Assembly (NCBI GenBank): GCA_963678675.1 | Contig: OY783197.1 | Span: forward strand, 1,956,400-2,020,399 | Direction: 5' to 3' | DNA length: 64,000 bases | Origin: Xiphydria camelus | Lineage: Eukaryota > Arthropoda > Insecta > Hymenoptera > Xiphydriidae | Shown: positions 1 through 64,000 of the stretch, piece after piece | Numbering within the stretch: the stretch's first letter is position 1 | How the letters are laid out: the number at the start of each line of letters is the position of its first letter | Program-made: the position numbers and the translations under genes | The notes under the pieces: generated by a model | The model's database searches: none | The model's input: the letters and a program-made list of their open reading frames with translations, nothing else | Told to the model about the DNA's origin: nothing

Positions 1-550
1 ACAAATTGACAGTCTTTTGAATTGATCGTCCAATGCGACGCCGATACGTTCGGAAAAAAATATATGCACCAATTATCCACCTTCGACTGATTATCCTGAG
101 TGATCATATCCGTTCGATATAGCTATGCAACCGAGCTTTTTGAGTGTGATAAAAATTCGCGCCCGTCGAATGCATCAGAGCGGCGATTCGATTTCGTACG
201 CGCAAATGCGGACGCGATGCAAACATTTCTTTTCCGCTCGTCGCACGCATCGCTCAGGGCAAGTTGTAACAATTTCCCGACCCCGAGATCGGGTCGCGTA
301 CGCGTCTTAAGTCTCGTGCGGATGCGGGGGCCTCGTCGGTTTGAGAATAAGCTTTCCCGTATCGTCGCAACTCATATTAAAATCACCTAACACGCTGCGC
401 GCACGCTGCGTTATGATGCTCGGAGCAATGACCCGTCTATGTACTCCCATCATAAATAGTATTACTAAAAAATCGTGAAAGAGGAGCTTTTATTGTATGG
501 CGGAACCGGCTTTTGGCGCTGGAAACTATAAAGTGTTATAATCGAGTTAC
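1..550. other. Intronic sequence of CNEP1R1; final exon(s) not in the window
   Basis: The sequence downstream of the last visible CNEP1R1 exon donor holds no exon encoding the expected C-terminal part of the family (the second membrane segment end and the cytosolic tail). Short open frames here show no family features. Nothing else is recognised, so the remaining exon or exons are inferred to lie left of base 1. Confidence 0.5.
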
Positions 551-2555
551 CTAGCAAAACACTAGCCAATGTGAAGAAAGGATGATTGCAAAGGCTCTGC
601 ATGAAGGAGACCGCCGATGTGTTTGGATCAGTGAGCCAATGCCAGGCACCTACTGCCGTGCACACCGAGATAAACCCCAATAACACTGTAAAGAAAACTA
701 CACGATATACGCTCTGCTTGCTGTCTGACGGACGAGCGTCTAGCGTGTAACATTCTATTGCGCGCACCCACGCGTCTCTCTGTAGGTACGCATAAATAGT
801 GCTCTTCTGCTATTTCGATATTTAAATTTCTAATTCATTTTATTCATCTTCAAACTTTTGGTAAATTAATTTTTAAACTCTTTTGATATATTCCATGAGA
901 GGGAAGACACTAGTTATAACGAGCTTTAAAACTTTTATATGAGTTAAAATTATCGAGTTTCGTTTAAAGAGAAAAAAATCAATGCTTGTCCTTTGCAAAT
1001 GTCTATGAAAAACTCTCCTGCTAGCCTCATGATTTAGGAACTATTCGAGGTAGCAACAGAATTACTGCTTGATCCTGTATTGTAAAATAAAAACCCTTAA
1101 CATTTCACGACGACGCATAGGAAATATTTGAGAATAATTAAACTTCTTTGTGAATTCGTGTACATGACAAAAAGTTTAGTGTAAAAATATGATAGAGAAG
1201 AATTTGTCACCAGTGCTGTTGCTACCATTATACGAAAAACGAGGAAAGGAAGATGTTATTTATATTCTAACAAATAATATAGTGCAAATACGAGGTTCAA
1301 CGTGAAAAAATTCAGTAGCTCAACAAAATTTGGTGCCACAGCGAATTCGTATGCACGAGACAAATAACTCAACCATGGCTGAGTCTAGTATAAAGATATA
1401 GTGAAGAAGAATGTTACAACAGTGCCACTGCTACCACACATTATAAGAAAAACAATGAAAGTAAGATACTATATTTATATTCTACTAAATAATAAAGTGC
1501 AAATACGTCTCTATTTAAAAAGTAACATAGATTCTTATAGAAAACTTGTAAAAGTCCCATAGAATTTGAATCCTCATGGAAATTTGACGTGCTTTTGACA
1601 CCGCTATTCCGGATATTCACTGATAAAAATCTGAGAGAGTTGAATAAAAATGTATTGGATTCTATGTAAATCTGTAAGAACGAATAAAATCATAGAATTC
1701 AATACATTCTCATTCATCCCTCTCAGATTTTCACTAGTGGGTATTTGGAATTGCAGTGTCAAAAACATAATGAATTCCTATAGGGATTTTATGGGATCTT
1801 TACAGGTTTTCTATGAGAATCTATATAGGAGTGGTTCGGAGTGAAAAAATTCAGTAGTTCGACACCTCAGTAGATTATACAGGGTGGTCCGAAAATTCTG
1901 TTACAAATATGCAACACAATCTCCCGTAACTTTTGCAATTTGCAGCCAAATCCTTCGTTTCGTTCCCCTTCATCCCTTGCGGTCTCATACGAAAAATTAC
2001 GAAAAGAACTAAAGATCGACAAGCAAGTATAGCAGTCCCTCCACTTTTTCCAAATTTAAAGAAGCCAGCTAAGGGATAAGCTTTATCAAAGAGATCACGC
2101 ACTGTCCGGACGATCGCGACGGACAATAAATAGCCACGATATTACCCGGAAAGACGAAAAAGTCACAAAACTCTCGGACCACTCTGTACGTCAAATTTAA
2201 AGACTCGCAGGACTGTTAATAAGGATCTGTGGTGTGTACTGAAGATAAGGAAAGGGGGAGGGGCACTAAAAAATTAATTACGAATGAACGTACTTCTCCA
2301 GCGAAGTGTGGAGGGCTGCAGACCGGCGATGACCTCGGTTAAGCGTCTTTCGAAAGCCTTTAGGTCTGAAAAATTATCGGAGGCGGCTCAAGGTACAGGA
2401 ACATAACCTCAACGCGCTTTCGAATCGCGGGGGACACGCGATACGAGTGTGTCAGTCGATCGTTTACCCGTCACCGCGTACAGCGGGGCGCGCCGCTCTC
2501 TGTCTTCTCTAATATTCATCTATTTACCTTCGCACACGGTCTGGTCCAGCGACAT
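551..2555 (-). CDS. CNEP1R1: CNEP1R1 / TMEM188, nuclear envelope phosphatase regulatory subunit 1 (5' part, truncated by window edge)
   Basis: Three coding exons on the minus strand: 2555-2528, 2365-2294 and 685-551. They join in phase to a protein beginning [18 protein letters not shown], then [10 protein letters not shown], then [12 protein letters not shown] and [13 protein letters not shown]. In the known family this is a small two-pass ER/nuclear-envelope protein that binds and activates the CTDNEP1 phosphatase, which dephosphorylates lipin and so controls phospholipid and triglyceride synthesis. Visible here are the conserved acidic/basic N-terminal helix (residues about 9-25), first membrane segment (about 34-51) and the start of the second (about 67-79). 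The start Met is preceded by no in-frame extension that fits the family. Donors GTAAAT, GTACGT and GTAACT and acceptors TTTTTCAG and CTTTACAG are all canonical. The last exon, about 45 residues, is missing because the window ends. Intron 2 (1.6 kb) holds several repeats. Family assignment is confident; exact boundaries are inferred. Confidence 0.88.
1170..1510. repeat. Diverged tandem duplication in CNEP1R1 intron 2
   Basis: Two similar segments, about 1172-1300 and 1388-1510, share the order GAAGAAT..., CAGTGCT/CCACTGCTACCA, CGAAAAAC and TATTTATATTCTA...AAATAAT. The phrase GTGAAAAAATTCAGTAG occurs near 1302 and again near 1841, so the duplication is part of a larger repeat. No coding content. 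Confidence 0.6.
1512..1850. repeat. Foldback repeat, related to the segment nested at 13.74-14.17 kb
   Basis: The left half (TATAGAAAAC, then CCCATAGAATTTGAATCC, then CTGAGAG) returns inverted in the right half (CTCTCAGATTTT, ATGGGATC, GTTTTCTATGAGAATC). The same CCCATAGA.../...TATGGGAT arrangement occurs inside the repeat at 13.7-14.2 kb. Interpreted as a non-autonomous inverted-repeat element lying in an intron. Confidence 0.6.
1880..2186. mobile_element. Mariner/Tc1-type MITE in CNEP1R1 intron 2
   Basis: Termini are CAGGGTGGTCCGA on the left and the imperfect inverse CGGACCACTCTG on the right, each flanked by TA. About 307 bp with no transposase. TA target duplication and the CAGGGTGGTCC terminus are typical of mariner-derived miniature elements. 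The right end stops 107 bp before exon 2. Confidence 0.7.
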
Positions 2556-2897
2556 TTCTCTCCTTTCGCGCACTAGGTATACGGAACGCGACACTCCACC
2601 AAATTCCCGACAACAGTTTCCCTTTAATCGTGGGACAGTGGCGTCGCTACGCTGCGAGGGGGCGTAACGCGTACCGCAACGAGTCGCGAACGTTTATCGT
2701 CGGTCTATTACCGATCGCGTCGCGCGGGAAATCAGTCGGAGCTCCGAAACGTGTTTCACAGCTGATCATGCTTCTTTTGCGGGGCCACACTGTTTCGCAC
2801 GTCAATTTTGTGGCTGTGAATGATCTTTTGGCAGCAAATGACTGTGGAACGTATTTATAGCGAATTCTGACTGACGTGTACTAGTTATTTATATGAG
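2556..2897. promoter_or_regulatory. Probable CNEP1R1 promoter and 5' UTR side
   Basis: CpG-rich sequence immediately upstream of the minus-strand start codon, giving way to AT-rich repeat beyond about 2.86 kb. No TATA box or other defined element could be assigned; promoter status is inferred from position and composition. Confidence 0.4.
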
Positions 2898-3442
2898 CTT
2901 GGTGGACAAATTTGTCTAACAAATTTCTAAAAAACTCGGAGACATTTAGACTACTCGTTGATTTTCTGTAGTAATTTGAATATTTCGTACATTTTCAAGG
3001 AAGTATCAGAGCTTGTCAAAGAAAGGCAGAGAGATATCCAAAAATATCGACTTTTGTTTCACGCATAGAGACTTGTCTATATAATTCTGGTAAACTTGGA
3101 CAGTAATACCTGACGAATCCTGAAAAATTTCTGATCGATTCTGAAATTCGATCACTTTTGAAAATGTATAATTTCTGTAAACACACGTGTACAAATGAGT
3201 ACAGAAATTTTCAAAAATTCTGCAGAATTTTACAGATTTTTCTAAATATTTGTCAGTATTTATTCGACTTATTCAGAAAAGTTTTTGTACATGAAAGAAA
3301 AATGGACATTTTCCTGACTTTCTCTGACAAACTCTCATGCTTCCCTAAAAACGTCGGAAAATATTTCAACTTAATAGTCAAAAAGTCAGAAAAAGTTAAT
3401 TTTTCAGAAATTTGTTAGAGAAATTTATCCACCAGGACTCCT
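2898..3442. repeat. Inverted-repeat family A, copy 1
   Basis: About 545 bp, strongly foldback, with termini around TGGTGGACAAATTTGTCTA and the inverse near 3420-3442. The interior phrase GTCA(A/G)AGAAA...ATATCCAAAAATATCGA is shared with copies at 31.84-32.33 and 34.15-34.78 kb, both inside POLD1 introns. No long open frame. Transposon class not determined. Confidence 0.7.
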
Positions 3443-3561
3443 GCAAAATTTACTCGTCAGCATGGCAGATTTCATATCGATGGTCCCAACCCTCTGCTGG
3501 GTTTCCTGTCATTTTGGCATTACCACGAAAATTGCAGGAAATCCTGCCGAAGGAAAGCGCC

Positions 3562-3730
3562 TGCCGATATTATGAAACCTGCTATGTCGATGAATGAGCT
3601 TTCTGACAAGTTGTACCACCGCGCTATTATGAGAAATCCACAACTATTTTTCGATATAAAACCTACTATGCTACCGAATGAGCTTTGCAACGAATTGTGC
3701 AATTGCATCACTATGAGGTATTCCTTACTA
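3562..3730. repeat. Two diverged direct repeats of about 80 bp
   Basis: ATGAAACCTGCTATG...GAATGAGCTTTCTGAC and ATAAAACCTACTATG...GAATGAGCTTTGCAAC follow each other, each ending in ATGAGAAATCC or ATGAGGTATTCC. The frame reads through both, so a weak peptide repeat exists on paper, but nothing supports a gene. Confidence 0.5.
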
Positions 3731-3957
3731 TTTTTCATTTTTCATTCTTTACTAACAGATTGCGGTATCCCGTCCTCCGAGAGACGAAGGAGATTACGAT
3801 GAGAGATTACGTGGGCGTCGTATACCCTGGCCAATGAGATTGTATTATCGATATTTTTTATGTGGGATATAAAAGCACGTATTAATCCTTTTAAACTGAT
3901 TGAACCCAGCTGAAAAACGTACCTACCGATCTCGCAGCCGATCGTGTTTCTAGACAT

Positions 3958-4800
3958 TTTTCCCTCGTGATGTACACTATTTCAAATTAGAAGTGTGCCG
4001 AAAATAACTAAGCGAATTGTTGGTACTTTCAGGTCTTCGAAATATCAGTGCTGAATTATCTGCTAAAAATTTCCGATAGAAAACGATAGAAAATTGTAGA
4101 AAAGATTTAAAAATACTATAGAGTGGGAAGTTATATCGTTTCTTATCATTTTTACATTGAATATTGTAAGAAATGACACAATGTCGATATAAGATCTGTA
4201 TAAGATTCTATGGTGATTAATATGAAAATGATAAGAAACGATTGATTCCACGCTCTATGGTACTTTTGAATCATTTTTGCTATATTCTATCGTTTTCTGT
4301 CAGACATTTTCAGTAGGGCTCCAACTGCTGTCACTTATAGCGAGATATTCTGAACCAGTAACAACCGTTATTACTGCCAGCTGTCAACCTAGCTACCGAA
4401 AATTGGTACTTTCAGGTCTCCGAATTGCCAATGCTGAATGTCAACTATTGACATTGACAGTGAGACATTCTCAACCAGTAGCAATAGTTATTACTCCCAG
4501 CTGTCAACCTAACTATCAGAAACGAGTATAAAGTCGTCTAGTCGATTTTGGCACACCGCTGATTTGAACTAATGTACACTAATCCAAATTAGAGGTGTGC
4601 CAAAATGACTAGGTGAATCGTCGGTACTTTTAGGCCTCCAAATAGTCAATGCTAAATTTCAACAACTGACACTGACAGCGAGCTACTCTCAACCAGTAGC
4701 AATAATTATTACTTCCAGCTGTCAACCTACGAGTAGCTACCAAAAACGACTGTATAAAGTCATTCATCGTCTAGTTAGTTTTGGCAAAACTCTAATATGA
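3958..4800. repeat. Hairpin plus triplicated module
   Basis: 4066-4300 folds back on itself (GATAGAAAACGATAGAAAA versus TATTCTATCGTTTTCTGTC; ATCGTTTCTTATCATTTT versus GAAAATGATAAGAAACGAT). It is followed by three copies (about 4310, 4440 and 4620 on) of a module containing GGTACTTTCAGGTCTCCGAA, a CAACCAGTAGCAAT core and CCAGCTGTCAACCTA. AATTAGA(A/G)GTGTGCC appears at 3985 and 4585. Confidence 0.65.
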
Positions 4801-4809
4801 ATCAGTGCA

Positions 4810-5323
4810 CATACGAACAGTGCTTTCACCCCGCGCGCTAAAAAGGGTTAAGGGGAGCGTGGCGCGAGATTCCGTGAGATAGTAACGATTTGACCGTCAA
4901 ACAATGCCTGGAGGTCATTATCCCGCGTTATATCTCCGGTCAATATTATCGACCATGACAACCAGCTCACGAGGTTGATTCGCGATAGTTCCTATGGAAA
5001 CACCGCCGATCGAACAGACCCAAGGGTTTCTTCCGCGCGCACAGGTGTATATAGATCAAAGCGGCGGGTAAACCTCCTCGCGCGCGACGTCTCGCGGGCA
5101 GCCGCAGTCCCAAATATTTGTACGACCCGCGATGAACCCGCGCCCACTTCCGCCCGGTGATTCCCCCGTAGTCGTATCCGCGGAGTGAGCGCGATCAGCT
5201 TTCGTGCATCTTCTGCGGCGCGGTACACAGATAGGTACGATATAAGACGTAGGATAGTGGCGTGGAATATCGAGTTTCTATCGTTTCTTCGTCCTTCCTT
5301 CGAAATAAATTCGTTCGACAAGA
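4810..5323 (+). promoter_or_regulatory. CpG-rich promoter / 5' UTR region of the CCDC66-like gene
   Basis: After AT-rich repeat the sequence becomes CpG-rich (many CGCG) up to the first coding exon. An in-frame TAA at 5306 shows that coding begins at the ATG at 5324 or that an intron ends there. No core promoter motif could be fixed with confidence. Confidence 0.45.
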
Positions 5324-8300
5324 ATGGCGGGGAGAATTTCGTTGGTGGAGCAGAAGAGGCTACAGTGGGCCAAGGAGAGAGGTTCGTGTGGAAGAGCGCG
5401 AGAAGGCGTCGTCGATTTTCGCGATACTTTCGGTTGACGGTCGCGCGTACCTTTCATTTTTTTTTAGAAGAAATGGCGAGACTGTGTGGCCATTGGAACT
5501 CCCACAAACTCAACAATCCCGTTCGCACGACGATACGGTGAGTTTGAGAAATCTCGAACGATAGGTACGATTGGGTCGATTGTACTTGAAACTTGGGGAA
5601 TTTTGTTTGCAATGGTGAATTAATTGCTTTAAATAGTGACTGAAACGTAAAGCAATTTATGCAGGGTGTAAAGGTGAATAAACACCTCGGTATCTTCTTA
5701 ACACTAGATTTATGGAAACCCGTCAATTTGACGGGTGACTTATTCAGAGTGCCATTCAATTTCGATTATCTAGTAACCTATGAAGTTTTAGGCCAAATTG
5801 GTGAAATACTTTTTTGTAGATTAGATTTCACCGTACAAGATATGACCATTTTACAACAATGACCATTTTAGAACGTCGTAAATCTAGTGTTAACTTTGAA
5901 TGCGATTATCTCGAAACGCAGTGGAGATACGAAAAAAATCGAACGAACTTTTCTACTGCAAAAACATAGACGAGCATTTTGTGTTTAAACTATTTTTCGA
6001 TATCTCCAATCGTTTTCGAGATAAACGATTTTCAACTGGCATTATTCAGCTGGGGTGTTTACCCCACTTTTACTCCGGCGAGCGCAATATAATGTAATTG
6101 AAAATTAGTTCTTGTATGCAAAATAACATAATCACAGCACTTATCCGTGCGCCAATACAAGGATGTCAATGACGGAGTTAAACGAGAAGCACCAAACGTC
6201 ATCGACACTTCGCAAGGGTGACCATAGCGGTAGCATGATCAGCCTGAAGAGCATGGGAAGCGATAGCTTCGGCAGTAATTCCATGACAATGCCGCGCTTC
6301 GATTGTGGCGGTGGTAGTCTGATAAATTTGAACGAGCATATCGAGATGTCGCAATTGGCGCGGCGAAGGAGTCCCAGTTTACCGCCCATATTTCACAAAG
6401 ATCAACAACAGTACACGACCCAGGTGTGTATGCAGAATAAAGTCAAATTTGCTTCCGGTCCACCGCCCAAAATCAGACTGGAAAATCACTAGCTTTTCAC
6501 AGCCCCTGTCTATTTAATTTTAGAAGAACTAGGGAAAATTTTGGCAAAAAAAAGGGGGACAATTTTAATAAAAGATCTTCCGGAAATTAGAAACGTATAG
6601 TGGTTTTAAAAAATAACAATCTTTAAGATATATAATAAAAGGACATTTGTAACTCCAAAATTCATATCTTGTGCTACATAACTTAAATCTGAGTGTCACA
6701 ATCTGATTTAAGGAAAAGTGACCATTTGTCGAATCGAATTTCTGATAAGAAACATTAATTCAATTAGGTTATCATATTTCAAACGAAATATTGATAAAAA
6801 TAGAGAAAGTAGGAATTATATTATTTTAGCAAAAAAAATGGACCATTTTGACCCGTTTCACATAACTTGAAACGATGAAAAAAAACAAATTCAATTGAGA
6901 GACTGAACAATAAGTAGTTTTAGAGGGAAAATATCAAATCATAAGGAAAAAGGGGGAAAATAGTGAGTTTTATAATGAAAAAGGGGGAACTTAAAAAAAT
7001 AGGGGAATAAAAGGGACACACACTTTGGAGCCTTAAATCAGACAGGATAAAATAAAATTTAAGGGAGGGGGGCGAAGAGTAAATCCTTCCACTCATCAAC
7101 TTTAAAAACTTCCTCTTCCTGTTGCGCGACGATCAATGAGCGCGAGAGGTATTAAAAAATTCCTCCGTCGCTCAGAAAATGAATAAAATCCGAGAAAGGG
7201 AAAAGAGCGAGAAATCAGGAAGAGGAAACAGTAAGAAACCGCCACCCGCGTCGAGATCGATATCCCGTGCCGTCGCGGAGTTCGCCGACCCTAAGCAGGA
7301 GATTGTAGCGCACCCCAGACGAATGATTACATGTAACTATAGTTTCGTCGCGTCAGGTCGATTCTTATTTTCTGAGCATCGATGTAACATATTACGCGCG
7401 TTGCGTGAACATACGAAAGGCCGACCTATGTCGAGTGCATGCTGAAATAAGAACCGAGAAGAGAGCTTTATTTATATCCCCCCCCCTCTCTTCCTCCCTC
7501 GTGATTTCTTATATGTATGCTGAGAAAAAACTTATTAAATTGAAATAAATATCCTATCAAATAGATTCTAAGAGCATACTTATTCGATTCAAACGATTGT
7601 CGATTAGATTCAAGTATTATTCGATTTGATCGATAACATTTATCATACAAGAGGCTAAAGCTTACTCGCCAGGAAGGAAACTTGAATCACTATTATCTCA
7701 TTATCTATGGACTTTTGACTAATTTTCGTATAATCCTTTTTTGTACATTATATTTTTATCTACAACAAAGTCTTATATCGATGTAGGCGAAAAGTTCATA
7801 ATTAATGAGATAATAGTGGTTGAAGTTTCTTTCCTGGAAAGCAAGTTTAGCCTCATATGGTATTATAATAAATCGAATCGACAGACACACACACATTCGA
7901 TTCAGAAATAAACGCAGCCTATTTACTCGAATCTAGCAAGTTTCTTCCTCGGTGTAGGTACTCGGATAAAAAAAACGAATCGACCTCGTTTCCCGCTCGT
8001 GCCTTCATTCGTCACAACGAGGCGACCAACTTTTGCAATCGAACGGAAACGAGAAGTATAATATGCAAATGCGACGAATTCGATACGAAAAGTAGGCAAC
8101 GCGCGTAACGTCTCCCAGGCGCGTTTCACGCTTCTCGTATCGCGACGCCCTATCGCGGCCCACCGCTCGCAATCTGGCATGCCGATCTCGCGGGAATAAT
8201 AATTGGAATAACGGGGCTAATTACGAAATCCATAAGACGCGCGGCCGAGTCACGCGACGTTCTACTTTTCCTCGAAAGGAGCAGCGCGAACTAGGGGTGG

Positions 8301-9833
8301 AAGGCTCGCGTTACTGCCCTCAACCGCAGAACCGTCTCTATCAGCACCACCACCACCACCACAACCACCACGGCTGTCAGCACAGCGGCGAGCATATGGC
8401 CGAGCAGCGTCACACGTACGGTTCGCCGCGCGAGGAGCGAGAGGGCGAGACGTCGGGTTACGCCAGCGACTCCGTGGAGGCACCCCTGCCGCCGCACCGA
8501 GGTGAGCGCGATGCTCGTTTTCGAAAAACGCCGCGAAAGGGGGATACGACGCGTCTTGCTCTCGCATCGACCGTAGGATTGCTTCCCGGCTGCAAGGCTC
8601 CGGGCACCGAGATCCCCGAAGGTATGTGGCAGAACCAGAAGAATTACCACGGCACGCCCGACAGCTCGCTGCCGCCCTCCAGGCGATTGTCCGCCAGCAA
8701 AGGTGGCGAGTTGAACAGACAGAGATGGGGCAGCATTTGGGGCCAGGACGTCGCGAGGAGCGATCCTCCCCCACCGTCTTGGCTCGAGCGGGGGCTCTCA
8801 CGGCTGGACCATACGAGTCAGGTGAGCCGGGAAGGACGATCTCTGCCCGAAATAATTCGCGGTACACTGAGAGAGATAATTGCTGGTGCTGAGACATGTC
8901 GCCTTCAATCAATAGCACGATAAAATTCCGGGATCGGGCCATGGGTTTCTTTGTGCTCGAAAATATTTGATACGCTCGAGTCGTTGTTTTGTTTCCGCGC
9001 AGAAAGAATTTCTAGTCCCAATGTGTGAGGAATATATACTCTTTGGCTAAGAATTTGCACTCTTATACACTTTTAAGATGATACGTTCTTGGTTTCGGAA
9101 ATATTTTTCGACGATCTTTTATCCACGACTCTTCATCCGCGAGGAACTTGAATGATGTACTTATTTCTTTTTTAAATAACGTGCATTTATGACGATATTA
9201 CATACTCTATATGTCCTTCTCCGGATTTCAAACTACCTCTCTGCCAAATTTCATCAAAGTCGGTTCGGTAGTTTAGCCGTGAAGACGTAACAAACATACA
9301 GACAAACTCGCTTTCGCATTTATAATAATAGTAGTAATAATCCCCAATATATTGCAACATAATCCCTAACATATTGCAGCATCATCTCCAACATATTGCA
9401 GTATAATCCGTAACATATCGGATTATGTTGCAATATGTATAAGGAATTATTTAATATTATAAATGCGAAAGTAAATTTGTCTCCATGTTTGTTACGTCTT
9501 CACGGCAGAACTGCCTAACCGATTTTGATGAATCCAGAAAAGAACGTAGTGTATGTGATAATACGAGTATATATCAAATTATGCCGAACGGATTATTTCG
9601 TATCTCTCCATTATATAAAATAGTTTTTTCGATGCATCAAAAACCCCCGCCGGCTGTGCGTCGCTGCCGTCGCCTCCTCCTCCTCTTCCTCCCACCTTCA
9701 CCTCCTCCCTCCCTCCTCCTCCTCCTCCACCCTCCTCCTCCCTCCTCCTCCCTCCTCCTCCTCCTCTTCCACTTCTTCTTCCTCTTCCTTCTCTTCTTCC
9801 TCTTCCTTCTCTTATTCTTCTCCGTCCTCTTCT

Positions 9834-9865
<32 letters not shown>

Positions 9866-12800
9866 TTCTTCTTCTTCTTCCTCTTCTCATTCTTCCTTTT
9901 CTTCTTCCTCCCAGTTTTCCTTCACGAGCAACTATCTTTGGTAGTTTTTATTTGGCCTCCACTCGAAACCATTATTCTTTTTTAATTCACCTCCCTCGAC
10001 ATGTTAAACGTCGTCAAAATGCATATTACCTTCTTCTTCTATACCCATAGAAGAGCCCCCTAGTTTATAACATTTTCTTACAGTATGGATACCAGCAATT
10101 ATTTTTCTCAACGTGTCGATTATTTTCAACCTAAACCCGGGAACGACGCCCGAGAGTCAAATAGACGAGATTTGTATCTCACTATTTTTAATGATTCCTT
10201 GGACGGATCAGGTGTTGGTGATCAACCACGACAGCGCCAGCAGTCCCGACAGTTCGACAACGGGCTCGGCCGGCTCCGAGTCGAACAAGACGTATCTCCG
10301 CGGTCAGAACATCCCGGTCAACGCGGACGAGCTCCAAGAGCGCGAGGCCAAGAGGCAGAAGGCGCTTGAGCTTCAGAACGCGATCAAGCAGCAGCTCGAG
10401 GAACGGGATCGGCAGAGGAAAGAAGAAAGGAACAGGCGGATAAGAGAGGAGCGCGAGGAGGAAGAGAGGATCAAGCGAGAGAGGGATAAGGAGAAAGCAA
10501 GGTAACATCATCGGCGGTCGCTTAACACATTGACTGTCCCATGAGTCACGTATGATTCATACAGAAATGTCGCTGTACGTCCATGAGACATATGTGATTC
10601 ATTTGCCATTGCCGTATGCATGGTGATTTAATTCTTGGACGTCCTGGGATGGAAAACATTCCTTGTGGGGACACAGTCGACGTGTTAAACGACTGATCTC
10701 GATGCAAGAAAAGAACTAACCGCGAAATTACAGATTCGAGGAAGAACAGAGACGGTTGAAGGAGAAGGAGGACGCGAAGCAGAAGAAGAGCGAGGCGATG
10801 CGCGAGGTCCTCGAAGCGGCCGAGCGGCTGGCCAAGGAGGAGAAGAGGCAACGTCGAAAGCACGAGAACGTCGCTCGCGACGATCGCGGGGCGGGCGACT
10901 CCTGCAAGAACACAAGCGTCAACGATCGCGAGACGACGGACAATCGACTGGACCTCGAAGATCTGCCGTTGTCGGCGAGGTCGAACATCGCGAAGACTTC
11001 CCACTGCCGCGACAATTGCGACGAGAGCCCGAAGCGCGTCAGCGGCGGTAAGGAAAACGAGATCAGCAGGGAGAGGGAGAAGACCCCACGCGATCCGAAG
11101 AGCGACGCGAACACGATACAGCTTCCGGTTGGGAGGGACGTCGCTATAGTGCTGAGCGCGCGACTGGACGATCCCGAGATGATGAAGAACGGCAATGTAC
11201 AGCTGGTCAATCTGGTGGTGGCCAGTCCCAGAAGTTCGACGAGTCCGCGTTCGAATTTGAACCTGACCGCGGGACTGGGCACCCTGGTGCAGAGCATGAC
11301 CAGCCCGATAATAGGCAGGAGGTCGAAGAAGCTGTCGCCTAGAATCGTGGAGAACAGATTACTGACGCCCAGCAAGTACAGGGCTTCGAGCGGACGCGAC
11401 TTCGGCACTCAGACCGACGTCGATCAGGATTCGTCGCAGAGCAGCGGTAGCGTTCAAGAGGTTTCGATGAAGGAGCGGAAGGAGGCGATGAACGCGAACA
11501 GGAGGGACGTCGAGAAGTGCGTAATCGTAGAGCGCGGCGACGAGAAATTCTCGATAGCCTCCCTCCCGAAAATTCCCGCACAAAAATGTAGACAGGGACT
11601 TGTACGGTCATCCGAGAAAAATTCTTGTAGAGAATTGGAACAGGGGAAGACACACTATCATTCGTAGAAGGACTCACAAGATATACAGGGTAGGGCAGAG
11701 GAATCTGACGAATTTGAAAATTAAATAATACCCAAGCCTTTTAATTATTTATGAAGGGATATTTATGATTATAAAGGTAGGTTCGTGCCATGATATTTTT
11801 TAAATAAAACTTTCTTAAGATGAGAACTCCAACCAAGATGGAACTCCAATTAAGATTTAACTTTTTGCGATTACTGGTTATGGGGTTACCTTAAAAGCAA
11901 GGTGTATACACCTCGTCTCCTGCCGGTATTCAAGAATTAAAACAACACATTTTAGAAATGAAATTGCAGCGATTCCACACGAAATGATTCAGAGAGTAAC
12001 AGAAAATCTTCGCGGGAAACTAGAACACTGTGTAAGAAACGAGGGAGTTTATCTTATGGAAGTTTTATTTAAAAAATAAAATGGCACGAACCTACCTTTA
12101 TAATCACATGTAACCCTTAATAAATAATTAAAAGGTTTGGGTATTATTTTATTTTCAAATTCGTCAAATTCCTCTGCCCCACCCTGTATTAAATTTGCAA
12201 GCTTCTTAGGAGAATCACACATGATGTGACTGTAGGAAGTCGCGTGAAAATATTACGTGTAGCATTTTTGTGGGAAAATCTTACTAGATCCTATCAAGTA
12301 TTTTGGACGGTTTGCAATTTCTTACATAGATCCTACATGATCTTGAAAGGACCGAGTTGGAGTTACTATTATAGTTATCGTGTAAGCCTCTTGCAGGAAT
12401 CTTAAAGTACCCTGTTATGATCTTGCGCGCGCGCACAACCGAAACAAAAGAAATCCGAGGGTTATCGAGAAGTTCGACTGCAGAGGAAGAATCCCGGAGG
12501 AGCTCGCGCTACCAATTTAATCGTTCCCCTTGTATTTTCCAGATCAACGAATACCGGCCCGACAGAGGAGATGAAAACTCTGCCCAGATCCAAATCCCAG
12601 CCACGAACGACGCTCGACTCGCGACCCCGATGGAACGCCAACAGGTAACGCGGAGGAAGTCGCCGCGAAGTTCGTCGCATTTCCGTAGTACAGATTTTCG
12701 CGGAACGGATATTCGAAATTGTCGAGTAATCTCAAGCTTCGTCTAGACCGGGTACGCGATATCGCACGCAAAGCGAGAAGGATCCGCATTATCAGAGGCG

Positions 12801-15263
12801 ACTCAGGCTCAGAAGGCGTCGAGTCGAGACCAGTGACGAAGGATCGAGGCGAGTCCTGTATACGTATATTTTCTAACGCGTCCCTTACGAAAAAGTACTC
12901 TACTGCCGTCTACGTAGTTACCACTGAAATTCCTGTAATCCTTTGTAATCTCCTGTGGTAGTCACGCAGTAATCGTTGCAGTATTACTGTCGGTTGTGTA
13001 GTCATCATACTACTTTCGTTTATGTATTCGTCACAAAATCGACTGCAATTTTCTATAATAATAGAGTTAAAATTGAAAATTTATTTATAAAAATATACGT
13101 CACAATAAATAATCATTTCATAATTTACTTGTTCGTTGCAAAGCATATACAAAGCACTAATTTACTTGAAGCTACATATTATGTGGCTTGAATCAAATTT
13201 TAAAAATAATAAAATGTGATCGTATAATACTATTACTATTAGTAGTATTACGATATTACCTCAATACCACGCAGTATTACGTATGCGAAAAATTAATTGC
13301 AGCCGCATTTAAATGAGGCGGCAATAAATTTTAAGTAATCAGGTACGTGGCAGTAGTACATCGGCAGTAATATAACGGTAGTAGTTGCAAAAAAATCACT
13401 GCCTGTCGTTTCCTGTAATATGTTAATTCGACAGCAATACTTTTTCGTAAGAGGTATGATTTTATAAAACCAATTTAATGCATATCTTGAGAAAAAAATG
13501 TTACTTCATCGAAATAGACATTTTTTGAATAGTTCTAAAAGCAGATTTATTCGATTCGAATGAATACCGATTTAATCCAAATATTCAATTAAATCAATAC
13601 AATTTATACCATATATGCGGCTAAACTTACTCGCCAAGAAAGAAACTTCAATCACTATTATCTCATTATTTATGAACTTTTGGCCTACATCAATATGACT
13701 TTGTTACAGATAAAAATGTAATCTCCCTGTGGTAAAAACCCATAGATCCATATAAAATCCTTTAGAAATCCCATACGATTCCTTATGGAAATAGCAATTC
13801 CTCATACCCACCCATTAAAATTTGAGAAGAATAAATCGGAATTTATCGAATTCTATGCGCATATGCAGAAATAAATAAGATCCCATAAAAATAAATGCCG
13901 TTCTGTTGATAATCACCCAATTGCTAATTACCAATAGAATGGCGTTTATATCAATCAATTCGTTATTATCAATAGAACAGCATTCATCTTTATGTGAATT
14001 TATTTGTTCTTACACATACCCATAGAATCCCATAAATTCCGATTTATCCTTCTCAGATTTTAATGTGCGGGAGTCTGGAATTGCTACTTGAAATACACAT
14101 CATGTATCCATAAAGAATTGTGTGGGATTCCTATAGGATTTTATAAGGATTTATTGGTTTTTTTTCAACAGAACTTGTGGAAAGCATTATACAAATATAT
14201 AAGCCAAAAGCTCAGAGATAATGAAGCAATAGTGATTGAAGTTTCTTTCCCGGCGAATAAGTTTAGCCTCATATGATACGTCCAATCAATATTCATTCCA
14301 ATCAAATAAATGTGCACTATTAAAAAACGCGTTTATTTCGATCAAGCAAATTTCTTTCCCAGTGTACTGATAACATCCAAGAAACGATTTACCGTATGAT
14401 TGCACGTACACGACAGATCTCCATCGCCGGATCGCGCGAAACTCAACAATTCGAAATCGAAAGCACGAAGCTCCACTCGACGGAAGGTCAAGCCGGAGAG
14501 CTACGACGCGGACTTATCGATGGACAGCTTGAATTCGGTCGTGCCGTTGCGCATCGACAAGAACGGGCGAATAAACGTGGAGATTGGTAAAGACGATCGC
14601 TCCAAGATCGAGTTTCAACGAGGCAGCGACAACAATGACGACGAGAAGCGTCAATCAGCGAAAGAAGGTGACGAGAACGTCGACGCCTGGTGCGGACGGG
14701 AGATTTTATCTCAGCTCACGAATCTGAGAAACGTACGTCCGTGTAAAAATTCGCGTTAACGTCGATTCTAAAGATATTCCTTATCCACCTGAGGCTAAAC
14801 TTAATCGCCAGGAAAGAAATTTCAAATCACCATTATATTATCTTATTATTTATAAACTTTTGGTCTACATGGATATAAGTCTTTGTTATAGATTGAAATG
14901 TAATCTTCAAAAAATATTATACAAATATATGAGTTAAAAGCCCATAGATAATGACGTAATAACGATTGAAGTTTCAATCACTATTATATTATCTGATTAT
15001 TTATAAACTTTTGGTCTACATGGATATAAGTCTTTGTTATAGATTGAAATGTAATCTTCAAAAAAGTATTATACAAATATATGAGCCAAAAGCCCATAGA
15101 CAATAAGATAATAACGATTGAAGTTTCTATCCTGCCGAGTAAGTTTAGCCTCATATGATGTGACAAAAACAAAAATTCCGTTTACTTCCAGGGGCTCATG
15201 ATGAAGCAAAAAGAGTGGGATCCACGCGCGTGTCTCATATCTCCCACGCCGGGGTTTTACTAG
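5324..15263 (+). CDS. CCDC66: CCDC66-like coiled-coil protein
   Basis: Eleven exons fit in phase: 5324-5381, 5468-5537, 6162-6423, 8279-8501, 8577-8821, 10212-10501, 10734-11516, 12543-12644, 12747-12863, 14417-14732, 15192-15263; about 845 aa (human CCDC66 is about 950). In vertebrates CCDC66 is a microtubule-binding centrosome and cilium protein. Diagnostic parts are the N-terminal SLVEQKRLQWAKER, the long charged coiled coil (about residues 320-420, KQQLEERDRQRKEERNRR and MREVLEAAERLAKEEKR), FGTQTD, then TLPRSKSQP, TQSEKDPHYQRRLR, and a C terminus LTNLRN-GLMMKQKEWDPR. Exon 4 carries a histidine run of nine. The ATG sits in a good context (AAGAATGG). Less certain: the acceptor of exon 4 (8279, 8282 or 8285), the donor of exon 7 (11516 is phase-correct but weak), the donor of exon 9 (12857 or 12863) and the acceptor of exon 10. 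Introns are loaded with repeats. Assignment rests on remembered family motifs. Confidence 0.82.
5698..5893. mobile_element. piggyBac-type MITE flanked by TTAA
   Basis: Bounded by TTAA at 5698-5701 and 5890-5893. Termini read ACACTAGATTTATGG and the inverse CGTAAATCTAGTGT. A subterminal hairpin CCCGTCAATTTGACGGGT lies just inside the left end. About 190 bp, no coding capacity, in CCDC66-like intron 2. Confidence 0.75.
6491..7032 (+). mobile_element. Non-autonomous repeat family B (GGCTTCACAG ends), copy 1
   Basis: Begins AGCTTTTCACAGCCCC and ends CACTTTGGAGCC; better preserved copies begin GGCTTCACAG and end CTGTGAAGCC. Internal landmarks are AAAAAAGGGGGACAATTTT, GTGGTTTTAAAAAATA and GGGGAATAAAAGGGACA. 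Related copies lie at 20.2, 23.3 (inverted) and 37.4 kb. It begins 68 bp past the CCDC66-like exon 3 donor. Confidence 0.75.
7033..7648. other. Intronic sequence without recognised feature
   Basis: Intron 3 of the CCDC66-like gene. A frame from 7179 to 7445 is open, but it has no family signature and no supporting splice sites. A short CCCCCCCCTCTCTTCC tract occurs at about 7480. Confidence 0.4.
7649..7858. mobile_element. Inverted-repeat family C, copy a
   Basis: Left end AGAGGCTAAAGCTTACTCGC and right end GCAAGTTTAGCCTCATATGG are inverted. The inner arms hold AATCACTATTATCTCATTAT and the inverse AATGAGATAATAGTGGTT. About 210 bp and non-coding. Other copies are at 13.6, 14.8, 24.5 and 26.1 kb. 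Confidence 0.78.
9235..9535. repeat. Foldback element around 9.38 kb
   Basis: The inverted arms share ATAAATGCGAAAG, ACGTCTTCACGG and a segment like TCATCAAAGTCGGTTCGG versus CCGATTTTGATGAATCC. Between them is a run of CATATTGCA and AACATAATCC phrases that itself folds back. The GTTACGTCTTCACGGC... phrase is common to a widespread class of insect inverted-repeat elements (established pattern; family name not asserted). Confidence 0.65.
9595..9680. repeat. Dispersed repeat shared with 48.45-48.53 kb
   Basis: TATATAAAATAGTTTTTTCG, then ATGCATCAAAAACCC, then CGCCGGCTG(T/A)GCGTC and CTGCCGTCGCC, are nearly identical at about 48453-48525. The CGCCGGCTGAGCGTC piece recurs inverted at about 48609-48630. 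Confidence 0.6.
9661..9915 (+). repeat. Long polypyrimidine tract (CTC/CTT)n
   Basis: About 250 bp is almost pure C and T on the plus strand, grading from CTC-rich to CTT-rich repeats. It lies in CCDC66-like intron 5, about 300 bp upstream of exon 6. The open frames it creates on both strands (runs of leucine/phenylalanine or arginine/glycine) are composition artefacts. Confidence 0.9.
11686..12186. mobile_element. TA-flanked MITE with arms of about 110 bp
   Basis: Left arm starts CAGGGTAGGGCAGAGGAA and right arm ends inversely TTCCTCTGCCCCACCCTG, each bordered by TA. The arms stay inverted for roughly 110 bp (AATAATACCCAAGCCTTTTA versus the inverse; GGTAGGTTCGTGCCAT versus its inverse). 501 bp, in CCDC66-like intron 7. 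Tc1/mariner-type by target site. Confidence 0.85.
12885..13450. mobile_element. MITE with TTACGAAAAAGTA ends
   Basis: Left terminus TTACGAAAAAGTACTC and right terminus ACTTTTTCGTAA are inverted. The arms continue with CTACTGCCGTC and TTACAGGA-type phrases in inverse order. About 566 bp, no coding content. It starts only about 22 bp beyond the inferred end of CCDC66-like exon 9. Confidence 0.7.
13611..14275. mobile_element. Inverted-repeat family C, copy b, with a second foldback nested inside
   Basis: Outer ends are GCGGCTAAACTTACTCGCC and the inverse GGCGAATAAGTTTAGCCTC. Within it, about 13.73-14.17 kb is another palindromic element (CCCATAGATCCATATAAAAT ... ATTTTATAAGG) related to 1512-1850. 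That element in turn encloses a small repeat around 13905-13990 with ATAGAA(T/C)GGCGTT phrases. Confidence 0.72.
14788..15158. mobile_element. Inverted-repeat family C, copy c, with internal duplication
   Basis: Ends are CTGAGGCTAAACTTAATCGC and the inverse CGAGTAAGTTTAGCCTC. The interior is partly duplicated: the roughly 140-bp block with CTTTTGGTCTACATGGATAT and TGTTATAGATTGAAATGTAA occurs at about 14860 and again at about 15005. The right end is 33 bp upstream of the last CCDC66-like exon. Confidence 0.75.
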
Positions 15264-15430
15264 TCGAAGAGTCGAAGCCGAGCGTCGAACGAATTTATAT
15301 CATTTTCATACATTTCCTTCGTATAGAGCGATAGAAACTTTTTAACGCCGACAAAAAAAAAAAAGACACAATAAGTAGCGATAAAGAAATCGGGACTGTT
15401 TCCCGTTGCAGCGGTAGCTAGGCATAGAGT
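15264..15430 (+). promoter_or_regulatory. 167-bp spacer between two co-directional genes
   Basis: Contains a 13-A run and a CCCGTTGCAG that looks like a splice acceptor just before the next ATG, but no AATAAA. It must serve as the 3' UTR of the CCDC66-like gene and the 5' side of the next gene, or belong to a longer shared transcript. Function inferred from position only. Confidence 0.4.
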
Positions 15431-18400
15431 ATGGCGTTCCAGCTGGACGATCTTTTGAAGGATGACAAGAAGGACGCCAACCTCATACCGGATTTGAGCA
15501 AGACGACGTGCAACTCGCAGGAAGAATTTAAGCGACTGCTCGAGCGGTGCCCGGAGTACAAGATCAAGCCGGAAAAGGTCGGGTATGCGGGGCTCAAAAT
15601 TCGTAAACCCCGACGCGACGTTAAGAGTATCATAATTCGTCCCATTAATCAACTTTGTTCGCATCTATTTGGGGGTTGCATTGAAAGCCGCTGCTTTTTT
15701 CTTGTTTCAAAAACATCATGTCGTAATAAAATGTGTGAATACCTCGATCGAAGTATTTGCCTTCGGAAAAGCTATAACTTTTTCCCCACTTTTCTGGAAG
15801 AAGTTGAATTTCGCGAGGAAAGTATTGTCTACTTTTTGAGCTGATTCACTCGGCAACCCAATTTTTGGACTTCTTGGTAATTATGGAAGTGTGTATCTTC
15901 CGAGTCGTGTGTTGCATCGATCTAAATAGATGATAAGCACTCGGAGCCACGCTGGATGCGGGAGAACTTCCCATTCAAGCTGCATCAATGTTTCTTTCAC
16001 GGCTCAAGCAACATGAGGCTGAGCGTGGTCGTAAAGAAGAATCACTTTTCGACGATTTGATGCAATTGATGGTCGTTTTTGCATCAAATTATCATCTAAA
16101 TGCTCCAATTGTTGTTGATAACGTTCGGCGGTCATTGTTTCATTCGGTTTCAGCAGCTCATAATAAACGATACCTTCCACCCCACCCCACCAAATTAAAA
16201 GCATAGTTTTGTGACCGTGGATGTTTCATAGTTTTTTGCGTTTCGGGCTGTCAAAATAGATCCATTTCTCACATCACCGATTGCGATACGCCATAAAAAA
16301 CGTTTCTTTCAATGCTTTGCAAGCAAAGAAATCGAGATGTTCAGACGATCAGCAATGGCGTTTTCGGTCAATTCATGTGGCAGCCACTTTCCTTCGTTTC
16401 GAATCTTTCCCATGGCATGTTGACGTCGTGAAATTGTAGATTCGTATCGACTTCAAACTGTTGAGCCAATTTTCAGAGCGTTTCAGTAGAGTTTTCTTCC
16501 AATGGAGCTTGCAGTTGTGCATCTTCGAACTTCTTTGTCAGACCTGGCCGTTGTTTGTCGTAAACATTACGGTTTCCACTTTTCAAGCGACGAAACCAGT
16601 CTCTCTACATACTGTTCCCAATGGAACAGATTCAGCTTAATTTTGCACGAGTAATTGATGAAATGCAGCAGCACTTTTTAAAAAATAAGAGTAGTGTAGA
16701 AGTACACATCAAAAAAACAACATATGGCGTTCTATTTCCTCAGGTTATAAACATAGACTTGTATTAACCAAAAATGGCAGTTTAATGACTGAATCTCTTA
16801 ATGAGAAATATCCATAATTTAGAGTGATACGAGAAGTATTAGTCGCTGCGCACGACATGAATAGTTAGAGTCATCTACAGGAGAACAACGGCTTTCAATG
16901 CAACCTCCTAATAAATTCCAATCTTCCCGATCGCGATCGTGAATATGCAGGTGAAGAGGGAAGATACGAAAGTGCGGGACAAGGAGTTCTCTTGGAGGGC
17001 GACGAGAAAGGAACTGAAAGCCATAGAGAGGGAGTGGGCTTATGGGGATCCTGTTCCGCCGGACATGAGATCTCTGAACCTCAGAGAGTTCCAGCAAGTG
17101 GCCATCGACTGGAGGATGCTGACGCAGATCAGACCCAAGCTGAGGAACGACGAAGAAATGTTTACAAGACTGGTATACCTATATGAGGATGAGATACGCT
17201 TTATACACTCCGCAAGAGAATTAAGGGATCACTTGTATTCTGCGAAAAGGAAGACTGTCTCAAACTGGCTGTACCTTTGCCAAAAATGATACAATGACGA
17301 TCGCCGACGGAGCATTTTGGAGGCTAAAGTTTCTGCTTCCAGAATGTTTTCTCAGATTTTCAAAATCTTTGTTGATTTCAAAATTATGTAACTGAAAAGC
17401 GACAACCGACAAATGAAACGATTTGTCTTCAATCTTGGCAAGGCGCATGGAGTGCAAAAAAAATCATAGCTAAATTTTTTTCACTGCGTTCTAAGGCATA
17501 GTTTTTCTTCTTTAATTTGCTATTTTGCGAATCATTCTAGGATTTTTTTTTCATTGAGTTATTCAGAGTGCCGAAATATGAATCCGATCGTGTAAAGGTA
17601 GCGGATACAAAGAAAAGTAATAATAAAGTACCACCATTATCCTCCATTGCGAAAGAACACAAGATCCTTTCATTCATTTTTCCATTTTGGTCGATTCAAA
17701 CAAGTAGATCACATCGAAATAAAAATCGTAGGCACTTTCTCAGGTACTCATTTCATTCGGGAGAATCTACGCTTTAAGATGCTGTTGAATTTGAAGAGTT
17801 GCGATAATTTTTCGCAAAGTTACGTCAAGTAGAACGAAAAATGGGAAATATGAAAATTTTAACGTAATCTTAAAATGGATATTATGCCGTCACAATTGGT
17901 ATAAATTAAAAAGCAGTAAGTATATTATAAAGGGAAAATTCTAATCTTTCGATTGACTGGTGACCGAAATTCGTACGATAATTAATTATCTTGTAATAAG
18001 CGTTCAAATTTGCGGGGACGGTTTCTGCCTCGGCACTGAATAACTTCATGAAGAAAAATCGTAGAATAATTCGCAAAATACCAAATTAAAGCAAAAAAGA
18101 CTATACTTTATAACGCAGCGAACAAAACTTAGCTATGATTTTTTTTACACTCTGTGTGCGTTTGCCCAAGTTGAAGAAAACTAATTTCATTTCTCGGGTC
18201 CCGCTTTTCAATTACACGACTGTATAATCAATAAAGATTTTGAAAATCCGAGAAAAGATTCAGGACGCTGAAACTCTAGCCCTCAAAATGCTCCAGCGGC
18301 GATCGAAATTGTATCATTTTTCACAAAGATACAGCCAATTTAAAACGGCCTTCTTTCTTACAGAATATAAGTAAACCGTTTATATTTAATTTTTTTGCGG

Positions 18401-18948
18401 AGTGTGTATCGCGAATTATAAACCGTGTCGTCTCGCATTATTCGCGCGATCTTAACGAGAAACGACGCGTTCGACGCCAGGTGGAAATGGGCAAGCTGGA
18501 GGCCAAAACAGCGGCGAAGGAAAAGCGCGCCACGGTCAGCCCCATCAGGCGCAGCAAAAATCGCGCGGGCATCATTGAGAGCAGCGTGAAGATATGCCAG
18601 GAATGCGGCGAGGAGTTCTGTTTCGGCGAGTCCTGTGGCGATATCCTCTACGACTCCTTCATACGGGTCACCGTCACCCTGCCACAATCGAAGATAAAGG
18701 TCTCCGCGGACACCGCGGCCATAATAGCCGGCATGGACAGCTCGAACAAGAAGAAGAAGAATAAGACGAAGAGCAGAGCGCGGAAGAAGGCGAGTCTGGC
18801 CGTCCGCGGTAAGGTGAGGAAATCGGCGGCTGGTAAAGCGGAGGGAAACAAGAGCGCGCGCGTGGACGACGAGGAGAGGAGTGGCGCGAAGAAGTCCCGG
18901 AAGAAGGGTGGTAAACGCTCGAGGAGCGGAGGAGTTTCCCCCAAATAA
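15431..18948 (+). CDS. Uncharacterised protein, basic C terminus and cysteine cluster
   Basis: Three exons join in phase: 15431-15619, 16951-17172, 18481-18948, giving 292 aa from MAFQLDDLLKDDKKDANL to SGGVSPK. Splice sites are GTTAAG, GTATAC, ATGCAG and CGCCAG. Exon 2 has FSWRATRKELKAIEREW and LNLREFQQVAIDWRML, which look like conserved helical segments. Exon 3 has a compact cysteine cluster C-x2-C-x4-C-x4-C (residues about 176-189, KICQECGEEFCFGESC), possibly metal binding, followed by a lysine/arginine-rich tail (about 225-292) of nuclear- or nucleic-acid-binding character. I do not recognise the family and assign no function. Codon composition and CpG content match the neighbouring gene. 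An AATAAA lies 37 bp past the stop. Introns hold a mariner and a palindrome. The start could be preceded by a 5' UTR exon because CCCGTTGCAG precedes it. Confidence 0.72.
15668..16911 (-). mobile_element. Decayed mariner transposon in intron 1 of the uncharacterised gene
   Basis: Inverted termini (GGGGGTTGCATTGAAAGCCG on the left; CGGCTTTCAATGCAACCTCC on the right) are flanked by TA, total 1244 bp, the usual size of an intact mariner (about 1.3 kb). The minus strand carries transposase remnants, including VYYELLKPNETMTAERYQQQ and LLYDHAQPHVA, matching the mariner catalytic-domain region around the second aspartate. The frame is interrupted by stops and shifts, so it is dead. It is a passenger of an intron and leaves the host splice sites intact. 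Confidence 0.9.
17191..18416. repeat. 1.2-kb near-palindromic element in intron 2
   Basis: Left arm GATACGCTTTATACACTCCG...CTGGCTGTACCTTTGCC and right arm TTGCGGAGTGTGTATCGCG...ACAAAGATACAGCCA are inverted. The inversion continues inward through TTTTCAAAATCTTTGTTGAT and its inverse and TTAATTTG...GCGAATCATTCTAG and its inverse. Arms are about 380 bp around a roughly 430-bp centre. The left end starts about 18 bp beyond the exon 2 donor, so the read-through residues of exon 2 are element sequence. Confidence 0.82.
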
Positions 18949-18984
18949 TTTAACGAGTGTGTAGTAACGCTGGTAGATACGAGA

Positions 18985-18990
18985 AATAAA
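18985..18990 (+). terminator. Poly(A) signal AATAAA
   Basis: Located 37 bp after the stop codon of the uncharacterised gene, within GAGAAATAAAATCGACG. Canonical hexamer on the coding strand. Confidence 0.6.
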
Positions 18991-19049
18991 ATCGACGTAT
19001 TTCCATCCTCATCGTTGTCTATGGCGAAACTTGTAATAATCGTGGAAAA

Positions 19050-19930
19050 GTGCACTTTGTTAGAATAATGCGGTCTGCTACATGACGTCATTTAAAAAAA
19101 ATAACGTACAGGGACGTCCGTTATTTCGACTAAAGTGCGCTGTTTTCTTTTTTTTTGGGGGGGGGGGTGTAGCTCTATCCTTATCGTTTTCTATCACGGA
19201 ATTTCTAATAAACGTGAAAAATAGTAGCAATATTCGAATTTCGCTGCGTTTTATCCCGAGCAACGCACTTAAACCAAATTAATGCAGTCCGCCATATGAC
19301 GTCATTTTGAGGAACAAATAACACTCTTCAGCGGATGCCGTTATTTTGACTAAAGTGCGTTACTTTTAGGACGCAAAACCGAGGACTTCTCTCCCTTTTA
19401 TGGTAAACATATTACACGACTATTACCAAAAGGTCGTATGTGCCAAAATGTCCCGTTATAAAGCAAAGAAGGCGTAAAAAATTATTTCATTCTTTCAAAT
19501 TTACCTGAATACGAATAAATGAAACGACAGGAAAATAATTGAAAACTTAAAAGCAGAAGGGCGCATAGATTTTAGTCTATGTACGCCCTTTTGCCTTTAA
19601 TTTTTTTTAAACTTTTATTCAACCATTTTTGGATCTTTTTTGCGTGTTCCTATTGGTCACGAAAACATTTTGTAAAAGCTCTTCGATTTTTACGATACAT
19701 TCACAAGCACTTTTAACACACTTTAGTCAAAATAATGTTACTCACAAAATGACGTCATTTTTTGGGTCAAAATGACATCAAGCGTCTTTCAGAAGTGACA
19801 AAATAATGATAAAACCTCATTATTTTGTCGTTTCTGAAAGATGTTTGATGTCATTTTACAACAAAAAATGACGTCATTTTGTGAATGACATTTTTACTAA
19901 AGTGTGTTGCTTGAGTTATCCAGACAGCAC
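19050..19930. repeat. Cluster of three related small inverted-repeat elements with TGACGTCA cores
   Basis: Copies near 19050-19140, 19255-19372 and 19715-19912 share ends like AACGCACTTTAGTC and the inverse GACTAAAGTGCGTT, with ATGACGTCATTT just inside. The third is a near-perfect palindrome centred near 19812. TGACGTCA occurs four times in total. A separate small hairpin GGGCGCATAGA...TCTATGTACGCCC lies at about 19559-19594. Confidence 0.72.
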
Positions 19931-19977
19931 GCTTGTTCAGAGAAGAACTCTCTAAGAGCTAGTAAAAATCTCATATA

Positions 19978-20206
19978 ATCGCTGCTGAAGAAGACCGTCA
20001 CAACTCAAAATTTCAGTAGGAGCATTTAAAGCTTATTACAAATTCAAATTAAAAGCTACTGTAGAATCAGTTGCTGTCTGAATTTAGTGGAAGTCAAAAA
20101 AATTACAGACAACTCATTCTACAATAGCTTTTAATTTGAATCTGTAATAAGCTTTAAATGCTCCTACTGAAATTTTGAGTTGTGACGGTCTTCTTAAGCA
20201 GCGATA
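19978..20206. repeat. Long near-perfect hairpin, arms of about 87 bp
   Basis: Left arm 19981-20067 (GAAGACCGTCACAACTCAAA...AAAGCTTATTACA) and right arm 20117-20203 (inverse order, ending GTGACGGTCTTCTTAAGCAG) differ at only a few positions and enclose a loop of about 50 bp. No open frame. Interpreted as a foldback element. Confidence 0.85.
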
Positions 20207-20215
20207 AGTTTAAAG

Positions 20216-20727
20216 GAAAATACAGGACATTTTTCCAAAAAGGGGGACAATTTTTATCAAGAAATGAAATCTTCCATAAATTACAAAAATGCATTGGTTT
20301 TAAAAAATAGCAATTTTAAAGATGTACAATGAAACACCAACATTTATTGAACGAAGGAAGGAATTTTTGTAACTTAAAATTTTTTTATCTAAGTATCACA
20401 ATCTGATTTAAGGAAAAGGGACCGATTATCGAGTTTAGTTTTCGGTAGGAAACACTAATTCAACTAGGTTATAATATTTTTAATGAAATATTAATGCAGG
20501 TAGATAAAGAAGGGGTTAAAGTAGCATTTTAACATGAAAGTTTTTTTTAGTCGACCACTTTCACCCTTTTCACGCGTAATCCAAAACGATTGAACGACAA
20601 ACTCAACTGAGAAGCTTATAATAACAGGTGGTTTTAGAGGAGAAATATCAAATTACAGGGAAAATCGTGAGCTGTGTGGTGAAAAAGGACAAACTTAAAA
20701 AAGTAGAAGAATAAAGGAGAACAATGA
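20216..20727 (+). mobile_element. Repeat family B, copy 2
   Basis: Shares AAAAAGGGGGACAATTTTTA, GGTTTTAAAAAATAGCAAT, CACAATCTGATTTAAGGAAA and GGTTTTAGAGGAGAAATATC with copy 1 in the same order. The terminal GGCTTCACAG is not preserved, so the copy is degraded at its ends. Confidence 0.72.
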
Positions 20728-22060
20728 ACACATTGTATTACATTTAAATAACTTTTTGAAAACCGCCGTCTTCTTCCACCTGGCTTCGTTAAAAAAGACT
20801 AGCAATTTTCGAAGGTAGAGGAGATCGGAGTCAAAGTCGATACGGGAAAATAGTCCTTCGTTGCCATTCCTTCGTGTGGCAACCAAGGGTCAAATTCCCA
20901 TACCAACTCCCCCTGTATTCCCTACTTCTAATCACGCCAGATTCAAAACTCCACAGCACGAAAGCCGTCCAATAATTCATCCTTTCGTATCATACAGATT
21001 ACGAGCATCTCCCTCCTTCGTATCAATTCCGTATCGATTGTAATCGCAGTACTTGCTCTACAAGAAGTTATTTGCGTCTCATACCTCTCTCCGCGAGCCT
21101 CGCGAGTTACCGCGAACATTTGCCAGGTGCACTCCAGTCCGATGTTCTTCTAACGTCGACGATATCAATTCTTTTCGGTACTTCACTCTTCCCGTCATGC
21201 GTTGCTCCGATAAAACGACTCGAGTATCAAATTATGCAGATGCGCGTGGCATTAGAAACCTAAAACACACATAAATCAAAGAAAAAACTCCGCTGGGAAG
21301 TCGTGCGTGTGCTTCGACGAGTCGCGAGCAAACCGGAGTAACACATTGCAAATGGCGCGCTTCCGATGGGGAGATTCTTACGCGCCAGCTTTTATTTGCA
21401 TCGCATTTCGTACGCGACGCGAGGAACGACGAGTCTTTTTTATGTAGTCGTTGATTTCTACGTAATAATTAATTTATTTCTCATCCGCGTTTCGCAGTAT
21501 CGCGCGAAATGAACGAATTAAGATTTTCGCTCGGCACTACTTTTCCTACGCGCGACGCTGCGCGTCGGAAATTCCGAGCAGGGCCGTATACTTCAAACGG
21601 AGCAGCCCCCTGCGAAAGACAAAAATACTTTGTTCCAAAAAACATAGATTTCCCTCGAATTATATGGATAATTCAACGGAAAAGCATTTAATCATAAAAT
21701 GTACTAAAATTTCCATGCAAAAAAAAGCGATATCACTCAACACTTGACATTCCTCTCGAGATTTCCTCCACGGAGTGAATTCGCGATACGCCGTTGATCC
21801 CTCCGCCGGATGCCGCGCAGTTGGAAGAAGCGTGACCAACGTCGCAGCGAAACACTTCGCCGCCCCGTAATCCGAATATCTCTTCATTAAACGGAAAAAA
21901 CGTTCTGCAAAGTAGCTTCACGCCTTTCAGGAACAAATATATGCTCCGCGCGACAAGCTTTTTCGCATGACAATACTTCACACCGAATACCTCCCTCCCC
22001 CCGCCGGAAGCCGCGCTCCGGAGCACGTGTTCGCGCGGCTAGGGACTTTACATTTTTCGA
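20728..22060. other. Intergenic sequence, no gene recognised
   Basis: Moderately CpG-rich sequence with only short frames (under 100 codons) of no recognisable family. Between 21700 and 22030 the minus-strand frames overlap each other and look like composition effects. No hairpin or tandem repeat stands out. Confidence 0.4.
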
Positions 22061-22249
22061 TCTGTCACTTTTTCACTCCGCTGTCGCGTACCGACTGCAC
22101 GTAGTACACACACCTGGTAACATTTAGCACGTAGCATCTGCGAATCCAAGTGTTTCACGTGCCTCGGTCACCGGAGCTATTTCTCGTTAATTTTAACGAC
22201 ACACCCGTAACTGGCCTTTTATGATTCGGAAGTAGGACGCATCGTCGAC
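22061..22249 (+). promoter_or_regulatory. Probable Arl1 promoter and 5' UTR
   Basis: CpG-containing sequence directly upstream of the Arl1 start codon, in contrast to AT-rich flanks further away. No TATA box is evident. Assignment by position only. Confidence 0.4.
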
Positions 22250-25200
22250 ATGGGTAAGCGCAACGACGGCGATCCCGCGACGCAACGGCGGCGATGCCCA
22301 CCGAAATGCGTACACCCGCTTCGCCCACCGCTCCGCTCAGAAAAAGCACCTGTCAGCGTGGCGATTCTGTTGCTTCCCCTCATTTTTTCGCGTCCCCGTT
22401 CGCAGGTGGCTTGCTCAGTTACTTTCGCAATCTCCTCGGCAGCCGGGAGATGCGGATCCTGATTCTGGGTCTGGACGGCGCGGGGAAGACGACGATTTTG
22501 TACAGGTTGGTTTTGCTCTCGCGCCGCGCGTTCTCGCGTCGATATCGGCACGTAGGCGACGATTGCTCCTGCTTACGAAGCATTCGCGAGCGTCGAAGCG
22601 GCCTCCGACGAGGCCTGCGCGGTTTCCGACAGAGATTCGGTCCGGGTCGATCGCCGAGGTTTAATCGGTTTGTTCGTCAGGTTGCAGGTGGGCGAAGTGG
22701 TCACTACTATACCCACTATCGGGTTCAACGTGGAGCAGGTTACCTATAAGAACTTAAAGTTTCAAGTTTGGGACCTCGGCGGACAGACAAGTATACGGTA
22801 GGTGCTGTTGTTATCGAGGTAGTTCAGCGGTCGGATTCGCGTGTTTTCGCGCGACTTTTCCTGATTTTTCTGCGAATTCGCGAGATTTCACGCGGTTTTC
22901 CAAGTCGTGCAACAATCGTTAATTTCGGGCAATGGTTGATGCGACGAGAAAACTCTGTACGAGTCAAAGAACGAGGATTTCACGTACAGTGGATTCCGGT
23001 TATTCGGTTCATTTTGACCTGATTAAATCAAAGGTACCTACATTCGTTCCACATTGGTTCTTTGAAGCAGAAATAACGCAGGTTAATTAAATACAAAGGC
23101 TTGATTAAAGAATTCCCTGGTCTATTCTCTGGTCTTTCCCTTTCTCAGATCAAATTTTGTAAATATTCTCTGATATTTTTGTTAACGCCGGGAGTTCTGT
23201 ATGATTAAATCAAGAAAGATGTAAATAATTTTAATACAAGAACACGAGGTTGCAAAAACGTTTATCCCGGGCTTCACAGTGCGTCCTCAATTCCCCTTTA
23301 TTCCCTTATTTTTCTTAAATTTCCCCCTCTTCACCCTAAAACTCACAATTTTCCCCCTACAATTCGATATTTTCCCTCTAAAACCACTTATTATTCGGCT
23401 TCTCATTTGAATCTGCCTTTGAATCGTTCTAAATTACGTGAAATGGGTCAAAATGGCAAATTTTTTTTTGCTAAAAAACAATATAACCTACTTCATATCT
23501 ACCTGCATCAATATTTAATCTAAAATATAATAACCTGGTTGAATTAATGTTTCTTGTCAGAAACTCAATTCAACAAATGGTCTCTTTTCCTCAAATCAGA
23601 TTGTGATTGTCATATTTAAGTTACATAATATGAGATATAAATGTTGAAGTTACAAAAACATCCTCCATTCCCTTAATAAATATTAGGGTTTCATCTTAAA
23701 AATTGTTATTTTTTAAAACCACTACACATATCTAATTTTTGGAACATCTTTTTTCATCAAAATTGTCCCTCTTTTTTTGCCCAAAACCCTTATGAAAAAA
23801 TGTATCAACGGTGAAGTTTCGAAAAATTAACTCTACTTTATTTATAATTCCCAGTAAAATTTCAAAATTCCCTGACATTTCCCGGTTTTCCAGGTCTGTA
23901 GCAACCCTATAAAATGAAGGCAAACTCCTGTTTAATGAATATTTAACGAGCAATCGCATGTAGGATTACATATTTATTATTTACGTATGCCGCTTATGAT
24001 CGCACCAGCAACACAGCAAAAAACCCTCTATTCCAGGCTGCCTCCAGAGGCAAAGCTTAGAATAGAGGGTCTCTTCCCTATATTTCGTGCAGGGGGTAGC
24101 TAGTGACCCTTGAATCCTTGGATTTCTAAGAACCACGGAAAAATCCTTGATTTTCCTTGAAGAACCATGCATTTTTTTAAGCGCGTCTAGACTGAAAAGC
24201 AAACGCAAACGAATGCTACCAATGTATTGAGATGATGAGTTCATTTAAGTAGCCTTATAGGTGGAAGCTTCTCGCCAAGATTTCATTATAAAATTGGAAA
24301 TTGCTATTTTGTAAGTCAAACTAAAGATGTCGAAAATGCAATACTTAGTCTTTATAAAACCTTGAAAAATGGTAATTTATAACCTGGAGAAATCCTTGAA
24401 TTTGAAAGCATTGATTCGCTGGCCACTCTTATCTGCACGCGGCAAGATTCCGATAACTGTAGTGGCCTGTATTTTGACAGTGGATCCGGAAAATACAGAG
24501 CGCCACGAATATCGTAATCTCCACAATAGCGGTATAACATATGAGGCTAAACTTACTCGCCAGGAGAGGACCTTCAGTCACGATTATCTCATTATTTATA
24601 AACTTCAGGCCTACATCGATATAAGACTTTGTTGTAGATAAAAATATAATCTCCACAAAGTATTATACAAACATGAGCCAAAAGTTCATAGATAATGAGG
24701 TGATAGTGATTCAAGCTTTCTTCATAGTGAGTAAGTTTACCCTGATGTGATATATGTAGCTCAATCAGGTCAACCAAATTGATATACCATACATCGACTT
24801 GATTCAGTTCTTCAATTTTTAACGCGTAGATAAAAATATAATCTCCAAAAAGTATTATACAAACATGAGCCAAAAGTTCATAGATAATGAGGTGATAGTG
24901 ATTCAAGCTTTCTTCATAGTGAGTAAGTTTACCCTGATGTGATATATGTAGCTCAATCAGGTCAACCAAATTGATATACCCATACATCGACTTGATTCAG
25001 TTCTTCAATTTTTAACGCAAATAACCGGAATCCACTGTACTAAAATTTAGCAGAACCCCGGAATGCCGTTAGGCTAGCGGTACGCTCAAATAATGTTCAC
25101 CTTACAGACCGTACTGGAGATGTTACTATTCGAATACCGATGCGATCATTTACGTAGTAGATTCCGCAGATAGAGATCGGATAGGCATATCGAAAGACGA

Positions 25201-25517
25201 GCTGTTTTACATGCTCAGGGTAAGCCAATTCCTTCTAAGCGCGTTGAGCGTAGCAACGGGCGTATGCGGAGACCTGACGCATTTTTTTTTAACTCTTGTT
25301 CATTTAGGAAGATGAGTTACAAGGTGCTATTTTGGTAGTATTAGCGAACAAACAAGATATGGCGGGGTGCTTAAGCGTCGCGGAGGTCCATCAGGCGCTC
25401 GGTTTAGACGCCCTGAAAAACAGAACATTCCAAATCTTTAAAACTTCGGCGAGAAAGGGCGAGGGGCTCGACCTAGCGATGGACTGGTTGTCGAACGCGC
25501 TGCAGAGCAGAAAATGA
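22250..25517 (+). CDS. Arl1: Arl1, ADP-ribosylation factor-like GTPase 1
   Basis: Five exons: 22250-22253, 22406-22505, 22681-22797, 25108-25219, 25308-25517, giving 180 aa, the family length. Arl1 is a Golgi GTPase that recruits GRIP-domain golgins and Arfaptin-type effectors to the trans-Golgi. Seen in the translation: Gly2 for N-myristoylation (its codon is split by intron 1), P-loop GLDGAGKT (23-30), switch I TIPTIGFN with the Mg-binding Thr47, switch II WDLGGQ (65-70) with Gln70, the guanine motifs NKQD and TSARKG, and C terminus [41 protein letters not shown] and [18 protein letters not shown] are typical of Arl1 rather than Arf or other Arls. Intron 1 follows ATGG directly, so the first coding exon is four bases. 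Intron 3 (2.3 kb) is almost filled by transposon sequence. Codon phase is consistent at every junction. Confidence 0.96.
23085..23920 (+). mobile_element. Repeat family D, copy 1, interrupted by family B
   Basis: 23090-23263 (TCAGATCAAATTTTGTAAAT, GGGAGTTCTGTATGATTAAA, ACACGAGGTTGCAAAAACG) and 23800-23920 (ATCAACGGTGAAGTTTCGAA, ACTTTATTTATAATTCCCAG) together correspond in order to 36140-36535, where the two parts are nearly contiguous. Copy 1 is therefore split by an insertion. Confidence 0.7.
23268..23800 (-). mobile_element. Repeat family B, copy 3 (inverted)
   Basis: Begins GGGCTTCACAGTGCGTCCTC and runs inverted relative to copies 1, 2 and 4 (CCCCTTTATTCCCTTATTTTT, AATTTTCCCCCT, CCTCAAATCAGATTGTGATT). 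It sits inside family D copy 1 and is therefore a younger insertion. Confidence 0.75.
24540..25018. repeat. Family C copy d with a tandem 188-bp duplication
   Basis: Starts ATGAGGCTAAACTTACTCGC. The block from about 24640 to 24826, containing GAGCCAAAAGTTCATAGATA, GTGATTCAAGCTTTCTTCAT and TAGCTCAATCAGGTCAACCA, is repeated almost without change at about 24830-25018. The minus strand therefore shows one reading frame containing the same peptide twice, which is repeat-derived. Confidence 0.82.
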
Positions 25518-25882
25518 TCAACGTCATTCGAGAGTTTTTATCATTCGAGCCTTATAAGAAGACTAGTCACATGACTGTCACTTAATCAAAGTGTCTTTGC
25601 GTGATGTAAGATACTACATTCGGTTCTCTCGTTTATTTATTACGGTATCTTAACAGTGTTTACAGCTCACACCAAAAGTAGCTCGGCTCGGATCGTTCCT
25701 CCTTAATTTGGAAAAATCTGTACAGGTTTTTCGTTTGGAATTGCTTGAGAGAGAAAAAAACAGATTTGTTAACTCGCGATTTCTTTTCTTCGCGTAACTC
25801 CGATTTACCACCATCAATTGTACGAGGATTGGGTAATTCTCTTTATAGATTCGGTGACTGAAATGTCAAAAACGGATTAAAC

Positions 25883-25888
25883 AATAAA
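25883..25888 (+). terminator. Candidate Arl1 poly(A) signal AATAAA
   Basis: First canonical hexamer after the Arl1 stop, 366 bp downstream. A second AATAAA occurs at 26014-26019. Which is used cannot be told from sequence. Confidence 0.45.
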
Positions 25889-26099
25889 CTTTTCCGAAAG
25901 CAGACCACTTTTCCATTATACCTGCGCATACTCCAAACCCTGATACTTCCAAATTCTGAAAGTGATATTTCTTTTCGAATTAAAACGCGCAATGACAAAA
26001 TTATTTGATATACAATAAAACCGGTGGAACTGGGAGTTTAGTATTACGTCAGAATCTTGATTTTTGACTATTGCGTAATACTATAATAAAATCTATATC

Positions 26100-26312
26100 A
26101 TATGAAGCTAAATTTACTGGCCAGGAAAGAAACTTCAATCATCAGTATCTCATTATTTATGAACTTTTAGCCTACATCGATATAACACTTTATTCTGGAT
26201 AAAAATATAATCTTCAAGAAAGTATTATAATGACACGAGCCAAAAATCTATAGATATTGAGATAATAGTGATTGAAGTTTATTTCCTGGCGAGTAAGTTT
26301 AGCCTCGTATGG
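26100..26312. mobile_element. Inverted-repeat family C, copy e
   Basis: Ends are ATGAAGCTAAATTTACTGGC and the inverse GGCGAGTAAGTTTAGCCTC; the arms carry AGAAACTTCAATCATCAGTA and the inverse. About 212 bp between Arl1 and POLD1. Confidence 0.75.
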
Positions 26313-28220
26313 TATTGTATAATCACGATTGAAATATCATTTCTCTCCTCGAAGCAATACTTTTCTCGCAATGAAACGATTATATAATTTTACAGTTTTG
26401 CACGGAGCACGAAATGTGCGAAACTTTACGCGGATCAACGGTGAACGTTTACTGTTTTCCGCCAGATGCCAAATACTTGTAAATGAAGCTCGACAGTGCG
26501 CTTGGAAATGGTATAATGCACTGTTTCGGTGCAGTGAATTTTTAGAGCCATCCTGTATTATTTACATGCAGTTTTTTCAGAGAACATCGTCTAACGATGA
26601 ACGCATCAAGTGCGCAATCGGTAATAGATACACATTTCTATTTCTTCGCTAATCACAGTCATTGTATCCGTTAAAATTCAATCAACCAACGAACATTTAA
26701 GCAAATGATATTACGGGAAGTCGATAAGATTCGCTCAAGCTCGAAAGGCAGGCCTAACAAAATAATGTTGCGTGCGCGAATTGAACTTGCTATTTTCTGT
26801 GTCAGCTGTAAACACGACTGTAGTGGCGGACTGATACTCCATCGAAATGTTTATATTTCAAGTCATTTCTGCCGAAGTGTTCGAGTAGGGCGATCATTTT
26901 GAAACCTGTAGAAGGTATTAATATTTGCATTATACAGGGTCAGTAATAATGAAAACGATAGGATGGTAAATCGCGCGGCGGATTCTAGAATGCCAGCCAA
27001 GAGCGTTTTCGGGACTCGTAAGTCTACACTTTACTATAATACAAAAGAAATAATTGCCAGCGGCAAAAAATGTGTTCTTCATTGACGAACATACCCAGTC
27101 AGACACCCCTGATTTACAGCGTTTATCAAGTTAAAACTGCTTTAAGTTTTCTGAATTTTTACGTCAAATTAACAGAAATTGTTTGTTACAAGTGTAAATG
27201 CAAATGATACATCAAATTTATGTAAAATTTAACTTGCTGAATCATAATGGTGTGTAAAATTTACTTATTATTTCCGAAACATAATTTCACCATTCGATTA
27301 CATAAATAACAGCGCCAAAGGAGGATTCATAAAATACACAGCTGCTGCGTGACGTGATCTAGATTTCTGTAAAATTGCTGGAAAATTTACATCGTATGTC
27401 TGACTGGGATATGATCTTACAAATGTTTAAGAATACAGATTCTCGATCAAAGAATATATAATCTTTATTTATAAGAATACCGTCATGGGCACAAGAAATT
27501 CTTTCTGCGGAAGAAAAAGCAATTACTCCAGCCCACAAATATTTTCTCACGCGAAGAAAACCATTGATCCTGAAAGTATATCGTGTTTTCGATGGAAGGA
27601 AACATTTGTTTGGCACCAGCAATTATTTCTCTCGGTGTAGAATATTCTCACGCGTCTTGCTCTCGTTGTGATCCTGTTCTGGATCTTTGCGAGGGGACGA
27701 TTAATACAATAAGAATACGCTACGGCAGATTCTGGGTTGCGTTCTCCTTGGCGCAGTCTGGAGTCTACTACAGCATATTCTCCTGCGTCAACCGATTCCT
27801 CTCTACATGGTTGAATATTCTTCTAAATTAAGGCAAACTGAGCTAACGCTAACGGTGTTAAAAAATCAGAAATATGTCATATTGTAGATCATCTGATGTA
27901 GTTTGCTACATCGTATTTTTTTTTAGTGTATATTGAATACCATACTTCTGATTTCCGCTCGCTGTAACTATTTCATTAAAATGTCCCGAATGAGAAATTA
28001 GAAACAGTGTGTCTGACATCCCCGAACCAAAACTTCTTTTGTACGAAATTTGTCTTAACAATAATGAATGATTACCTCGACAAATATTTGTTAATACTCC
28101 AATAGTTTTATTTTCCCCCGGAAAAACGCTGGAAGTATAACCGCGGAATTAATTTAGACGAGGTTGAAGTTATTATTCTTGAATTTGTTCGCAAACAACG
28201 TTCGACGTTGACAGTAAACT
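26313..28220. other. Intergenic sequence between convergent Arl1 and POLD1, no gene recognised
   Basis: Several short frames (for example 26329-26652 and 27583-27831) show no family signature. TACAGGGTCAGTAATAATG near 26934 resembles a solitary mariner-type terminus, but no matching inverse end was found nearby. Confidence 0.4.
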
Positions 28221-28221
28221 A

Positions 28222-28351
28222 CAGTAGAACCTGTTACTTTTTGGTATCTACGAAGTCTACCCAGATAACGTTATCGCACTTTGGTTTCCCTCATCGAATA
28301 ATCGAAGTGAGGGCGCGAAAATAAGGGATGCTTATAGAGGAAACAGGTTCT
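28222..28351. mobile_element. Small inverted-repeat element, TAGAACCTGTT ends
   Basis: Left GTAGAACCTGTTACTTT and right GAGGAAACAGGTTCTA are inverted. An inner stem CCCTCATCGAATAATCGAAG folds with GTGAGGG. About 130 bp; TA at the left side and TA-like at the right. Pogo-like by terminus. Confidence 0.55.
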
Positions 28352-29333
28352 AATGTTCTAAGATAGTTGTTCCGTTTCAGATATTTTTAGAGAAACATGT
28401 ATTTTGTACTTTATCTGATATCTCTTCGAACTAAAATGCATACCTATAATACTTTACTTTTTGGAAGCTAAACATTTAATGATTAAATTTACTGTACCTA
28501 TACTTTTACAATGTTAAATTGTATAAATGCATTTTTGATGCCTCACGAATGATTTCATCTATTTGTTGGATAAACAATTGAAGAAAGTCGAGATCAATGA
28601 TTAATTGAATGATTATTAATATAAAAATACGTTTCATAATTCGTATGCTCTGTATTTATATACCATTGAAATTTCACGCGTTTAGCCAAATATAACTCGA
28701 AAATAATCAATTATTAAGGAGAAGCCTTCACTGATACTGATTTTTAATTGAAATAAGCAATAAGTCGGGGCGTTAGGCACATCGCGCGCAACATTCGAAG
28801 ATCAACAAAAGAGCGACTGTCGTGTTAAACAAGGTATGGGACAAATAACTGTAACGCAAAAATAAGATACCCTGTAATTATCGAAAATTACATATCCTCA
28901 TTTTATTATTAGAGCCAATGTTAAATGATTTGTTGGTAGATTTGTTTACTCTATTTGTAAATAGAATCATTTCTGTCTGTGTCAAATTAATCACGATGAC
29001 TCGATAGTTTCGTTTTGCAAAGCTAAAGAAGGGAAAATTCAAAGACTACATTACTTGTAAGCGTTCAAATTTTGACCCAACAAGGAGAGAAACTTCGATT
29101 GGGTTATGCGATTCAATTTGTAATGAAATTAAGCTATTACTGGCGTCGGCAATGTTTAAACAATCTGCGGAAATCCAGTGTTAGAGGAGGATGAACTTTG
29201 ATGGGATTTATTCGGCGTATACTGGAGAAACGAAGCGTACTGACGATTTTAGTCATAATTTAGATTTACGCGAGTGTCCCTCATTCCTCAATGACTGAGT
29301 ATGAGGCAGATCGTCCGGCTAGATTAGAAGTAC
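28352..29333. other. Intergenic sequence, nothing recognised
   Basis: AT-rich, no long frame, no clear repeat. It contains whatever lies beyond the POLD1 poly(A) site. Confidence 0.4.
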
Positions 29334-29339
29334 TTTATT
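29334..29339 (-). terminator. POLD1 poly(A) signal AATAAA
   Basis: Minus-strand AATAAA (TTTATT on plus) 118 bp downstream of the POLD1 stop codon; first canonical hexamer after the stop. Confidence 0.6.
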
Positions 29340-29456
29340 GATACAAAAATATGTGTAATATTTCACTTTGCAGTATATACGAGTACTATTTAATAATGAA
29401 ATAAATAGGCAGAGATAGCTATACGTACATCGCCTCCCATTCATTCATCCATTGTA

Positions 29457-32400
29457 CTACCAAGTAGGAACTCCAAACCTTTCTATTCGCTTCATCTGCG
29501 TATCCAATTCCATCTGCACCTTTTTGCGCATGTAGAAAATGGGACAATCTCGGCTGGAATGATAAAAGTACGAATAGCGCAAAGGAGGTAACGGGAAATC
29601 AAATTCGGCACGAGATTACAATCGCGGGGTTGGAAGAGGTCTACGATCTCTAAAATAAGGGAATTAGTGACATCACGAGTACAAAAGCGACTAAAGTAAC
29701 CTTTTTTGTTCGAGTTACAAGGAATTTAAGGGAAAAATAAATATCACAATGTGTTATATTTATGATTTCAGAATTCTGCTTCAAAGAAAGATTGAACATT
29801 AAATTTACCTTTATGTATATCGATACTCAAATCAACTACTGACTGAGTAAGATAATATGAGTGCCTAGCCTAAATAAATGCGAAAAACGGAAAAATTTGT
29901 TCGATGGTGTACTCTTTCATTCATGTCTGGTTTTTAGTAATAATAATTAGAGTAAATTACCTGTTCTGAATCAATGTACCAGAATTGTGAAAACTCATTC
30001 AGAATGAATAATTTACGCTAATTTTGATCTTTTCATAACTTTGGTCTTTCAGCAATGAATTGCGTGATTAATTCTGACTTTTCCTTTTCAACCGGCTTTT
30101 CTACTAAATCAGCTTCCCGATTTTTTTTTAGCTACGTACTTCTTTCTGCACCGACTTAACGCCTTCTAACATAACTCGCGCTAAACTTATGCAGCTTTTT
30201 TCGGCATATGTATAGAACTTTTGCTATTACGCAGCTTTGAAAGTCATAAATGAAAAATCCAAATGTCAAAATTAGAGTGTAAAAGAGTGAGCTTTAGTGA
30301 TGAAGAATGACAAAAAAATGACCAACTTCCACCCCTGCAATCATTGCGACTCATTCTTTCGTAAAAGCCTTACCTGGTGCACAGTACTTCCTGATGGAGA
30401 CTTCCTTGGCACCTCTGGCACTCCGTCCACAGCCTACAGAACTTTTCCTCCAACTTCCTTCCCGAGTACAGCTCGCTTTGAAAGAACTCCGACTCCTGCG
30501 CTTCGCAGTGCTTGCACAGTGCCATTTTTTCTCTATCGGCCGGCAGAACGGCTTTGCACCCGATGCACGTTTCCTTCTTCCGCGTAAATGCAGCCAAGGC
30601 GCCGACTTTCGACGTGGCCACGGATTTCGTGCGCGTGTGCTCTCCTTTCAAGAGGAGGGACTCGGCTTTGTCCCCGAGGATCGGCTCGAAAATGCGGATG
30701 AGAGGCTTGGATAATTGATTTTCCAGGTAATAGTTCGCGTCTATGGGAATGCTGTTTTCCAGCACGTATATGGGGTCTTCCGCTTTTTGATAAGCCGGCG
30801 TTCCTCTGGCCGCTGCTACGAATACGAACGGCACTCTGTCCCCGAGTTTCGGCGCAGTTCCCGCGTCCCTCTTCTTCATCTTCGCGGCCAGCTCGACGTG
30901 CGCTTGCTTGGCCGCGTAATCCGTTTTCGTCAGTTCCTTGGATATGACGAGCTGGGAGATGTCGATGCGATTGCAGAGCAAGTCGCTGATAACTTGCTTC
31001 GCGTAATCGACCGCGTCGTCCGGATTTCTGCGGTCGTATAGTTACGCGTAATGCACAATTTTAGAGAAATTATACAATGTACTTCCAATGCAAGAGGATA
31101 AGTTTGTGTGAAAATTAAGATGATTTGCACCATTTTTCATGTCCCACAACAATTTATAGAGTAGGATATTTTGCTACTGATTCGTGAAATTGAATTGATG
31201 CGCTTGGATGCAAAAACTCGGCGCTATTATTAGTTCGAGAGATATTAATTTTAGTAGACCATTTCCTTGAAAACTATAGAATCTTCGAACGAACACTAAT
31301 CGTGCGGCATATTCAGCAGAAGGGATTAAAAAGATGAAATCATAGAGCGTAGAGAGGAGTACTATTTCCATCTCATTGTCAGAGTCATTGACGTACCTTT
31401 CTATGAGTAATTTTTGCAAACAAGTGTTCATCATATTAGCCACCAAGGGACAATTATCCCTTCTCACCGTCTCCAGGCCCTTGCAATCCATCTTATCATA
31501 CTTTGCGGGCGTCGTGAAATAGAGGCCCGCGTATCGTTTTTTATTGATGAGAAGATACGGAAAGTAAACTTTCTCAAACTCTAATTTGATGGGTTTTATA
31601 AATTTGGACGTCACGTATTCAGCCGCCTCTCTGCCAAGTTCCATGGCCTCTTCTATCGACTTCACGCCAAATTTAACCATGACCGAATCGGTGTCACCGT
31701 AAATGACCACCGCGTCGTGTTTGTAGCCCCTAGCTATGGTGAACTGTTGTTCCACCTCGTGTCTCGTTTGTTCTATCATCGAACGTCCGTACGAAGTAAC
31801 GCTCTGTAAGAGTGTATTTCTTTTCAAATTCGTGATCAAAGGAACTTCTGATTGAAAAATTTCTCTTATCAATTTCTTGACTATTTCTGACTTTCTCCAG
31901 TGATCGGAACACTTTGAGGCATTTTTAACAAGGTATCGGAATTTGTCAGGGAAAGTCAGAGAAATGTCCAAAAATATCGATTTTTCTTTCATGCACAAAA
32001 ACTTTTCCGAAAAAATCTAATAAACGCTGGCAAGTATCTGGGTGGATCTGTAAAATTCTGCAAAAAATTTTGAGTCCATATTGATATTTACAGAAATTAT
32101 AAATTTAAAAAAAAACTGACCGAATTTCTGAGTTAATTAGAAATTTTTCAGAATCTATTGGAAATTGGTCCGAGTTTATCGGAATTTTTTAGACATGGGT
32201 ATTTTTAGACATCTCTCTGAAAAACTCTGATATTTCCCTGAAAATGTTTGCAAATGCTCTGATTAAAGTCGAGATATCAAAGTTTTTCAGTAATTTATTA
32301 GAGAAATTTTTCCATCAGAGACGTGACTCAATCAAGCGTTGTGAAGGAGTTTAACGAACGCAAAGCTTTTAATTGCGGGAAATCTCTAAAAAAAAAGGCA

Positions 32401-35400
32401 GACTCTAGCGCGCCGCGTTTCGTCGACATCTTACTCACGGCGGATATTTCCAAACACGGCAATTTTCCCATCTGCGCTCCGGTGAAGCCGTACACGGAAT
32501 TGGCCGATACTTTTAGCGCGTATTGCCTGCCGTCCAAAACCTTTTGCTTCAGCGGATCAGTCTCCTTCTTCAACTCAGCTTTGGCGACTTTTCTAGCCGA
32601 CAACAAACTTTCCAAAATCTCCGGGAGAATTCCCTTTCTAACGGACGTTTTCACGAACATGCAATTCGCCGGTGTCCTCGTTATCTTGTCGTCGCTCAAT
32701 TTCTGTTTGTTCTGCGCACTGACGCTCAACAGTGTCGTGTAGCATATGTTGTGCGCCATAATGATACTCGGATATAGCGAACTGAAATCTAGAGTCGCTA
32801 TGGGATCGCTGTAATAGCCGCGTTTCGGTTCGATAACAGTCCCCCCTTCGAACTGTTCTTCACCCCCTTGACCCTGATGAAGCGGCATGAGGTAGCCCCT
32901 TTCCCTCGTCTGAATCGAGAAAAATAATTACCCGTTCGCATCGTAATCAGGAGTTTCCCCCGCGAACTTTGTATATTTGACTTTATCGATGCATTTTCGC
33001 GCTTTATTCGACTGTTTATCTCGCGTTTAGCGACCAGCGACGTCTCCGACTCGACGCGACGAGAGAAGAACCGTAATAAATGACGAGAAGTCATTCAAGA
33101 AATTCGAACCGCCTTCGATACCGAGTCAGGTTCCTTACCTTTCGCAGCAGCTGCGAAACGACTTTGATTTGCTGTCCCCTGGTCAGCAAGCTGGAGAGCG
33201 ACACGCCAGTGACTCTGGCCATCTCCATATAAATGATTATACACATCAGTTTGTCCAATAATCTCAACGGTAAGTAAGCGTCTTTCAAGCAATAAACCGC
33301 GAGTCGTCGACGGGTCTGAGCGTTTCCGTTTTGCAAGTCGGTTATGATGCTGTGGTGAACGTCCTCTTTTTGCTCTTGGAGGAAGTGATAACTGACGGCG
33401 TTCAAGGAATAAGACCGTAACTTGTAGTCACGGATCAGAACCTATCGGAATTCGGGGACGCGTTATAAATGACAGAGTAAAGGCTAACGTTTCATATCAA
33501 AGTTTCGCTGATCCGAATAATGCGCACCAGCATCAAGTCGAACGGCACTCTCCCTTCGAAGTTGACCGACTTATTTTCGCGTCGCCCCATCTGTTTGCTT
33601 TGCAGAACTTGATCCTTGATCACCGATTTAACGTCCTTTATTCTACCGAGAAAATTGAAGTCCTTCACCTTGAGGTGCTGAGCTCGATTGATCAAATACG
33701 GAAAGTCGAAGTTGTTGATATTGTAGCCCGTGAAAATATCGGGATCCAGTTGCCGTACAAAGTCGGCCCATTTCTTGAAAAAATGACAAACGGATAGTCG
33801 CTTCGCGTTGCAGCCACGCGCGTTTGAATTTAAGTTCTAAATCGATTCCAGTGTACCTCCAGCATCGAGCTCTCCTTTTCAAAACTCAGCACTTGGCAGC
33901 CGACGATTGGCGCGCACGTATCCAGTGTAAAGATATTGCGGAGAAACGGCTCAGTTTCACCTTGCCTTATCACCATGTTTGCAATTTGAATTACTGGATC
34001 GTGATTTGGTTCGGGAAAGATGCCTAAAGAAAGGGGAAATAGTTGGCTTTAATCGTGCTTGGGTCTGAGTACGAGTCGAAATAGAAAATTGGCCACCTCT
34101 ATAAAATTAAGACAATCGTCTAAGCATGTACTCTACTATTGGACGCCCTGATGGAAAAATTTCCCTGGCAAATTTCTGAAAATCTCTGATATTTCGACTT
34201 TTTTCCCAGACTTTCTGTAGTAATCGGAGCATTTTCAAACATTTCAGGGAACTATCAGAGTTTGTCAGAGAAAATCAGAGAAATGCTCAAAAATGTCAAT
34301 TTTTCTTTCGTGCATAAAAACTTTTCTAAACAATTCTGATGAACTCGGAGAAATATTTGAGAAAATTCTAACAATTCCTGAAAAATTTCCAACCCACTAT
34401 GAAATTCGGTCATTTTTTCAAAATTATCATTTCTGTAAATACAAATACAAACATTTTCAGAATTTTTTTAGAAATTTTTGCAGAATTTTACACCTTTACA
34501 GATACAGAATTTTACGCGTCTCTGCAGATTTTTTATACATTTTTTCAGATAGTATTTATTAGACTATCAGAAAAGTTTATGCGCGTGTAAAGAATATGGA
34601 TATTTTTGAACATTTCTCTTTCTCTGAAAATGAAAAAGTAAAAAAATGGATATTTCTAGATATTTCTCTGACTTTCTTTGACAAGTTCTGATACTTCCTT
34701 GAAAAATGCGAAGGTCAGAAAAAGTCAGCAACTTGCATTTTCCGAAATTTTTTAGGGGAATCTATCCATCAGCGGCGAGATTCGCACCTTTGCGACCAGC
34801 GCATTCGATATCGAAGCTAAGGATTCTAAACGGTGCGATCTTCGACCATTCCCCCTGAGGTTCGTGAGTCACGAACTCATCCCACGCGACGTCGACTTCC
34901 AATTGGCATCTGCTCGTGTGAGGCAGCCGGTGCCCCTGATGTCCGCGTAATTTCCACTTCCCAGGTGGTAATTCGATCCACGAACATCCCACCACGGACG
35001 TGTCAACCATGAATCTGTTTGAAAAGTCGCTCGCTTTCAACTTTGCGCGCGTACGTACACCGATTAACGAATTAATCGAAGAAGGGAAACGCGAGTTCCT
35101 GCGAACCTTATGTCAAAGTCTATGTTACTCTCAAAGGCGCGATATTCGTGATTGAATTTCGAGTAGATGATCTCCTTTTCCAGGAGCCTCTTGCACGCCG
35201 CTATTAAACGTGGCAGAGCGACCGTTATCTTCAGAAACGGACAGTTTTCTTGGCCCGCGTATCCGTACATGGTTTGTCTGTAAATCAACTCGACCATCAA
35301 AACAGCGTCGACGATGTTTTCCGGATTCGAACGCAGATCTTTCTTGACCGCGTTGTCCAAGGCATCCTACCGAAAACGTTTCATTATCCGTCGTCAATGG

Positions 35401-38400
35401 GAAAACTAGAATCGCGAGACGATTAAATTGAATACCTTGAAGGGTTTGCAGTCGTTATTGTTAAAATTGGGCGGTGCGGAGACGTACAAATAGGGGCAAA
35501 ATCCGTGAACGTGACAGCAAACGGAATTGCCCTCCTCGGTGACTCCGAACATTCTCATTATCGGCACCGGGCCTACTTTGCTTCCCGGCATCCCGGGAAG
35601 TGGCTTGCCTATAAAATCATTTCCGTCTTCGGACCCGCGTTCTAATTCTTAAGAGCGCGAGTGCGTCGCGTTCGCGTCTAAATAATTAGATTCTTCGGAA
35701 CGTGCATTAGATGTACGGGATCAGGTTTTAAAATTATGACCGGCTACCTGTATAATGGTCGATATCTGCTTGTTGAAACGTTAACGTATCTGTCTGTGGA
35801 TTTAGACTCGGTGGAGCTGGTCTGTTCCACTTTATGGATGTGTTTTCTTGCTCTGGTCCCTAGGCGATCGAATCATCGCACATGAGTTGTTAGTACAGAT
35901 CGGATAACTTTAGGAGACTGTGCCACGGCTTATGAAATCTTTATAGAATATGTTGTAGTGCTCTCTGATGTGATTGATTTGGGTACAGCACATCGCGGAA
36001 AAATACATTCGTGGCATCTTGAATCGAAAATATAGACTTTTTGGCGATTGATACTCTTGCAATTTAACAATAAGAGATGGGTCGGAAAAGAATACAAACA
36101 GAATTACCCTGTAGACAGGGGGTGACTACAAAAACTTAATTATAGAATTCTCTGGCTATTTCCTGATTTTTCCTTGTCTATCTCGGATCAAATTTTGTAA
36201 GTATTCCCTAATATCTTTGTTCATATCAGGAGTTTTTTTATAATCAAATCAACAAAGTTATAAATAATTGTAACACAAGAAGACGAAGCCGCGAAAACAT
36301 TTATACGCTAAGAAAGTAGCGTTGATGGTAGAGATCTTAATTTTAGTCGATATAGAGATATCTGAAGTAACAATGCGAGCTCCAGTGTGAAATATATCAA
36401 CGGTGCAGTTTCAAAAAGTGAAATCTACTTTATTTATAACTTCCAGTAAAAATCCAAAATTCCCTGATATTTTCCTGACGTTTCCCTAACGGATCAAATT
36501 TCCTGACATTTTTCAATTTTCCAAATCCGATAGACACCCTGACAGAGCATTGTTAACCCTGGAACACAAAGCTGGAGTGTGCCATAGCCTTTCGACTTTT
36601 GAAACGCGTGCCCTTTCATTACACTTTCATTTACTTACTCCTAAATATCGTTGGAAATAAAAATCAGACCCCTATTTGATTTATCTAGTCTTATTTCTTA
36701 TAGATTGACGCACAACTTTTAAAAAGAAAGTTTAAATTCGCTGCAGAAGACACGAAGTACTAGCCGTATCACGACAACGGAGTATGGCATACTCTGGCTG
36801 TGAGTTAAAGTTAAGAATTTAGAGGCTGCGTGTTCCAGCGTTAGTGCCAATTTCTAGTACTAGTAAAAAAAAGTATAAGCCAGCTGAAAAATGATAAGCC
36901 ACCTTCTGATTATAGTAACCATCGTGCGTAAGTACATTGCGAAGAAGAGGAAGCAGAAAACTAGTTGGCTTTTGGAAGTTTCCTGCAAGATGCTGCTGCA
37001 AGTCAGCTACAAGTCAGTTGCACCAGCTATATTGCAACGAGATATTCATAGCAAATCTTGTAAAATCTTCCCACAAAAATGCTGAAATTCTATAACACGG
37101 AAGCTTGTGCAGAGAATAAGTGCAAATTGCTTATCAAGTTCTTTCACAAGATTGCTGAAATTCCGTAGCATCGTAGCTTGTGCAAGAAAAATTGCAAGTG
37201 TTTTGGAAGAAGCTTTTATAAGACTGCTGAATAAGTTTTGCGCAAATATAACTCGCAGCAGGCTCTAGTTCCTAGAGGAGGTATGTCTAGTGCTTATCGT
37301 CAGAGAAATATCGATATTACGACATAATGACCTCGAATTGACACCATTACAGTACAAATCGTAATTCCAGGCTTCACAGCCCCTATTTATTTCGCTTTAG
37401 AGGAAATAGGGGAAATTTGAGCAAAAAAAAGGAGAAAATTTTGACAGAAAAGGGAGATTTACCAAAAATAAGAAACGTGCAGTGGTTTAAAAAAAAACAA
37501 TTTTTAAGATACACAATGAAACGCCAATATTTAGTAAGCGAATGGGAAATTGGGAATCTGATTTCCGGTAAGAAACATTCGTTCAACCAGACTTTTATGT
37601 TTTAAACGAAATATTGATGCAAATACATGGAGTAGGGATTGTAGTACCGTTTTGTTAAAAAAAAATGAAAAAAAATTAGCCATTTTGGCCGTTTCCAAGT
37701 AATTTGAAATGATAAAAAGATAAACTCAACTGAAAAGCTGAATAATATGTGGTTCTAGAGGAAAAATATTGAATTATAGAGGCAAAAGGGAAAAATCACG
37801 AATTTTAAAGCCAAAAAGGCAAACTTAAAAATTAGAGGGAATAAAGGGGAACAGAGGGCACACTGTGAAGCCTGTAATTTTATCGAGGGCTGGTTCAACC
37901 GAGTCCCCTCAAACTTAAGCGACATTCAAATAGAGTAGCCAATATAGCAGCTGCTTTGCTATTAGTCGTTCCGTAGGAAATAAGTGTCACTTAAGTTTGA
38001 GAGGACTTGGTCAAACCGTCCCTAAACCGTACAGATCTGAATCATCTCGACATGTAAAAATGAAGAACTGCAGCAAGGATTAAACATTAAAGGCGAGATC
38101 ATTTGGCGGGGATTACGAGTACAAGCATAAACGATAAAACGAAAATGAACAGTCGCCTGCCAATTATGCAAATTTGCATCACAGCGTTTAAATAAAAATT
38201 ATATCAAATTAATATTTTCTCTCCTACTTCTCCGATGACTTGAGTCGCTTCCACAGGATCGTCTTCCATGTAATTCATGGTGGCCAATTCAGCCTCGAAA
38301 GACCCTGGATAGTCGTCATCGTCGTCGTCCCTACACAAATCGAATAAATAAAATTAATGTTAGTATAACATTAACGAAACTGAAGCTCGCCTACAAGTAT

Positions 38401-38636
38401 TTCAATATCACAATTCAAGTACAAATAAGTGTACATTTACGAGAGCACAACAATTCGAGCGTGTAAAAAACTAAATTGAAGTTTTAAAGGTGCGTTAGGA
38501 AAGGAAATACGCACGCGTTTGACAGGTGAGAGGTTAGGAAACGTGGGTTAACCTTGATTCGAGTAAAAACAGAAGTCGCTTACTTGTACTTTGTCTTTTT
38601 AAGAGGAGGCGCAGAACCACGTTTCTTCTGACTCAT
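29457..38636 (-). CDS. POLD1: POLD1, DNA polymerase delta catalytic subunit
   Basis: Thirteen minus-strand coding exons: 38636-38584, 38330-38228, 35859-35748, 35608-35436, 35366-35107, 35014-34788, 34023-33857, 33773-33528, 33441-33139, 32909-32439, 31803-31397, 31027-30374, 29553-29457. They total 3273 nt, 1090 aa plus stop, the insect family length. The enzyme is the main lagging-strand replicative B-family polymerase with 3'-5' proofreading. Motifs: N-terminal [15 protein letters not shown] basic patch and an acidic DDDDDY run; [20 protein letters not shown]; Exo[11 protein letters not shown] (Asp302, Glu304); Exo[12 protein letters not shown] (Asp388); Exo[15 protein letters not shown] (Asp501); polymerase motif [10 protein letters not shown] (Asp589); motif [11 protein letters not shown]; motif C YGDTDSV (Asp742, Asp744). 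The C terminus has zinc module CysA (995, 998, 1012, 1015) and CysB (1044, 1047, 1057, 1062), the iron-sulphur site that binds the B subunit. All catalytic residues are present and every splice junction is canonical and phase-correct. Confidence 0.98.
31838..32325. repeat. Inverted-repeat family A, copy 2, in POLD1 intron 10
   Basis: Left CTGATTGAAAAATTTCTCTT and right AGAGAAATTTTTCCATCAG are inverted. The interior AGAGAAATGTCCAAAAATAT and CATGCACAAAAACTTTTCCG match copies 1 and 3. It makes up most of the 635-bp intron and begins about 35 bp from the exon 11 acceptor. Confidence 0.75.
34150..34775. repeat. Inverted-repeat family A, copy 3, in POLD1 intron 6
   Basis: Ends are CCTGATGGAAAAATTTCCCT and the inverse GGGGAATCTATCCATCAG. 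Interior phrases are GTCAGAGAAAATCAGAGAAA, GTGCATAAAAACTTTTCTAA and GATATTTCTCTGACTTTC. About 625 bp, ending about 12 bp from the exon 6 donor on the minus strand. Confidence 0.78.
35860..36110. other. Left part of POLD1 intron 2, nothing recognised
   Basis: Unique-looking AT-rich sequence between exon 3 and the first repeat of this 2.4-kb intron. No exon or hairpin seen. Confidence 0.4.
36115..36535 (+). mobile_element. Repeat family D, copy 2
   Basis: Left CAGGGGGTGACTACAAAAAC and right ATCCGATAGACACCCTG show short inverted ends of the CAGGG...CCCTG type common in hAT elements. The interior matches 23085-23920 without the family B insertion. No transposase. POLD1 intron 2. Confidence 0.68.
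36553..36845. mobile_element. MITE with AACCCTGGAACAC ends
   Basis: Left TTAACCCTGGAACACAAAGC and right GGCTGCGTGTTCCAGCGTTAG are inverted over about 18 bp. TTAA lies at the left edge and TTAG at the right, so a decayed piggyBac-type insertion is possible. About 290 bp. Confidence 0.6.
36960..37270. repeat. Degenerate tandem repeat of about 100 bp
   Basis: Three or so diverged units share (A/T)TGCTGAAATTC(T/C)(A/G)TA, GAAGCTTGTGCA/GTAGCTTGTGCA and CTTTTATAAGA/CTTTCACAAGA. Non-coding, POLD1 intron 2. Confidence 0.5.
37370..37872 (+). mobile_element. Repeat family B, copy 4 (best-preserved ends)
   Basis: Ends CAGGCTTCACAGCCCC and ACACTGTGAAGCCTG are inverted. About 500 bp. The interior, with GGAAATAGGGGAAATTTGAG and GGGAATAAAGGGGAACAGAG, follows the same order as copies 1-3. 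This copy defines the family termini. Confidence 0.8.
37882..38025. repeat. Short palindromic element
   Basis: GGTTCAACCGAGTCCCCTCA, then AACTTAAGCGACATT, return inverted as AGTGTCACTTAAGTTTGAG and GGACTTGGTCAAACC. Arms of about 40 bp, loop of about 60 bp. Lies about 200 bp from POLD1 exon 2. Confidence 0.75.
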
Positions 38637-38800
38637 CTTGGAAATCAAATTATGTTCGTAATACACTGAAAACAATAACCGCAACACAAGCCGACTCAAA
38701 CGCGACGCGAAAGAGGCGCGAAACCGTGACAGCTGATGGGGTGGGTTGAAAGTTAAAGCGGAACGAGCGGAACATTAGTTACCGCCTCTATGAGAGGCTA
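38637..38800 (-). promoter_or_regulatory. Probable POLD1 promoter
   Basis: Sequence immediately 5' of the minus-strand start codon; CpG-containing, with no TATA box. Repeat-rich sequence starts about 250 bp upstream. Inferred from position. Confidence 0.4.
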
Positions 38801-38987
38801 TTGAAACTACGGCTTAAAGCCGGGGTCAATGTCCGTTGAATATAGGCCCTTGCACAGCGAGAGGAATTAAAGACGACCGCGAGAGACTATTGGTGAAATG
38901 CCTCAAAGAGAGACTTTATTTCAGTAGAAACGACGCGTTATTTTTAAATGGTCTAAGACGTCAGAAAAATGACTTATAGACGTCTTC

Positions 38988-39172
38988 GCGATAACTGAGG
39001 TTGCATACCGATACCTTACTTTGAAAACCTCGTAAGTGGAATTTTTGACAAAAATGCCATTTATAGCTTACTGCGTTAAGATTTAAAATCTGAACACACA
39101 GTAAGCTATAAATGGCATTTTTGTCAAAAATTGCACTTACGAGGTTTTCAAAGTAAGGCATCGATACGCTAC
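38988..39172. repeat. Near-perfect hairpin, arms of 63 bp
   Basis: 39011-39073 (TTACTTTGAAAACCTCGTAA...TTTATAGCTTACTG) is the inverse of 39100-39162, with few mismatches and a loop of about 26 bp. No coding content. Confidence 0.88.
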
Positions 39173-39284
39173 TTTACGTCCTTTTTGGCATTGTACAAGC
39201 CAAAAGGGAGTAACCAAAAATTTGTTCTCGCCACTGGTAGAACTACGTAAAAGAGCTCTAAATATGGTCAAATAAAATTTTGAA

Positions 39285-39505
39285 AAATAAAAGGCTAAAG
39301 AGCATATAGGATATTGTCGCTACGCCCTTTTGGACTTAAGTTTCTTAAAAATCACGAGAACTATATTATATTAATACCATAAGGGCATATCGACGTACGT
39401 ACTTATGGCATTAGTTTCTGTGATTTTTAAGAAACTTAATAACAAAAAGATGTATTAACCATATCCTATGCGCCCTTTCGCTTTTAACTTTCCACTTAAT
39501 TTTTT
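39285..39505. repeat. Second hairpin with related arms
   Basis: CATATAGGATATTG, CGCCCTTTTGGACTTAAGTT and CTTAAAAATCAC return inverted as GTGATTTTTAAGAAACTTAA and CATATCCTATGCGCCCTTTC. The centre AATACCATAAGG also pairs with CTTATGGCATTA. The CGCCCTTTTG phrase also occurs in the hairpin near 19.57 kb. Confidence 0.75.
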
Positions 39506-40300
39506 TTTCTTTATTTATTCTTATTTAAATAAATTTGAGTGAATACAAAAAAGTTGTATATATGCCCGTTTGGCTTCATAAAAGCACTTTTACCTTTTGG
39601 CATTAATGAAGCGATATCAATAATCGATTCCCTTTCAGCCCATTGAAGGGTATTGACATTTGACTAAAAATCGAAAACTCGGAGATCGATCGCTCAATTA
39701 CCCTACTTTGTGTATTTTTCCGCGCCGGTTAGAAAAAGCATTGTCACAATTTGTCGATATCTCAAAAGAAATAAGAAATATCGATGATTTTATGTTCAAG
39801 AAATTATTTTCTTCCGTTAAAATCAACAATGTCTCCATGGTCTTTTGCGATTTCCTCGAAAAATTGGTGATTTTCGGAATAAGCGCGAAAAATACATAAG
39901 AAATGGCTAGTCGAGTGATCGATTTCAGAGATTTCAATTTTTTCCAAAAGGGAAAATTTTTCCCAATTAAAATTTTAAAATTTTGACAAAAATTGAAATC
40001 CTTTAAATCGAATCCTCGATCACCCTATTCCACATAATTTTTCCTGTTGATTCTGAAAACCGCGGATTTATAGGGGAAATACTAAAACGACACCGAGAGA
40101 TATCGGCGATTTTCCTATGACAGTTTCGAAATTAATACTTGAGCTCGATATGTGATTTAAAGCCATTCACGCATTAGTGTAAATATGATAATATCAATTA
40201 CATCTCTTCGCCGATTTCTCCGTAACGAATAACAAACGCAATCCCGAAAATTCCACATTGCGCTTCAGCATAGCCTGAAAAAAGGACTGTCAATAAATCA
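39506..40300. other. Intergenic, no gene recognised
   Basis: AT-rich; a frame of about 80 codons on each strand around 39.66-39.94 kb overlaps itself antisense and shows no family features. The segment at 39520-39610 (TTTGAGTGAATACAAAAAAG, TTTGGCTTCAT) resembles 63608-63660 in the same orientation. Confidence 0.4.
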
Positions 40301-40309
40301 GAGCACACT

Positions 40310-40436
40310 TGCCAACAGCACCGACTAGGAAGAGTGTCCGACTCAATCTAAATTCTCCTTTGACTAACACTAGTAAGGAGTAAATTAACAATTCGCCTTC
40401 CGGGTCGACTTCATAAAACAGATAAATTCACAACAC
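40310..40436 (+). repeat. Left member of a distant inverted repeat pair
   Basis: GAGTGTCCGACTC, AAATTCTCCTTTGACTAACA, CGCCTTCCGGGTCGACTT and ACAGATAAATTCACAACACC are found as reverse complements in the same relative order at 63420-63552, about 23 kb away. No known family assigned. Confidence 0.75.
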
Positions 40437-41149
40437 CTTGGCAATTAAAGTACGAGTATTACATGGGACAACTTACGCGCCGCATCTCTCCCAGCGTTCC
40501 GGTCCTAAAGATGACAGGCCATGAGGGAAGTTCGGAAGATGCAGAGTAGCATTTATGTCATTTTCAAAATTACTCTACTGAAATTGAACGATTCATTTGC
40601 CGCGAATGCAAAGTCCATCAAAAAAATTGATGATATTTTATATTTTCGCGAGAAGAAACTACCACAAAATAGCAGGCGTTGGTAGATCCGCAAGACTCGA
40701 TCTCGAGCGTTGCGGATCCTTCAGACCGTACCACGAGAAGGTCCCTGCTAATGACGGTCCGCGACCATCGATAAGTTTCTAGAAATCTAATTCCCGATAT
40801 TTTAAACGTTAGCAACGATAAATTATCACGCGATGCTTTCGGTACGTAAGGGGCAACTGTATAAATAAAAAAATGAGAGACGCGAATGAAAACTTGTCGA
40901 TGCTCTTACATAGTGTTATTAAAAACTAGTTTAAAAATTAAAGTCCGGTTCCATCGTGGAGTTTTACTAAACTAATTAATAAAACAAATTCGTCTTATTA
41001 AACTAATCCTTACAAGTAAATGAATTCCCTACATGTAGGAAAGCTCCCCTGTCTCTGCAACAACACCATGCTTACGACGGCTTTTACTTTCTTGCCATTT
41101 AAAAGTATGAAAATGTACTTTTGGGATGAAGGGCAAATCGCGAGGAGCG

Positions 41150-41470
41150 TAATAGGAAACCTGTAGAATAATAACGAAGAGCCTATAGAGACGACGAGGA
41201 ATTTAAGAAGATCGAGCGAAGCCTATAGAGGAAAGACCATGTATCTACCTATATAACAAAGACGACGAGACTAAACGAGATCGAAGCCTTTGCGAAATCG
41301 AAGAAGAGCCTAAACGAGATCGAGGAGCCTATACGAAAGTGATGAGAAGCCTATACGAAATCAACGAGGAACCTATACGAGTTCGAAGAGTCTATACGAA
41401 TTCGACAAAGAACCTACAAGTTCAAAGAAGAATCTACGAATTCAACGAAGAGCCTAAAAGCTTAAGACAC
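41150..41470 (+). repeat. Degenerate minisatellite of about 28-30 bp
   Basis: A dozen or so diverged units of the form GA(A/G)GAGCCTATACGA(A/G)(A/T)TCGA... follow each other (GAAGCCTATAGAG, GAGGAGCCTATACGA, GAAGAGTCTATACGAATTCG). The units vary in length, so no frame is kept. Confidence 0.7.
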
Positions 41471-41829
41471 CCCAACGACGAAACGACATTGCAGGAGGAT
41501 AATTGAAAGGATGTGGTTGATAGCCGATAACGAGACAACGATCAAAGAGAGATAATAAAGGAAAAGCAACTGGTGCAATTGCAAAGACACGGGAGCTGAA
41601 GATGAAATATAATACCCTAAGATGATGAAGCCTAACTAATGATAATAAATCTAGAGTTTCGTGTATTCCCACGGCGACAAGTGTTGAGCTCTTTTTCAGA
41701 AGTTGAGAAATCAAGTGTTCCAAGAATAAGACCAAATCTATAACTGGAACATAAAGCTGAACGATTAATAGTCTTGTTTAAATATAAAAAAAACAGTCGC
41801 AGTTTGCCTGGAAAATGCCATTATTACAA

Positions 41830-42180
41830 TCTCAGCGATCTGAAACAGAAAGCAAAATGATTAGTTATCTCATTTCAGATGAAAAAATTGCCGTAGTCCG
41901 TCTAAAAAGTAGTGTTGCATAATGGCACAAAATTTGACGAACTGAAACAGAAAGCAGAACAATTAATTTTATCTAATTTTACATCAAAAAGTTGCCCGAA
42001 GCACGAAGTTTGATGAACTGAAACAGAAAGCAGACAGATTACAACTTCTCAATACAACCAAGCTCGATAGCCGAGTGTCACAGAGAGTGCTATGATTTTG
42101 GTGACAAGTTGCCGTTGCAAATTCTATTCCATTTGTAATTTTACAGCAGAGAAACAGAAATCTCTGTAACACTCGGCTAA
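41830..42180 (+). repeat. Repeated CTGAAACAGAAAGCAgA modules
   Basis: GAACTGAAACAGAAAGCAGA occurs at about 41938 and 42013, with a related CTGAAACAGAAAGCAAAATG at 41841, each followed by TTAGTTATCT/TTAATTTTATCT/TTACAACTTCT. A local tandem duplication with decay; a CACTCGGCTA/TAGCCGAGTGTCACAGAGA inverse pair brackets 42068-42180. Confidence 0.55.
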
Positions 42181-42689
42181 TCGGGAAAGAGAGAGAGTAA
42201 CTTATATCTATATTTCCTGAAAAAGAAAGTTTTGTATTAATTCGTAGACCTGAAATAGAAAATGATTAGTAGTCTTAATTTAAATGGATATATATGATAT
42301 TTTTAAAGAATTCTTAGAAGGGAAAAAGAGCGATAAATGATTAATTCCAATTAACCATTGCTCCATCCTTTACCCCGATTTGAATCCTTAAAAAATAATG
42401 ATGTCATATGAATGGTGAGATGAGGGAAGGAGACACATAGATATATTTCTTTATTTAAATTACAAAAATTCTCTTAACCTATATGAGAGGTGAACATTTT
42501 TAATGGATTCTCTGAGCAGAAAACGAAAGCGATGAACACGATCAACGTTACTCGATCGTTCCTCGTTTCTTACTCCACTCTGAATCCCTTAAAAATAATG
42601 ATAGATGAGGCGAGGGAAGAGTTTATTTATTTATGTATCAATAATATACATAAATATCGGGTCGAAGTATCCTTTTCAGGATAGGATGC

Positions 42690-42905
42690 CCGAAGGCATT
42701 GGGGATTAAGTGGGCGTCAGGCAAAAAGGCGAGACGCACCACATTTTATATAATAAAGAGTGCCTCACCGTGTGAGGGTGGTAAATTTCCGCGGAACTCA
42801 ATTTTTCCCGGAGTTCACTGCTACAAGGCAAGTACTTCCTCCGGGGGTCAAAACCGGAGCCCCACTGACGTTTTGAGAACATTTAATATGTTCTCCAGTG
42901 ATTAA
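42690..42905 (+). other. GC-rich fragment, possible retroelement 3' end
   Basis: An abrupt change to GC-rich sequence (CCCGAAGGCATTGGGGATTA, CTCACCGTGTGAGGG, CCGGGGGTCAAAACCGGAG) within AT-rich surroundings. The style resembles 3' ends of insect retroelements, but no protein remnant or target duplication was seen, so this is a guess. Confidence 0.25.
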
Positions 42906-43391
42906 CTCTTATGATAAATATTCTTCAATAATTGCATGTCCAATGTATTGAGCTTGATAAAATTTCAATATTACAATTTCAGTAAAAATATCTTATACTT
43001 TGTGCATCGAATGCAATGCAAGATTCTCTGAAGGAGCTTGAATGATATCATTTTAACTAGTATTTACATTCTTTCAGCGTTAAGCGCATTGTAAATTGAA
43101 TTAAAAAAATTTATCGATACAATAATTGTAATGTGAATTTAGCTTTGAACAAATAAAGTTCAATAGTATTACGTGTTTCAAATGTTTGAAATAAATTATA
43201 GGACTCTATTTATATGTTTAAATATTCAATTAGGACACTGCGTAGTGAGACTCCGGTTGACAGAACTTATACATCTAATCCACTTTTACTTCAGTGGGGT
43301 ACTCACCAAGTTTTCTTAAACTAATACATGGTATATGCGAAATGTGTGTATCATAAGTAGGCGTGCGATGAGAACAGAATAATACTATTAA

Positions 43392-44865
43392 GTGTACAAC
43401 TTTGCTTCCGCCGTTTTCCTTCCGCCGTTCGCTTCAAAAGATGACCAGTTTTTTAACGCGAGATTCGTACGCTACCCGAAAGATGCGTTCCTTCAATTTT
43501 CGCAGTGCCTGCATTTTAAATAATCACGGACGAGCCTAACGTACTACTACCGCGATCCGCGAGTTATGCCGCGAAATGACCAGGGCCCCATCCACGCCCA
43601 CGTCAGTGAGAGTCAGCACACAAATATGACACTCTCTCCTTTAATTTTGATCGCGCTATGCATTAAGAATAACTACGGACGAACCTAACGTACTAGTACC
43701 GCGATCCGCGAGTTATGCCGCGAAATGACCAGGGCCCCATCCACGCCCACGTCAGTGAGAGTCAGCACACAAATATGACACTCTCTCCTTTAATTTTGAT
43801 CGCGCTATGCATTAAGAATAACTACGGACGAACCTAACGTACTAGTACCGCGATCCGCGAGTTATGCCGCGAAATGACCAGGGCCCCATCCACGCCCACG
43901 TCAGTGAGAGTCAGCACACAAATATGACACTCTCTCCTTTAATTTTGATCGCGCTATGCATTAAGAATAACTACGGAGGAACCTAACGTACTAGTACCGC
44001 GATCCGCGAGTTATGCCGCGAAATGACCAGGGCCCCATCCACGCCCACGTCAGTGAGAGTCAGCACACAAATATGACACTCTCTCCTTTAATTTTGATCG
44101 CGCTATGCATTAAGAATAACTACGGACGAACCTAACGTACTAGTACCGCGATCCGCGAGTTATGCCGCGAAATGACCAGGGCCCCATCCACGCCCACGTC
44201 AGTGAGAGTCAGCACACAAATATGACACTCTCTCCTTTAATTTTGATCGCGCTATGCATTAAGAATAACTACGGACGAACCTAACGTACTAGTACCGCGA
44301 TCCGCGAGTTATGCCGTGAAATGACCAGGGCCCCATCCACGCCCACGTCAGTGAGAGTCAGCACACAAATATGACACTCTCTCCTTTAATTTTGATCGCG
44401 CTATGCATTAAGAATAACTACGGACGAACCTAACGTACTAGTACCGCGATCCGCGAATTATGCCGCGAAATGACCAGGGCCCCATCCACGCCCACGTCAG
44501 TGAGAGTCAGCACACAAATATGACACTCTCTCCTTTAATTTTGATCGCGCTATGCATTAAGAATAACTACGGAGGAACCTAACGTACTAGTACCGCGATC
44601 CGCGAGTTATGCCGCGAAATGACCAGGGCCCCATCCACGCCCACGTCAGTGAGAGTCAGCACACAAATATGACACTCTCTCCTTTAATTTTGATCGCGCT
44701 ATGCATTAAGAATAACTACGGACGAACCTAACGTACTAGTACCGCGATCCGCGATTTATGAAGCGAAACGACCAGGGCCCTAATACTTTGAATCATAAAT
44801 GTATAACCAGTTTTTTACAATAAAGCCTTGAATTTCGGAAAAACGGCGGAAGCAATGCTGTACAC
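43392..44865. mobile_element. TIR-bounded element whose interior is a 149-bp satellite
   Basis: The left terminus GTGTACAACTTTGCTTCCGC (43392 on) is the inverse of the right terminus GCGGAAGCAATGCTGTACAC (to 44865), both continuing CGTTTT(C). Outside are CTATTA on the left and CTATTG on the right, a possible target duplication. Between the termini almost everything is a tandem array. No transposase. Total about 1.47 kb. Confidence 0.75.
43532..44780 (+). repeat. 149-bp satellite array, about 9 units
   Basis: The landmark GAACCTAACGTACTAGTACC recurs at 43681, 43830, 43979, 44128, 44277, 44426, 44575 and 44724, a constant step of 149, with a variant at 43532. Units differ by single bases (GGACGAACC or GGAGGAACC; CGCGAGTTATG or CGCGAATTATG). 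The first and last units diverge into the element ends. Contains CCACGCCCACGTCAGTGAGA. Units have no shared long frame. Confidence 0.97.
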
Positions 44866-45290
44866 CTATTGGATTGAATAATCTTTTGAAAATATTATAG
44901 CCATGAACCTTATTTGTAGTATATCATTAGTTATACGTAGAACTCTATCACATTTCATTTACTATATTTCAGTTGGCCAAATCATTTTCTGTATCAAATT
45001 TACGATTAAATAAAAGAACTAGAAAATCTCACAAAATATTACATATTCAATGTGCACCAAAAATAAATTTTGAAGCTTATCAAACCATATAGAATATCGT
45101 TCAAAGAGAATTGACTTTTATCAAAAGCAAGGAACTTGAATAAATAAAAAAGGATAGTCAAATACACATTAAAATTAATTAAATTGAACTAGAGATATTA
45201 AATGTTTCATAATTGAATTTCTAAAATTCTGAAAATTATATGTTCAGAATGAATGCATATCAAATCGCACGCCTACTTTGCTTTCTTCTA
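44866..45290. other. AT-rich intergenic sequence, nothing recognised
   Basis: Low-complexity AT-rich sequence with no frame over 60 codons and no evident repeat. Confidence 0.45.
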
Positions 45291-45297
45291 AATAGAA

Positions 45298-45352
45298 GAG
45301 AAATATATATAGAGAGAAAGAGAGAGAGAGAGAGAAAGAGAGGAAAAGAAGA
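45298..45352 (+). repeat. GA-rich microsatellite
   Basis: AGAGAGAAAGAGAGAGAGAG run followed by GA/AAG-rich sequence; about 50 bp of nearly pure purine. Confidence 0.8.
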
Positions 45353-45389
45353 AAAACCATAGGACGTATTCAATTCCAGATTCATTCTC

Positions 45390-46520
45390 GATATGTTCTG
45401 CAAATTTCAAAAATTTGCAGAAGAGTCTCGAGAACTCCTCCGAAATTATACGAACCGTTATGGTCGGGTGCGTGGTGCAACGACCGGCGTCCTCTTCACT
45501 GATGACTTCTTTCTTCTTTCTTCTGGCAAGGCGAAGTCGCAGACGGCTTGCGAAACCGATTGCCACCATGCACCACGCAGCACGGTGTTAGCGACCTCGC
45601 CGTTGCCTCGCCTAACGATCGTTGGAAAACGCGGGCGAGAGCAATGGAACGCAATTTTTAGAGTCTCACGGTGCATTGCTGTACCGTCCCGAAATTTAAT
45701 TGCACGCGAACACGTTTCGTGAGCGCTCCAGGGAGCGATAACGAAACTTCTAAATCGAATTCGCGAGAGGATACCCTTCGCGTGTCCTTGCCTACCGCTT
45801 TTCGAATTCGATGGAAGCCTTCAAACATCGAAATGAAAGCCGCGCGACAACGAAGAATAATCATCTCGCGAGTTCGAGGCGGAAGAGAAAAAGAGACGAG
45901 ACCAACGATCGTTAGCCGCATTAATACTAGCAGCGGGCAAGACTGCAACGGTGCAGTTATTTGAAAATTTATTCAATATCTCGCACTCTCAGTCACACTT
46001 TGGCCAAATTCGCGAACGCGATAATTCGTAGATCGGAGCCCTACCTATCCACCTATATTTAAAAACGATGGCCATAATCGCGAAAAGCCTACCTAACCCC
46101 TGTATATCCAAAAAAACGAACATGCTCACCAACACATTCATACAACATTCGCACGTGGTATGTCCGGTTCCTCCCTCGCCGTGTGAGAAGGGGGAGATTC
46201 TTCCTCAACCCCTTCTCAATTGCTGAAAACGACGCGAAAGACAGATCGGATCGCGCGATTGTCCTATTTTCTATGACTCTACACCGCGACTGCACTTTGA
46301 ATAAATGCTATGGTAGGTTTAGCGGACGACTTTAGCCAATTTATTATTAGCTTTACGGTGATAAAACGGGCGAGAAGCTACCCTGAAAGAATCATAAGAA
46401 AACTCGAATTTTTTAGCTCGACTCGACTCCTGAAAAAAATCCAAGAAAAATAACCGACCGCGATTCAAACGCGCGAAACCAAGCTTTTATGTTGGTTTCC
46501 AAGTGCCACCAGGGATCTGG
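45390..46520 (+). repeat. Left arm of a diverged large inverted duplication
   Basis: Reads in inverse order and orientation against 60580-61480. Matching pieces include GGCGTCCTCTTCACTGATGA, CTCTCAGTCACACTTTGGCC, CTATATTTAAAAACGATGGCC followed by ATAATCGCGAAAA, TACCCTGAAAGAATCATAAG, and CTGAAAAAAATCCAAGAAA. The left arm has about 450 bp (roughly 45.52-45.96 kb) not present in the right. No gene. Confidence 0.82.
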
Positions 46521-46723
46521 CAGCGATTCGAAAAAAAAGTATTTGAGTATTCGCGTACCGCGATCGAGCGAACAAATTTCCCTGATATAAGTTCCGATCG
46601 ATGCGCAGAACGTTCGATGTTTAATTTTCAAAGAAAAGGAGGAATTTCATTACATTCGCGTCCATCGAACGTCTGCGCACCTCGGGCTTAGATCTAAATT
46701 TGCAGCGAAAATTAACGATTTAC

Positions 46724-46953
46724 TTAACCCCTTCAGACCTGGTGTACACGAGAATGCACATTGGATTTTAGCTACTTTATTTAAAAATATTACGCAAAAA
46801 TACAACTGTACTGTTTGCACATAAATATAAGAAAATTAAAAAAAAATAAAGATTTCAAAAATATGTTAAAGTATAATAATACCCCAAAGGCTAAAATATC
46901 ATTAAAAATTTGGTTTACTCCGCGAAAAAAAAAATCAAGTCTGAAGGGGTTAA
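46724..46953. mobile_element. piggyBac-type MITE flanked by TTAA
   Basis: TTAA at 46724-46727 and 46950-46953; ends CCCCTTCAGACCTG and CAAGTCTGAAGGGG are inverted. About 222 bp of AT-rich interior, no coding. Confidence 0.82.
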
Positions 46954-48136
46954 CGACCTGAACATGAAGTGTTCCGCTCCAAGCAATACAATTGGGAGCT
47001 ATTAAATTTCCGCGTATTCCGCTGCAAGTAACACGGACGTCGTTGCACCACGCGAAAAAAAGGATAGTCAGAGGATAGATAATATACGACCATCGCGCTC
47101 TCGGTATTTCGCCAAATCGCGTACCGAGAGACGGTGGAAGAACTTTGACAGCTGGGACTTACTCGGCGATGAGGATCCCCCGATGTCCGTCTCGCGAGAT
47201 ATGGCTCCAATGAAGATCTGAAATAGACGAACGATTGCGATTAGGAAACGCCGTATTTTTCGAACGAAGTTCCGTCGATCGTCTTTCAAATGTCGAGAGG
47301 ATTTTACATTCGATCTGTACTCACCGTGAAATTCACGTGACGGAACCAAATGCCGACGGTCTTCGGTCCAGCCGAAGCTATCGGCCCTCGAAGTCGACTT
47401 TATCTGACAATAGCTCCGGCTACGACAAACGAGCAATTGAATCAATGAGGGAATGTATTTTAAGAGGAATCGAGCAATCATGCGAGAACCGGTAGAATTT
47501 ACGATGAATTGAACATTTTTTTGATAAAAATCATAGTAAAAACAAACGCACAGTGAAAAAACTCGCGAATTAATGACGGCGCTCGAACTGGAATGTAAAT
47601 GTGATTTCAAATGAAAAGAAATTAGAACTTACCACGAAATATTCGTGACGGAGGCCCAGCGACGACAGCCCTTCGCGAAAATCGCAGCTCGGGCCTTGAT
47701 TTCGTCGTCGAATCACAACGTCGTATTTATTACTCGTTCCATCTGAGACAAACGAGTATTCGGATCAACGAAGGAATATAATTTGCGGGAATTCGAGCAA
47801 TATCACGAGAATTTACGGTGAACCGAACGTTGCGTCGATGAAAATCAAAGTTGAAACGTACGCGCGGGGAAAGTTCGAGAACTAACGACTGCGCATCCGA
47901 AATAGCGCGGCGGATAATGCACCAACTTCATGAATTGAGAAATTGTAACTCACCATGAAATACTCGTGATGGAGGCCCAAAGACGACAGCCTTTCGCACG
48001 AATCGAAGCCGAGGCCTCGTATTCGTCGTCCTTTGCTGGACATTGCGTCCTTGATTCACTCCGTCTGCAACAATTAAACGATTCCGACCGTTGTATTTCT
48101 TTCGAACGGAACGACAGCACGAGAACTGACGGTCTC

Positions 48137-48291
48137 TGCGCAATAGAAGGAATAGCTATGGAACGAGGAACGGAAGCCAGCGCTCTCCACCAATCACATC
48201 ACTGCTTTAGCAAAGGATGCTCTAAAGCAGTGATGGGATTAGTCGAGAGCACTGTTCTGTTTCCCGCTCATTATTCTTCCTATTGCACAAG
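48137..48291 (+). ncRNA. Candidate hairpin RNA (pre-miRNA-like or foldback)
   Basis: The apex stem ATCACTGCTTTAG / CTAAAGCAGTGAT closes an 11-nt loop (about 48211-48221). Pairing continues with scattered mismatches through GCGCTCTCC/CGAGAGCAC and out to GCGCAATAGAAGG / CCTATTGCAC, about 75 bp per arm. Size and mismatch pattern are compatible with a primary microRNA, but a small foldback element would look the same. I do not recognise a known microRNA. Confidence 0.4.
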
Positions 48292-49127
48292 TTTCTAATA
48301 AATAACGCGAATGATAACCTGCGATTCACATCGACAAAATGTTCGAAATGAATATCCCATTTGTACGAAGAAAACTTGAAAGCGCGATGATATTCCCAAA
48401 ACGATAAACGCGTTTCAATTTAACCAATGCACAATCGCAGAACGCTTCCGGGATCTCTCTATTATATAAAATAGTTTTCTCGATGCATCGAAAACCCTCG
48501 CCGGCTGAGCGTCACTGCCGTCGCCGATACAATGTTCTATTATTATGCAACCGCGATAAGACTGCGTCGTGAGGTGACTGCGTCGTGAGGTGACCGCGCC
48601 GGTAAACACGACGACGCTCAGCCGGCGGTATTTCTTTACGCGTCGAAGAAACTATTGGTACGAAGAAAACTTGAAAGCGCGATGATATTCTCAAAACGAT
48701 AAACGCGTTTGAATTTAACCGATGCACAATCGCAGAACACTCCCGGGATATTGAAATAAAATAGTAGGTACCTACTCACCACATAAGACTCGTGACGGCG
48801 CTCAAACGTCGACAATCCGCGGTTTGGATATGTCGATCCCCGAAGTCGACTTCCTGTGCTCTCCGTCTGCGATCACGGAATAATTGCGCGATCAACGAAA
48901 TGATTTATTTCAGGAGAAAACGACGGACGACGAGAGACCGCGATAAAATCAACGATAAAAAACGTTCGGATCGAATTCACGTACGAAGACGAACTGCGCA
49001 GAGAGAAATTTTTCGAACGAATTCGACCGACGACGCGAGAATCGACATTGTATAATAAGCCGATGTTCGAATCATTAGACAACAAGATTTTAAATTCGCA
49101 CTGGAAATGAGGAGCTCGCATGCAAAA

Positions 49128-49660
49128 TCGGATACATCCACTTTTACAAGTTTTTCAGGAGATAAGAAAAACACTCTACATATTTATTACCCACAACGGG
49201 CACCGTTATTATTCGTATACATAGAATACCATGGGTCCGGGGTCTGTCGGACCCCACGGAAAGTTCCACGGAAACCCCTTCGAAGGTTAAAAAAAACTTG
49301 GCGTTATTGGCAAAAAAACATTGGATATATCCGGTTTTGCACACAAATCAAACACATAGAGTAAAAAAATATTAATTTCGTTTAAATAAACGAAACAAGT
49401 AAGCTATTCAAGTAGTAGTTGCAAAAAGAACAAAAGAAATTAAATATGTATTGCCGTCTCTTCGTCCAGGCGAAATTTGGATATAACCGGTTTTGCTCCA
49501 AATGTGTCGAAATTCACTTAACAATATTAAAGGGATTTATACGGTTTTGGCTGTAGACGAATATATGTACCTATAGATATCACGCGCGCGCGCGACCTAC
49601 ACTCGGAAACCACCAAAACAAGATTTTGTGTGAAAAGTGGATATATCCGGTTTTGCACTC
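49128..49660 (+). repeat. Spaced GGATATATCCGGTTTTGCA motif
   Basis: GGATATATCCGGTTTTGCA occurs at about 49322 and 49640, GGATATAACCGGTTTTGC at about 49479 and a weak version ATCGGATACATCC at about 49130; spacing is roughly 160-190 bp. It lies between two of the exon-like modules. Meaning unknown. Confidence 0.6.
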
Positions 49661-50339
49661 GAACTCCTCAAATAATCTCGAAGCGATTTGAATTGGAGCG
49701 ACGCACGAAAAACGGATTGCACGCGGATATACGTTTCGAAAGGAATCGGTCGACGACGCGAAAGCCGATAACTTCTATGATAAGCAGATTTTCGAGTCCG
49801 CGAATCGATCGAATTATTGCAGAAATATATAACACTCACCACACATGGTGCTCGTGACGGAACCCTAGTCCACGACGCAGCCGAAGCCCGGGCGTGTAGT
49901 GGACTTTTCATCCTCCTTCGCTCCGCCTGCGACGGAGAACAAAAACTACGATTAGAGACGACCGCGTTTACCCGAGGAAATCGCTCGACGAAGCAAAGCT
50001 CCACGAAAATAGAAGCCGAAACTCTAGAATTCGCTCCGAGCCGGTCGAATCGACACGGAACGCGTTTCAAGGATATCGAGTCATCGCGAAACACAGAAAC
50101 ACATCGCGATCACATTAACACATCGTAGAAACACATCGCGAACATCGAATCATCGCGAAACACAGAGAAAGCGGGAGAAAATGAAATCTCACCGGAAATC
50201 TCCGTCGGAGATGCAAAAACCGGCCATCCTTGGTCGAGCCGGGCACTCGGTCTTCGCTCGTCTTCTTCTCTCTTCTTTTCTTGACCCACCCACCCATCCC
50301 ACCCTTCCTCCTATCGCGCCCGGATTAAACGGCGCAAGA

Positions 50340-50720
50340 GGCGACTAAAAAGTCACCCTACGCGGAATATTCCGGGGGCCCTGGGCCCCACACCCAGGCT
50401 CCTTGGCTCGGCATCGCAACCCGTGAATGCTTTCCTCGCATTCGCCGGGCCCACGGCTCTCGCCGATGCCCCAAAACGTCTCGAACCGTGCTAACGATTG
50501 AGCCTGATGCAGCAGATGACCGAGACAAGGAGGGGGAGCACCTCCTGTAGGAAGCCAGATAAAAAGCGTCCCACCGTGTTACCAGTGGGCTGACAACCCT
50601 TGGGAGACTCCGCCGAATTCGCCGCTGCGTTCGGTAATATACTTCAGCGTACAGGTGTTCGGGAGTGGGGGAACGAAGATTCTCGAAGATGCGCGAGCGA
50701 GAGAGCAATGGAAGACCGCG
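50340..50720. other. GC-rich segment upstream of the exon-like modules
   Basis: A CpG- and GC-rich block (CCGGGGGCCCTGGGCCCCAC, GGCTCGGCATCGCAACCCG with GGCTCTCGCCGATGCCCC) just 5' of the minus-strand module series. It could be the promoter of a minus-strand transcript or a retroelement fragment. No protein remnant seen. Confidence 0.3.
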
Positions 50721-50959
50721 AGTGCGAGTGAGAAAACGCTACAGAACTACGACCAGCTCAGTTAATGTCCAACACATAGAGTCTCCGTGTACGTGTGCTT
50801 ACCCAAGGCTCGAAATTTTTGTTGTGATATCGTATGACTTTCAATTCGCAATAATAAGGGCATTCCGTTTACTCAAGCTACGAGACGTTTGGAAAATTTT
50901 ACAACAGAACCTGACTTCTTTTAAAATATAATAAACGCACGTACGATACTAAACGATAA

Positions 50960-51540
50960 TTGAGGTAGCACTATGAATTCACAGGACGATACTGATGATC
51001 TGCTAAGATGCACTGAGCTGTGCACGCCTTTGCAATCATCTGCAAACGTCGTTGTATCGTAGAGATCAGAATTGCAGCGAAATACATTGATTATAGATAC
51101 AAGCACGTTTGCAGGAATGAGGAACGATGCAGATATCGCTCGGTACATCTTGGAAGCTCGTTGCACATCTCTACAAACATCGCCGTGTCTAGTCAGAGCA
51201 TTCCTATGCAATCCCCAGAAGCTACGATACAAATGACATGTACAGAAATGTTTGACGAACTTCTAGATATACAGAGCTGCATGCGTTCGTCGTATCCTAG
51301 ATGTAAGAATTGCAGCGAAATGCATCTACTATAAGACGAATGCTTGCAGACACACGCAACAAAATGCTTGCATATAACTCGGTGCACCTAGAAGTTCGTT
51401 GAACGTTTCTGCAAACGTCATTTGCATCATAGCTGCCGGGATTGCACAGAAATGCATCGACTTGACACGACGACGCTTGCAGAGATATGCACCGAGCTGT
51501 ATGCAAGCATCATTGCACGTTGAGAAATGCATCGTTGATC
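50960..51540. repeat. Degenerate tandem/inverted array with GCAGCGAAATGCAT core
   Basis: (A/T)TTGCAGCGAAAT(A/G)CAT appears near 51073 and 51312 with related versions at 51445 and 51520. GCAAACGTC and GCTTGCAGA/GTTTGCAGG recur, and TGCACCGAGCTGTATGCA is palindromic. Frames on the minus strand repeat cysteine/histidine-rich peptides, but shift and stop. A decayed minisatellite is most likely. Confidence 0.5.
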
Positions 51541-51689
51541 GACCATCGATATGACGTCCTCTCGAATTCGACTGACGTCGATATACGACGTTGTTTTTAC
51601 GTCGATCGACGATTCATTCATTCAAAGTGAAACGAATGCTCATGAAGTTCTTTCTACGACATCGCTGTTGGTTATAAATACGACGCGTT

Positions 51690-54600
51690 CCTCCAAAAGG
51701 CATCGAACCATTTGCCGAACGACTTGGAATGTCCGATAATTCGATAAAATAGTTGAAGAAGTACTCGTATTATGCACCTACTACATGGAGTTAGAAAAAA
51801 CGCTTGGCTGTATCGTACCGATGTCGCTGGGCAACGATTACAAGCCTATTTTATATTTTATACGTTAAAATTGTATCCCTGTAAAATCTAGAAATATTCA
51901 TCGCGTTACTACACGTGCGCATTTGATATCGCTCGGGGAATCGAAAAAACATGTAATACAATCCGAAAAAGCTCAGGAATCTTCCAGGTTTTGTGGTTTG
52001 CCGTGATTGATAAAATTATTTTTCTATGGTATTTCATAAAGGTACATTAAACTCGTCTCCCTCGGCATCAAACTACCAGATGGTAAACACACGGACACGG
52101 GTTTCAATGTGTACGAAAGTGGGGGAGAGATCTTCCGAGCGTAATACAATAGAAGTAGGCGTGACTTCGCTCGGTTGTGGAATTTCCAATGTCCCTCTAT
52201 CGTTCTCTCGTTCGCACCCGTGGCGATATACAGGGTGGTTCAGGTTAATCGTCATTAATTCTCACGAAAGATTAGACGAACGACCATCTCACCTTATATT
52301 TTCTTATTTGTCTCGATTAGCCGAATAATTTTTATATAAACGAAAATTTTGAGTTCCAATTAAAAAAACTACAATGACTTTTGTATCTCATAAACGACGA
52401 ACTTTTTTCAAAATGCATTGCATGCGATGCATGCCGTCCTCGAAACCAAATGACTTTTACTCGAAAGATTTTTTCGTCAAGTGATCAATAATGGAAACAA
52501 ACCCAATTCTTTCTCGCCCAGGCTAGCCGATTATTGGGAATCAATGATTTCATTCAGAATAGTATGGAGACCGAGCCGCTCTCGCTTTCACGGTCAAAGA
52601 TTCGTTATGCAGGGTTACTGACCAGAGCTGACCAGCAGCCGACCAACCGACTGCACTCACAATCAGTAAGTCAGTAGGTAGGCGGCCCGGCGAATTAAAA
52701 ATTGTACAGGAGGAGACTATACGAGATATCGCAGTCGGATAAATTGCATTCCGATTAGCGCCTAGGAATGCTTCATTGTCGGGATTTTCAAAGCCTTTGT
52801 CATGGGCTACGATTATGCAACGGAATCTGAGAGAAAGATATAGCAAGCCAACCCCCCGTCGAGATTTTGCAAGGTTTTGGTCTAATCATTTCGGTTGACT
52901 CAAAAGAGCGAATTAGCTAATTGTAAATGCAAAGATAGTGCTGCCTAGCGTTTCGAGTAGCTCCTATTGATTCATCGTTAGAATTTTCACAGTTTGGAGA
53001 CTCCGATCATTGTTACAATCTTTTATAGAGGAAGGAGGATATGATTTTGGTAGGTACGCGAAAAGGAGGCGAGTTTGAATACCGAAGATTATGATCTCTG
53101 CGCGATGCTACGCATCGAAGGTCAATGTAATTATGGCATTCTTTATTAGAATATCGTACATCGGATAAGAATAATGCGGTACGATTCATTTCAACGATTT
53201 GGAATATTGGAGAACGCGATGAAACAGTCAGGGAAGTCGCATAATATGCGAGTTAACGCATTCGTAAACTAACAGCAAGCGCAAAAGATTTGTTTAAATC
53301 TTGATCTTTCCCTTCCTGTTACTCGAAATTATGGATCTTCTACGCGAAGTTACACGAAACGCTCGGCTGCATCGTACCGATGTCGTCTGGCAACGATTAC
53401 AAGCGTATTTTATGCTTCAAATGTTAAAACTGTATCCCTGTAAAGTCAAGAAACATTCATCGAGTTCCGTATGCAATTAATATTGCTCGAGGTATTACAA
53501 AAACATTCGTTTCAATCCGAAAAGCCCAAGAATCTTCCAGACAGTTTTCAAAACTCGTCGTGATTTATAGACATTATTTCCCTATAGTATTTCGTAGAGT
53601 TTCGTTAAAATCGTTCTCCTCGATGCAAAATTGCCAGACGTAAACACACGGACACGGGTTTCAATGTGTACGAAAGTGGGGGAGAGATCTTCCGAGCGTA
53701 ATACAATAGAAGTAGGCGTGACTTCGCTCGGTTGTGGAATTTCCGATGTCCCTCTATCGTTCTCTCGTTCGCACCCGTGGCGATATACAGGGTGGTTCAG
53801 GTTAATCGTCATTAATTCTCACGAAAGATTAGACGAACGACCATCTCACCTTATATTTTCTTATTTGTCTCGATTAGCTGAATCATTTTTATATAAACGA
53901 AAATTTTGAGTTCCATTTAAAAAAACCAATGATTTTTGTATCTCATAAAGGACGAACTTTTTTCAAAATGCATTGCATGCGATGCATGCCGCCCTCGAAA
54001 CCCAATGACTTTTACTCGAAAGATTTTTTCGTCAAGTGATCAATAACGAAAATAAACCAATTCTTTCTCGCCGCTCTCGCTTTCACGGTCAGAGATGCGT
54101 TGTGCAGGGTTACTGACCAGAGCTGACCAACAGCCAACCAGCCGGCTGCACTCACAATCAGTAGGTCAGTAGGTAGGCGGCCCGGCAAATTAAAAATTGT
54201 ACAGGAGGGAGACTATACGGGATATCACAGTCGGATAAATTGCAATCCGATTGGCGCCTAGGAATTCTTTATTGTCGGGATTTCCAAAACCTTTGTCATG
54301 GGCTACGATTATGCAACGGAATCTAAGAGAAAGATATAGCGAGCCAACCGTCGAGATTTTGTAAGGTTCTGGTCTAATCATTTCGGTGGACCCAAAAGAG
54401 CGAATTGGCTAATTGTAAATGCAAAGATAGTGCTGCCTAGCGTTTCGAGTAGCTCCTATTGATCCATCGTTAGAATTTTCACAGTTCGGAGACTCCGATC
54501 ATTGTTACAATCTTTTATAGAGGAAGGAGAATATGATTTTGGTAGGTACGCGAAAAGGAGGCGAGTTTGAATACCGAAGATTATGATCTCTGCGCGATGC

Positions 54601-56710
54601 TACGCATCGAAGGTCAATGTAATTATGGCATTCTTTACTAGAATATCGTACATCGGATAAGAATAATGCGGTACGATTCGTTTCAACGATTTGGAATGTT
54701 GGAGAACGCGATGAAACAGTCAGGGAAGTCGCATAATATGCGAGTTAGCGCATTCGTAAACTAACAGCAACCGCAAAAGATTTGTTTAAACCTTGATCTT
54801 TCCCTTCCTGTTACTCGAAATTATGGATCTTCTACGCGAAGTTACACGAAACGCTCGGCTGCATCGTACCGATGTCGTCTGGCAACGATTACAAGCGTAT
54901 TTTATGCTTCAAATGTTAAAACTGTATCCCTGTAAAGTCAAGAAACATTCATCGAGTTCCGTACGCAATTAATATTGCTCGGGGTATTGCAAAAACATTC
55001 GTTTCAATCCGAAAAGCCCAAGAATCTTCCAGAGAGTTTTCAAAACTCGTCGTGATTTATAGATATTATTTCCCTATAGTATTTCGTAGTTTCGTTAAAA
55101 TCGTTCTCCTCGATGCAAAATTGCCAGACGTAAACACACGGACACGGGTTTCAATGTGTACGAAAGTGGGGGAGAGATCTTACGAGCGGAGTACAATAGA
55201 AGTAGGCGTGACTTCGCTCGGTTGTGGAATTTCCGATGTCCCTCTATCGCTCTCTCGTTCGCACCCGTGGCGATATACAGGGTGGTTCAGGTTAATCGTC
55301 ATTAATTCTCAAGGAAGATTAGACGAACGACCATTTTACCTTATATTTTCTTATTTGTCCCGATTAGCTGAATAATTTTTATATAAACGAAAATTTTGAG
55401 TTCCATTTAAAAAAACTACAATGATTTTTGTATCTCATAAACGACGAATTTTTTTCAAAATGCATTGCATGCGATGCATGCCGCCCTCGAAACCAAATGA
55501 CTTTTACTCGAAAGATTTTTTCGTCAAGTGATCAATAACGAAAATAAACCAATTCTTTCTCGCCGCTCTCGCTTTCACGGTCAGAGATGCGTTGTGCAGG
55601 GTTACTGACCAGAGCTGACCAGCAGCCGACCAACCGGCTGCACTCACAATCAGTATGTCAGTAGGTAGGCGGCCCGGCGAATTCAAAATTGTACAGGAGG
55701 GAGACTATACGAAATATCGCAGTCGGATAAATTGCAATCCGATTGGCGCCTAGGAATTCTTCATTGTCGGGATTTCCAAAAACTTTGTCATGGGCTACGA
55801 TTATGCAACGGAATCTGAGAGAAAGATATATCGAGCCAACCGTCGAGATTTTGTAAGGTTTTGGTCTAATCATTTCGGTGGACTCAAAAGAGCAAATTGG
55901 CTAATTGTAAATGCAAAGACAGTGCTGCCTAGCGTTTCGAGTAGCTCCTATTGATTCATCGTTTGAATTTTCACAGTTCGGAGATTCCGATCATTGTTAC
56001 AGTCCTTTATAGAGGAAGGAGGATATGATTTTGGTAGGTACGCGAGAAGGAGGCGAGTTTGAATACCGAAAAGTATGACCTCTGCGCGATGCTACGCATC
56101 GAAGATCAATGCGATTATGGCATTCTTTATTAGAATATCGTACATCGGATAAGAATAATGCGGTACGATTCGTTTCAACGATTTGGAATGTTGGAGAACG
56201 CGATGAAACAGTCAGGGAAGTCGCATAATATGCGAGTTAACGCATTCGTAAACTAACAGCAACCGCAAAAGATTTGTTTAAACCTTGATCTTTCCCTTCC
56301 TGTTACTCGAAATTATGCATCTTCTACGCGAAGTTACACGAAACGCTCGGCTGCATCGTACCGATGTCGTTGGCAACGATTACAAGCATACACTATGCTT
56401 CAAATGTTAAAACTATATCCCTGTAAAGTCAAGAAACATTCATCGAGTTCCGTACGCAATTAAAATTGCTCGGGGTATTGTAGAAACATTCGTTTCAATC
56501 CGAAAAGCCCAAGAATATTCCAGAGTTTTCAAAACTCGTCGTGATTTATAGCCCCTATAGTATGTCGTAGAGTTTCGTTAAAATCGTTCTCCTCGATGCA
56601 AAATTGCCAGACGTAAAACACGGACACGGGTTTCAATGTGTAAGAAAGTGGGGGAGAGATCGTACGAGCGTAGTACAATAGAAGTAGGCGTGGCTTCGCT
56701 CGGCTACGGA
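51690..56710 (+). repeat. Tandem array of about 1.5-kb units, three full periods
   Basis: The landmark ATCGTACCGATGTCG falls at about 51815, 53373, 54865 and 56358, steps of about 1558, 1492 and 1493. CACGGACACGGGTTTCAATG falls at about 52090, 53647, 55138 and 56622. Units are nearly identical over most of their length. The first unit has an extra 65 bp or so (52526-52590) absent from the others. Each unit contains TACAGGGTGGTTCAGGTTAA, GCATTGCATGCGATGCATGC, and GCGATGCTACGCATCG. Frames of about 100 codons are conserved between units only because the DNA is. Homology ends abruptly at about 56710. Confidence 0.95.
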
Positions 56711-56719
56711 ATACATTGT

Positions 56720-57560
56720 GACTATCTACACCGTCTATCGACATCTCTGTCGACTGCACGATGCGCGTATCGTGCCCTCTCGCTCGCTACAGTTTGTGCG
56801 CCTTCGAACGGCTCCGGTTTTCCCCAAAACGCCTCTCCGCGAAGGACATTTGCGCGCGCAGCGGCGATTTCGGAGAAGTCTCCCAAGGGTGAATCTAGCC
56901 CCGCGCCAATGTCACGTTCCGAAGAAGAACCGCAGTTTCGCCGGTTCCTTCGACGCACACGCACCTTCGGCTTGGCGCGGGGAATCGGACCCTGAATTCG
57001 CGGATAAGCGGTATCGACGCGGCAGGAGGATATCGCGCGGATTTATCCCCGGAGAGACAATGAGGCGATCCTGCGGGGAACGAGCGGCTCGGCGTGCCTT
57101 GCGAGCCGAGATACCGACGCGGTGAGAAGAACACCTCCTCGTCGGCCATTCTAAGACGGTCTCGGGTTTCAAGAAAATTTCTTCGCGTCGCGTTTTCTTT
57201 TTGCGACGGGAGAAGCGTATTCGTCGGTCGTTTCGTCGCATTCGGGTCACGGTGTCGCGTCGAAACTCACGACACGGAGAGACGTAAAATCGCGGAGAGG
57301 CGGGCAGTTTCATCGGTAGTCATTTCCACGCGTCGCAAAGTGGCTTCGAAGCTCGTGGCAAGGGAAACGATTTCATTGAAGCGTTGATACGAAGTGGTGC
57401 AGAAGATCGCGTGAAAATTTTTCATTTTACTAGAGACAGTGACGGACTTTGTCGCCCTTCGCGTTTATAAAAAATTCTACAACAGTCGGGATGCTGCGGA
57501 GAGAACTCCGCACGAAGATGCTGCGTGGGGGATGCAGTAGGCAGAAGCAAAATCGAGAGC
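56720..57560 (+). promoter_or_regulatory. CpG-rich block, possible promoter and 5' exon of an unidentified gene
   Basis: Starts where the 1.5-kb array stops. Highly CpG-rich, with open frames in several registers on both strands, as expected of composition. CGACGCGGTGAGAAG near 57120 is a plausible splice donor. No protein family recognised. May be the 5' end of a gene whose coding exons are outside the window. Confidence 0.3.
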
Positions 57561-58440
57561 TCGTTTCATATCAAGAATGCCAAGACCAATGCTACAGCTG
57601 CTGCGGTTGTACACGCGACGAATAACTAACGGTAATAATTATTGCAATTTTTGTCACGTTCAGGGATTTTTTGAGGGATTTCGAAATACGGGTAAATCGT
57701 ATCGATGTTCGAGAATAAAAGTTTCTATGCATTTTTTCGAGTATCGCAAGGGGAGCGATGCAACGAGCGTGCACTCTGATGTGTTATAAATTAATTTCCA
57801 TCTTTGAGTGTAAAAATTTCGCTGCTATTTTGAAAATACACGCTCTGCTTGTAGCTGAATATTCGGGGATCCTGGAAAATCTGGAATTTCGTTGAGAAAT
57901 TTTATATTCCATGGAAAAACGCGACGTGAAGCTTGGAGAATTTTCTAGGCTTACACATAATTCGTTGCTCTACATAATCATGTAATTTCTTTCAGCTATT
58001 TCGAACTGAATCGAGATTTTGATTCTTCCGATAAATTCGGCTTTCCCATAATTTTTTTCTTATTGCAGATTCAAAAAATTTAGACAGTTATTTATCCCCT
58101 ATTTATTTAATTTTTTATTTTCGTATTTATTTAAGCTGCAAAATAACATTTAAGGATGCAGCTGTGGTATCGTGCTGTAAGACTATCTCTCTCACATTCG
58201 TTGCATGACTTATAACTGCGAATAATTATTCTTTCGAACGTCTTTCTCTTCGTGCGATATCGAATACGTATATTATTTTAAACTCAATTTAAAAATAGCA
58301 ATATTTATTTTATGGGAAGACCGCATTGAATAAAATTACATAGAGTACCTCTTCGTACTCTAAAACAGGCCCGGGTTTATTTTTATTCGTTTCATCGTTC
58401 AACGCTGAACATTGCGATACTTTGTTTCGAGCGTGTCGTA
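57561..58440. other. AT-rich sequence, nothing recognised
   Basis: Possible intron or intergenic sequence following the CpG-rich block. No frame over 75 codons and no hairpin noticed. Confidence 0.4.
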
Positions 58441-58444
58441 TCTA

Positions 58445-59275
58445 CATCCTGCGATTCGGATTCTGTCGCTGGTGACTTTTTTAAAATGTTATTTTTAACC
58501 CTTACAAGCACGGTGGCATATTGAATATGCCACCTAGATTATCATCATAATTCTTTGAACATGATGATGATTACTTTATTTGACTGACCTTATTTCCATA
58601 AACATAGTTGCCCTTCAGGTTTTTGGGGTCGTTGATTTCAAATTTGCTATCAGATTTTCAAAATTCAAAATGGCGGATCCAACATGGCGGACCAAATTTG
58701 TAAAATTGACTCCGATCATGGTGAAAATTGGTATACATGGATTTTTGGAGTCGCTGATTTCGAATTTGCTATTAGATTTTTAAAAGTTAAGATAGCGGAT
58801 CCAATATAGCGGACAAAAGTACCGAAGTTAGTACCGAGTCAACTTCGGTACTTGTGTCCGCTATATTGGATCCGCTATCTTGACTTTTAAAAATCTAATA
58901 GCAAATTCGAAATCAGTGACCCCAAAAACCCATTTATACCAATTTTCACCATGATCGGAGTCAGTTTTACAAATTTGGTCCGCCATATTGGATCCGCCAT
59001 TTTGAATTTTGAAAATCTGATAGCAAATTTGAAATCAGCGACCCCAAAAACCTGAAGAGCAACTATGTTTATGAAAATAAGGATATCAAGAAAATGTGTG
59101 CTTCAAAGGGTTAAACGAACTAACCAGTGATTAATCAATCCTCATCCTTTCATTAACGAGAGTAGACGCCACCGTAGCTAATGAAGGCATGAGAATTAAT
59201 TGTTCATTGGTTAGTACGTTCAAAAATAATATTTAAAAAAGGTCACCAGCGACAGAATCCGAGTCGCAGGGTATA
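58445..59275. repeat. Nested foldback: long palindrome within TTAA-flanked ends within outer inverted arms
   Basis: Outer arms CGGATTCTGTCGCTGGTGAC (58457 on) and GTCACCAGCGACAGAATCCG (to about 59262) are inverted. Inside, TTAA at 58495-58498 and 59111-59114 bracket ends CCCTTACAAGCAC and TGTGCTTCAAAGGG. Inside that, 58592-58834 is almost the exact inverse of 58838-59079 (GGCGGATCCAACATGGCGG, GATCATGGTGAAAATTGGTA), arms of about 240 bp with virtually no loop. A small hairpin follows at 59117-59222. No gene. Confidence 0.9.
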
Positions 59276-60580
59276 GTAGGTATAGTGAGAGAGTGGAGCG
59301 CGCCTCATAGCCGAGTCGCATCGATCAACAGGTAACGGCAGCTGTTTAGCTCGCAGCGGTAGGGTATGCTATTTCAGCACGGTCTGGCGTATCGGGTGCG
59401 CGCTCTCGTTTCCCGCTCCCTGCTTGCGATTCCCTTTTGCTTTTCCGAGAAAATTGTTGAAGTACATAGAACGACTAGAGACACTGTCGGAAATCCATTT
59501 CGAAGACCGGAGAGCTTCGCGAACCGGGAGAACGATCGTGGCGCTCGTGAATCTTTTGAGAAAACTTGCCAAAAATTTTAGAAGTTTCTCGCCACGTTCG
59601 TTTCCTCGCGTATTTCAATCAGCCACACCTCGGACTCACAGTTGTTCTGTTCTTTGTGCAGTGGACTTTGGATTACCGTGTTACGTCGGAGCAAGAACGG
59701 CGGTGGCTGTAATCGTCATCGGTGAGTGCCCCATTCAGATTTCCTCAAACCGACTTTCGGTACGCGAAATGACGCGCTATACCGAAATCGGTTCGTTGTA
59801 TATGCCTTTTCTTCGCTCATTCTATCCCTTTCTCTGTGTGGCGCGACGATAACACTTTAGGGGATTTGCAGCGAGACGCGTTTTGGAAAGATACTTTTAT
59901 ACTCAGTTTTTTACATTTTTCTCGTTCGCTATTTGGATAACTGCTGTCGAAAACTCGCTGCAAATATAATTGCGAGGTGGTATCACCGTTCGACGCTCGC
60001 GTATTAATTGAACTCGAGAAATCAAAAGTCGATAACTGGTCGAACGGTGAATACTTCTTTGTGTAGATGAATTCGAGAGGATTGTTTGTCAGGGAAATTT
60101 GTTCGTTTCGCGGGACGCGTTGTCGATTTGTATTGTTGCTTCTTGAACTGTTGGAAAAATCGCCACAGCCCCCTTAAGAGGGGCTGAAACATGGCGATGG
60201 AAAGAAAAGAGCCGATTTGTATTATGGTGCTGGTAGCGGAACCCTTTTCATTTCTTATCATCTGGACTTGAATTTTTCTATAAAATATTGAAGAACTCGA
60301 TTTGTAGCGGCATTTTGATTGGAGCAGTCTATATTTGCCTTTCATTTCAATGAAATTTGTCTCGTTACATAATTGTAAAATACGCTCTCTTCAATAAAAA
60401 TCGAGTTTCAAAGAGATACTCAATTATTTTTATATCATCACTCGAAGAAATGTAATAATCGAAAGCTCGTTAACGCTTCTAATATTGATTGCTTTACTTC
60501 GTTTTTTCTTACATTTTCATAACTTTCGAATGAACGACGTGTTACTTTTCTCATTTGCCTAGAAAATCCTGATCGCTACC
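59276..60580. other. Moderately CpG-rich sequence, no gene recognised
   Basis: Frames of 70-142 codons (for example 59424-59852, plus) show no family features and have no convincing splice sites. GCAGCGAGACGCG and CGCTCTCG phrases suggest promoter-like composition at 59.3-59.8 kb, but nothing specific can be named. Confidence 0.35.
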
Positions 60581-61480
60581 AGTTCTATACGGGCTCTTTG
60601 AAAATCGCGGTAGCTTCGTTTCTTGGATTTTTTTCAGGGTCAGATATCTACTTTGCTTATGATTCTTTCAGGGTAACTTCTCAGCTCGTTTTATACCTTC
60701 ATCCTAAAACTAATAATAGGGACTAAAGTTCAACCGATAAACCCATTAGCAATTGTCCTTCTTTGGACGATCGATAGAGTCACGGTTTAGAGTCCGTAGC
60801 TTAAAAAATCCGCGATTCCGTGTATCTCTTTCGCGTCGTATTGCAGCTGCTGCGAGGGGGTGGAGGCGAGATCTCCCCCCTCGACACTGGATCATCACCG
60901 AAGATCTACATTAGAGAATGATTGTCGAGACGAATGCATGCATCAGTGCGAATGTCCGAATTTTTTGTATATAGGTACTCTCGCTGATTTTCGCGATTAT
61001 GGCCATTCGTTTTTTTTAAATATAGCTGATTAGTAGGGTTCGTTGAATCTCAACGCATTTTTTTTGGGCCAATGTATGCTTGAGAGTGTGACCGATCAGA
61101 GTCTGCTTCGGGCGGATTGGTCTTTAGTACTTCAAGATCGCGAGAATTTCGTCTCTGTTATTTATTGCTAACGATTTCTCGTAACTCGGTGTTTGAAGAT
61201 TCCTCCGAACTCGAGCGATCGTCGAGCAATGAAACGTGACGAATTACTCGGACGCACAGGAAGAATCTCATCAGTGAAGAGGACGCCGTTCGTCGCGCCA
61301 CACTCTTACCGTACGTCGCGTAAAATTTCCGAGGATCTTCTGAAATTTTCCGCCAAGTTCTTGACACTGGGGGATCGTTTCAGAATTGACTCTGGAATTT
61401 TTGTGTCGCACGGATCTTCTTGCACTATCCTTCTCTCGTACTGTCGCTTGTCTTTCTCTAGTGGGCTTGCGAGAGTGAAT
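60581..61480 (-). repeat. Right arm of the large inverted duplication
   Basis: Inverse partner of 45390-46520. Shared pieces on this side are TCTTGGATTTTTTTCAGG, CTTATGATTCTTTCAGGGTA, TTTCGCGATTATGGCCATTCG, GGGCCAATGTATGCTTGAGA and TCATCAGTGAAGAGGACGCC. Diverged by substitutions and indels. Confidence 0.8.
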
Positions 61481-61639
61481 TTTCTATATTTGCTACTTTG
61501 ACTTCTTTGATTAAATATTACTTAAAGAAAAATTACTTCATTACATTTCGATACGTATTTCATTTTTATTTAAAAGTTCAAGTTATAGCAGACGTTTTTC
61601 TTATCGTATTATTAAAAAATATGAAGTTGTAGGTTTGGC

Positions 61640-62640
61640 TGTGAACCAATGTCGGCAGTTGGGAGGCAAACTGGGATATTCCAGAGCTGCTGAGATTGAA
61701 TCACAACTGCTTCTAAGAGCAGTCATTTTTATATTTATATTAAATTAAAATTCGAATTTCCTGAAAAATCATACACCGTATTAATTATAATCGAGAATCA
61801 AATTTACTTGCTTATTTATGCTGAAAAATTATGGTCGACTTATCCTTTTTAATAAAATTGGCCTCGCAAGCCTGCCAGACATATTCTTTGCATGTGTGTG
61901 TAACTGAAAATTAAAATTTGTACCCTAACGTGGTACCGTCGACCAGCGTCGCATTGGGATGCACTTTTCGCTGCAAGTTTAGAAATGCCGCGTTTTTGTC
62001 CAAAAGGCAATAATTCTATTTCAATAATTTTTAATATCTAATTGATATATCTTTTTTATCCATTCTGCGACGCCGGTTCGATAAATCGGTGTAAAAGCCG
62101 TGTGGGTCATTACTTGTACCAGTTTGCAAGGAACGCCTACTGTATTATCTTATCTGTGAACCATGTCTGAAAACTCCGCAAATTGACGCGCATAGAAACT
62201 TCTGTTACTTTGCAGGTCTATTCTATATTCTACGAAAGTCGGTGCGACTCGCAATTTTTGCCTGGCGCCCGTAAAACACATATGAATTATTATAAACTCT
62301 AGTCTGAGAAAACCTATGAACAAATTATACCTCTATATTATATGCCGAATATTTATTAGTCGAATCATTATCGACTTACTTAGTTTTATCATGTCACTGA
62401 CTAATTCATGCAGGGTTTATAGCAAGCCATTTTGATTAAAATTAAATTATTTTTGTCTTTAATTTTTCATATTTTACTTGACATATGAGAATTATTTTTC
62501 TACTCCGTACGATTATCTAATTTTCGTCTGAATATAAACTGCATTTTACACCGAAATCCCAAGGAGCACTCGCAAGGATGGCCGTGCTCCAATTTCGACA
62601 GTCCTGGAATATCCCTACTTTGCCTCCCGAAAATGTCGAT
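61640..62640. repeat. Possible inverted-end element of about 1 kb
   Basis: GGGAGGCAAACTGGGATATTC followed by CAGAGCTG (61664 on) matches the inverse of TGGAATATCCCTACTTTGCC followed by TCCCGA (62604-62633). Only about 30 bp match well and no target duplication was seen. Confidence 0.45.
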
Positions 62641-63419
62641 ATTAGCGTACGATTTTCCCTGCGAGAATATTTGATTTTTCCTTTTCAAGATAGAATTATA
62701 GGCAGCTATCACCCCTGCGATATGTGTATATTTATGAATTTAATTAAGGATAATAATTCATTGTACCTTGAATTGATAATATATGTTGTATACATTAATT
62801 GCAGATTTGTTCAGTTAATTGATGTGCTCTTGCTTTATAGGAAGTCTCTTGATCCCATAAGACCACTGATAGTTCAGCTTCTTGTTTCAGCTACAGCTGA
62901 TTCTACAGTTTCTCAAAATTTCAGATGATACCTTTGTTATAACTATCGAATCTCTGGTTAAAATGTTTAGACTGCTATGCTATAGCATAAATCAATGCTA
63001 TCTGGATATTCGTTCAATCTTTGAAATGAACAATAATCTTTCAATTCGATTGGAGAAACTCAATTTGGGAAATTTTGAGATCAATACGATATGCTGCAAC
63101 GATCGAAATCATTTCGAATTCTGCCTCCAACATTATTTAGGTATGTTCAATGTTACCGTAGTTATACGATATTTCGACGAATTGTGTAGAAATTTACGCA
63201 CATCTGCTCCAGCACGTAGACAACTCGTTCCACCGCGGTGCTTACCAGCTGATGTTTGCTTCTCGATGAAAAAAATTAAATGACAGAAAATCGTTGTAAT
63301 TTAGTAGGTATAATAAAAACGCATCAATTTTAGTTTCAGATTTTTACTTCGATAAAAACGAGAAGGATTTTATCTCGAGTGCGAGGCAACCGAAAAATCA
63401 GTTTAAATGTATCGGACAT
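62641..63419 (+). other. AT-rich sequence with two unrecognised open frames
   Basis: A frame at 62578-62928 (116 codons) begins inside the preceding repeat, and a frame at 62882-63283 (133 codons, with several Cys and ICCNDRNHFEFCLQHY) follows it. TTAGGTATGTT near 63138 could be a splice donor. No family recognised, and hydrophobic AT-rich composition weakens the case. Listed only so the frames are recorded. Confidence 0.2.
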
Positions 63420-63552
63420 GAAGGTGTTGTGAATTTATCTGTTTTATTAAGTCGACCCGGAAGGCGGATTGTTAATTGACTCCTTACATGTGTTAGTGGA
63501 AGGAGAATCTAGGTCGAGCCGGACACTCTCTCAGGTTGGTGCTCTTGGCGGA
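63420..63552 (-). repeat. Right member of the distant inverted repeat pair
   Basis: GGTGTTGTGAATTTATCTGT, AAGTCGACCCGGAAGGCG, TGTTAGTGGAAGGAGAAT and CGGACACTCTC are the inverse of 40310-40436. Confidence 0.75.
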
Positions 63553-63714
63553 GGGTCCTCCGATTTGTTGAGTCCTCCTTCCAGGCCTTCACTATTCATA
63601 TTTAAGCCAATTTGAGTAAATAAATCTAAGTTTTTGTACGTCCTTTTGGCTTCATTAAGGCATTTTTTGACGTGTGAGCGCGAGTGAGAATATGCAGTGA
63701 GTGCCGAAGAGAAG

Positions 63715-63925
63715 CTAAATTCATTAATATATCATTTTATTAATATTTATAAACAATACCTATATTTAATTAATAAAATTGTATATTAATGAATTTACTT
63801 TTCCTATTATTTTTTATCTATTCTAAATTTTAAATGAAAAAATAAATTCATTAATATACAATTTATTAGTATCCATAAACTAAATATATTTAACTAATAA
63901 AATTGTATATTAACGAATTAACTTT
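63715..63925. repeat. Tandem AT-rich palindromes
   Basis: AAATTCATTAATATATCATTT...AATAAAATTGTATATTAATG (63718-63793) and a second copy (63840-63920) follow each other. Each copy is itself an inverted repeat (ATTCATTAATATACAATTT versus AAATTGTATATTAACGAAT). Confidence 0.75.
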
Positions 63926-64000
63926 TTTTTTATTTAAAACACTATACATTAAAAAGTTAAGCGTTAATTTATTAAATTAATGATTATTAAATAATTATTC

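Follow-up and report, generated by a model that had tools for sequence, protein, structure and literature searches.

A dispersed gene family of Xiphydria camelus with tandemly duplicated, splice-site-bounded module exons and a predicted structured non-coding RNA product

A row of similar exon-like segments, each followed directly by a strong splice donor, was originally predicted on the minus strand of a 64,000-nucleotide stretch of the Xiphydria camelus genome (hereafter the window), which raises the question of what kind of gene these segments build. Genes for lncRNAs have mostly been studied as single, weakly constrained loci, which makes functions of structure and repeats hard to test. Here, one genome offers dozens of natural variants of one apparently spliced non-coding gene. 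The reading that we favour, and hold to be somewhat better than even, is that of spliced genes for a structured non-coding RNA, forming a dispersed family, in which tandem duplication of one folded module gave rise to the middle exons.

Five module exons were located on the minus strand, each with a common core, an AG directly before it and GTRAGT exactly at its 3' boundary: E1 (49926-49840, 87 nt), E2 (48866-48780, 87 nt), E3 (48064-47954, 111 nt), E4 (47742-47633, 110 nt) and E5 (47419-47325, 95 nt). A pattern derived from the core matched four times in the window with at most three mismatches (mean 0.00 in 100 shuffles), E1 being too divergent for the pattern. When the 64 kb were searched with a profile built from E1-E5, the same five were recovered (E 2.8e-20 or better), and the next hit, at 50265-50189, was marginal (E 0.32). 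The six GTRAGT motifs found by scanning the minus strand from 46500 to 51500 are the donors of E1-E5 and of a further exon, E6 (47217-47163, minus strand, 55 nt), which lacks the module core. Module positions, acceptor AGs and donors were as originally predicted. The expected five to seven modules came down to five, with E6 as a sixth exon without the core; of the expected segment sizes (79-111 nt) the upper end held, the modules measuring 87-111 nt and E6 only 55. Nine of the ten pairs among E1-E5 were more alike than shuffles (z 3.0-17.5), E1/E2 reaching only 1.5, while the introns flanking the same pairs stayed below z 1.5 in 17 of 20 comparisons. The exceptions lay upstream of E4/E5 (13.1), upstream of E2/E5 (4.2) and downstream of E3/E4 (3.3); E4 is a tandem duplicate of the E3 unit. 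A snoRNA host gene was also considered and is unsupported, as the introns are mostly dissimilar and no snoRNA reached the cut-off.

Comparison of copies outlined a predicted module-bearing spliced non-coding RNA gene, M (approximate span 45300..50740, minus strand). Originally taken for one unit in the window, it turned out to belong to a dispersed multicopy family with at least 39 copies in this genome (the window's included) and one fragment, on 10 contigs; this count was joined by hand from 126 match pieces, with 40 of 225 candidates scored. Eighteen of the 39 copies, among them that of the window, were aligned, leaving aside 21 copies and the C14 fragment. In this alignment 1 of 42 splice-site positions was variable, whereas of the 1639 intron sites 26.8% were (Fisher 5.6e-5); for splice-site singletons P was just 0.036. 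Substitution of the donors at the neutral rate had been named beforehand as evidence against the prediction, and the comparison favoured splicing. AG and GTGAG border E1 in 18 of 18 copies; E2 has AG in all 18 and GTGAG in 17, with one GCGAG; E3 is missing from three copies and has AG and GTGAG in all 15 aligned copies that possess it; the donors of E4 (GTAAG), E5 (GTGAG) and E6 (GTAAG) were found in 18 of 18. The module exons as a whole were not significantly slower than the introns in these copies (23.7% of 539 sites variable against 26.8%, P 0.17; pi, P 0.11). A search for module exons recovered 86 of the 87 expected in the 18 copies, missing E1 of copy C20b, and the number of modules per copy was four or five. 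Since the exons are alike and most of their flanks are not, and since the splice sites are constrained in the 18 copies, tandem exon duplication with retained splicing, as in a modular non-coding RNA, is supported.

The original prediction had also considered mutually exclusive exons, and that these are mutually exclusive or alternative protein exons is now very improbable. Similar peptides do lie in one frame in E3 and E4 (EGLSSLGLRHEYFV and ERLSSLGLHHEYFM), and an open reading frame of 95 aa crosses E0-E2 of the window copy, its first part recurring in many copies. However, its length is inside the 95% bound of shuffles (101 aa), and when the spliced frame was searched against proteins that include those of Hymenoptera, none of the three candidates reached E 1. 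The exon lengths (87/87/111/110/95) differ by non-multiples of 3, confirming that frame is not uniformly preserved, and shift further between copies (E1 85-87, E2 87-94, E3 108-112, E4 109-111, E5 95-98). Therefore no reading frame is kept among the 18 copies, in which the longest open frames measure 45-116 aa and lie in differing frames and exons. In addition, Pfam gave no match at 0.1 for ten open reading frames tried between 41 and 64 kb.

To either side of the modules, comparison with an inverted, module-free paralogue, P (56773..61460, plus strand; collinear blocks at E 2.5e-39 to 1.2e-9), was informative. In five of seven fetched copies, similarity to the window stops at 50737-50760, near the upstream limit taken for M. 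Just inside it, a 5' block (50596..50707, minus strand), likely the promoter or transcription start region, is 68% identical to the 5' block of P (56773-56890, plus strand; E 1.15e-9). The probable first exon, E0 (50193..50300, minus strand, the limit at 50300 being set by the query; donor GTGAGA), varies among the 18 copies at 13 of its 108 sites, fewer than the 26.8% of the introns (P 4e-4), and has an invariant donor GT. Scored as a module, E0 gave a weak match by sequence only (E 0.0049), and structure brought no gain (10.9 bits, E 1.4). P has no convincing module match with either profile or structure models, and has the E6 donor, the terminal acceptors and three hairpins in common with M. 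Its exon at 59662-59721 (plus strand) ends at position 59722, the homologue of the E6 donor and the only plus-strand GTRAGT in 56.7-61.6 kb. The probable terminal exon of M (45300..46429, minus strand) has acceptors before 46429 and 46382 that correspond to those of P, whose terminal exon starts at 60638 or 60672 (plus strand). Seven of eight M copies keep the AG, and in the remaining one, C20a, this part is deleted. An earlier candidate for this exon (47021, with AATAAA at 46781) was dropped when P revealed these conserved acceptors.

Three predicted hairpins accompany this 3' part on the minus strand of M. The first lies just inside the intron after E6 (47090..47137); 35 nt of it are identical in all ten M copies examined, the stem carries a C-G to U-A difference in four of four P copies, and it folds with z -2.74 (M) and -3.48 (P). 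The second, in the terminal exon (GAGAAGGGG..CCCCUUCUC, 46185..46217), is predicted in both paralogues and by eye shows two double-compensatory differences from P; the 131-nt pieces used for this, however, are hardly more stable than their shuffles (z -1.48 and -0.88). The third is a long, precursor-like 3' hairpin (45355..45465; z -6.41) with a homologue in P (61309-61413, plus strand; z -4.90), and in 45365-45455 seven of 91 sites are variable among eight copies. Overlapping it, a stretch of 127 nt (45436..45562, minus strand) is identical in all eight full M copies, window included, of which the window and C21b are near-identical to each other (P 5e-10, based on the 15.5% of sites that vary in the rest of this alignment). 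Consensus energies for M and P lay 2.2-3.8 sd below column shuffles in four of five blocks, the 5' block folding like its shuffles (z -0.3). Double-compensatory pairs were clearly above column shuffles in none of the five; the best, the end block, had 8 of 41, a count reached by 11% of shuffles.

The 3' hairpin, the strongest fold among the folded pieces common to P and the one into which the 127 invariant nt extend, invites the alternative that M is a small-RNA precursor, in which this hairpin, and perhaps that after E6, would yield miRNA-like or other hairpin-derived small RNAs and the modules would be a spliced leader. We regard this as improbable, as it leaves the duplication of the module exons unexplained, the stem is longer than those usual in animal miRNA precursors, and Rfam miRNA scores did not exceed 26.5 bits against family cut-offs of 60-100. 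More generally, Rfam gave no family at the gathering threshold in the 64 kb and, by E-value in three stretches, sub-threshold matches only.

Support for a common module helix with compensatory differences is mixed. The helix H2 is paired in 28 of 30 cells with two double-compensatory positions and was the best of 289 placements (null 0.001). With models built from E2-E5, E1 scored 28.7 bits when structure was included and 13.4 bits by sequence only; the two models were scored in different modes, and by E-value the gain is just from 2.3e-3 to 1.3e-4. This test was not blind, because the R1 structure was written after inspecting all five modules, E1 included, and A4 was fitted to the structure, which is a caveat for the helix evidence. 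The covariation score exceeded that of shuffles (0.225 against 0.130; 0 of 500 as high). In contrast, the two measures that relatedness among the copies distorts least did not: pairs with a double change numbered 3 against 3.5 (476 of 500 as high) and pair types 14 against 13.6 (265 of 500 as high). A basal helix and a donor-side hairpin found no support as covarying helices, showing no covariation in the five window modules, and single modules barely folded better than shuffles (z 0.06, 0.50, -3.15, -1.03 and -1.96). Helix and hairpins together are thus supported in part.

The main rival, possible though unlikely in our judgement, is an amplified element that is selfish, for example a non-autonomous mobile one, with splice sites and hairpins maintained for the sake of its own spread and not for the host. 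Dozens of copies lie at unrelated sites, in pieces 84-98% identical to the window, and within composite units of about 10-28 kb whose arrangement varies, with palindromic elements at two joints and no recognised host gene inside. In the window the unit comprises both inverted arms and the spacer (39852..63418), a block also found in C21b (C21:2503609-2525684, 96.8-98.3% identity). The spacer (51762..56712) consists of tandem units of about 1490 bp and is related to sequence upstream of P, as well as upstream of M in other copies. Downstream of M, a satellite array (43519..44780, 8.5 copies of 149 bp, 98%) recurs in all seven fetched copies. In the 5.6 kb to the right of the window (L037) nothing matched the unit, the matches there being to interspersed repeats from the left part of the window. 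Unit ends differ between copies. Speaking to some extent against a mobile element, no common inverted termini or target-site duplications were seen by eye at the ends printed, and the ten open reading frames tried, a part of those in the unit, matched no Pfam transposase or polymerase, though an autonomous partner might lie elsewhere. Moreover, in dead copies of an element the splice sites would be expected to decay as fast as the introns, which is not seen in the 18 aligned copies. Outside this genome, a pattern scan hit one bacterial contig (L001) in a bacterial and archaeal genome collection, with about 2 expected by chance on our own estimate, and none among viral contigs.

The sites of the copies bear on a further idea, that M is the local orthologue of ANTSR, the sex-determining lncRNA locus of Aculeata. 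In the available parts of the sources, ANTSR is flanked by CRELD2 and THUMPD3, and COPA and miR-315 are close by (PMC12799146, PMC12594375); it sits in a long stretch without recognised protein genes, and sequence homology is not required (PMC12799146); such a stretch with a spliced lncRNA-like gene is also found here. The window copy is, however, flanked by POLD1 and a ZIP-like reading frame (29.4 bits, below the cut-off of 35.1), and the gene is multicopy. This identity is contradicted by synteny at the window copy, the neighbours of other copies having been partly examined, and we give it next to no credence. The four copies whose flanks were checked each adjoin different ordinary genes (C21b, EF-Tu; C24a, P450; C10a, a C2H2 zinc finger and a zinc-binding dehydrogenase). 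Of 38 copies, 32 lie within 6 Mb of contig ends (14.4 expected), which suggests either a chromosome-scale role or subtelomeric spread.

In the favoured reading of a structured non-coding RNA family, RNA polymerase II would start near 50.7 kb, and splicing would join E0 to four or five tandem exons (about 85-112 nt), then E6 and the long terminal exon. Each module exon would fold round the common helix, its conserved core adjoining the donor; the terminal exon would carry two conserved hairpins, and the intron that follows E6 a third. One folded domain would thus occur several times in the mature RNA, beside a fixed 3' structured part, and we propose that a protein or RNP could bind many times. 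Blocks of about 10-28 kb (gene, satellite and sometimes inverted P) would have spread by segmental duplication, mostly near contig ends, with copies remaining under selection afterwards. The sequence itself shows the copies, the constraint on splice sites, the lost frame and the conserved 3' block; transcription, splicing in the cell, multivalent binding, a nuclear role and a function of M are what we infer from it. As module number varies (four or five) and one paralogue is module-free, the parts kept by selection are directly readable; if transcribed, M would represent a family of structured RNAs in which splice sites delimit the modules. More tentatively, and with a good deal of doubt, these genes might belong to a class of structured lncRNA genes of high copy number that has not been described before, in which a row of duplicated, folded exons is combined with a fixed hairpin domain at the 3' end, the 149-bp satellite and sometimes the inverted partner. 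Dispersed near chromosome ends and individually constrained, the copies might possibly do a chromosome-wide job, for example by organising subtelomeres or heterochromatin in a haplodiploid insect.

Among known systems, mutually exclusive exon clusters keep length and frame and so stay interchangeable in the protein. M resembles them as a row of similar exons with their own splice sites, but keeps neither length nor frame, the modules lacking both a shared length modulo 3 and an open frame. ANTSR, with two exons in Osmia and four in Linepithema in the part of the source available (PMC12594375), is likewise a lncRNA of Hymenoptera that is spliced and whose surroundings lack protein genes, but as described there it is a single locus with other neighbours, whereas M is multicopy. 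In Drosophila roX, lncRNA function rests on repeated stem-loops whose number matters, according to the accessible sections of PMC4719309, and on that account they resemble the repeated folded modules of M. roX is, however, a pair of genes with a roX box, which M lacks. This box, GTTNTACG, occurs five times in the window (8.56 expected) and not between 45300 and 50740. A likeness in layout, as far as the available part of PMC4820808 describes it, is to FIRRE/Firre of mammals, a non-coding RNA in which entire exons consist of the local repeat RRD, 7 of the 13 in human and 11 of the 23 in mouse. In M, too, repeat units and exons coincide, with the similarity ending at the splice sites, and no protein reading frame is conserved. 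FIRRE is described there as one locus, whereas the M family has dozens of dispersed copies, a module-free paralogue, a conserved 3' block and modules of 85-112 nt with a common helix, the systems being compared by description. With at least 39 gene copies instead of one locus, M is therefore best regarded as a variant of the FIRRE-like kind, not a member of it.

Five to seven similar segments, each preceded by CAG, had been predicted on the minus strand at 47163-50300. The segments are present in M, a putative non-coding gene (45300-50740, minus strand), and their donors are as predicted, but the core is shared by five of them only, namely the module exons E1 (49926-49840), E2 (48866-48780), E3 (48064-47954), E4 (47742-47633) and E5 (47419-47325). 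The sixth, E6 (47217-47163), lacks the core and scored z -1.1 to 0.8 against the other exons. Each segment is followed by GTGAGT or GTAAGT, in agreement with the original prediction, and the six minus-strand GTRAGT motifs of the 5-kb region are these six donors (22 in the minus strand of the whole window). With a profile of E1-E5 these five exons were recovered from the window at E < 1e-19. The next match was marginal (E 0.32) and ends at the donor of E0, the probable first exon; the same match reached E 0.0049 with a sequence-only model. Nine of the ten E1-E5 exon pairs stood out against shuffles (z 3.0-17.5), E1/E2 reaching z 1.5 only, and 17 of 20 comparisons of the flanks of the same pairs stayed below z 1.5. 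Module similarity mostly ends at the splice sites. Traces of likeness remain in the flanks of E2/E5, E3/E4 and E4/E5, and the E3 and E4 units, exon together with intron, arose by a recent duplication.

A whole-genome search with the 3.1-kb module region (357 Mb, 38 contigs; the window is C21:1956400-2020399) gave 126 match pieces, which were joined by hand into at least 39 copies, including the window's own, and a single fragment, spread over 10 contigs in all (C1, C6, C10, C14, C17, C20, C21, C22, C24 and C28); being drawn from the best 40 of 225 candidates, this count is a lower bound. Identity to the window is about 84-98% for the pieces that belong to the other full copies. The prediction had been of exons multiplied in tandem within one undescribed unit; the exon likeness was borne out, and the single unit gave way to a dispersed multicopy family. 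Seven further copies were taken with flanks (C21b, C28a, C21c, C24a, C10a, C20a and C6a), all seven of which contain a 149-bp satellite. C21b has the whole 39852-63418 block in common with the window, and the stretches shared among copies measure about 10 to 28 kb in varied arrangement. Neighboring genes differ where examined: EF-Tu (C21b), P450 (C24a), a C2H2 zinc finger and a dehydrogenase (C10a), and TMEM188, CCDC66, an ARF-type GTPase and POLD1 in the window.

The best relatives of POLD1 are hymenopteran (Ampulex compressa, 84%). From POLD1 to the window end coding scores are weak only, and none of 10 ORFs tried between 41 and 64 kb gave a Pfam match. Beyond the window, the first gene to the right is similar to a ZIP zinc transporter, with a score of 29.4 bits that falls short of the 35.1 cut-off. 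CpG observed/expected is 1.2-1.6 and, together with POLD1, identifies the genome as hymenopteran. Elsewhere in the window, three coding-looking plus-strand ORFs at 15428-18945 (starts 15428, 16915 and 18280) gave no Pfam match, and a 192-bp tandem repeat (24634-25018, two copies 99% alike) lies within a dispersed inverted-repeat family also found near 7.6, 13.6, 14.8 and 26.1 kb.

Leaving aside the one on C14, 32 of 38 copies are no more than 6 Mb away from the end of a contig, where 14.4 would be expected, an enrichment that may be biased since the scored candidates were the best ones. At the copy ends inspected by eye, neither terminal repeats nor target duplications were seen. The main rival reading, in which the dispersed copies are a selfish amplified element, is considered rather unlikely. 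Over the module region 18 of the at least 39 copies, window included, were aligned. At AG and GT+3..+5 only 1 of 42 sites varied, compared with 26.8% of the 1639 sites in introns (Fisher 5.6e-5). Donor change at the neutral rate would have spoken against the original prediction, and the result favours splicing. The one variable site is GT to GC in E2 of copy C20b, and singletons alone gave 1 versus 227 (P 0.036). E0 is likewise conserved (13 of 108 sites variable, P 4e-4), and for the module exons overall the rate did not fall significantly below that of introns (23.7% of 539 sites variable, P 0.17). With the window's splice sites applied, the lengths of E1-E5 range over 85-87, 87-94, 108-112, 109-111 and 95-98 between copies, and a common reading frame is therefore not preserved; among the 18 copies the longest ORF after splicing measures 45-116 aa, in differing frames. 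E3 is missing from three copies (C20a, C17b and C6b), which form one clade in the tree. Downstream, the eight full copies show no difference from one another over 127 nt (45562-45436; P 5e-10, with 15.5% of the sites elsewhere variable), a comparison whose effective number is smaller, as the window and C21b are near-identical.

Because splice sites and an invariant 3' block were retained after repeated dispersal, with no reading frame, functional non-coding genes fit better than dead repeats, as judged from sequence.

The introns carry further elements. Intron 1 holds a 561-bp DNA-transposon-like insertion (49109-49669, inverted ends of about 38 bp); with a gap fraction of 0.667 in the 18-copy alignment, about two copies in three lack it. 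A near-perfect hairpin precedes E3 (48150-48280, minus strand, z -8.43; 27.4 bits against Rfam mir-2067, cut-off 70) and is gone along with E3 in the three copies. A MITE-like inverted repeat lies at 48470-48656, and 48453-48525 is 92% identical to 9602-9674.

An inverted paralogue, P (56773-61460, plus strand), is collinear with M in blocks: 50707-50596 with 56773-56890 (68%), 47176-47040 with 59712-59849 (67%), 46465-45981 with 60603-61091 (66%, E 2.5e-39) and 45514-45308 with 61258-61460 (69%, E 5.5e-20), M on the minus and P on the plus strand. The homologue of the E6 donor is the sole plus-strand GTRAGT of 56.7-61.6 kb, and two polypyrimidine-AG acceptors are common to both genes (46429 and 46382 with 60638 and 60672). 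No convincing module match was found in P of the window. Across 30 sources, all 86 module matches coincide with module exons of the 18 M copies, and none lies in a P region. Because P follows the same plan without modules, these were either inserted or expanded amid a shared gene plan or lost from P. P or parts of it occur in C21b, C28a (twice) and C21c, and were not seen in 20-30 kb each of C24a, C10a, C20a and C6a. A palindromic element (19978-20206) has relatives where the M match stops and the P match starts in C21c and C28a, and a 495-bp palindrome (58588-59082, 94% self-complementary) lies inside P.

Among the eight full copies 13 invariant runs of at least 22 nt lie downstream, five overlapping blocks shared by M and P. 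Three 3'-part hairpins are common to both genes. In the one after E6, a stretch of 35 nt does not differ among the 10 M copies compared, and 4 of 4 P copies have U-A where M has C-G. The terminal-exon hairpin has two double changes between M and P, read by eye, and its local folds were no better than shuffles. For the end hairpin, z was -6.41 (M) and -4.90 (P). M/P consensus energy was below column shuffles in four of five blocks (z: E6 -2.7, terminal hairpin -3.7, terminal exon -2.2, end block -3.8; 5' block -0.3). Double-compensatory counts exceeded column shuffles in none of the five; in the end block 8 of 41 pairs were double-compensatory, a count reached by 11% of shuffles.

Single modules fold modestly only. 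Comparison of the modules gave a common 6-bp helix, H2, with arms GUCCAC/GUGGAC in E1, GUCGAC/GUCGAC in E2, GUCGAC/GUCGGC in E5 and GACGAA/GUCGUC in E3 and E4 (sequence-aligned, last pair broken). In H2, 28 of 30 cells are paired and two positions are double-compensatory. This ranks first among 289 placements, and 0.1% of 5000 column permutations came as high, the anchors having been picked by eye. With models of E2-E5, E1 obtained 28.7 bits (E 1.3e-4) when structure was included and 13.4 bits (E 2.3e-3) when it was left out; the structure had been drawn up with E1 in view, and the models were scored in different modes. For the basal helix and the donor-side hairpin, pairing was good and covariation absent in the five window modules. 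Covariation evidence from the 86 matches (63 distinct) is mixed. The score was 0.225 versus 0.130 (sd 0.007) in shuffles (0 of 500) and at most 0.051 when slid, and cells with double changes numbered 39 versus 15.2 (0 of 500), in an alignment fitted to the structure whose changes trace to few module-level events. Neither pairs with a double change (3 versus 3.5) nor further pair types (14 versus 13.6) were in excess. The degenerate core pattern occurs in a single bacterial contig (L001:2571-2592), about as often as estimated for chance.

The most likely product would be a spliced RNA in which one folded domain recurs four or five times, together with a structured 3' part that stays fixed. lncRNAs with exonic local repeats are a kind already known. 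The open-licence PMC literature searched, including PMC12799146, PMC12588609, PMC12594375 and PMC7736795, yielded no dispersed multigene family of them with splice-bounded modules, which is weak evidence for novelty. By analogy with the FIRRE RRD exons (PMC4820808) and the roX stem-loops (PMC4719309), the repeated domain may bind protein multivalently.
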